From positions 1 to 33,043 of the IMG/VR virus record IMGVR_UViG_3300030098_003125: a stretch of 33,043 bases of DNA. One strand, 5' to 3'. Numbering within the stretch: the first letter of the stretch is position 1; every line of letters begins with the position of its first letter. This DNA is from a virus. Below, in pieces: positions 1 through 33,043 of the stretch. The notes beneath the pieces were generated by a model. It did no database searches and was not told where the DNA came from. It saw nothing but the letters and a program-made list of their open reading frames with translations. The translations under genes were made by a program, and so were the position numbers.

Positions 1-2607
1 GTTAAATTTATAGCTATAAACATTTCCTTCTGGCATAACTTCTACACCAAAAGATCCTGTGTTTTCATAATTTAAATAGAAATAACGCATCTGAACTCTT
101 GAGCTTAAAATAGGAGCGTTTGTGCTTTTATCTATAAGTTTTTGTTGGGAAAATACATAGCTAGATAAGAAAGGATAACCCATCAAAAGTTTTGAATTAC
201 GGTAATCTCCTTCTGCTGTTACTGTTTGAATTGTGCCTGCATTTGCAGTAGTAACTGTAGAAGTAGGAACAGATTGAAATGGCTCTAAAGTTTGTGTTTC
301 TCCTTTAAGATTTACATAAGTACTAGTTTCTGATGAATAAGCAGTTGAGTGTGATGCTGCTAAATCAGTTTCTTGTTTGCAATATCTACCAATAATTGTA
401 GGTGTCTCTCTTAATTTATAAGGGAAAGTAAAAGTACTACGTTTAGTTCCTGTATCATAAGCAATAGAAAATCCTGTAGTTGCTTCATTTATTTTGTCAT
501 CTAAATGTGCTTCAACAGGTAATTGAATTACATCACCAGAAGCATGTTCCATTGAATAATCATCTTCAAATGGCAGCTTAACTAAAACTGTTTGATTAGC
601 CTCTTCAACTACTAAATATAAATCAGTATCAATAAAATCAATATTAAGTATTTTAGTTGAGGCGTTTCCAATACTTATTTCTGACCATGAATTTAAAACT
701 TTTTTAGAGTCTTCACCATATAACCATCGATTTATGTATAAATTCTTTTCACTAGATTCAGGCGTTGTAATCCCTGTACTGTCAGGTAATAAGACAAGAA
801 TATTTTTAGTATCTAATGCTGCTAATTTTAAGATATCACCTGGAATATATCTTGGTATATGGATTGCAATATCACTAGCATCTCTTATATCAATTCCTGG
901 CTGGGCTATGTATTCTCTAACTCCAGAATAAACACCTTTCTTAGTCATGAAATAGATACTATTTCCAACACTAATAGGACTAGGTTTTGTATTGCTTACA
1001 AATGCAGTAGATACAAGTATATTTGCAGTCTTAGGAGTTAATGAATCATCAGAAGCACTTAATACAAATTGAGTATTTTCAGAAAAAATTATTAACTGTT
1101 CTCCCATTGGTACTGCATGTTTTAATATAGATACTTTTGTATTAGAAGCTGCTACATCAATAGGATCACTATCAATAACTGTCGTTACAGTTTCAGGAAA
1201 GAAATTAAAATACTCTCCAACTCTTGAAAGAATTACATCATCATCAGCAAGAAAACCTAATCTATTTCTAAAGAAGAAAAGATTATTTATTTTGTGATTT
1301 ACAAAAGAAGGATTAGGTGCAGTATCTAAATCACCAACAGTTCTATCATTCCATTTAGGTAAAGTTTCTGTATTTGCTTTTCCAAAAATAACACTACCAC
1401 CAGAAGTTTGAGCTGCTGAAGTTACTGAGTAATTGAAAGTATTTGCATCAGTAACTGTAACGGCAATAACACGATTACTCGCATTACCATTAAGGAATAC
1501 TAAATCTAATATATCTCCTGTTGAAAAACCATGATTAGTAGAAGTAACTGTTACAACCTGATTAACCATGTTGTAAGTACCTGTCTTTGTATAAAGAGAG
1601 TAAGTACCTCCATCTGCGGGTCCAAAAGCAAAACGACCATCTCCTTTCCTTATTAAAACGTGAGGTGTTGTTGTGTAATCATATTTAAATTGTATTCCTG
1701 GTTTTAATGTCTCTTCCCACTGACCTTGTTCAAAAGTACCACTATTATTAGTTACAAATTTAACGTAATGATTATCAAATTTTGTACTATCACTTCCTTT
1801 AACTTCAACAACAAAGTTGTTAGGAGCAACAACAGGAAGATCAGTAAAATTCTGAATAGACTTTTTAACTAATGTTATTTGTGTGTTACCTTGAGTATCT
1901 TTAGCATCAATAGTGAAGTCAGTATTATCATCTTTTTTTATCCATAGAACAGGTCCATTTTGAACAATAGTAAAACCAGACAAAGCACTTCCACTACTAG
2001 GGTTTTCACCATTTTGATTTAATAGTTTATTTTTTATTTTTGTTCCTACTGTTGTTGTACTTAACGGATCATCATCAGTTGTAGCATGTGTAGCCACTGT
2101 GCTGTCTACCGTAATTGTGTAATCAGTCTTATCTGAAACTTGATTAAAGAATATTAATGCTCCATTGTTAAGGCCAGTACTTACATCAGCAGCCATTGCT
2201 ACTGTTTTAGTTGTATTAACGACGAAAGTATAATCAGCAACACTAACACTTTTTATTTGTTCTTTTTCTTTTCCTGAGTCTGTATCTAAATAAGTCTGAC
2301 TACCATCCAGTATATCAATACCTTTTTCTGCTCCAGTTTTAGCATCAAATACTTTCAATGCTTGATCACCAAAAACAGCTATATAACTTTCAGTTTTATC
2401 TCTGTAAATCGTTTGTATGTGAACATTACCCATTTGAGTGGATTGTAATGTTGCTATATATTGTGTCCCTGATCTCCTTTTTAATCCTTCAGCAGGGCTA
2501 CTAAGAAAGTTTTCTTGAGCTAATGCATGATCTGATTTCTTTTGTGCTTCAGCAGCTTGTGATACTCCTCTTAAAAGAGTAGGAATAGATTGAGAAATAA
2601 GAGGCAT
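1..2607 (-). CDS. Tail tubular protein B (T7 gp12-like), 3' end outside window
   Basis: This is the nozzle protein of the podovirus tail. It starts at ATG 2607, 2 bp after the tail tubular protein A stop codon, and stays open for 869 codons to the left window edge, so the C-terminus is missing. The start MPLISQSIPTLLRGVSQAAE closely follows the T7 gp12 opening (MPLISQS, then G(V/I)SQ) and continues with a 'SSPAEGLKRRSGTQYIATL' stretch matching the gp12 N-terminal pattern. The rest is a long, beta-rich, Thr/Ser/Asp-rich chain without membrane segments. T7 gp12 is 794 residues, so this protein is longer. Its place directly after capsid and tail tubular protein A is canonical. Assigned by N-terminal motif plus synteny; the central region was not compared in detail. 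Confidence 0.88.
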   Translation of the reverse strand, partial: MPLISQSIPTLLRGVSQAAEAQKKSDHALAQENFLSSPAEGLKRRSGTQYIATLQSTQMGNVHIQTIYRDKTESYIAVFGDQALKVFDAKTGAEKGIDILDGSQTYLDTDSGKEKEQIKSVSVADYTFVVNTTKTVAMAADVSTGLNNGALIFFNQVSDKTDYTITVDSTVATHATTDDDPLSTTTVGTKIKNKLLNQNGENPSSGSALSGFTIVQNGPVLWIKKDDNTDFTIDAKDTQGNTQITLVKKSIQNFTDLPVVAPNNFVVEVKGSDSTKFDNHYVKFVTNNSGTFEQGQWEETLKPGIQFKYDYTTTPHVLIRKGDGRFAFGPADGGTYSLYTKTGTYNMVNQVVTVTSTNHGFSTGDILDLVFLNGNASNRVIAVTVTDANTFNYSVTSAAQTSGGSVIFGKANTETLPKWNDRTVGDLDTAPNPSFVNHKINNLFFFRNRLGFLADDDVILSRVGEYFNFFPETVTTVIDSDPIDVAASNTKVSILKHAVPMGEQLIIFSENTQFVLSASDDSLTPKTANILVSTAFVSNTKPSPISVGNSIYFMTKKGVYSGVREYIAQPGIDIRDASDIAIHIPRYIPGDILKLAALDTKNILVLLPDSTGITTPESSEKNLYINRWLYGEDSKKVLNSWSEISIGNASTKILNIDFIDTDLYLVVEEANQTVLVKLPFEDDYSMEHASGDVIQLPVEAHLDDKINEATTGFSIAYDTGTKRSTFTFPYKLRETPTIIGRYCKQETDLAASHSTAYSSETSTYVNLKGETQTLEPFQSVPTSTVTTANAGTIQTVTAEGDYRNSKLLMGYPFLSSYVFSQQKLIDKSTNAPILSSRVQMRYFYLNYENTGSFGVEVMPEGNVYSYKFN

Positions 2608-2609
2608 GA

Positions 2610-3215
2610 TTAACGAATTAAAGCACTAGCTGGTGAATAAGTGTCAAAGACATTTGCAGTAGCAGGATCACCTCTTAAAATATTATGATCTGCATTTGAA
2701 TAATCTGTTTCCATTAATATTGCTCTTGCTCTTATTTCATCTTGTTGGGTATAACTTCTTAAACCATCATCACCTATTGTTCTATCAGCAAAAACCCTTG
2801 CTGCTTTAATCATTACATAACGTCTAGCTGGTTCAGGTATGTCATTAAAAGGTCTGTAGTAAAGAACTGTACAGACTAAATCTTCGTCAAATATATATGT
2901 ATGTTTTTTACGGTCATATAGTTTTAAGCCAACCTGTACAGCATCAATTGAAGGGTGATCTTGAAGACTGGGGTCAACTCTTAATACGTTACTAGCTAAA
3001 GCAATTTCATTTGTATCGCCTCTAGTTAAAGTTAAATCTATTTCTGTATTAAAGTGCCATCCTTCTGATTGAACATCTTTATTAACTTCTTTCAAAGTCT
3101 CTTGTGCCATCAATGCGTCAACAGGTAAAGCACCAGTCAATTTATTAATAGGAGATTCACCAATGGTACGAAGCATTGTATTGACTGCTTCTAACTCTGT
3201 TGTTGCTGTAGCCAT
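2610..3215 (-). CDS. Tail tubular protein A (T7 gp11-like)
   Basis: The tail adaptor (gatekeeper) joins the portal to the tail nozzle. The 201 residues match the usual size (T7 gp11 is 196). The start TTELEAVNTMLRTIGESPIN is the diagnostic N-terminus of this family (LxAVNxMLxxIGExPVN). It is followed by 'EVNKDVQSEGWHFNTE', another conserved helix, and the family's C-terminal features 'YVMIKAARVFADR' and 'ARAILMETD..NADHNIL'. ATG 3215 lies just downstream of a terminator-like hairpin that follows the capsid gene. The stop is 2 bp before tail tubular protein B. The assignment is firm from sequence and position. Confidence 0.93.
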   Translation of the reverse strand: MATATTELEAVNTMLRTIGESPINKLTGALPVDALMAQETLKEVNKDVQSEGWHFNTEIDLTLTRGDTNEIALASNVLRVDPSLQDHPSIDAVQVGLKLYDRKKHTYIFDEDLVCTVLYYRPFNDIPEPARRYVMIKAARVFADRTIGDDGLRSYTQQDEIRARAILMETDYSNADHNILRGDPATANVFDTYSPASALIR

Positions 3216-3225
3216 ATTTAATACC

Positions 3226-3270
3226 TAAAGAAAAAGAAGAGTACCAACCCATCCCAGATTGATACTCTTC
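3226..3270 (-). terminator. Rho-independent terminator after the major capsid gene
   Basis: On the minus strand GAAGAGTA (3270-3263) pairs perfectly with TACTCTTC (3243-3236) across a 19-nt loop and is followed directly by a T-rich run, CTTTTTCTTT (3235-3226). It lies in the 63-bp gap between the capsid stop and tail tubular protein A. T7 has its late terminator T-phi at the equivalent place, just after gene 10, so a role in limiting transcription of the tail genes relative to capsid is plausible. Confidence 0.72.
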
Positions 3271-3278
3271 GCATGTGG

Positions 3279-4283
3279 TTAAGATGCAGACAATTTAATT
3301 GTAGCTGCTGCTTCTGGTCTTAGGATTCCATGCCCAAGTGCATATTTCGCCACCATAAGTGTTCCCTGGTACATGATTCCGTAGTCGGAGCCTGAGATCT
3401 CAGTGGTCATGTCCATGAGTTTCACTGTACCAACTGCTGACTTATGGAAGACTAAACCAATAGTCTTACTGTCGTCACCAGCATAGGTGTTATTAGATCC
3501 ACCTAATTCATTAGCATCAGATCCACCTGGAGGTTTGTTCTCCTGTGAAATGTTGTTGCTCATGATCACAGGCATACCTGCAATCTGCTGAACACGACCT
3601 GAAGCAAATGAACCATTACCACCTGGGTTGAAATCAGTATCGATAGTACGAGTAGCTGATTCAGGTAATTTGTAATATTCCGCTGGAGGAAGTACAACAA
3701 ATCTATCTGTAGGAGGAATGTCTCGCTCATCAAATGTTTGAGCGATATCATAGATAGCTGCTGCTAACTCATCACCAGTAACATCTGCAGAAGCAGTATT
3801 ACCATTAGCAAGAGTTAGAACAGTACCACCATTACCACCAGAGATAGTTGCTGAAGCACGACTCGCGTTCGCGATTACCTTCGCAACGTTCTGGTCATAA
3901 CGCCGAGCAAGGGCCTTTCCTAACTCTTGAGCATAGGTAGCTCTTACGTCGTAATGGTTCTTAAGCTCATCTAAATCTGTGATGAAAGCTTGAGAAATTA
4001 GTAGATCATCAATAGAGATAATCTTTTCGTTTGCCTTGATTTGGTTAGCACCAACCAGCGGTGTACCTACTGTGTGATACGCAGCTGTTGCTGTACCCAG
4101 TACGGGAAATTGGGCTGATTTACCTGAAGTGATAGTCCTAACAGTTTGCATTCTCTCGTTGAACACATTGTTCTCAGAGAACGCAGTCAGAACCTCGCCA
4201 CTAAAAACCTTTAAGAAAAGGGCATCGTAGCCAGTACCACTATTGTTAACCAGACCAAGGCGTGAAACTGTGGCGTTAGCCAT
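3279..4283 (-). CDS. Major capsid protein (T7 gp10-like)
   Basis: This is the shell protein of the head, with an HK97-type fold expected from the family. Its 334 residues compare with 345 for T7 gp10A. Visible family features include 'DALFLKVFSGEVLTAFSENNVF', 'RTITSGKSAQFPVLGTATAAYHTVGT', 'KANEKIISIDDLL', the helix 'YAQELGKALARRYDQNVAKV' and the C-terminal 'GLVFHKSAVGTVKLMDM'. ATG 4283 is preceded by AAGGA at good ribosome-binding distance. A 138-bp leader with small hairpins separates it from the preceding gene, unlike the tightly packed genes around it, and a terminator follows, both fitting high separate expression. I saw no frameshifted longer form like T7 gp10B. Confidence 0.94.
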   Translation of the reverse strand: MANATVSRLGLVNNSGTGYDALFLKVFSGEVLTAFSENNVFNERMQTVRTITSGKSAQFPVLGTATAAYHTVGTPLVGANQIKANEKIISIDDLLISQAFITDLDELKNHYDVRATYAQELGKALARRYDQNVAKVIANASRASATISGGNGGTVLTLANGNTASADVTGDELAAAIYDIAQTFDERDIPPTDRFVVLPPAEYYKLPESATRTIDTDFNPGGNGSFASGRVQQIAGMPVIMSNNISQENKPPGGSDANELGGSNNTYAGDDSKTIGLVFHKSAVGTVKLMDMTTEISGSDYGIMYQGTLMVAKYALGHGILRPEAAATIKLSAS

Positions 4284-4421
4284 AATTTGTTCCTTGTGTT
4301 AATTAATAATTGATTAGCACTTCAATTGCCTTTCCTTTCTCAAGGTGTTATCCCTCGCAAGGGGCAACTTAATATTGAGAAAAACTTAGAAGTAATTGAA
4401 TAATAACAGTTATTTAACTTT

Positions 4422-4625
4422 TTATCTAAGGGCTGAATTGTCAACTGTATCTTTGTTTTGTCTTTTTTTATTCCAAGCATTCACCTGTGCTGCTGTAACA
4501 CCTGATGGTAAATAAGATTCATTACCTGTACTCAAAAACATTTGAGCATTTACTCTTTCGCCTCTGCCACTAGGAGACCACGGACCTTTGTTCTTTTTCT
4601 TTTTAAACTTTGAAAGTAAACCCAT
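4422..4625 (-). CDS. Small basic protein between scaffold and capsid
   Basis: A 67-residue protein of unknown function. It begins with a strongly basic segment (MGLLSKFKKKKNKGPW) and then has a soluble-looking region with 'GVTAAQVNAWNKKRQNKDT'. There is no signal peptide or membrane helix. It starts at ATG 4625, 5 bp after the scaffold stop, and ends before the capsid leader, so it should be co-transcribed with head-assembly genes. A virion or assembly role is inferred from position only. Confidence 0.7.
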   Translation of the reverse strand: MGLLSKFKKKKNKGPWSPSGRGERVNAQMFLSTGNESYLPSGVTAAQVNAWNKKRQNKDTVDNSALR

Positions 4626-4630
4626 GATTG

Positions 4631-5443
4631 TTACCTTTTAGTAGAAAAGACATCACTATCAGCCATACGAGCATAAACGTTCTCTGTATAAGTCACATCT
4701 TTTCCATATCTAGGATCTTTCATAGCAGCTTGTACTTCAGCAGAAGATCTGAATGGTGTTGCACCACTTTGACCAGACTTACCACTTACTAAATCAGGTT
4801 CAGTTCCCATAGCATTTTTGTATTGTGAATAAAGACCTTGTACACCCCACTTTATAGCGGAAGCATTTCCTTGCTCTAATAAAGAATTGAAATCATTTAA
4901 GTCTGACTCTGGTAAATTCTGAGTAGCCCAAGATTGAAGCTTGGTATATTCAGCATCACCACCAATAGAATCTTTAATAGATTGAATTTGTTGACCAGCA
5001 ATAGCAGCAGCTCCTTCAGAATTACCTCTTAATCCATTGAGATAAGTGTCAATAATGGTTTTAGAGAAACCTGCTTCTCCTAATTTGGAATAATCATCTT
5101 CTGATATCTCACTAGTTTCTTGGAAACGTTTAGAAATATCTTGGACATCAATTCCAACTTCTTCTAATACTTCAGCTAAGCCTTCACCATAAAGTTCTTT
5201 AGCATCAAATTCTGATTCTTCTTCAGTTGTTTCTTCTTTAGAAGCTTCAGTTTCTGATTCGGTAGTCTCTTCTTTTTGACCTAGCTTTCCTTCTAGTTCT
5301 TTATAAGAAGCAGCAAGATCATCTACTGATTTAAACTTACCAAGAATAAGACCATCATCATCAGTCTCATTTTTAGCAAGAGTTTCTAAATCCTCCCTAG
5401 ACATAGGAGGAGTTTCCTGTGTAGCTACTTGTGATTCAGCCAT
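4631..5443 (-). CDS. Scaffolding protein (T7 gp9-like capsid assembly protein)
   Basis: The internal scaffold directs procapsid assembly and is lost on DNA packaging. The 270-residue chain is highly acidic in its N-terminal half, with an E/T-rich run around residues 60-80 ('ETTESETEASKEETTEEE'), as is typical of T7-like scaffolds (T7 gp9 is 307). 'LILGKFKSVDDLAASYKELEGKLG' is a signature block of the family. The C-terminus is more basic ('DPRYGKDVTYTENVYARM..'), suiting contact with the capsid protein. It sits between portal and capsid as expected. Assigned from composition, the conserved block and synteny. Confidence 0.88.
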   Translation of the reverse strand: MAESQVATQETPPMSREDLETLAKNETDDDGLILGKFKSVDDLAASYKELEGKLGQKEETTESETEASKEETTEEESEFDAKELYGEGLAEVLEEVGIDVQDISKRFQETSEISEDDYSKLGEAGFSKTIIDTYLNGLRGNSEGAAAIAGQQIQSIKDSIGGDAEYTKLQSWATQNLPESDLNDFNSLLEQGNASAIKWGVQGLYSQYKNAMGTEPDLVSGKSGQSGATPFRSSAEVQAAMKDPRYGKDVTYTENVYARMADSDVFSTKR

Positions 5444-5446
5444 AAA

Positions 5447-5668
5447 TTAACCTTTAGAAGTTGAGATTGTGTTTCCTTTTCTAGTCTTGTATTCGACTTT
5501 TTGAGGTGTATCAGGATTAGGTTCAGGAGAAAGGCTACTGACTACAGCATTAGCTGAAGTATCTTCTACTACTTTTGGTGTCTCTACCTTTGGTGCTTCC
5601 ACTTTAGGTTTCTCAACCTTTGGTGTTTCAACTGGTTTAGTTGTTTCAGACGGCTTCTGGGTTGGCAT
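5447..5668 (-). CDS. Proline/lysine-rich PKVE-repeat protein
   Basis: A 73-residue low-complexity protein. Residues about 11-36 consist of tandem PKVE(K/A/T)-type repeats (six or so units), followed by a short acidic/polar part ending 'TRKGNTISTSKG'. No fold can be assigned; it is probably extended. Its ATG at 5668 overlaps the end of the portal gene by 23 bp, and its stop is 3 bp from the scaffold start, so it is embedded in the head operon. Possible roles as a linker or accessory head protein are speculative. Confidence 0.7.
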   Translation of the reverse strand: MPTQKPSETTKPVETPKVEKPKVEAPKVETPKVVEDTSANAVVSSLSPEPNPDTPQKVEYKTRKGNTISTSKG

Positions 5669-7229
5669 CGGTTTGCTCCGTTAGTTGTTGTGCTTGGGCA
5701 TTGTTTTTAGGATCTAATAAAGGAGACCCTAAAGCAGCTGGCCCAAGATGTTGGATCAGCTGTTGTTGTTGTTGAGCTTGTAGCTCTTGTGCAATTTGTT
5801 CCTGGGACTTAACTAAGTTAGCGGTATCTATACCAGTTGCATTAGCTAAACGTTTAATAGCTTCATCGACATTCACGTATTGTCTCATAACATCTGGTCC
5901 TAAAGCCTGAGAAATCGTAGCAATAAATTCTACTAACTTAGCTCTATCGTTACCTCTACCAAGACCTTGAAGACCAGTGACTATCTTAGGTTTGACTATC
6001 TTTTCTGGTAACTTAGGAGCCTTGCCACTACGAGTAAGCATGTGCATTCTTCTCTTTAAATATGGCAACTGAAATTCCTGGGTCAGAATACTGTAAATTC
6101 CGCCCAGACTATTTTCTAATTCATTTGCCATGATAGAAACTTCTGCTGCTGTTACTCTTTCAGCATCTCTTTGTACTGATCTAGCCATTAAGAAAGCATA
6201 TTCAAGACGGCTTTCTATACGTTGAATAGCAGAGAAACTAACTTGGAAGTCAGCACCTTTATTGACTTGCAGGACGCTGACATCGGATGCTGACCCTTCC
6301 CGTATAGCCCCATTAGGAGCCTTGGCTAAGGTTGCAGCTCTAGTAACACCATTAGGATTAACAAGGAATAATGTCTTAGCACTAGCAGCGGCACCTTCAA
6401 TTATTGCTTGCATTAAAGACTCAAGACTAATTAAATCGCCTTTGTACTCAGTGACATACGAATCCCCGTAATCAACTCCATCTCTTCTAGTCCAACGTAA
6501 TAAAATCCAAGGAGATACATCAGCTTTTGATTTGCCATCAGTGCCAGGAATCCTTTCGCCTTTACATTCTTGGAACCAAGTAAATTCATCACCATATCTT
6601 TTGATACATGTATAGATGTCTAAGTCTTCGTCATAATCTTTAGCGTCATAATTATCTTTCTTTTTAATTTGTTCTAAAAATTTATCTGGTAAAGCTTGAG
6701 GATGAACTGTCTCTTTTGTAATAATTTCTAAGACATTACCAACATCATCACGTTTACAGACATATCTATCTAAGTGATAAACTTTTAAACCTTTGTCAGT
6801 TAAATAAAGAAGAACGTTACCACCAACAATTAAATGCTTAAGGGCTTCAAATAAAGCAACCCTGTCATTAGATATTTCTATCTCATTCATCAAAGCATTT
6901 TCTATAGTCTTTAACCCTTTATCTATTTCAGTTTCTAATCCTTCTTGTCCTTCCTGAAGCAAAGCAAGACTATCAATGCTTAGTTTGAAGAAGGGAGTAG
7001 AAGGAGGTAGCAAAGCAATTAACAATTTACTTGCTAACGAATTAGTACCTCTAGCTCCTACAGCTTGGAAAGGAGTTTTTATTTTTGCGTGTTTACCTAC
7101 AGTTGATTCCGGTATTAAAGAAGGAATCGTTAATTTAGAAGCATCCTTTGCTTCCCTTTCATAGGGAGCACGATCACTTACTAACTGTTCATATCGACCA
7201 GCAGCTGTTTGACCTATAGCAAGATCCAT
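5646..7229 (-). CDS. Portal (head-tail connector) protein, T7 gp8-like
   Basis: The dodecameric portal is the DNA gateway of the head. The length of 527 residues is close to T7 gp8 (536). Family hallmarks are 'RAPYEREAKDASKLTIPSLIP' near the N-terminus, 'VGARGTNSLASKLLIALLPPSTPFFKL', 'ALKHLIVGGNVLLY', 'PWILLRWTRRDGVDYGDSYV' and 'RDAERVTAAEVSIMANELENSLGGIYSILTQEFQLPYLKRR'. The C-terminus is Gln-rich (AQELQAQQQQQLIQHLG). It follows a short gp7.3-like gene by 2 bp and overlaps the next gene by 23 bp. The assignment is secure. Confidence 0.95.
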   Translation of the reverse strand: MDLAIGQTAAGRYEQLVSDRAPYEREAKDASKLTIPSLIPESTVGKHAKIKTPFQAVGARGTNSLASKLLIALLPPSTPFFKLSIDSLALLQEGQEGLETEIDKGLKTIENALMNEIEISNDRVALFEALKHLIVGGNVLLYLTDKGLKVYHLDRYVCKRDDVGNVLEIITKETVHPQALPDKFLEQIKKKDNYDAKDYDEDLDIYTCIKRYGDEFTWFQECKGERIPGTDGKSKADVSPWILLRWTRRDGVDYGDSYVTEYKGDLISLESLMQAIIEGAAASAKTLFLVNPNGVTRAATLAKAPNGAIREGSASDVSVLQVNKGADFQVSFSAIQRIESRLEYAFLMARSVQRDAERVTAAEVSIMANELENSLGGIYSILTQEFQLPYLKRRMHMLTRSGKAPKLPEKIVKPKIVTGLQGLGRGNDRAKLVEFIATISQALGPDVMRQYVNVDEAIKRLANATGIDTANLVKSQEQIAQELQAQQQQQLIQHLGPAALGSPLLDPKNNAQAQQLTEQTDANPEAV

Positions 7230-7231
7230 GA

Positions 7232-7438
7232 TTAATAATCGATTCTAAGATTACCAGCTTTTAATGGGATTCTTAGTGAATTTGTACTTGATTTTCCACC
7301 ACCAGAAAAACGTGTTTTAGATCTACGACCTCTTCTGTTTCTACCAGTAGTTAAAGCACCTGCTGTTTTTTCTGCCATAGGAGCAATTGGCCTTGGATCT
7401 GGAATCTTTGGCATCTTTGGTTTTCTTGCTAAGCACAT
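7232..7438 (-). CDS. Small basic virion assembly protein, gp7.3-like
   Basis: A 68-residue, Arg/Lys- and Pro-rich protein (MCLARKPKMPKIPDPRPIAP, then 'TTGRNRRGRRSKTRFSGGGKSS'). T7 gp7.3, a small tail-assembly protein at the same genomic place just before the portal gene, has a similar C-terminal pattern of basic residues followed by Ser/Gly runs, so I infer a related role. Its ATG overlaps the stop of the preceding gene and its stop is 2 bp before the portal ATG. Similarity is by composition and position, not a clear alignment. Confidence 0.68.
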   Translation of the reverse strand: MCLARKPKMPKIPDPRPIAPMAEKTAGALTTGRNRRGRRSKTRFSGGGKSSTNSLRIPLKAGNLRIDY

Positions 7439-7659
7439 TAGATTTGATGCTCCAAAACGTTAGTTAACATGTTATCCCTTTGTCGTTGTTGTTGTTCAAT
7501 CAAGTAATCAACAACAGATCTTTGACCTGCCCTAAACCAAATCTCTCTATCAGATAAAGATAAGTCTGGGTGTCTTTGTGGGTAATGACTATCGAGAGCG
7601 TTAAGCAACTCGTCAGTTAATACAGGGAAAGGGATGTGTTCAGATTTATTGTAGTCCAC
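7438..7659 (-). CDS. Conserved small phage protein upstream of the gp7.3-like gene
   Basis: A 73-residue soluble protein with 'LTDELLNALDSHYPQRHPDLSLSDREIWFRAGQRSVVDYLIEQ', a compact helical-looking block of a kind I associate with T7-like marine phages; its function is unknown to me. The start is GTG 7659. The stop abuts the ATG of the next gene by 1 bp, indicating translational coupling with the head genes. No motif points to a biochemical role. Confidence 0.68.
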   Translation of the reverse strand: MDYNKSEHIPFPVLTDELLNALDSHYPQRHPDLSLSDREIWFRAGQRSVVDYLIEQQQRQRDNMLTNVLEHQI

Positions 7660-7692
7660 TTTAAGAAAGAGAGTATAGCAGAAATAAAGTTA

Positions 7693-7884
7693 TCAATCTT
7701 CTGTTGCCATTAAATATTCTATATACATTTTAGCTTTTCTCAAATCTTCTTTACCTCCTTTCTTGTACCAACGTGAAATGTATTTAATAACATTGCCTTC
7801 ACAGTACCCCATATTATTTTTCAATATGTACTCAATTGGTGGGATAGGGAAGTTGTAATGTTCAGGTTTAGTTACGGGGTCCAT
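7693..7884 (-). CDS. DUF3310-type small protein
   Basis: A 63-residue protein matching the DUF3310 pattern: 'KPEHYNFPIPPIEYILKNN', then 'YCEGNVIKYISRWYKKGGKEDLRKAKMYIEYLM', with the typical HY...EGN(V/I)xKYxxRxxxKGGxxDLxKAxxYI layout. The family is widespread in phages; a related domain occurs in T7 gp1.7, a nucleotide kinase, but this short form lacks any P-loop and its activity is unknown. ATG 7884 overlaps the end of the exonuclease gene by 13 bp, placing it in the DNA metabolism operon. Confidence 0.85.
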   Translation of the reverse strand: MDPVTKPEHYNFPIPPIEYILKNNMGYCEGNVIKYISRWYKKGGKEDLRKAKMYIEYLMATED

Positions 7885-8603
7885 AGTTCTACCTCTTTAG
7901 TTTTGTAGTTGAAATCTCCTTCTCGAAGAATGCGAGAAAGACGAGCTGTTAATAATGCATCAGTAAAAGTTTGTTTCTTTTTTTCATATGCCTTTACTAC
8001 TTTGTCCCACATATCAGGCAAAGTTTTTGCATCACCTAAAATCTTATCTGCTGTAACAGGACCACAACCAATTAGTCCTTTGAAATTATCTGTAGTATCT
8101 CCAGTTAAAGATTGAAGCATCCAGTTTCTATCAGCTTTTTTCTTGGTTATTAGTTCCATGTCATCACTAGCAATAAGAGTACAAGGAACAGTTTTCATAT
8201 CTTTATCAGGAGAAACAACAATAGAATTTGAATATCTTTTAGATGTAGCAAGAAGACCTAAAACATCATCACCTTCTAAACCTGTATAAGAAACTGACTC
8301 ATATCTTTGTTTAATTTGTTCAACCATTGCGTATAAAGCTAATGGTTTACGTTTGTTCTTTCTATTAGCTTTGTAGTCAGAAAATATCTGGTGTCTAAAT
8401 GTTGGGTACTCAGTGAAGCACATGACCACATCAGTTTTATCATCAGCAATGGTTTGGTAATACTCAATTCGACTATCAATCATTTCATGTATATCTCTTT
8501 CATCACAGTGAAGAGTATGTAGGTTTTCATCCCACTTAACATCTTGCTCACAACTGCAACAAGAAGAATAAATTAACCAGTCAGCATCAATTAATAAGGT
8601 CAT
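7872..8603 (-). CDS. 5'-3' exonuclease (T7 gp6-like, FEN family)
   Basis: In T7 this enzyme removes RNA primers and degrades host DNA to recycle nucleotides. The 243 residues carry the FEN-type metal ligands in order: 'LLIDADWLIY' (D6, D8), 'SDYKANRKNKRKP' (basic helical arch), 'LEGDDVLG' (E110, D112, D113), 'SPDKDMKT' (D133, D135) and 'GDTTDNFKGLIGCG' (D169, D172, then the helix-hairpin-helix-like turn). It ends 'YKTKEVELWTP', like the gp6 C-terminus. It is shorter than T7 gp6 (about 300). ATG 8603 is 2 bp after the primase-helicase stop: the DNA polymerase gene that separates these genes in T7 is missing. With no phage polymerase, primer removal here must be coordinated with a host polymerase. 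Confidence 0.93.
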   Translation of the reverse strand: MTLLIDADWLIYSSCCSCEQDVKWDENLHTLHCDERDIHEMIDSRIEYYQTIADDKTDVVMCFTEYPTFRHQIFSDYKANRKNKRKPLALYAMVEQIKQRYESVSYTGLEGDDVLGLLATSKRYSNSIVVSPDKDMKTVPCTLIASDDMELITKKKADRNWMLQSLTGDTTDNFKGLIGCGPVTADKILGDAKTLPDMWDKVVKAYEKKKQTFTDALLTARLSRILREGDFNYKTKEVELWTP

Positions 8604-8605
8604 GG

Positions 8606-10225
8606 TTAAGCACCAAAATAAGTGGACATAGGAATAGAAAGACGACCAGTGTTTTCGTCATACAAAAGCTTATCTATTGGTCCAGTAGATCCAGTGTGTC
8701 TGTTCTTCAGAATCCTTAGTTGCATTTCAGATCTTTCAGCAGGGTCTCCTTGTTGATTTCTTTCTGCTGAAATACATAGATCAGATAATTGTAAAATTGC
8801 TGAGCTGCCTCTCAAATCTGAGGTAGAAACTTGTGATCCCTGCTCATGTGATACACCTTGTGGTCTTCTTAAATGAGAGACAAGAATGATAGCGACACCA
8901 GTACTTTCAACTACCTGTCTAAGTTTTGTACAAGTAATATCAATAGCTCTTCTCTCATCTACATCAGCTAATCCAGAGATGACAATAGTTAGATGGTCAA
9001 GAATAACTACATCAACTCCTTCTGCTGTAGCCATGTATTGAATCTGTTCTATTAACCTGTCTGGTTCCATTGAACCGAAATGGTCATAGAGGAATAATTT
9101 TTCTGTACCAAATAATTTATCAAAGGCTGATTTTAATCCTTCTACTTCTTCTATCTGTTCTTCTAAATGCAGTGGCTTATTAAGTTCTATTCCCAATATG
9201 CCTTGCATAGTTCTTTGTACTGACTCTTCTAAAGCTATGTATCCAACAGTCAATTTATTCTTTAAAAAATGATGAGCTAACTCTCTACACAAACTTGATT
9301 TCCCTGTTCCTGATCCAGCGCAAATCGTAATCATTTGGGATTTACGAAAACCCCTCGTGAATTGATCCAGCATTGGATAAGGAAAAGGACAAACAGAACT
9401 TGCTCCTTCTTTAGTTAGCTCTTCCCATAAATCATTTGCATTTAAGATTGAATCCGGTCTAACAGGTGTTGCCTTCCACAACAGACTTTTAAGCTCTTCT
9501 CCTTCACCTGCGAGGAGCATTTCATTAGCATCTTTTCTTGGTAATCGGCATATAGCTGCTTTTCCAGCAGGTAATATTTCAATTGCTTTTTCTGCTGCTT
9601 GGATACCAGGTTCATCTGAATCGAAGCATAGAACAATTTTGTTGAATTGATTTAGCCATTTTAAATTTGCAGCTAAATACTTATTAGCAGATTGAGCGCC
9701 AGATGGTAGAGAAACCACAGGAAATTTGTTGCCTTGTACTTGTGAAATAGACATAGCATCTATCTCTCCTTCAGTAATTACAGCAAAAATGTTTCCGTAA
9801 CTACCGTGTTGACGCCATAGTTTTTGCCCCCATAACTGTACATTTTTACAGTCACCTACCCATATAAATTTCTTATCTTTAAACCTTATATGTTGTGCTG
9901 ATTGTCTACCTAGTTGATCTTCATAAGTAGCTACTTGTACAGGAGAGCCATTGTAATCAGCTATTCCATAGTTAAAAAACTTGGCAGTTTCTTCTGTAAT
10001 ACCACGCTTGGGAAGTTCTTTTGGCGTGACGAATTTTATTAATGGTGGTGTCACTGGTGTAGAGGAGTAATAAGATTTACGTTTGTGTTTTGTTTCAGTA
10101 GGAGCAGGCACTCTGTAACTACAGCCAAAGCAAAAAGCATGACCGTCTGAATAGACAGCAAGATTGTCTTTACTGCCACAGTTAGGACAGGGGCTTTTCT
10201 TGACGTACTTGTTTGTTTCTGTCAT
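8606..10225 (-). CDS. DNA primase-helicase (T7 gp4-like)
   Basis: A bifunctional replisome enzyme that lays RNA primers and unwinds the fork as a hexamer. Of 539 residues, a zinc-binding domain comes first (C13, C16, C32, C35). A TOPRIM primase domain follows with 'VITEGEIDAMS' (E152) and 'LCFDSDEPG' (D202, D204). The RecA-type helicase has Walker A GSGTGKS at 304-310, Walker B 'VVILDH' (D410) and 'LVSHLRRP' (H451). The C-terminus ends 'ENTGRLSIPMSTYFGA' without the acidic tail that in T7 gp4 contacts the phage DNA polymerase. The next gene is the exonuclease, 2 bp away. ATG 10225 overlaps a 40-codon ORF by 44 bp. Function is certain; how it couples to a host polymerase is open. Confidence 0.96.
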   Translation of the reverse strand: MTETNKYVKKSPCPNCGSKDNLAVYSDGHAFCFGCSYRVPAPTETKHKRKSYYSSTPVTPPLIKFVTPKELPKRGITEETAKFFNYGIADYNGSPVQVATYEDQLGRQSAQHIRFKDKKFIWVGDCKNVQLWGQKLWRQHGSYGNIFAVITEGEIDAMSISQVQGNKFPVVSLPSGAQSANKYLAANLKWLNQFNKIVLCFDSDEPGIQAAEKAIEILPAGKAAICRLPRKDANEMLLAGEGEELKSLLWKATPVRPDSILNANDLWEELTKEGASSVCPFPYPMLDQFTRGFRKSQMITICAGSGTGKSSLCRELAHHFLKNKLTVGYIALEESVQRTMQGILGIELNKPLHLEEQIEEVEGLKSAFDKLFGTEKLFLYDHFGSMEPDRLIEQIQYMATAEGVDVVILDHLTIVISGLADVDERRAIDITCTKLRQVVESTGVAIILVSHLRRPQGVSHEQGSQVSTSDLRGSSAILQLSDLCISAERNQQGDPAERSEMQLRILKNRHTGSTGPIDKLLYDENTGRLSIPMSTYFGA

Positions 10226-10304
10226 TAGCTTTCCAATGTTCGATTAGGTCTTGAAGTTCTTTAATTCTTTTTTCTGCATGTTCAATGCGTTGTTTGTTAT
10301 TCAT
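10182..10304 (-). CDS. Tiny charged helical ORF overlapping the primase start
   Basis: A 40-codon ORF (MNNKQRIEHAEKRIKELQDL, continuing IEHWKANDRNKQV) that looks like a single charged amphipathic helix. Its ATG overlaps the stop of the preceding 57-codon ORF (ATGAATAA) and its last 44 bp overlap the start of the primase-helicase gene. The overlap pattern fits translational coupling, but it could be only a leader that delivers ribosomes to gp4. No family recognised. Confidence 0.45.
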   Translation of the reverse strand: MNNKQRIEHAEKRIKELQDLIEHWKANDRNKQVRQEKPLS

Positions 10305-10470
10305 TTTCGTAAATTCTTTTACCTGCTTTTACAATTTCTTTTCCTAGTTGCTCACTTGTCCATTCCCTTTGAAAAGCTAAAGCTGACCAATCTTCTGTTG
10401 TTAATTTCACAAGAACCTTTGTGTTTAAAAACTCCATTGGCATTGAATTAGGGATTTTTGTAATGTCCAT
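10297..10470 (-). CDS. Small hypothetical protein, 57 aa
   Basis: ORF MDITKIPNSMPMEFLNTKVL then 'VKLTTEDWSALAFQREWTSEQLGKEIVKAGKRIYENE'. It is soluble-looking with a C-terminal helical half, and the function is unknown. Its ATG immediately follows the TAA of the 46-codon ORF (no gap) and its stop overlaps the next ATG, so it lies in an unbroken coupled series from endonuclease I to primase. In T7 this interval holds the gene 3.5 lysozyme, which is not present here. Confidence 0.62.
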   Translation of the reverse strand: MDITKIPNSMPMEFLNTKVLVKLTTEDWSALAFQREWTSEQLGKEIVKAGKRIYENE

Positions 10471-10611
10471 TTATTTAAATCCTTTTACAGGTTTTAGGTT
10501 TAGTTTTGCTTTCGGCTTGACCAATCTTGGTCTTGCTCTGCTGCCAGTGTTGTAGTTGCGACTAGTGCCGCCAGGTTGTGCTTTGTATGCACCACTTTTT
10601 TTTGCTTTCAT
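10471..10611 (-). CDS. Small very basic protein, 46 aa
   Basis: ORF MKAKKSGAYKAQPGGTSRNY followed by 'NTGSRARPRLVKPKAKLNLKPVKGFK': about a quarter of the residues are Lys/Arg and none are acidic. A nucleic-acid-binding role would suit the composition, but that is inference. Its ATG overlaps the endonuclease stop by 1 bp (TAATG) and the following gene starts directly at its stop. Too short for routine gene callers. Confidence 0.6.
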   Translation of the reverse strand: MKAKKSGAYKAQPGGTSRNYNTGSRARPRLVKPKAKLNLKPVKGFK

Positions 10612-11048
10612 TAGTACCAATCATTAGGAATTGTTTTATGACACCAGAGAAACCCATTCCTAGTAGCCCATTGACCATAAGAAAGGCTTCTCTTTTTGCC
10701 ACGACTTAGTTTTGTCTTTGCGTTCTGAAAGCAGAAACGTATATCTAAACTGGGATTTGCCGCCTTAACCGCAAGCATTTTCCTTCGGTCTTCTTTAGAT
10801 AAATAACCTTTGGTTTCAATGATGATCCCATTGCCAAGGATAAAGTCAGGGCAGTAGCTGCAACTGAGAATGTACTTAAGATCAAGGGATTCATAACTAA
10901 AGGCAACTTTATTTTTGTTTAGGGTAGCGGCAATTCCAGCTTCAAATTTACTTCTGTACTTTTGTTTAGAACTCGTTTGCTGCAACTGTTGAGGCTGGCA
11001 TTGGGCACTCTTGGCTTGGCTCCTGTGGCTCTTCTGTTTGAAAGCCAT
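10611..11048 (-). CDS. Endonuclease I (T7 gp3-like Holliday junction resolvase)
   Basis: It resolves branched DNA during packaging and takes part in host DNA breakdown. The catalytic set of T7 endonuclease I (E20, D55, E65, K67) is visible as E36 in 'KYRSKFEAGIA', D68 in 'CPDFILGNG', and E78/K80 in 'IIIETKGYLS', with the family's 'DIRFCFQNAKTKLSRGKKRSLSYGQWATRNGFLW' downstream. I chose ATG 11048 because AAGGAG lies 11 nt upstream; it gives 145 residues (T7: 149) and an 83-bp overlap with the SSB gene. An ATG at 11078 without a Shine-Dalgarno sequence, or a TTG at 10985 with less overlap, are alternatives. The enzyme assignment is firm, the start less so. Confidence 0.9.
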   Translation of the reverse strand: MAFKQKSHRSQAKSAQCQPQQLQQTSSKQKYRSKFEAGIAATLNKNKVAFSYESLDLKYILSCSYCPDFILGNGIIIETKGYLSKEDRRKMLAVKAANPSLDIRFCFQNAKTKLSRGKKRSLSYGQWATRNGFLWCHKTIPNDWY

Positions 11049-11601
11049 ATCCAGTTGCACTCCTTGAGTATTCAACATGGTTTTTAATCATTACTGCTTC
11101 AGGTTGAATTTTTATTCCAACTCCAAAAGCAGGAGTTTCCCAACCGCTACAACGTAGGTTGACTTGTCCTGTAGTGCCTGGACCACATTTGTTAACAACA
11201 ACCTTTTGGCTGTCAGACATCACAGAACCATCAGCATTAAATAATGTTGGTGGTCTGTTCTTCCACTGAGTACCATCAGGTCTTGCACCACCTACCTTCA
11301 TCTTTGCTCTGACTTTAAAATAACCTTTGGTTTCTCCTCCATCAGTTACTTCTTCAAAGCCCCAAGGCAAGGCAGCAAGTTTAAATTTCTTACTTGGATT
11401 AGCAGTTTTTAGTTGTGCCTTCCATCTATCAAGAAGACCAGTTAATTGTTGTTCAATTTCCTGTGATTCTTCTGGATCTATGAGGCAAGTAATTCTCCAT
11501 TCACCCATAGGATCAAACTTAGTGTCTGGTTCTACAAGCCATGCAAATTGAAACTTACAAATTGGTGTGGTGACGTTTAGAATTTCAGATTTGAGATTCA
11601 T
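10966..11601 (-). CDS. Single-stranded DNA-binding protein (T7 gp2.5-like)
   Basis: It coats ssDNA and organises the replisome. The 211 residues (T7 gp2.5: 232) show 'CKFQFAWLVEPDTKFDPMGEWRITCLIDPEE', a gp2.5-type strand pair, 'GYFKVRAKMKVGG', 'RPPTLFNADGSVM' and 'CSGWETPAFGVGIKIQPEAVMI'. The C-terminus keeps the terminal aromatic residue (…VAANEF), but the tail has only scattered Glu (EEPQEPSQE) rather than the dense acidic run that in T7 docks DNA polymerase and gp4. This fits the missing polymerase gene. The gene follows RNA polymerase after about 100 bp, which include a perfect ACCATATGGT palindrome at 11643-11652. Confidence 0.9.
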   Translation of the reverse strand: MNLKSEILNVTTPICKFQFAWLVEPDTKFDPMGEWRITCLIDPEESQEIEQQLTGLLDRWKAQLKTANPSKKFKLAALPWGFEEVTDGGETKGYFKVRAKMKVGGARPDGTQWKNRPPTLFNADGSVMSDSQKVVVNKCGPGTTGQVNLRCSGWETPAFGVGIKIQPEAVMIKNHVEYSRSATGYGFQTEEPQEPSQECPMPASTVAANEF

Positions 11602-11704
11602 TTGTGTAAATCAGTTAGTGGATCTGTTGTAATCGCTTGAAAACCATATGGTCATCATGCGCGTATGTAATCTTACTCCTCATTTATCCCTTGTCACTTA
11701 TTCA

Positions 11705-14116
11705 TCAACTAAATACATAAGGAGCTGACATAACTTCTTTAATATCAAAGTCTCCCATTTCTAATGGTGCTGGTAATTTACTTGGATCATCTAACTGAGT
11801 AGAAGCTTGATCATATAAATCATTTAATACATTATTCTGATAAATCTCTACAAAACTTTCCTTAGCACAAGTAACAAAGTCTTCTATTTGTCCTGCTACT
11901 GCTCCATAACAATCATGGATAGTACAAACCTGATCTATTCCCCTGCTCTTTGCCTTCTCTAAAGCTAAGTGAACATTAGCAGCATCCATGCTGTGTACGA
12001 AATTAGCTGGAAAACTTTGTACTGATCTTCTTTTATCTATTTCATCTAAATCTTCTAATAGTGTCAGTCTTATAGTGCTATGCCCCATTTGAGTTTTAAT
12101 CTTTTTACTAAAAGTTTTTTGATAACTTTGCTTAACTAGAAAATTAGAAGGAGTTAACCATTCAATTTGTTTTTCTTCTTTTGTAAAACATCTACCTAAT
12201 TTAGTTAAATAAGACATAACTTCAGTAGAAGAAGGACATACATCTGCAACTGATTGTTTAATCATTTCTGCTAGATAATGGTAATGTTTAAATGTCTGAG
12301 TACCCCAAGGAACTTCTATGTTATGCTTAACTAAATACTCCTTCAAACACAAGGCTATACCATAGATTGTACCTGAATAAGGTATCATCATAATTGGTTT
12401 CTTTATTAGTTTCCTTGTTATAAATTCTTTATGATCAAACCAATCTTTTGCATATGGTCTTTCGTCATTTGATAGATTAAATATTAAATTAGTTCTTATA
12501 TTTTCATATAAATCTTGTGGTTCTTCTGACTTGCATAAGTTAACTGAACTAGCAAGATGTTGATCTAAAACCATTGCTGCAAAATGTTGATATCCATTAT
12601 TAGTTCCATCAAGCATGACTGGATGATGACTAATAAATCCATATCCCTGTTCATCTAATCCATTCATGTCTAAGCACCAACTAAGAAATTGCCAAGGCTC
12701 TTCTGCTTTACTCCATAAACTCACATAACTCTCAGGATTACCTGCAATATTTCTAGCCATATGGATACCTTCATTATTAGCCCATTCAATTCTTTCCTTA
12801 TAACTAGCTTTAGTCATGCCCCAATGATTTGCACCAGCAATACAAAGCCAATTTCTATCTTGTTCATTTCTAATGGGAGCACCTTTTTTAAATTGATGTA
12901 ATCCTCTAGTTAAATCTGTTCCCTGTGGATTAAACGACCCAGATACTGCATACAAACGACCAGTAAAATCTGCCTGATGTACATGAAAAAAAGACTTAGA
13001 GCGATAGTATTCAGCAGTATCTAAAATAGTTAAACACTGATATCTCTTAGCTCTGTTATGTGCATTAGTGTCACATCTAATTGATTTTTCTCTTTTCCAT
13101 TTATTACGAGCATCATCATTTGTATTTATGTCAAATGGTTTAGGAGGTATAGGTAATGGTTCTGCATCTATCAAGCCGCCAACTTCTGTATTTGTATTCC
13201 AGCAATAGTTAGCAGCTTCCAAGACAACTTCATTAATTCCATACTCAGTACCTTGTAAAGCATTTAATGCAACATAAAAAACTTCTGGGTTCTCATCATC
13301 AAACTCTTTTGAATAGTCATTTCCCTTTGTCTTGACTGCTTTTATATTGCTTAGTCTTTCTGTATAAAATCCACCATCAGCAAAGTTAGACCAGTTCTTA
13401 GGTTGAATAAGACAAGGCATTAGCAGTGGATAAGCAGCTAATCTATTTGTCTTTTGTCTCTTTATCCAAGCTAAACTGCCTTCAGTAAATTCCAGATAAG
13501 TTCTCTTTGTTTTATTAAATAAATATCCTTTATTAACTAGCTTTACCAACCCAACTGACTTCATTAATAGGTCAATTAAAGTTAGACCTACTCTAAGTTT
13601 ATCTTCCTTCTTCCATGCTTCAAATTTATACCCCTTGTTTCTCATATGACCAAGAACCATAGCTCTTCTATAGCCATAGTGTTTTGTGTCACTGATATGA
13701 GTTTTTAATATCTCAAAATATCTAGGATCATCTTTATTAAAAACAGAAAATTTAATTTCATCTTCTAATAAACTTCCTATCTTTACTGCTACAGCAGCAG
13801 CAGAAGTTTTGTTTTGACTGACGTTATCTAAAATTACTTTAAATGCTATGTAAGCAACAACATCAATATCACTAAACTTTTGCAGGATGATGGCAGCTCT
13901 TGCTTTTCTTCCTGGCGTTGCTCTCCAAGCTCTATCAATAAACTTACCAATCTCTTCTACAAAAGGTTGTAATCCTGCATGCATCATGGAGATGGCATAA
14001 GGATTATCTGATTCCCTACCTTTTTCTATGTTGTGTCTAATACGACTGCTATAAGCATCAAATGCTCTACCAGCCATTTCGTTTTCATGTTGGACCTGAA
14101 TCTGGGCTTGATCCAT
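11705..14116 (-). CDS. Single-subunit phage RNA polymerase (T7 gp1-like)
   Basis: It transcribes the middle and late genes from phage promoters. At 803 residues it is about 80 shorter than T7 RNAP (883). The catalytic motifs are intact: motif A 'VMLDGTNNGYQHFAAM' (D503, matching T7 D537), motif B 'TRKLIKKPIMMIPYSGT' (K572/K573, Y580, matching K631/Y639) and motif C 'TIHDCYGAVAG' (D735, matching D812), preceded by 'FVHSMDAANVHLALEKA'. 'FTGRLYAVSGSFNPQGTDLTRG' at about 384-405 is another family block. ATG 14116 has AGAGG at good spacing. A stem-loop arrangement lies immediately upstream. Promoters used by this enzyme were not identifiable by eye. Confidence 0.96.
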   Translation of the reverse strand: MDQAQIQVQHENEMAGRAFDAYSSRIRHNIEKGRESDNPYAISMMHAGLQPFVEEIGKFIDRAWRATPGRKARAAIILQKFSDIDVVAYIAFKVILDNVSQNKTSAAAVAVKIGSLLEDEIKFSVFNKDDPRYFEILKTHISDTKHYGYRRAMVLGHMRNKGYKFEAWKKEDKLRVGLTLIDLLMKSVGLVKLVNKGYLFNKTKRTYLEFTEGSLAWIKRQKTNRLAAYPLLMPCLIQPKNWSNFADGGFYTERLSNIKAVKTKGNDYSKEFDDENPEVFYVALNALQGTEYGINEVVLEAANYCWNTNTEVGGLIDAEPLPIPPKPFDINTNDDARNKWKREKSIRCDTNAHNRAKRYQCLTILDTAEYYRSKSFFHVHQADFTGRLYAVSGSFNPQGTDLTRGLHQFKKGAPIRNEQDRNWLCIAGANHWGMTKASYKERIEWANNEGIHMARNIAGNPESYVSLWSKAEEPWQFLSWCLDMNGLDEQGYGFISHHPVMLDGTNNGYQHFAAMVLDQHLASSVNLCKSEEPQDLYENIRTNLIFNLSNDERPYAKDWFDHKEFITRKLIKKPIMMIPYSGTIYGIALCLKEYLVKHNIEVPWGTQTFKHYHYLAEMIKQSVADVCPSSTEVMSYLTKLGRCFTKEEKQIEWLTPSNFLVKQSYQKTFSKKIKTQMGHSTIRLTLLEDLDEIDKRRSVQSFPANFVHSMDAANVHLALEKAKSRGIDQVCTIHDCYGAVAGQIEDFVTCAKESFVEIYQNNVLNDLYDQASTQLDDPSKLPAPLEMGDFDIKEVMSAPYVFS

Positions 14117-14117
14117 T

Positions 14118-14169
14118 GGTAACCTCTTGTTTTGTAAAAGTTACCTAAGCCAATTAAACCCAGGTAACT
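14118..14169 (-). promoter_or_regulatory. Mutually exclusive hairpins in the RNA polymerase leader
   Basis: On the minus strand AGTTACCT (14169-14162) can pair with AGGTAACT (14146-14139), loop 15 nt, followed by TTTTAC. Alternatively the middle GGTAAC (14145-14140) can pair with GTTACC (14123-14118), which lies between the AGAGG ribosome-binding site and ATG 14116. The first pairing would leave the site open; the second would cover it. It may be a terminator or attenuator ahead of the polymerase gene. Pairing is read directly; function is inferred. Confidence 0.45.
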
Positions 14170-14176
14170 ATGGTTT

Positions 14177-14371
14177 TTAAATTAGTTCTCTACTATCAAC
14201 AACCATCATTCCGTCAGCTTCAGGCCATTTATCCCTTGCTATTTCAACTGCTTTCTTTGCAGAAGATGCAGTGATTAGCTCAGTTCTGACACCTGGATCA
14301 TAATTAGAATCTGAGACTTTAATTACAAATAGTTTCTTAGGCAAAGCACTAGAAAAAGAATGATAGGACAT
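14177..14371 (-). CDS. Small early protein upstream of RNA polymerase
   Basis: A 64-residue protein starting at ATG 14371 (MSYHSFSSALPKKLFVIKVS). This start overlaps the preceding TGA by 1 bp and has GGGAG upstream; a GTG at 14386 would extend it by five residues. The region 'RTELITASSAKKAVEIARDKWPEADGMMVVDSREL' looks like a small alpha/beta domain. There is no catalytic motif and the function is unknown. It is the last of the small early genes before the polymerase. Confidence 0.65.
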   Translation of the reverse strand: MSYHSFSSALPKKLFVIKVSDSNYDPGVRTELITASSAKKAVEIARDKWPEADGMMVVDSRELI

Positions 14372-14562
14372 CAAATATTCTCCCACTCGTTTAAGTCAAG
14401 CATAAAGTTAGCTGTCTCAGCAGCAAACTTAGGAGACACAGTTTGAGCAATCATAAGAATCGCTAACTGCTTTTTCTCACTGTCTGGCAGCTCGCTAAGA
14501 ACGCCTAAGCACTCCTTAACTTTGTTAGAGATGCCGTTAAATTCTTCTTTGTTAATTGGCAC
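14371..14562 (-). CDS. Small helical early protein, 63 aa
   Basis: Starts at GTG 14562, which overlaps the preceding TAG (TAGTG) and has GAGGAAG at good spacing. The chain 'NGISNKVKECLGVLSELPDSEKKQLAILMIAQTVSPKFAAETANFMLDLNEW' is predicted mostly helical and acidic to neutral. No family recognised. It is coupled to both neighbours, so expressed in the early operon; such genes often redirect the host, but nothing in the sequence shows that. Confidence 0.65.
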   Translation of the reverse strand: MPINKEEFNGISNKVKECLGVLSELPDSEKKQLAILMIAQTVSPKFAAETANFMLDLNEWENI

Positions 14563-14765
14563 TAGTCTTCCTCCTTTGTTGTGTAGTAGTTGGTAATAGT
14601 TTCAGCTAACGCTTCTATTAGCTCATGATCCCAAGGTTCATCTTGTGCTAACCCAAAATTACTTAGGTTCTTGATCATGTCTTGTGCTAATTCAGCCTTA
14701 TAGCCTGGTTGTGACATCTGATATTCAGGTGTCCACGGACAATCATTAGGATCTAAATAAGTCAT
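14562..14765 (-). CDS. Small acidic early protein, 67 aa
   Basis: Acidic soluble protein (MTYLDPNDCPWTPEYQMSQP, later 'DEPWDHELIEALAETITNYYTTKEED'). Its ATG overlaps the stop of the zinc-ribbon gene (ATGA) and its TAG overlaps the next GTG. No recognised domain. Aromatic and acidic surface residues would suit a DNA-mimic or host-protein binder, but that is only a guess. Confidence 0.65.
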   Translation of the reverse strand: MTYLDPNDCPWTPEYQMSQPGYKAELAQDMIKNLSNFGLAQDEPWDHELIEALAETITNYYTTKEED

Positions 14766-15115
14766 AAGTCTTTCCTCTTTTTAAGTAGTTTCTTATGTTT
14801 ATTTACTTGACCAGCCCATGAAAGCAGCTCTTCTAATAAATCTGCTATCTCAGCAGCAATAGAAGCTAAGTGTTTTTCACTTCCTTCTAAATCTCCTGCT
14901 TCTTTTTTTACTCCAAGCATGATCGCTTGAAGTTCTTCTACCTCATATTCCCTAGTAGAAAACAAGTGATTACATTTAGTACACCGCCTCCTTCTACGGA
15001 TATAAGGTGTTTGGTCTGTGTTTCTTGTTTCCACTGAAGGAGCGCCAGTAATTTTTTCCTGACCTGCTCCAGTGGATACAAAACTTACAGAGCCACAAGA
15101 AGGGCACTTAAGCAT
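14762..15115 (-). CDS. NrdR-like zinc-ribbon protein without ATP-cone
   Basis: The 117-residue protein opens with an NrdR-type zinc ribbon: C4-P-S-C7 and C45-x-x-C48 in 'YIRRRRRCTKCNHLFSTREYE', the Arg run and 'C..C...F(S/T)T.E' being the family signature. NrdR represses ribonucleotide reductase genes through a ribbon plus an ATP-cone. Here the ATP-cone is absent; instead residues 60-117 form a helical, Lys-rich C-terminal part ('IADLLEELLSWAGQVNKHKKLLKKRKDL'). It may bind DNA of host nrd or other promoters without nucleotide sensing (inference). It starts 2 bp after a small membrane protein gene and overlaps the next gene by 4 bp. Confidence 0.78.
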   Translation of the reverse strand: MLKCPSCGSVSFVSTGAGQEKITGAPSVETRNTDQTPYIRRRRRCTKCNHLFSTREYEVEELQAIMLGVKKEAGDLEGSEKHLASIAAEIADLLEELLSWAGQVNKHKKLLKKRKDL

Positions 15116-15117
15116 AT

Positions 15118-15279
15118 TTAAAAAAGCAAATGGATAATAAATAAAAATCCGGCCAAGGATATTAAGACAAGTTGTCTTTCCCTTAGCATTTGCAGCTCAT
15201 CTTGTTGGCTATCAATAACCTCTAAGGCAGCTGTAACTATCTCCACTCTCGTAGAGTTTTCTGTGATGTTGGTAGACAT
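15118..15279 (-). CDS. Small C-tail-anchored membrane protein, 53 aa
   Basis: ORF MSTNITENSTRVEIVTAALE then 'VIDSQQDELQMLRERQ' and a hydrophobic C-terminal segment 'LVLISLAGFLFIIHLLF'. It thus has a short soluble helix and a single membrane helix at the very C-terminus. ATG 15279 lies 11 nt after the CCCAGAA leader motif that also precedes three other early genes, which strongly supports this start. The stop is 2 bp before the zinc-ribbon gene. An overlapping longer ORF in another frame (15212-15460) crosses the hairpin element and is not a gene. Confidence 0.68.
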   Translation of the reverse strand: MSTNITENSTRVEIVTAALEVIDSQQDELQMLRERQLVLISLAGFLFIIHLLF

Positions 15280-15290
15280 AACAAATAGAT

Positions 15291-15385
15291 TTCTGGGGCT
15301 TTCGTAGCGCTAAAGCACTACTTGTAGGCTCCTTATAAAAAGGAACCTGTGGAAGGCTCATAAAAAGCCCTCCATAGGTTCCTTT
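15291..15385 (-). repeat. Early intergenic repeat element, copy 4 (hairpins plus CCCAGAA leader)
   Basis: In transcript order (minus strand): a 20-bp stem (15385-15366 with 15358-15339) built on CCTATGGAGGGCT/AGCCTTCCACAGG with one A-C mismatch and one G-U, loop TTTTATG, followed by TTTTTAT. Next an alternative 9-bp stem AGGTTCCTT/AAGGAGCCT (15348-15340 with 15334-15326). Then a 7-bp stem GTAGTGC/GCGCTAC (15321-15304). Finally AAGCCCCAGAA with CCCAGAA at 15297-15291. The stem core is shared with copy 2 and partly with copy 3. This copy is the most terminator-like because of its T-run. Confidence 0.75.
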
Positions 15386-15536
15386 AAGAATTAAAAGAAT
15401 CGTTATCAAGCTTTCTTTCAAGATTGCAAAGATAATCATATTCAGGAATAAGAGGACCATAAAGATCCTCTTGTCCTTCGTGTAATGAATGGATTAAATC
15501 TCTTAGATAGAGCAAATCCCATCTAGTTAATTCCAT
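15384..15536 (-). CDS. Small early protein, 50 aa
   Basis: ORF MELTRWDLLYLRDLIHSLHE then 'GQEDLYGPLIPEYDYLCNLERKLDNDSFNS'. Acidic and helical-looking, with no known family. It starts 2 bp after the preceding stop (TGATTATG) and ends at the edge of intergenic repeat copy 4. It forms a coupled trio with the 90- and 47-residue genes upstream. Confidence 0.62.
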   Translation of the reverse strand: MELTRWDLLYLRDLIHSLHEGQEDLYGPLIPEYDYLCNLERKLDNDSFNS

Positions 15537-15538
15537 AA

Positions 15539-15682
15539 TCATTCAGGTAAAGAATCAGAGTCATTAAAAAACCAATCATCATTAGCTTTCGCTATTTGAT
15601 ACTGTCTTAACTTCTCTTCTTCTAGTTCGTATGGGCTCCTATAAGGAACACCAAACGCTTCGAATAGTTCTTTTTCAGTCAT
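15539..15682 (-). CDS. Small early protein, 47 aa
   Basis: ORF MTEKELFEAFGVPYRSPYEL then 'EEEKLRQYQIAKANDDWFFNDSDSLPE'. Acidic and Tyr/Phe-rich, function unknown. ATG 15682 follows the previous TAA by 3 bp and its stop precedes the next ATG by 2 bp, so it belongs to one translational unit with its neighbours. Confidence 0.62.
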   Translation of the reverse strand: MTEKELFEAFGVPYRSPYELEEEKLRQYQIAKANDDWFFNDSDSLPE

Positions 15683-15685
15683 GAT

Positions 15686-15958
15686 TTAAACCACCCATTC
15701 CATATCTTGCATGGCTACAGACGAATTAAAAAACTTATTAAGCAATGAATCATTACCTAATATTTTTTCTACCATCTGCATACATTCTTCAATCTCAAAT
15801 TCTGTAAGACCTGATCCAAATGATTGAATTAAAGAAATACAATCATCTGATTTCTTTTTGTTTGGAGCCGTAGCTGATAAAACTAAAGCACCAATAAAAG
15901 CATTTTTTTGCTTTCTTATTGTCTCTAGAATCTTGAGACTCTCTTTAACTGTTGGCAT
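15686..15958 (-). CDS. Early hypothetical protein, 90 aa
   Basis: A soluble, mainly helical 90-residue protein ('VKESLKILETIRKQKNAFIGALVLSATAPNKKKSDDCISLIQSFG' then 'LTEFEIEECMQMVEKILGN'). No family recognised. ATG 15958 is exactly 12 nt after the CCCAGAA leader motif of repeat copy 3, the same spacing as for two other early genes, supporting the start. It heads a three-gene unit (90, 47 and 50 aa). Confidence 0.68.
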   Translation of the reverse strand: MPTVKESLKILETIRKQKNAFIGALVLSATAPNKKKSDDCISLIQSFGSGLTEFEIEECMQMVEKILGNDSLLNKFFNSSVAMQDMEWVV

Positions 15959-15970
15959 TGGTTTAAAAGT

Positions 15971-16032
15971 TTCTGGGACTTAATAGGCTTCTTCATTAGA
16001 AGAGCCTGTGGAGCCCCTAAGAGCTCCATAGG
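15971..16032 (-). repeat. Early intergenic repeat element, copy 3
   Basis: In transcript order: a stem of CCTATGGAGCT with GGCTCCACAGG (within 16032-16005; one A-C mismatch, one G-U pair). Then a second hairpin AGGCTCTTC-TAAT-GAAGAAGCCT (16007-15985, one bulge) that shares AGG with the first and so competes with it. Then TTAAGTCCCAGAA with CCCAGAA at 15977-15971, 12 nt before ATG 15958. The order of parts is the same as in copies 2 and 4 although the stem sequence has diverged, suggesting structure is what is kept. Confidence 0.72.
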
Positions 16033-16033
16033 A

Positions 16034-16366
16034 TCATCTAGTAGTGCATCTAACCATGAAGTACTCATGATCATTACAACTTCCTCTTGATGCAATATCC
16101 CAATACTCTTCCTTCCTTAATTCAATTGGCCAGGTTTTAATTAATTCAATAGCAGCTACATAATGATTTTCTACACTACTTAGTGCTGATTGATAATCAA
16201 CAGTTTTTCTGTAGGTGCAATCATGTCCTCTTTTGTGCTCTGCTTTAATTTTTCCCCTACCTTGTGAATCTGTTTTATATGTAGTGGTTATACAAATAAA
16301 TGAAGGAATAGTTTCCGCTTCTTTTATTGGTAAAAAAGAAGTGGTTTCTACTGTTGCAGTAGTCAT
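16034..16366 (-). CDS. Early hypothetical protein, 110 aa
   Basis: A soluble 110-residue protein, 'TIPSFICITTTYKTDSQGRGKIKAEHKRGHDCTYRKTVDYQSALSSVENHYVAAIELIKTW' with C-terminal 'YFMVRCTTR'. It looks like a small alpha/beta domain; no family recognised. ATG 16366 is 12 nt downstream of the CCCAGAA motif of repeat copy 2. It is flanked on both sides by repeat elements, so it is probably its own mRNA unit. Confidence 0.68.
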   Translation of the reverse strand: MTTATVETTSFLPIKEAETIPSFICITTTYKTDSQGRGKIKAEHKRGHDCTYRKTVDYQSALSSVENHYVAAIELIKTWPIELRKEEYWDIASRGSCNDHEYFMVRCTTR

Positions 16367-16378
16367 AAGTTTTTTAGG

Positions 16379-16435
16379 TTCTGGGGCTTAGGTTCTTGTG
16401 AGGAACCTATGGAAGGCTCGAAAGCCCTCCATAGG
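16379..16435 (-). repeat. Early intergenic repeat element, copy 2 (UUCG-capped hairpin)
   Basis: In transcript order: a 13-bp stem CCTATGGAGGGCT - TTCG - AGCCTTCCATAGG (16435-16406) with only one G-U pair and a TTCG tetraloop, so very stable. Then a competing 6-bp stem AGGTTC/GAACCT (16408-16403 with 16395-16390). Then AAGCCCCAGAA with CCCAGAA at 16385-16379, 12 nt before ATG 16366. There is no T-run after the stem, so it is a poor rho-independent terminator and a better candidate RNA-processing or stability element. Confidence 0.75.
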
Positions 16436-16461
16436 ATCGTCAAAATATTTGGTCAGGGATA

Positions 16462-16686
16462 TTAATTAGAGGATTCCTCATTTTCTTTATCCTCAACTAA
16501 ATATTCTAAATCTGCCAATGAATCAAATAATCCTTCCAAAGCTGGATATTTTTCTGTTAGTTCTTCATGCTGTTCTTCTGTTACTGAATCTCTGAATTTC
16601 TTCAAATCTTCCATAACTGTTTCAACATGATCTCCAATGTCTGAAAAATATTCAAGAGCTTCTAGAGAATCTTTGAAATAAGTCAT
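16462..16686 (-). CDS. First early protein, acidic, 74 aa
   Basis: The first gene after the early promoter. The 74 residues are strongly acidic ('SDIGDHVETVMEDLKKFRDSVTEEQHEELTEKYPALEGLFDSLADLEYLVEDKENEESSN') and helical. Promoter-proximal early proteins of T7-like phages often block host defences or enzymes by acidic surfaces (for example T7 gp0.3 Ocr). This is an analogy in position and charge, not sequence similarity. ATG 16686 is 12 nt after CCCAGAA, and about 50 nt downstream of the -10 box. Confidence 0.7.
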   Translation of the reverse strand: MTYFKDSLEALEYFSDIGDHVETVMEDLKKFRDSVTEEQHEELTEKYPALEGLFDSLADLEYLVEDKENEESSN

Positions 16687-16698
16687 AGGTTGTAAAGG

Positions 16699-16705
16699 TT
16701 CTGGG
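16699..16705 (-). promoter_or_regulatory. CCCAGAA leader motif of the first early gene (copy 1)
   Basis: CTAGTCCCAGAACC on the minus strand ends 12 nt before ATG 16686. The other copies precede 16366 (12 nt), 15958 (12 nt) and 15279 (11 nt). This copy lies in the promoter-proximal leader and lacks the long hairpin found before the other three, so the motif is separable from the hairpin. Confidence 0.65.
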
Positions 16706-16740
16706 ACTAGATAACAAATAAAATCTGCTACCTAAACTTA

Positions 16741-16768
16741 ATTATACATTCACCTAGTGTTTTTTCAA
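16741..16768 (-). promoter_or_regulatory. Early sigma70-type promoter
   Basis: On the minus strand TTGAAA (16768-16763), 16-nt spacer, TATAAT (16746-16741): a near-consensus host RNA polymerase promoter directly upstream of the first early gene. The expected start of transcription is about 16730-16735. It is the best promoter by eye in the gene-free region and would drive the small early genes and the phage RNA polymerase. Confidence 0.75.
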
Positions 16769-16782
16769 TACTTCCTAGTGTT
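16753..16782 (-). repeat. Paired 9-bp direct repeats over the early promoter
   Basis: AACACTAGG occurs at 16782-16774 and again at 16761-16753 on the minus strand, a centre-to-centre distance of 21 bp (two helical turns). The second copy lies between the -35 and -10 boxes and the first just upstream of -35. This layout suits a dimeric regulator binding one DNA face. Confidence 0.6.
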
Positions 16783-17014
16783 ATTAGTTCTTTGTTGATG
16801 CTTCGACCCTTGCTATCACTCGCTATTCTCTCTTTTGTTTCATTCTGTTAAGATGTTTGAATGGCTTATCGATGAAATAAAAAGACAAGTACAAATGTAC
16901 TAAATGTAGTTATTAGACCCTATTTAGTGGCTATACCTCCCCTATCCTGTCCAAAGTTTGTCCAGATAGTATCTATTAGTAATCAATAGACTGCTACCAC
17001 TAGCCTTTTAGAGG

Positions 17015-17045
17015 TTGCTTAACTGTCTTCTAAGCAGTTATGCAA
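17015..17045. repeat. Inverted repeat in the control region
   Basis: TTGC-t-TAACTG, 9-nt loop, CAGTTA-t-GCAA: ten base pairs with one internal T-T mismatch. No T-run follows on either strand within a few bases, so a protein site or cruciform is more likely than a terminator. Confidence 0.5.
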
Positions 17046-17120
17046 GATTTATACAGTAAAAAGGCTCTTTTTTCTCTATTTTTTGACCATAGAAGGGGGG
17101 ATTTTTAGTTTCCATATATA

Positions 17121-17148
17121 CGTATACCCCTTCAAATTTTTGCGTCAA
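17121..17148 (-). promoter_or_regulatory. Second sigma70-like early promoter
   Basis: On the minus strand TTGACG (17148-17143), 16-nt spacer, TATACG (17126-17121), continuing as TATACGTATATA; the -10 is part of the perfect palindrome TATACGTATA (17117-17126). It points towards the early genes. The -10 is weaker than in the 16741 promoter. Confidence 0.5.
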
Positions 17149-17230
17149 AACAAAGGGAAGTATTTAGGGGTAAACAACAGGTAAAGAGAGGGTGCCCCAA
17201 AGGGATCGCCCAGAATGATCCCAATGGGAC

Positions 17231-17285
17231 GTTATAGGAGTTAGCTATAAGAGGGCATAAGAGTTGTTATAGGAAAGTTATAAGG
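17231..17285. repeat. Five short repeats phased at about 11 bp
   Basis: Boxes GTTATAGG (17231), GCTATAAG (17244), GCATAAG (17255), GTTATAGG (17266) and GTTATAAGG (17277): spacings 13, 11, 11 and 11 bp. On the minus strand these read CCT(T)ATAAC-like. T7 carries arrays of short CCTAAAG-type repeats beside its terminal repetition; these could be the counterpart or an iteron-like protein-binding array. Confidence 0.6.
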
Positions 17286-17482
17286 AGGTTTGTGTAGGGC
17301 TTTTGGTTAAGGAAGAGAGGGAAGAATCTGTAGCAGCTTCTTCTTTTGTTAGAAACCTTTGAAGTCTTTTGGGGTTCTTTCTTTTTTCTTTTGTTACTTT
17401 TCTTTTTTCTTTCTTCTTTCTTTGTTTCTCCCTCTGCGAGGATCTACTTCGTAGATGGGCCCCTGGGCAAATGGGTGTGGAA

Positions 17483-17557
17483 CCTTAAAGAAGATTTAGT
17501 AGTGTCCTTAAAGATGATTTGGGGGTGACCCTATTGTCAATTTGTGGGTGACCTTAA
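17483..17557. repeat. Two 23-bp-spaced direct-repeat pairs after large terminase
   Basis: CCTTAAAGAAGATTT (17483-17497) recurs as CCTTAAAGATGATTT (17506-17520), and GGGTGACC at 17523-17530 recurs at 17546-17553, followed by TTAA. Both pairs have a 23-bp period. They lie between the terminase stop codon and the putative genome end, where T7-like phages have packaging signals. Confidence 0.55.
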
Positions 17558-19267
17558 TTAAAACATGGAAGCATTTGAGTGGTCAGTTTGTTTGATTTGG
17601 TCCATAGACATACCCATAGCTGTTTGAGTGATTGTGTTGTTAAGGGAGGAACCCCATTCATCTAGGTGGAGTCTTAGAAGTTCATCTTTTCTAGATCTTA
17701 TGTTGCGATCTTCATCAGCAGACATGTAGTCAGTCCAATAGGAGACAGCACCAGACAGAGCATCTAGGATGTCATCATGGACTAAGGAGCCTTTGTGACG
17801 TGTTATGCGGGACATTTGATAAAAAAGCTGGAGTTTTAGTTTTCTTTCTGGTGCTTCATTTGTATTGGATCTGTAGTCTTTTTCTACGACTTTCCTATCA
17901 ATGATTAATCGGTGAGAGTTCATTACAGGTTCTAGGGTATCGATGATTCTGAACTCTTTTGTTTTGTTATTGCGTACGTTTTCTATTTGACAGGGGTGAT
18001 ATCTAGAAAGAACAGGTTTAAGAAGTTCAGCAAACATTCCTCCTCCGAAGTTTTCTTCACAGATGATGGTATTAACTTTGTGATCTCTAGCTAATTTAGA
18101 AAGTCTTTCTAGAACTCTGTCGTCATAACCACCAACAAGACCACCTGCATCTGATACAAAGAGATTACCGTTAAGCATTTTGACAATTGCGTAACCAGTA
18201 GCATCTTTTCCTTTACCAGAAGGGTCAATTGACATAACTGAACCTGTGTATTCAATCCAGTCACCAAATTCTTGTGCAGGTCTGTAATATCTATCTCCAT
18301 TGAAACCTACACATGGGAGATCTGGTAGGGAGTATTCAGGAGAATTAGACCATATGACTTTTTCTGGAGCGTGTTCAGGGTTAATTGAAGAAATTATTAG
18401 GTCAGAAAGTTTAAGAGGATATCTATCTTGGTCAGATAAGGAAGTATCCAGCATGAACTGGAGGGAGAAGCCAGAGCGACCATAGGAAGCTTCTCTTTCC
18501 ATTAGGTCAACACTATTGAATCTATCTGGGTCAACAGGATCTTTAGGCTTTACAACCTCATCTAGAAGCCTTTGAGCAACTTTAGGAGCAAGTCTATCTC
18601 CGTAATTGTTTTTAAGGTTTGGATATCTAGCAGGCCATATACAGGTTTCATATCCTCTTTCTTCTAAGGTGAGATAAAGACTTTGCTCAGTTTGGGGCGT
18701 ACCTAGGAAAGTAATTTTGCCTTTAGGTTTAAGGATTGCATCAAATTCTTTAACAGCTTCACTAAGCTTGTCTCTCATCGGTTGAGTGAAAGAGTTGTTA
18801 GGAACTTCTACGTCATCAGCTACAACTTCATCAGCCCTAGAACCTGCCATTTGTCCTAGTACACCCACAGATTTAACTGAGGGAGCATGGTCAGCTCTAG
18901 CAGGTCTTACATCAAAACTTATTTTACTGTTTCTCTGAGTACCATCTGGACGTAAAGGAGCAAGGATATCCATTTCACTAATTAGTCTCATAGTGAAAGT
19001 AGAGAAATTATCAGCTCTATCTTTAGAAGCAGAGACCACAAGGAATTTTAGTTGTGGATTCATCCGTAGTTTCCAGACTACGTAAGCAGAAGTAATCCAA
19101 GATTTACCTACACCCCTAAAAGCTTGAACAATCTTTCTTCTAGGACCGTGTTGAAGATATTCAGCTATCTCTAGTTGTACTGGTGTTGGGTCAGGAAGGT
19201 TTAAATGCCTCCAAGTAAGAATTAGAAAGTATCTAAAGTCTTGTAATTTCTCTGGTAAAGGTTGCAT
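17558..19267 (-). CDS. Large terminase subunit / DNA maturase B (T7 gp19-like)
   Basis: ATP-driven packaging motor and nuclease that cuts concatemers. About 569 residues (T7: 586). The ATPase has 'IVQAFRGVGKSWITSAYVVWKL' (Walker A, residues about 50-56) and 'ADEVVADDVEVPNN' (Walker B, about 145-157), followed by 'GKITFLGTPQTEQSLY'. The nuclease domain has acidic residues in 'VMSIDPSGKGKDATGYAI' (D about 348), 'IICEENFGGGMF' (E about 404) and 'HDDILDALSGAVSYW' (D about 498-502). I use ATG 19267; a TTG one codon upstream is possible. It follows the methyltransferase gene by 4 bp and is the last gene before the control region. Confidence 0.95.
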   Translation of the reverse strand: MQPLPEKLQDFRYFLILTWRHLNLPDPTPVQLEIAEYLQHGPRRKIVQAFRGVGKSWITSAYVVWKLRMNPQLKFLVVSASKDRADNFSTFTMRLISEMDILAPLRPDGTQRNSKISFDVRPARADHAPSVKSVGVLGQMAGSRADEVVADDVEVPNNSFTQPMRDKLSEAVKEFDAILKPKGKITFLGTPQTEQSLYLTLEERGYETCIWPARYPNLKNNYGDRLAPKVAQRLLDEVVKPKDPVDPDRFNSVDLMEREASYGRSGFSLQFMLDTSLSDQDRYPLKLSDLIISSINPEHAPEKVIWSNSPEYSLPDLPCVGFNGDRYYRPAQEFGDWIEYTGSVMSIDPSGKGKDATGYAIVKMLNGNLFVSDAGGLVGGYDDRVLERLSKLARDHKVNTIICEENFGGGMFAELLKPVLSRYHPCQIENVRNNKTKEFRIIDTLEPVMNSHRLIIDRKVVEKDYRSNTNEAPERKLKLQLFYQMSRITRHKGSLVHDDILDALSGAVSYWTDYMSADEDRNIRSRKDELLRLHLDEWGSSLNNTITQTAMGMSMDQIKQTDHSNASMF

Positions 19268-19271
19268 CAAT

Positions 19272-19889
19272 TCATGCTGCTAATAATAAAGAAAGTTGTT
19301 CAATTGGAATTGGTAGTTTTGATTCATTTCCCCATTGATTACCCATTGCATCTGCAATCCCTTGAAAAGTTGCACTTCTAACTTTTGCATTAGCGTTGCT
19401 ATACCAAGCAGGTAATTTATTTCCTCCTTTAGTTATACAAAACTCACCTTTTCCTACTCGTTTAGTTGGTTTTAGTCTGTTTAAATTTTTTAACCAAAGG
19501 CATGTTGTTTTTTGTGCTTCATGACCAAATTCCCAAGGTTGAATTATTTGATCTGGTGGTCTAATACAAGAACTAATTACACTGACAGGATTTTCAATAC
19601 ACCATCTTTTTATGGGTGCGTTCATTAATAAACGAACAAAATCAAGAGCTTCTTTTTGTTCTTTTTCTTTACGCCAAAAATGTTTGCTACCTGATACAGC
19701 AAGGTGTGTACAAGGTGGATGGGCAATCATCAGATCAAAACCATCATCAAGGATGTTTGTTACATCGCCTTGATAATGAGGGCCGTCAGACTCAGTAGGA
19801 AGCAAATCGCAAGAGATTGCGTCGTGGCCTTGTGCAATGAAAGCATCACGGATTCTTCCTGAGTATTCACAAGCAACTAAAACTTTCAA
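19272..19889 (-). CDS. C5-cytosine DNA methyltransferase-like protein
   Basis: A 205-residue protein with a shortened C5-methyltransferase core: N-terminal SAM-site-like 'VLVACEYSGRIRDAF', motif IV 'IAHPPCTHLAVSG' with catalytic C60, and motif VI-like 'CIENPVS' (E99, N100). The usual target-recognition domain and part of the late motifs are short or missing; C-terminal 'WYSNANAKVRSATFQGIADAMGNQWG' resembles motifs IX-X. Similar small proteins occur in many phages and could protect DNA from host restriction or mark ends. The start is TTG 19889, 4 bp after the small terminase stop. Its place between the two terminase subunits is unusual. Activity is not assured. Confidence 0.78.
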   Translation of the reverse strand: MKVLVACEYSGRIRDAFIAQGHDAISCDLLPTESDGPHYQGDVTNILDDGFDLMIAHPPCTHLAVSGSKHFWRKEKEQKEALDFVRLLMNAPIKRWCIENPVSVISSCIRPPDQIIQPWEFGHEAQKTTCLWLKNLNRLKPTKRVGKGEFCITKGGNKLPAWYSNANAKVRSATFQGIADAMGNQWGNESKLPIPIEQLSLLLAA

Positions 19890-19893
19890 AGGG

Positions 19894-20115
19894 TTATCTT
19901 TCTAGTGGGTGAATAGCTTCTAGGTCAGGCAAAGAAGCCATTAAATCTCCAAAGGGTGATTCTGGTGCAGGGATACATTCAATACCATTATCTTTTAAAA
20001 ACTGTCTAGCAACATTTAAGTCAGAAGGTTTAGCATCACCTGCTCTAATACGACCTAAAAGTTCTTGTACAAGTGCTGTATGAAGGCTTTCTAAGGCTTT
20101 TTTATTATCTTCCAT
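19894..20115 (-). CDS. Small terminase subunit / DNA maturase A (T7 gp18-like)
   Basis: DNA-recognition subunit of the packaging motor. The 73 residues show 'LHTALVQELLGRIRAGDAKPSDLNVARQFLKDNGIECIPAPESPFGDLMASLPDLE', a pattern (xLLxRIxxGxAxxxDLNVARQFLKDNxI) I associate with maturase A of T7-like phages. T7 gp18 is 89 residues. ATG 20115 has AAGGA upstream at good spacing. In T7 gp18 and gp19 are close neighbours; here the methyltransferase gene is inserted between them. Confidence 0.85.
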   Translation of the reverse strand: MEDNKKALESLHTALVQELLGRIRAGDAKPSDLNVARQFLKDNGIECIPAPESPFGDLMASLPDLEAIHPLER

Positions 20116-20154
20116 AGGTTCCTTAAATGTATTTAATGAACAGGATAGCGTTAA

Positions 20155-20436
20155 TTAGGCAGCAATAAACTTTTCTAGTTCTTCTGCTTTAGCATCAAGT
20201 CCTGTATAAACACCATGAAGTTTATGATCAGGTCTGTGTCTACCGTCAAGAACATATAAACGTTCCATTCTTAAAACACGTTCTTCATCCTCTTTTCTCC
20301 ATTCAGGTTTATAAGCGTTCATTAGTAATTTGCAAAAAATAAGATTGTTGTTAGGGTTAGATTGGCTTGAGAGTCCCCAACTAAGCCAAGCAAAGCCTCC
20401 TGTGGTCATAAGGGAGGCTTTGTTATTTCTATACAT
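20155..20436 (-). CDS. Small hypothetical protein upstream of small terminase, 93 aa
   Basis: A 93-residue ORF from ATG 20436, or 84 residues from ATG 20409 (MTTGGFAWLSWGLSSQ). The C-terminal half, 'LMNAYKPEWRKEDEERVLRMERLYVLDGRHRPDHKLHGVYTGLDAKAEELEKFI', looks like a compact soluble domain. Neither start has a clear ribosome-binding site, and the first 75 bp contain two perfect inverted repeats, one enclosing ATG 20409. Function unknown; the position suggests a packaging-associated or late protein. Confidence 0.65.
   Translation of the reverse strand: MYRNNKASLMTTGGFAWLSWGLSSQSNPNNNLIFCKLLMNAYKPEWRKEDEERVLRMERLYVLDGRHRPDHKLHGVYTGLDAKAEELEKFIAA
20362..20422. repeat. Two adjacent perfect inverted repeats at a gene start
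   Basis: TTGGCTT (20362-20368) pairs with AAGCCAA (20383-20389), and CAAAGCCTCC (20391-20400) with GGAGGCTTTG (20413-20422), a 10-bp perfect stem with a 12-nt loop. On the minus strand the loop contains ATG 20409. Downstream on the plus strand is TTATTT, so it could also act as a weak plus-strand terminator. Confidence 0.55.
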
Positions 20437-20447
20437 ATGATTCTACT

Positions 20448-20612
20448 ATGTTTAAAGCTATTGGATCATTATTTGTTTATAAAAGTCCTAAACCAAGGGA
20501 AGGATATAAACGTTTTTTAAGATATTTAACATCGAAACAATTAATGAGTTTAGCTGGGACCACAGGACATTATTCAAAAACAGAGTTAATTAGAAGGATT
20601 ATGAGTCAGTGA
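20448..20612 (+). CDS. Small plus-strand protein, 54 aa
   Basis: ORF MFKAIGSLFVYKSPKPREGY then 'KRFLRYLTSKQLMSLAGTTGHYSKTELIRRIMSQ', very basic. The segment 'LTSKQLMSLAGT..HYSKTELI' resembles a SAP- or HeH-like helix-extension-helix pattern (DNA or structural binding). It also resembles, from memory, short cyanophage proteins. It is divergent from the 93-residue gene and overlaps the convergent 60-residue gene by 7 bp. Together with the 20.8-23.1 kb operon it makes this the only part of the window with plus-strand genes. Confidence 0.55.
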   Translation: MFKAIGSLFVYKSPKPREGYKRFLRYLTSKQLMSLAGTTGHYSKTELIRRIMSQ

Positions 20613-20788
20613 TGTTTTTTAGATTCTTCTAGTCTTACAACATCTTTTTCTAATTGAATTAAGCGTCTAAATATTTCAATAATATCTTTGTCTCTACGTC
20701 TGTTAATACTTCCAAAGGTCATTAAAACCATGCTTGTGATAGCACCGATAATGGCAGCTGTTATTTCATGCACTGACGAATTAAGCAA
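20606..20788 (-). CDS. Small single-span membrane protein, holin candidate
   Basis: About 60 residues: an N-terminal hydrophobic span 'ITAAIIGAITSMVLMTFGSI', then basic 'NRRRDK' and a charged helix 'IIEIFRRLIQLEKDVVRLEES' with coiled-coil spacing. Starts at TTG 20788 or GTG 20773; no ATG is available. T7 has its holin gene (17.5) near the terminase genes, and size and topology suit a small holin or holin partner, but sequence alone does not prove it. It is divergently arranged with the plus-strand operon. Confidence 0.55.
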   Translation of the reverse strand: MLNSSVHEITAAIIGAITSMVLMTFGSINRRRDKDIIEIFRRLIQLEKDVVRLEESKKHH

Positions 20789-20826
20789 TTTGTCTTATCT
20801 TAGTTTGGCAAGCTTTTATTCTTTTT

Positions 20827-21285
20827 ATGAATGACGAAACCAAAAACGAAACCAAAGACAAAAAAGAAAACAAAAAAAATCCAATACAAAGGTTAAAAGA
20901 AGGATTTGATGATAAGGAAGAACAACTGCAAGTTCTTTCTACTTTTGTCAGGTTGGGAGTTGTAGTTTGGAGTGGGTTTATATTAACTTTAAACTATGTA
21001 GAATTGCCTGGTTTAGGTAAACAAGAAAGGATCGACCCGACTTTCATAGCAAGCGTTTTTACGGGCGCCCTTGCAAGTTTTGGTTTAGAGACTGCAAAGA
21101 AAAGAGGAGATGGAACTTATAAAGCTGATGAAGAGAAAAAGAAAGCAGAAGCAGCAGGTTTTAGCAATGGAGTTCCTTATACGATCATAAGAGTTGAGAC
21201 TCCAATAAAGCTTGTACCAGACAAGCCAAGGATTGATCCTATCTCTGGTAAAGAGGTTGATCCTCAGAGTGGGAGGTTGACATGA
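20827..21285 (+). CDS. Two-span membrane protein, holin-like
   Basis: A 152-residue protein with a highly charged Lys/Asn/Glu N-terminus (MNDETKNETKDKKENKKN), 'IQRLKEGFDDKEEQLQVLSTFVRLGVVVWSGFILTLNYVELPG' with a first membrane span, a second span 'IDPTFIASVFTGALASFGLETA', and a charged, Pro-rich C-terminus. Two spans with charged ends suit a class II holin or related pore protein. I associate this type of protein with cyanophages, function unproven. It is the first gene of a plus-strand operon; its TGA overlaps the next ATG. Confidence 0.72.
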   Translation: MNDETKNETKDKKENKKNPIQRLKEGFDDKEEQLQVLSTFVRLGVVVWSGFILTLNYVELPGLGKQERIDPTFIASVFTGALASFGLETAKKRGDGTYKADEEKKKAEAAGFSNGVPYTIIRVETPIKLVPDKPRIDPISGKEVDPQSGRLT

Positions 21286-21491
21286 TGAGTGAAGATCTTT
21301 CGATTGATGCAAGACAAGAAACTCGTATTGTCTGCCAAGAGATGAAAATTAAACGAGCAGAAGAAAAGATAGGAGACTTAGAAGATAGGGTCAGACTTTT
21401 AGAGAAAAGGGTATTCCAAGCTGCTGCACTAGTTAGTGCTGGTTTGGCAGTATTAGGATTACTAGCTCAGATTTCAAAGGCTTATTTATGA
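21282..21491 (+). CDS. Coiled-coil plus C-terminal membrane span protein (XhlA-like topology)
   Basis: 69 residues: an N-terminal charged region with coiled-coil spacing ('RIVCQEMKIKRAEEKIGDLEDRVRLLEKRVFQ') followed by a C-terminal hydrophobic span 'AAALVSAGLAVLGLLAQISKAYL'. This layout is that of XhlA-type lysis-associated proteins, although I see no specific sequence match. Start and stop both overlap neighbours (ATGA at each junction), so it is translated together with the holin-like gene before it. Confidence 0.68.
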   Translation: MMSEDLSIDARQETRIVCQEMKIKRAEEKIGDLEDRVRLLEKRVFQAAALVSAGLAVLGLLAQISKAYL

Positions 21492-21988
21492 AACGCTTTA
21501 TTCCCCTCTTGCTGTTATTAGCAGCTCCAGCACAAGCTGACATAGCAATCAAGCATACTCAATCAGCAAGCTTAAAAGTTGATGGAGCAGCAGTACAGGC
21601 CATTAGAGTCCCATCTACTTATGCTGTCTCTGGTAACAACATGAAAGTGACTACTGGAGAACACTTTGGAAAGTTAACAGCGGGTTCCTCTTCAGCGGCA
21701 GCAACACTTGATGTTGGTGTATACGAGATGAATACTGTAGGCAGTGCTTATTCTTTTGAAGAAAGCTGGCTACAAGGGGACGCTATCCCTGCTATCGGAA
21801 GTGGTGTGGATGTCTCCGCAGGGGTGGTTGCAGACATGCCTGCTTTCGGAAATACCGTAGTAACTTCTGGAGGTGTAGCTGGAAATCTTGCTGGTACGGT
21901 CACAAGTGCAGGCGTTGTTACGATCACTGCTGGAGGAGCAGGTACAACAGCAACAGGTCAAACAAGCTCGGAAATAACTGTTAAATAG
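21488..21988 (+). CDS. Exported Ala/Gly/Val-rich beta protein, 166 aa
   Basis: A clear signal peptide: MKRFIPLLLLLAAPAQA with cleavage before D18. The mature part is rich in Thr, Ser, Val, Gly and Ala with short beta-like repeats ('VVTSGGVAGNLAGTVTSAGVVTITAGGAGTTATG'). It has no Cys in the mature part and no enzymatic motif. I associate this kind of exported protein with cyanophages, but its role is unknown; export from a lytic phage implies action in the periplasm or at the surface. Its TAG overlaps the next GTG (TAGTG). Confidence 0.7.
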   Translation: MKRFIPLLLLLAAPAQADIAIKHTQSASLKVDGAAVQAIRVPSTYAVSGNNMKVTTGEHFGKLTAGSSSAAATLDVGVYEMNTVGSAYSFEESWLQGDAIPAIGSGVDVSAGVVADMPAFGNTVVTSGGVAGNLAGTVTSAGVVTITAGGAGTTATGQTSSEITVK

Positions 21989-22434
21989 TGCATAAAATAT
22001 ATAAGTTATTGTTGCTTATATCTTTTACAGGAACTAGCGTTTCTGCTGTTCCCGTCGTCCCCACATTTTCTACAGGGACTCTAAACAGCAGACAAGAAAC
22101 TAAGACTGTAGTTAGTGAAACTATAACTAGTGTAGATTATAGATCTGGTTATGAATACGTTGTTTCTGGTCACAATATCGAACCAATAAATACAAATGTT
22201 ATTTCTCCTAAAGCTGTACTAAATACACCTCAAACCGTTGACAACATCACCTTTACATGGACATCAGTAGATGTAACACCAGCAAACAAACCCGATTGGG
22301 GAATAAAAACTGCTGGCAACGCTTTTTCATTCACAGAAACACTAGCCAATCCTGGCCTTTCAAATGTAACAACAATAAACCGAACCACTACAACAGAATC
22401 CTTAGTCGAATCGGTATCTGTCTTTACTCAATAA
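21988..22434 (+). CDS. Exported Thr-rich beta protein, 148 aa
   Basis: Starts at GTG 21988. Signal peptide HKIYKLLLLISFTGTSVSA, cleavage before VPVVPTF. The mature part is Thr/Val/Ser-rich ('TKTVVSETITSVDYRSGYEYVVSGHNIEPIN', 'NAFSFTETLANPGLSNVTTINRTTTTESLVESVSVFTQ'). It shares phrases with the protein before it ('Y.VSG.N', 'G.A(F/Y)SF.E'), so the two are probably paralogues. Function unknown. The next ORF overlaps its last 178 bp in the -1 frame. Confidence 0.68.
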   Translation: MHKIYKLLLLISFTGTSVSAVPVVPTFSTGTLNSRQETKTVVSETITSVDYRSGYEYVVSGHNIEPINTNVISPKAVLNTPQTVDNITFTWTSVDVTPANKPDWGIKTAGNAFSFTETLANPGLSNVTTINRTTTTESLVESVSVFTQ

Positions 22435-23108
22435 CATTTAGTCAACCAGTATTTGCAAACTCAACGACTATAGCCTCTCCATCTGCAACATCCCAAGGCA
22501 GTGTTATTAACCAAGGAATACAGGTTCAAAGTGGTAGCTTTATGTTTCAAGAAGTAGGTGATGGAATCCGTTGCAGTGGAACAACTCTTACTATTAATCC
22601 CTTCATCTCTAAAGTCAACACTTGGAAAGATCCGTTTGAACCTTATTACCAAGAAAATGTATATGATGATAGTACAGATGATGATGGTAATTTAATCAAT
22701 CCTGGTGGAGTTTTATATACGAAACCAGTTAGAACTGGACAAGCTGAAAATAACTTAAGTTTTAATTATGGTATTACAGCTACGATTGCCGTTCCACTAG
22801 ATAGACGCATGACCAATAACTGTGTAGCTGCTATGAATACAAGAGTAAAGTATTTAGAACAAGCCTATAAAGCTAAGAAATTAGATTACGCTCTTGGACG
22901 TTTGAAGGTATGTGCCGAACAATTAAAACTTGGTGTTGTCTATGCAAAAGATAGCCCTAGCTACGTTGTCTGTGAAGATGTTCGCCTAGTAAATCCTCCT
23001 AATACATTGCCAGATCACACCCATAGCATTGAAGTTACTTCCGAGAGTCTCTCTGATCCTTTTTCCTTTCAGCGAGGGACTTTACAGGAGGTTTCTTCCC
23101 CCGAATAG
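22257..23108 (+). CDS. Exported protein with uncertain start (-1 frame overlap)
   Basis: The first ATG in frame is 22257 (283 residues), which would overlap the 148-residue gene by 178 bp. However, a signal-peptide-like segment 'RILSRIGICLYSITFSQPVFA' begins only near residue 47, so the real start is probably near 22398 (an ATC codon), or the frame is reached otherwise; the only other standard start is TTG 22296. The mature part ('NSTTIASPSATSQGSVINQGIQVQSGSFMFQEVGDGIRCSG', 'NNLSFNYGITATIAVPLDRRMTNNC', 'CAEQLKLGVVYAKDSPSYVVCEDV') has several Cys and looks like a folded exported domain. The 3' end overlaps a convergent minus-strand gene by 74 bp. Function unknown. Confidence 0.6.
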   Translation: MDISRCNTSKQTRLGNKNCWQRFFIHRNTSQSWPFKCNNNKPNHYNRILSRIGICLYSITFSQPVFANSTTIASPSATSQGSVINQGIQVQSGSFMFQEVGDGIRCSGTTLTINPFISKVNTWKDPFEPYYQENVYDDSTDDDGNLINPGGVLYTKPVRTGQAENNLSFNYGITATIAVPLDRRMTNNCVAAMNTRVKYLEQAYKAKKLDYALGRLKVCAEQLKLGVVYAKDSPSYVVCEDVRLVNPPNTLPDHTHSIEVTSESLSDPFSFQRGTLQEVSSPE

Positions 23109-23853
23109 CTAACAGCTTCTTAGTAATTTTCTTAGAAAAACTTTTAACTTGCCCTTTGACTTGTTTTTGAAAAAACTTTGCTATTGGTTGACCAATTACC
23201 GTTACACCAATAACTGACGTAACTGCAATCACAGATGTATTTACTAAAACCGTAGGTTGTGGAGCGTAATTACCTGCAATTTCTATAGGACTTAAACCTT
23301 CCCATACTGTTTCACATTTGCCTGTAAGCACATCTCTTTTCCAGCCTTTGATTCTTGCAAGTCCTCCTTTACCTAACGAACCAACAGGAGTTTTAGCAAG
23401 TGTGTCTAATGGTGGGCAAGGAAGTATATCTGCAATAAACTCTCCATCAATATTTGAAATATTAAAATCTTGTTGCCCTACATTGGTATCTCCCTCCTCG
23501 TCATTCTTGCTATCCTCTTTTTCCACTTCCTTTCTCTGATTCCCTTTTAACTTTGGAATAGGTGGAACTAATTCTGGTTCTTCTGCTTTTACAGGCCCAA
23601 CAGCAGATAGCCCATCCCAATCAACAGCCATGCTTTCAAGCGTTGGTACGTTACCATCACATACATAAAAATTTCCTCTAGGGTCTGTAGTTACTAGATT
23701 TTTATTTTTTAATGTCCTAGCCCTTACACAACCAGGCATCTGGATTACTGGAAAACCGATATTGCTAGGTATTTGTGGATTTGATGTGCGGATTATTGTT
23801 GTATCAATCGAAGCGTCTGGTATCTCCCTAATTCCAATCTCCTCTATTTCCAT
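23035..23853 (-). CDS. Cys-containing protein with a C-terminal membrane span, 272 aa
   Basis: Residues 1-85 carry a possible compact domain ('FPVIQMPGCVRARTLKNKNLVTTDPRGNFYVCDGNVPT'), followed by a Pro/Glu/Lys-rich linker (about 90-125, 'RKEVEKEDSKNDEEGDTN'), a second region with 'ILPCPPLDTLAKTPVGSLGKGGLARIKGWKRD', a hydrophobic span 'TVLVNTSVIAVTSVIGVTVIGQPIA' (about 204-228) and a very basic C-terminus. Function unknown. It follows the 185-residue gene with no gap and overlaps the plus-strand operon tail to tail by 74 bp. Confidence 0.66.
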   Translation of the reverse strand: MEIEEIGIREIPDASIDTTIIRTSNPQIPSNIGFPVIQMPGCVRARTLKNKNLVTTDPRGNFYVCDGNVPTLESMAVDWDGLSAVGPVKAEEPELVPPIPKLKGNQRKEVEKEDSKNDEEGDTNVGQQDFNISNIDGEFIADILPCPPLDTLAKTPVGSLGKGGLARIKGWKRDVLTGKCETVWEGLSPIEIAGNYAPQPTVLVNTSVIAVTSVIGVTVIGQPIAKFFQKQVKGQVKSFSKKITKKLLAIRGKKPPVKSLAERKKDQRDSRK

Positions 23854-24411
23854 TTAGCAGTCGTTCCATTGACCAGCAATATCACTAGCAGCATCTCCTA
23901 CTTGTTTCCTAGCTTGACCAAAGAATATCCCTGCTAATACTGGTCCTACGATAGGAACGCTTGCTATAGCTGGTGTTACCTGAACAGAAGCAGCATCAGC
24001 AATCATCATTCCATTTGATTTACCCTGTGCCATCTTTTCAATACAAGCTATTTGTTCTGCTGTAAGTTTCCCATCTGAACCTTTTGGGTAGATTGCAAAT
24101 TGAGCTACGTCTTGTTTATGTGTATATCTCTTTTTAACCTTGCCATTAAAGGTAGGTTTTTCATCATCAATGATTGTTGTAACTAGCTTTGGATCGTGTT
24201 GTTTACTATTAAACATCCACTCCTCTGCACCATCAGGTTTTGTCTCACTCCTAATTTGAATTGAGCTATAAGGAGTGTTTGAAAGCTTTGCTATATCAGG
24301 AATACCTGAATCTTTACGAGCTAACAGATTAAGGCTCATAAAATTAGTGGCTATTAAACCTCCACCTAACAGAAGAGAAGTTAGGCCATTAAATGATTTA
24401 AATTGGATCAT
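23854..24411 (-). CDS. Membrane-associated hypothetical protein, 185 aa
   Basis: An N-terminal hydrophobic segment ('LTSLLLGGGLIATNFMSLNLLA') without an obvious cleavage site, a charged middle ('KPTFNGKVKKRYTHKQDVAQFAIYPKGSDG') and a C-terminal hydrophobic region 'VTPAIASVPIVGPVLAGIFFG' ahead of 'QARKQVGDAASDIAGQWNDC'. Possibly two-span. No family recognised. Its ATG overlaps the end of the 67-residue membrane gene, so the two are probably made together. The position between tail genes and terminase is where T7-like phages often keep lysis genes. Confidence 0.66.
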   Translation of the reverse strand: MIQFKSFNGLTSLLLGGGLIATNFMSLNLLARKDSGIPDIAKLSNTPYSSIQIRSETKPDGAEEWMFNSKQHDPKLVTTIIDDEKPTFNGKVKKRYTHKQDVAQFAIYPKGSDGKLTAEQIACIEKMAQGKSNGMMIADAASVQVTPAIASVPIVGPVLAGIFFGQARKQVGDAASDIAGQWNDC

Positions 24412-24611
24412 CTGTTAAAAGGTAAAGTTGGACCTGTTGTATTAGGAATAGAAGGAATTTGTATTTGACTTTGAATGTTTCTAATCAATTGATCTTGTAC
24501 TGTAAAGATCATGTCATTTACAAATTCAGCTCTTTTCATGTAAACAAAACCTCCTCCACCAACTGCTATTAAAAGAACAGCAGTATTGACATAGGTTAGG
24601 ATTTTAACCAT
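24408..24611 (-). CDS. Small single-span membrane protein, 67 aa
   Basis: Hydrophobic span 'ILTYVNTAVLLIAVGGGGFVYM' near the N-terminus, then a charged helix 'KRAEFVNDMIFTVQDQLIRNIQSQIQIPSIPN' and a Pro-rich end. One span with a soluble C-terminal helix would suit a holin-type or spanin-like part, but there is no decisive motif. Coupled to the next gene by a 4-bp overlap. Confidence 0.66.
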   Translation of the reverse strand: MVKILTYVNTAVLLIAVGGGGFVYMKRAEFVNDMIFTVQDQLIRNIQSQIQIPSIPNTTGPTLPFNR

Positions 24612-24640
24612 AAAAAATTACTGGGCTGTATTTATAATAC

Positions 24641-25111
24641 TTAGGAAGGCTTAGTTGGCCATGTAACGTTATGAGGCCAGTTAGAACCAGAGCTTGTTGG
24701 TAGATCTCTTAAGGCTTGTCTATAAGTAGCCCATTCAGTAACTTTTGAATCTGCTAAACCACCTTTATCAGCTGTTTGAGTCCAGTCAGAATCAGCTAAA
24801 AGTTGATTACGTTCTGTTCTTTTAGCCGCTGCTACGTTGTTGTCTATGGCTGTAGCAGCATCTCCTGTTGCAGTAGCAACTGTAAATTCTGTGTACCACT
24901 TACCAGAGATTTGTTCTACACCATCTCTTTGTACGCTTTGGTATGGAGGTGTTGTAGAAGGCCAAGCACCATCAAAAACCCAGTCGTAACCTAAAGAGTT
25001 AACAACAGTTTCAGTTAATGGTTTAGGTATAGAGATATGAGGAAACTCTCTGCGAAAAGCAGATTCTCCTACAAGTAATGAACCGTCAGATTGTTTTCTA
25101 AATTCAGTCAT
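24641..25111 (-). CDS. Tail fibre assembly chaperone-like protein
   Basis: 156 residues. The C-terminal block 'AAKRTERNQLLADSDWTQTADKGGLADSKVTEWATYRQALRDLPTSSGSNWPHNVTWPTKPS' is the hallmark of phage tail assembly chaperones (R..RN.LLA.SDWTQ...W..YRQALRD.P.......WP..P). The N-terminal 90 residues differ, with 'LTETVVNSLGYDWVFDGAWPSTTPPYQSVQRDGVEQISGKWYTEFTV'. These proteins help fold or trimerise fibres and are typically encoded right after the fibre genes, as here. Confidence 0.85.
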   Translation of the reverse strand: MTEFRKQSDGSLLVGESAFRREFPHISIPKPLTETVVNSLGYDWVFDGAWPSTTPPYQSVQRDGVEQISGKWYTEFTVATATGDAATAIDNNVAAAKRTERNQLLADSDWTQTADKGGLADSKVTEWATYRQALRDLPTSSGSNWPHNVTWPTKPS

Positions 25112-25168
25112 GATAATTAATAAATAAGGGTGGAAGATACAGGGGTTAAATTCATATAAATTCCCCCA

Positions 25169-27124
25169 TTAGGCGTGACAGTAGTAAATGTAATTTTCGT
25201 TATTTCCGTTGTATGCATCATTAGCATCAGGAAGTGTAAACCCTGTTGATATAGGCGCACCAAAATCATGACTAGCTTGTGCATCATCTGTATTCAGCTT
25301 TAAGTAGTTATCATTACCTGATCCCCATACCCTAGTAGTATCAAGTACCCACCAATCTTTATCACCGCTAGTTTTTTTTATTATTATGAATCTTGGTGTA
25401 AGTCCTGGGGTAATTGTTATTGTTTGACCAGATGCCGAACCATTTCCTGTGTAATAACCAACCTTGCTAACGCCGTCAACGCTGGCAAAGAGCATAGCTA
25501 TATAAGTCCTACTACTGCCATTTACATATCCATCAGTCCCAAGACTAAAGACACTAGAGGTTGGTGCAGTACCGTTCCATGCCCATGTAGTTGCATCCGT
25601 TTCATCATCATTAGTGTCTAAGTAAATTGCTTTTTCATGTGGGGTGGTTCCAGCATTAAGCCCTTTATGATAAACAGTCCAAAATGTATTAGCTGTGTTT
25701 CTACATTTGACCCAGATCATTTCTGGGATAACGCCTAAATTATGGTTTTGTGTCCTAGCTGAACCTGTACCGTCATAAGTAACCACATCAAAACCAGCGT
25801 GGCGTTTCCACATCCATGCGTAATAAGTAGAATCTAAACCTGCATTTCCAAATCCTAGATTATAATCGTAAGTCATATAGGTAGTACTAACTTCAGCATC
25901 AGGAAGACTTGCTAAAAGATACTTGTCCTCAGTAAGTCTACTGTTTACAAACCAATCTTCCGCAACTGTCGGTTTCTTCATCAAAGCGAAATCAACAGGG
26001 AAATCACTATCAAATGCTGGTGTTGCAGTTTGGGTTTCATTCCTCACATCTATAGCGAATACGTCTGAACCTGTTTCAATCGCCTTCATTGTTTTTCCAT
26101 TCTCTGCCGCTATTGCTATATAAATCATTGTTTCCCCAGGAGAATTATATTCACCATCGTTGTGCTTTATTTGAAAACCATCTGGTTTTATCTCAAAAAT
26201 ATCTGTTGTAGATTCAGCATCATTACTATTTACTTTTAGGACAGTGTCAGCTGACGAACCATTTCGGAGGCCCCTCATGTTATCGCACATATACCAATGA
26301 CCACCAGAGGTTCCAGCCTTCAGCATGATCCATGCTGGCTCGAACGGTAATGTTATTGTCGGACCATTAGAAGAACTACCATTGCCTGTAAAACTACCAC
26401 AAGATATTATTTTTTGATCGGAATTAGGCCCAAATTCTGCTTCTTCATGGGCAAATAAATAAGCTACATAAGTTCCAGTACTAGCGTTAACTTCTGATTG
26501 ATCACCAAGATGGAACACGCTGGCAGTAGGAGATGTGTCATTCCATCTGTCTGCATTTGTACCAGCCGCACTATTACTATTTAATTGTAGATATTTTGTA
26601 GCGCCCATCCCCCTGTGATAGACATACCAGTTGCTTTGACTATCAGTTCTCTTGACGAAAATGGCCCCTGGAACACTACCTAAATCATGGCTTACAGTTG
26701 TAGCCGAGCCTGTCCCTGAATAGGTGAGACATGTGAAAAATTTCTTTTGTTTTTTAAAAGTCCAACCGACGCAATCATCATTATTATTGTTTAAATCACT
26801 ATCATTCCCTAATGAATAACCCGTTGAACTTACTGCTGTAACTCTACTTGTACTAGTTGCTTGCGCAGCATTACCGGGCGATCCTAATTTTAAATGTTTA
26901 TTTATTCCGCTTTCTGTATCAACAAGATTAGGGACGTTACTTGAATTATCTCTATTAACAAACCACATCATACCGCCGTCCGTAAGATCAACCCCAGTAG
27001 TTATTGTTCTTGCACTATCATTTCCGACCCATACATCTGTAGAAAATACATCTTCTACCCCTATAGGATCAGCACCAGCAGCACCAGCAGCACCTTGTAG
27101 AATCTTGAGAGTATTAGGATCCAT
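25169..27124 (-). CDS. Large fibre-like virion protein with duplicated module
   Basis: 651 residues, beta-rich with many Gly, Ser, Thr, Asp and Trp. After a short N-terminal helix (MDPNTLKILQGAAGAAGADP) two related modules can be read. About 130-345: 'FTCLTYSGTGSATTVSHDLGSVPGAIFVKRTDSQSNWYVYHRGM...SVFHLGDQSEVNASTGTYVAYLFA...FTGNGSSSNGPTITLPFEPAWIMLK'. About 448-651: 'FDVVTYDGTGSARTQNHNLGVIPEMIWVKCRNTANTFWTVYHKGL...SVFSLGTDGYVNGSSRTYIAMLFA...YTGNGSASGQTITITPGLTPRFIIIK'. The position after two fibre genes and before the chaperone suggests a receptor-binding or tail-spike part (inference). 9 bp separate it from the 235-residue gene. Confidence 0.8.
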   Translation of the reverse strand: MDPNTLKILQGAAGAAGADPIGVEDVFSTDVWVGNDSARTITTGVDLTDGGMMWFVNRDNSSNVPNLVDTESGINKHLKLGSPGNAAQATSTSRVTAVSSTGYSLGNDSDLNNNNDDCVGWTFKKQKKFFTCLTYSGTGSATTVSHDLGSVPGAIFVKRTDSQSNWYVYHRGMGATKYLQLNSNSAAGTNADRWNDTSPTASVFHLGDQSEVNASTGTYVAYLFAHEEAEFGPNSDQKIISCGSFTGNGSSSNGPTITLPFEPAWIMLKAGTSGGHWYMCDNMRGLRNGSSADTVLKVNSNDAESTTDIFEIKPDGFQIKHNDGEYNSPGETMIYIAIAAENGKTMKAIETGSDVFAIDVRNETQTATPAFDSDFPVDFALMKKPTVAEDWFVNSRLTEDKYLLASLPDAEVSTTYMTYDYNLGFGNAGLDSTYYAWMWKRHAGFDVVTYDGTGSARTQNHNLGVIPEMIWVKCRNTANTFWTVYHKGLNAGTTPHEKAIYLDTNDDETDATTWAWNGTAPTSSVFSLGTDGYVNGSSRTYIAMLFASVDGVSKVGYYTGNGSASGQTITITPGLTPRFIIIKKTSGDKDWWVLDTTRVWGSGNDNYLKLNTDDAQASHDFGAPISTGFTLPDANDAYNGNNENYIYYCHA

Positions 27125-27133
27125 AATTAATAA

Positions 27134-27841
27134 TTAAGTTGTGTAATCAACGATTGAAGAAGCACGATATGTAGTACCTCCATCATCAGTTGTAAGGATT
27201 ATTAAATGTGTTTTAGATGCACTAAGGGTTGGAGCGGTATCCGCAGGCCATTTAATAGTTCCACTAGCTAATGTCCAAGCTGTTGTATAACTTACATTTG
27301 CTAATTCAATCACAAAAGAAAAACTTCTACTTGCTGGAGGATTACTAAATGTCCAAGAAGTAACGTTAGCGTTTTGAGTAAGAGTGAAGTAATTACCTGT
27401 TGATAAATCAACTGTAGGTGTGGCTGATTGAGTTATTGCTACAACTGTTTGTTTATACGGTCCAGCAACATCAACACCATCTACTTCTGCTGTTCCTGTA
27501 ACGTTTATGCCTGTACTTGCTACAGTTAATTTTGTGTTACCACCTGTTTGAATCTGTAAATCTCCTGTTCCAGAATCATTAATAATGCTATTAGAAGCAT
27601 TGTGATAAATTTCTAAATCTCCACCAGTACCAAATGTTGCTTTAGCGTTATCGGAAAACTCAAGAGCGTTATCCGAGGCATCAAATACCACGTTATTGGC
27701 GGCACCAGTAAGAGTTACATCTCCTGTGAAAGTAGGACTAGCTGAACCAATTTTGGCAGCTAAAGAACTAACTGTGACATCAACATTACTGCCTGAATCG
27801 TCATAGGTCAGTGTGTCAACTTTAATTTTTCCGTAAGCCAT
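27134..27841 (-). CDS. Short tail fibre-like protein
   Basis: 235 residues. The N-terminal 'MAYGKIKVDTLTYDDSGSNVDVTVSSLAAKI' and middle 'PTFTGDVTLTGAANNVVFDASDNALEFSDNAKATFGTGGDLEIYHNASNSIINDSGTGDLQIQ' are typical of marine phage fibre or structural proteins. The C-terminal domain 'GNYFTLTQNANVTSWTFSNPPASRSFSFVIEL..' is beta-rich and may be a receptor-binding tip. It starts directly at the fibre stop codon and probably assembles with the large fibre. Confidence 0.82.
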   Translation of the reverse strand: MAYGKIKVDTLTYDDSGSNVDVTVSSLAAKIGSASPTFTGDVTLTGAANNVVFDASDNALEFSDNAKATFGTGGDLEIYHNASNSIINDSGTGDLQIQTGGNTKLTVASTGINVTGTAEVDGVDVAGPYKQTVVAITQSATPTVDLSTGNYFTLTQNANVTSWTFSNPPASRSFSFVIELANVSYTTAWTLASGTIKWPADTAPTLSASKTHLIILTTDDGGTTYRASSIVDYTT

Positions 27842-29869
27842 TTAGAGAATCACCAAGGTAGCGTTTGCAGGAATTTCAATCGTTACTCCTGAGTTTAACG
27901 TTAAATCACCCACTGAGCTTGCATTTTTATTTGCAGTCAATGTATATGAAGAAGTAACAACCTGATCGTTCTCTTGGAAAACGTTATCAGATCCTCCTCC
28001 TCCAGTACCAGTTGGCGGTACAACCCAACTTAAAGCTCCTGATCCATTAGTACTTAAAAGGTATCCACTAGAACCTGCACCATCAGGAAGAGTTAAGGTC
28101 GTATCTGCTGTTATAGAGTCTGGTGCTTTAATTGAAATTGTATGAGCACCATTAGCATCTGTTTCTGATAGCTTTAATGAGCGCCCATTATCAATAATCA
28201 AGTCACCAGTTAAAGTATCTCCTGATTTACTAACTAAATTTCCTGTTGCAGTAACACCTGCTTGCCAAGCACTACCGTTATAGACTTTTAATTCATTACC
28301 TGACGTATCAAAGTAAAGATCTCCAACATCTAAACTAGAACTTGGAGCACTACCTGCAACTCTATATCTAGCAGCAAAATCATTAATACCACTTAAGTTA
28401 GTAGCAACAGTGTTGACGTTTGATATTGATCCAGCAACAGTATTAATGTTTGAATTATTGCCAGCAACAGTATTGATATTGGAAGAGTTGCTATTTACTG
28501 CATTAATGTTTGTCGAGTTTCCTGCTACTGAAGTTACATTGGCACTAATACCAGCAACGGTAGTAATATTTGCATTGATTCCTGCAACAGTAGTGATGTT
28601 TGAATTAGCTGCTGCAACTGTATTTACATCGCTTATGTTGGTAGCAACTGTATTAATGTTTGAGCTATTACTTGCAACAGTTGTGACTTCTGTTGATTTA
28701 GGTGATAAACGATGGAATGTATAAGTATGTAGTGTTGATGTTGTTTCAACAATTCCACCATAACTAGCAGATAAAACTGTTGAACCACATCCTGTAATAG
28801 TTACTGTGTTACCTGAACCTGCTCCATTAGCAATAGTTACGGTTCCACCAGAAGGAGTATGAGAAGAAGCAAATTCTTTAATACTGACTAATGTTCCTGT
28901 TCCGTTATTTACATCAGGGTTAGCAGTTGGGAATGATGTTTCATTTGCTATTGGTACAAAACCACCAACATCATCAACTAAATCAATAATCCTGTCATTG
29001 ATCGCTGCTGTTGTAGCAATTGTTGTATCGTTATCTGGGAAGCTATCACCATCTTTAATGGTATCTCCACTACTAATATTGAAATAACGAGCATCAGATT
29101 CTGTTTCTGTGTAATACCTATTATCTAGTTGGCCAGCATCAAGTTCAGACTCTGTGTAATACCTATTATCTAAAGTTCCAGTAACAATTTCAGAGTCTCC
29201 TACCGAGTTTGCTGCAAGATGGGAAGCATCTAAAGGTGATCCTGCTATTAATGTTTTAATTTCAGCTGCTGTCTGGTCAGCTTTAGCTCCTGATTCTATT
29301 CCATCTAATTTAGTTCCATCTGCTGCAACGTCTCTTCCATCAACTGTTCCACCAACAACTATATTTCCAGTTGTTGTAATAACTTGAGATCCAAAATTAG
29401 GCGATATTTTAGTTCCATCAATAGCAGCACTTGCATTTATATCTGCATTGACAATTGTTCCATCAGCTATTTTTCCACTTGTAATTGCTGAATCTTCAAT
29501 TTGACTTGCGTCAAAAACTTTTGACTCTACTCTGTAAAGAACTTCTTGTATTCCATATAACAGATGCTCAGTATTTGTATCAAGATCAGACTCAGTTAAG
29601 ACAGAACCATCTTCAAAATCTACTCTTTTAGCACTTATATTTGTATCTCTTTGGAACTTAATTGCTGCGCTGTTACCTGGATAATTCCCTGAAGTAAAGG
29701 AAATGGTAGTTGCTGATGGAAAGGTGTACTGGGTAGTTTTATTTTTTAAGACACCATCAACAGTTACGTCTATCTCATCTTCAGAAAGGTAATCGAAGGA
29801 GATAGCAAAGGGACCAGCAGTATTATTGCCAGTGTGACTAGTAAAAGATGCAGCAGTGTTAGTAGCCAT
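27842..29869 (-). CDS. Tail fibre protein (T7 gp17-type N-terminus)
   Basis: 675 residues. Residues 1-125 match the T7 gp17 attachment domain ('GPFAISFDYLSEDEIDVTVDGVLKN', 'FPSATTISFTSG', 'AIKFQRDTNISAKRVDFEDGSVLTESDLDTNTEHLLYGIQEVL'). Then comes a shaft with 'DNRYYTE(S/T)E' repeats (about 235-260) and 9-12 tandem 'NINTVA(G/T)N'-type repeats (about 395-500), a pattern common in marine phage fibres and suggesting a trimeric coiled coil or beta-helix. After this follow 'AGSAPSSSLDVGDLYFDTSGNELKVYNGSAW' and 'DTLTGDLIIDNGRSLKLSE'. It binds the host surface receptor. It follows the internal virion protein gene by 2 bp. Confidence 0.92.
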   Translation of the reverse strand: MATNTAASFTSHTGNNTAGPFAISFDYLSEDEIDVTVDGVLKNKTTQYTFPSATTISFTSGNYPGNSAAIKFQRDTNISAKRVDFEDGSVLTESDLDTNTEHLLYGIQEVLYRVESKVFDASQIEDSAITSGKIADGTIVNADINASAAIDGTKISPNFGSQVITTTGNIVVGGTVDGRDVAADGTKLDGIESGAKADQTAAEIKTLIAGSPLDASHLAANSVGDSEIVTGTLDNRYYTESELDAGQLDNRYYTETESDARYFNISSGDTIKDGDSFPDNDTTIATTAAINDRIIDLVDDVGGFVPIANETSFPTANPDVNNGTGTLVSIKEFASSHTPSGGTVTIANGAGSGNTVTITGCGSTVLSASYGGIVETTSTLHTYTFHRLSPKSTEVTTVASNSSNINTVATNISDVNTVAAANSNITTVAGINANITTVAGISANVTSVAGNSTNINAVNSNSSNINTVAGNNSNINTVAGSISNVNTVATNLSGINDFAARYRVAGSAPSSSLDVGDLYFDTSGNELKVYNGSAWQAGVTATGNLVSKSGDTLTGDLIIDNGRSLKLSETDANGAHTISIKAPDSITADTTLTLPDGAGSSGYLLSTNGSGALSWVVPPTGTGGGGSDNVFQENDQVVTSSYTLTANKNASSVGDLTLNSGVTIEIPANATLVIL

Positions 29870-29871
29870 GA

Positions 29872-32800
29872 TTAGTTAGCAAGACTTTGAATTTCTTCTA
29901 TATATTTATTTATTATGCCTTTTTTCTTGTCTCTTTGTTCTTGTTGTCTTTCTCTTCCTTGTCTCATTATCCATTCCTCTTCACCTGCTCCAATATAGGC
30001 ATTGTTAATTTGTTGTAATTTAGAATAAATTTCGTTTACTCCTATCACTTCATTTAATGCTCCGTTCTTTTTGACTAAAGCTATATTCTTCTTGTAGTGG
30101 TCACTCTTAAGATATTCTCTTATGGTTTGATCTATATTTTTGCCATCTCTTGATTCAATTGTATTAACAATTTCCTTTAATTCTGCATATTCTGTTGTCG
30201 TTAATCTAAATGGTTCTACTCGCTTGCTGCTTGCACTTCCAGTAATAACATCTGAAGGTTCCCTAAGTTCTTTTCCTATTGTTCCTAATGCAGTCCAAAG
30301 AGGATGATTTTTGCTAGTGCTTGTTTTTATCCAACTAAATAGATCTGGTCCTGGTTTTTGAGGATAAAGGATAGGTTCATTAGTTATATGTTCTCTTTGG
30401 TAAGGAAGATTCCCACCCATGCCAGGAACAGTTTCTGAATATCTGTTTAATAAACTTCTTAATTCACTTGCTCCTTCTACTTCGTCTTTGCCACTTACAT
30501 CAAAACGACCAAAAAGCTTATCTCCTGCTCTAAGTCTTGTATCTCTTTTTTGATGGAATCTTGCTGAATCTTCTTTTAAAACACCAACCATATCTAATAA
30601 ATCACCTGGAAGTTGTTTTGCATATCTAGTGAAATTTCCATAAAAGAATCTAGATGCAAGTTGTTGAGACCAGAATTTTTCTCTCTCTGTTCCTCCTCTT
30701 TCATCACTAAAAGCCTTCATTGCATCATCTACTTGCTGTAAGTAAGACCTATCAAAAAGATTGCGAGTAAAAGCTCCCATCCATCCAACTGTAAATTCAT
30801 CATATTCATCATCTGTCAAATATCCATTGGAGACAGAAAAATCAACCATCAAACCAATCCAAGTAGAGAGAGGATCTAATCTTTCATAGGAATAATATTT
30901 ATATACTGGTTTACCGTCATCTCCAATTAAAGGTTGCCCAACTTCATTCTTTTGTAAATGTCCAACACTATATGGCAACCAACCATTTTTAAGCATAGAT
31001 TTCCAAACGGCTCTTCCTTCTTTTGTTTTCCAATTAGGACCACCACCAGTAAGAATTACAGGAGGAACAAAATTAGGATCTTGTTGCATTAAAATTCCAG
31101 CACCAGTCAATGCTGCAACTGTTAAACCTAAATCTTTAGCAACTTTCATCTGACCTCTTGCCTGATTTCTAACAATTGGATCAGTGCTTTCTAAATCAAC
31201 GGCAAGTTCTTTTAATAATTTATTTAAAGCTGGCGTTCTTCTTAGTTGTCTCTTGATGATGTTGGTAGGTGCTCTAACAAATGACATCAATGTTCTTACC
31301 ATAGGGATTTGATTAGCTGCACTATTGATGAATTTTGCTGCGTGACCAAAATCGAAATATCCATCAGCACGAATATCTTCTGTAAAAGTACTTCTCTTTG
31401 CAAACTCCTGAGATCTTTTTAAAATTCTTGCTGTAACTTTATCCTTTATTCCTTTACCACTATTAGAGGCGTAATATTCAAGAATTGCATCTAAATGACC
31501 TTTAATATAATTATCTAAATCTTTTCCTTTATAACCAAGTTTTGCTCCTTCAATATGACCTTGGTAATGAATTGATGCTATTAAGTTAGGAGCCTGAACT
31601 AAAGCATCAACAGAAGTCATTAGTTGACTAGGGAATCTTATAACTTTTCCAGAACCGTCATAAACTCTTGAGAGTATGTCTTTTCCTTCTGAAGATATAA
31701 CAAATTTTTCTTGATAATCAGCTTTTAAAGCACCTCTGTTAATCCAGTTATCAGACGTTTTAAATGATTGTGTAAAGGCTTTACGAGCAAAACTAGTATT
31801 AGAATGTAATGCCATTAAATGTCTAATAGCTGCATCTAATTCTGTTCTGCTACCTGCTCCTCTTATTAATTCATAAGAAGACATATAAGTTTCAAGAACA
31901 CCTGAAAGGAAATTTATTTCGTTTGTTGTAGGAGCAGAAAGTAAAGCGTTAATTCCTATTTCATTAAAAATTCGATTAGCTTTATTAAATGAAGATAAGG
32001 TTTTATGTAATAAGGTTGTTTCATATAAAGCTGTTATTTTTTCTATAGGATTATCACTATTACTTGCCCTCTTAATTGTATTAGTAAGTTTATTTAATGC
32101 GGTATAGTTACCTGTTTGTTTAGCTACTTCAAAAGCATCTAAAAGATTAGTTTTTAATTCTTCTAATTTTAAACTTTGTTCTGATTCTTTAATACTAATA
32201 GTACTTTGACCAGTACGATTAAGTTTATATTTTTCAGCTGGAGTCATCTTTGCAAATTCTTCTGGACTAACACCTTGAGTTGGTATTTGCATTGATCTAA
32301 GACCACGCCCCTGTTCAGTTCTTAAAGGAATACCTAAACGTAACCATTCATCTATTTCACCAATAGATTTAATTATTTCATTAATATTTTGCTCTATTAG
32401 AACTGGATCTTTTGAAACATTAATAGCATCAATTAGTTTTTGATTTATATCTGCTGTTTTTTGAGTAGATAAAGTTACTGCTTCTGCTAAAGCATAATTA
32501 AGTTCATCAGTAGGAACTAAGCCATATATCTTTGCATACATTTGTGCATGACTTTTAAGTTTATTTGTATTAGCCAGCATCCTTATTCCACCATCAATGG
32601 TGTCTTCTGTTGTCTTTACTGAAGAGAAAGCACCTTCTTCTTTTAACTGTTTAATTCTGTTGACAATAAAATTAAATTGTTCACTTGTATTACTAACTTG
32701 TTCTGGGTTTACTTGATGAGGAGTAATACTTGTACCTTCTAATGGTCCATCACCTTGAGAAATAGGAGGTTTGTTAGGTGGCTTTGCTCCACCACCACCT

Positions 32801-33043
32801 GCATCTACTGGTTGATCTTTAATTGTTAAAACAGCGTAAGAATCTTTTCCTGGTTTTGCTGGTTTATTTGTTTCTATATCAAGCCATTCAATATCAGGAT
32901 CATTTTTAAACCATCTTGCATATATAGATCTTTTCTTTTCAGTAGATCCAAAAAGTTCATACTTCCCTGGAGGAAGAACCTCTCTAGTTCTTTCAAAACT
33001 ATTTTTTAAAAGACTTACTTTTTTTTGAGTAGATAAATTTGAA
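29872..33043 (-). CDS. Large internal virion protein, gp16-like, 5' end outside window
   Basis: In T7 gp16 is part of the ejectosome that carries DNA through the envelope. The frame is open from the stop at 29872 to the right window edge, at least 1,056 codons. The ATG at 32580 is internal: the sequence before it continues in frame without a stop ('…KTTEDTIDGGIR' then 'MLANTNKLKSHAQMYAKIYG'), with a Gly/Pro-rich linker at about 32.73-32.82 kb. Recognisable blocks include 'IPMVRTLMSFVRAPTNIIKRQLRRTPALNK' and 'VPPVILTGGGPNW...RAVWKSMLKNGWLPYS', which I associate with gp16-type proteins. Directly followed by the fibre gene, as in T7. A transglycosylase domain, if present, would lie outside the window. 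Confidence 0.78.
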   Translation of the reverse strand, partial: SNLSTQKKVSLLKNSFERTREVLPPGKYELFGSTEKKRSIYARWFKNDPDIEWLDIETNKPAKPGKDSYAVLTIKDQPVDAGGGGAKPPNKPPISQGDGPLEGTSITPHQVNPEQVSNTSEQFNFIVNRIKQLKEEGAFSSVKTTEDTIDGGIRMLANTNKLKSHAQMYAKIYGLVPTDELNYALAEAVTLSTQKTADINQKLIDAINVSKDPVLIEQNINEIIKSIGEIDEWLRLGIPLRTEQGRGLRSMQIPTQGVSPEEFAKMTPAEKYKLNRTGQSTISIKESEQSLKLEELKTNLLDAFEVAKQTGNYTALNKLTNTIKRASNSDNPIEKITALYETTLLHKTLSSFNKANRIFNEIGINALLSAPTTNEINFLSGVLETYMSSYELIRGAGSRTELDAAIRHLMALHSNTSFARKAFTQSFKTSDNWINRGALKADYQEKFVISSEGKDILSRVYDGSGKVIRFPSQLMTSVDALVQAPNLIASIHYQGHIEGAKLGYKGKDLDNYIKGHLDAILEYYASNSGKGIKDKVTARILKRSQEFAKRSTFTEDIRADGYFDFGHAAKFINSAANQIPMVRTLMSFVRAPTNIIKRQLRRTPALNKLLKELAVDLESTDPIVRNQARGQMKVAKDLGLTVAALTGAGILMQQDPNFVPPVILTGGGPNWKTKEGRAVWKSMLKNGWLPYSVGHLQKNEVGQPLIGDDGKPVYKYYSYERLDPLSTWIGLMVDFSVSNGYLTDDEYDEFTVGWMGAFTRNLFDRSYLQQVDDAMKAFSDERGGTEREKFWSQQLASRFFYGNFTRYAKQLPGDLLDMVGVLKEDSARFHQKRDTRLRAGDKLFGRFDVSGKDEVEGASELRSLLNRYSETVPGMGGNLPYQREHITNEPILYPQKPGPDLFSWIKTSTSKNHPLWTALGTIGKELREPSDVITGSASSKRVEPFRLTTTEYAELKEIVNTIESRDGKNIDQTIREYLKSDHYKKNIALVKKNGALNEVIGVNEIYSKLQQINNAYIGAGEEEWIMRQGRERQQEQRDKKKGIINKYIEEIQSLAN

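Follow-up and report, generated by a model that had tools for sequence, protein, structure and literature searches.

The window, a stretch of 33,043 bp of viral DNA analysed at its full length, encodes a T7-like podovirus of the Autographiviridae type, as judged from its T7-type RNA polymerase (RNAP), its T7-type terminase and the synteny of its replication, portal, capsid and tail genes. Pfam and PHROGs assignments give the gene order RNAP, SSB, endonuclease I, gp4 and exonuclease, after which come portal, scaffold, capsid and tail genes. Read along the minus strand, the single-subunit RNAP (11705–14116; PF00940, E 1.3e-82; lineage A type in its tree, see below) precedes a gp2.5-like single-stranded DNA-binding protein (SSB; 10966–11601; phrog_112) whose acidic tail is retained and ends in -EF, a gp3-like endonuclease I (10611–11078; PF05367, E 2.8e-32), the 539-residue gp4 primase-helicase (8606–10225; Pfam DnaB_C, Toprim_2 and Helic-prim_T7_N; phrog_239; stop codon TAA) and a 243-residue gp6-like 5'-3' exonuclease (7872–8603; PF02739; phrog_107). 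The exonuclease is followed by a small DUF3310 protein (7693–7884; PF11753). The portal, or head-tail connector (5646–7229; PF12236), the major capsid protein (3279–4283; phrog_267) and the terminase large subunit (TerL; 17558–19270; PF22530) lie on the same strand and were also placed by trees, with an additional AU test for TerL. Both contig ends truncate minus-strand genes, namely the tail nozzle gp12 (1–2607; PF25675) and a large internal virion protein, whose C-terminal part (29872–33042; phrog_6651) is 95% identical to that of G002, a near relative of 38.5 kb with a 96% identical gp4.

Several smaller features accompany these genes. The SSB and endonuclease I frames share 113 bp as listed (10966–11078), and the true endonuclease start may be further in. 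A small NrdR-like zinc-ribbon protein is encoded upstream of the RNAP (14762–15115, minus strand). A DUF6322 protein (21988–22434, plus strand) belongs to a short plus-strand cluster (20827–23108) that opposes most of the genome. The DNA methyltransferase-like gene before TerL (phrog_757; 19272–19889, minus strand) is missing in the near relatives G002 and G029, and homologues occur in P-SSP7 and in the gp4-gp6 slot of locus L046, a distribution that suggests mobile cargo.

In T7-like phages, the slot between gp4 and gp6 usually holds gene 5, which encodes the family-A DNA polymerase gp5. In the window, this slot is reduced to the two bases CC (8604–8605, minus strand) between the gp4 stop codon and the exonuclease ATG. 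The absence of gp5 is not a definitional matter for a T7-like podovirus, as the MPP-C phages, 18 Prochlorococcus podoviruses with the same gene order as the window, also lack a polymerase gene (Cai et al. 2022; PMC9860041). The 2-bp spacing had been reported in an earlier note on this DNA and was read again directly. The same note had claimed that the window contains all the other replication genes and neither a DNA polymerase nor a spare ORF long enough for one, and these claims held. The RNAP, SSB, endonuclease I, gp4 and exonuclease are each backed by Pfam and PHROGs, and the profiles for polymerase families A (PF00476), B (PF00136) and C (PF07733, Pol III alpha) gave no match in the window. 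The family-A model matched each of the six T7-like positive controls (T7, P-SSP7, Syn5, P-RSP2, HTVC120P and CRP-125). Every window ORF of more than 400 residues encodes RNAP, gp4, TerL, the portal or a virion protein.

The part of the genome beyond the window had been expected to carry virion genes only, which is true of G002. The region of G002 that corresponds to the missing flank encodes gp13-like and gp14-like proteins and internal virion proteins of 802 and 1532 residues, and no polymerase was found in it. A phage-encoded polymerase that is too divergent for the profiles and lies in an unassigned or virion-sized ORF is a reservation that the MPP-C authors also keep (PMC9860041). Numerous small ORFs are indeed without assignment and the 802-residue G002 protein has no PHROGs match, but this protein contains an SLT lysozyme domain and sits between the gp14-like and gp16-like genes. 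With all window ORFs above 400 residues assigned, and, among the matches listed in a blastp screen, no polymerase-sized family common to the polymerase-less genomes other than those that gp5-positive phages also have, such a polymerase is very improbable. By profile search and gene content, the window is confirmed as polymerase-less.

The tight gp4-gp6 junction recurs among relatives of the window. Among 146 polymerase-less loci in IMG/VR, which come from many metagenomes and represent ~134 distinct contigs or records with a few loci counted twice, the gp4-gp6 distance is ≤6 bp in 128 and 214–884 bp in the other 18, versus 1822–4490 bp in gp5-positive loci. A gp5 profile matched none of the 146 loci, and PF00476 was negative in all 74 related records searched, several of which are 38–41 kb long. 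An assembly collapse or deletion confined to the window contig, with a real phage that carries gp5, was considered as an alternative. This kind of junction is shared with most of the 146 loci and with isolated phages whose genomes are complete (PMC9860041). Because the tight junction recurs across independent assemblies, an assembly error is rejected, and the probability left to it is negligible. The loci L008, L010, L046, L053–L055, L058 and L059 contain gp4-gp6 inserts of 346–852 bp; no small polymerase was found in the inserts that were read, which encode methyltransferases, ThyX, zinc-ribbon proteins (L053 and L058) and unknown genes. In some relatives, the old polymerase slot is thus filled by a methyltransferase or by ThyX together with a zinc-ribbon protein.

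The loss of gp5 is accompanied by a change at the C-terminus of gp4. In T7, the acidic gp4 tail binds gp5 (PMC12593628; also PMC5997990), and processivity falls from 17 kb to about 5 kb when it is deleted (PMC12593628). The window gp4 ends in ...TGRLSIPMSTYFGA, without an acidic -DF tail. A gp4 terminus of the form [DE][FWY] is present in 140 of 167 gp5-positive loci, mostly as -DF, versus 0 of 146 polymerase-less loci, and the last 12 residues have an average net acid of +2.5 versus -0.4; an aromatic gp4 end is missing in 14 of the 167 gp5-positive phages as well. The polymerase-less gp4 terminates soon after a conserved TGRL motif, often as ..P[ML]S.YFG. The SSB of polymerase-less loci has an aromatic end in 116 of 116 cases and an end that is both acidic and aromatic in 99. 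Across the polymerase-less clade, the counterpart of the T7 docking tail of gp4 is gone and the SSB tail is retained. The loss of the gp4 tail is expected if the main role of the tail was to hold gp5. Because polymerase loss lies on one branch, the two losses count as a single co-occurrence. One deletion from the gp4 3' end to the gp6 start would perhaps have removed the tail and gp5 together.

The relationships among these phages were analysed with trees of individual genes. The gp4 tree was built from 78 representatives, including 18 polymerase-less ones, with the C-terminal tail left out. All 18 fall into one clade with an SH-aLRT value of 100, and the exonuclease tree likewise unites the polymerase-less members at a support of 100. 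The clade includes deep branches beyond MPP-C with a GC content of 55–64%. The polymerase-less state most likely arose once. The TerL, portal, capsid and RNAP trees divide the same phages differently, each lineage at a support of 100. Lineage A contains the window, P-SCSP2 and close environmental contigs, and lineage B comprises P-SCSP1 together with further marine contigs and a group of high-GC contigs. The window accordingly groups with P-SCSP2 and apart from P-SCSP1 in its backbone genes, and with both phages in gp4 and the exonuclease. When the gp4 grouping was imposed on the TerL data, it was rejected (p-AU 1e-85).

Sequence identities follow the same division. Between lineages A and B, the median identity of the module genes (gp4, 61.5%; exonuclease, 54.7%; endonuclease I, 51.2%) is near the within-lineage values, and that of the backbone genes (RNAP, 25.1%; portal, 48.6%; capsid, 49.1%; gp11, 38.8%; TerL, 52.5%) is near the values against gp5-positive phages. 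The window itself is nearer P-SCSP2 in capsid, TerL and portal and nearer contigs of lineage B, G012 and G039 among them, in SSB, gp4 and exonuclease. Its SSB reaches 0.50–0.59 of the self score against the lineage B members G012, G013, G039 and SCSP1u, versus 0.18 against P-SCSP2. This discordance between module and backbone is read as exchange of the module between backbones.

Two other histories were considered. Separate gp5 losses in lineage A and lineage B, with no module exchange, would account for the distance between the lineages in the TerL, portal, capsid and RNAP trees. They are improbable given that the gp4 and exonuclease trees join A and B at a support of 100, with identities far above those of the backbone genes, and that both lineages share the tight junction and the tail loss. 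Alternatively, the module and backbone of both lineages could descend from one polymerase-less ancestor, the module having evolved more slowly. The portal tree has A and B as sisters at a support of just 59, and the AU test on gp4 leaves a B clade without A unrejected. Inside lineages A and B, however, the virion genes and terminase are better conserved than the module (gp4, 60–66%; TerL, about 79%), so that slowness of the module does not account for the high A-B identity. The order of conservation is reversed between A and B alone, and the window SSB is nearer lineage B members than P-SCSP2. Descent with a slow module is therefore unlikely, albeit a possibility of some weight. The replication module has probably been exchanged, with two or more phage backbones involved, and the window carries it on a P-SCSP2-type backbone. 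The gp4 tree nests lineage A inside lineage B, but without significance (AU p 0.096, or 0.093 with the exonuclease added), and A is still one clade when gp4 and exonuclease are combined. At these p values of 0.09–0.10, the AU tests do not decide between directions of transfer.

The polymerase-less clade is wider than MPP-C and probably reaches past cyanobacteria. The window has a GC content of 36.6%, which is compatible with a Prochlorococcus host. A comparison of the window gp4 with genome contigs, made in search of a host link, returned no relative. Among the high-GC polymerase-less contigs, G023 and G041 contain identical tRNA-Met 3' fragments, as att sites, beside integrase genes (at 27917 and 11420, respectively). 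A 45-base core of this fragment matches a Burkholderiaceae MAG exactly, once within a tRNA-Met gene, and is present in 2 of 398 sampled genomes of the same phylum, the MAG counted; the cyanobacterial contrast comes from a scan of a single collection. This slender set of matches points to a deep high-GC branch that may have a non-cyanobacterial host. A tRNA-Leu-like att fragment of another contig, G019, was compared with 120 genomes of the order and gave no host. The 60-kb contig of locus L059 (G023) was considered as a prophage with a host flank and rejected, as its second part consists of virion genes of another T7-like phage. From 38.6 to 60.4 kb, the polymerase-less phage is joined to this second phage via a 1.2-kb, 90% identical repeat; the contig is probably chimeric and was trimmed before analysis.

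The gene content suggests a mode of replication in which the SSB, endonuclease I, primase-helicase and exonuclease module would run without gene 5. The phage gp4 would unwind and prime, the gp2.5-like SSB would coat the single strands, and the gp6-like exonuclease would remove primers and trim ends. Synthesis would fall to a host replicative polymerase, as the earlier note proposed and the MPP-C authors also infer (PMC9860041); Pol III, as the replicase of the host, is the likeliest candidate, and Pol I is a possible alternative. Since gp4 has lost the tail by which it grips gp5 in T7, the host polymerase may trail the fork uncoupled or may dock in another way, for example on the short conserved aromatic gp4 C-terminus (..P[ML]S.YFG) or on the kept SSB tail. 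Among the matches listed, the blastp screen found no protein confined to the polymerase-less clade that could recruit the polymerase; gp5-positive phages share the fully common families, and the matches that seem to be exceptions are mostly ORFs opposite conserved genes. Docking, if any, would therefore reside in gp4, SSB or exonuclease. Taken as a whole, a polymerase-less clade that includes MPP-C, replicates with a host polymerase, has one origin and has exchanged its module onto a P-SCSP2-type backbone is a very probable explanation.

The discoverers of the MPP-C phages raised the question of how these replicate when they have no polymerase, and the joint loss of the helicase tail offers a molecular way into it. 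The gp4 tail loss, the probable module exchange and the breadth of the clade go beyond known MPP-C and are new here; no prior description of them was found in the literature searched. The module exchange suggests that a four-gene unit (SSB, endonuclease I, gp4 and exonuclease) carries the polymerase-less state. As this state seems to travel with four genes, the four might suffice for an in vitro test with a host polymerase. The stronger proposal that this cassette, with its tail-less gp4, is a portable and self-contained unit that works on any host replicase through a new docking mode, and has moved between backbones from Prochlorococcus to Burkholderiaceae hosts, is tentative and somewhat short of an even chance. 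The breadth of the clade also implies that surveys based on DNA polymerase as a marker overlook more phages than the MPP-C paper estimated.

The earlier note had mentioned a marine cyanopodovirus lineage without DNA polymerase and had judged that the window probably belongs to it or to a sister group. This lineage exists as MPP-C, which includes P-SCSP1 and P-SCSP2 (PMC9860041), and the trees bear out the placement: the capsid, portal, TerL and RNAP of the window group with P-SCSP2 (support 100), and its gp4 lies in a clade with both phages. The MPP-C cyanopodoviruses are the nearest isolates. The window is thus a new member of a phage kind that is already in the literature, with a backbone in common with P-SCSP2, and its polymerase-less lineage is known and ocean-wide. 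P-SCSP1 and P-SCSP2 resemble the window in their T7-like gene order, the lack of a DNA polymerase, the direct succession of gp4 and exonuclease, the lack of psbA and similar virion genes. A psbA model was negative in the window and in 27 polymerase-less records and positive in the P-SSP7 control, and no hli, mazG, rnr, talC or thyX is among the annotated window ORFs. The window capsid and terminase are 85% and 75% identical to those of P-SCSP2, whereas gp4 is just 56–59% identical to those of P-SCSP2 and P-SCSP1, and the SSB is of the B type, unlike that of P-SCSP2. Compared with these two genomes, the window contig is incomplete and no integrase was found in it; the nearest long contigs measure 38.5–38.9 kb and the MPP-C genomes 37.3–37.9 kb. 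The uncultured phage MedDCM-OCT-S08-C159 (Jalkavirus S08C159), of which 10 kb is known, has the same polymerase-less gp4-exonuclease junction and a gp4 59.5% identical to that of the window. The MPP-A, MPP-B and P-RSP2 cyanopodoviruses (Syn5, P-SSP7 and P-RSP2) share the order RNAP-SSB-endonuclease-gp4-exonuclease-portal but, unlike the window, contain a family-A polymerase and a gp4 with an acidic -DF tail. Coliphage T7, the source of the gp4/gp2.5/gp6 replication model, has a gp4 that is ~39% identical to the window gp4 and differs in possessing gp5, which is held by the gp4 tail.
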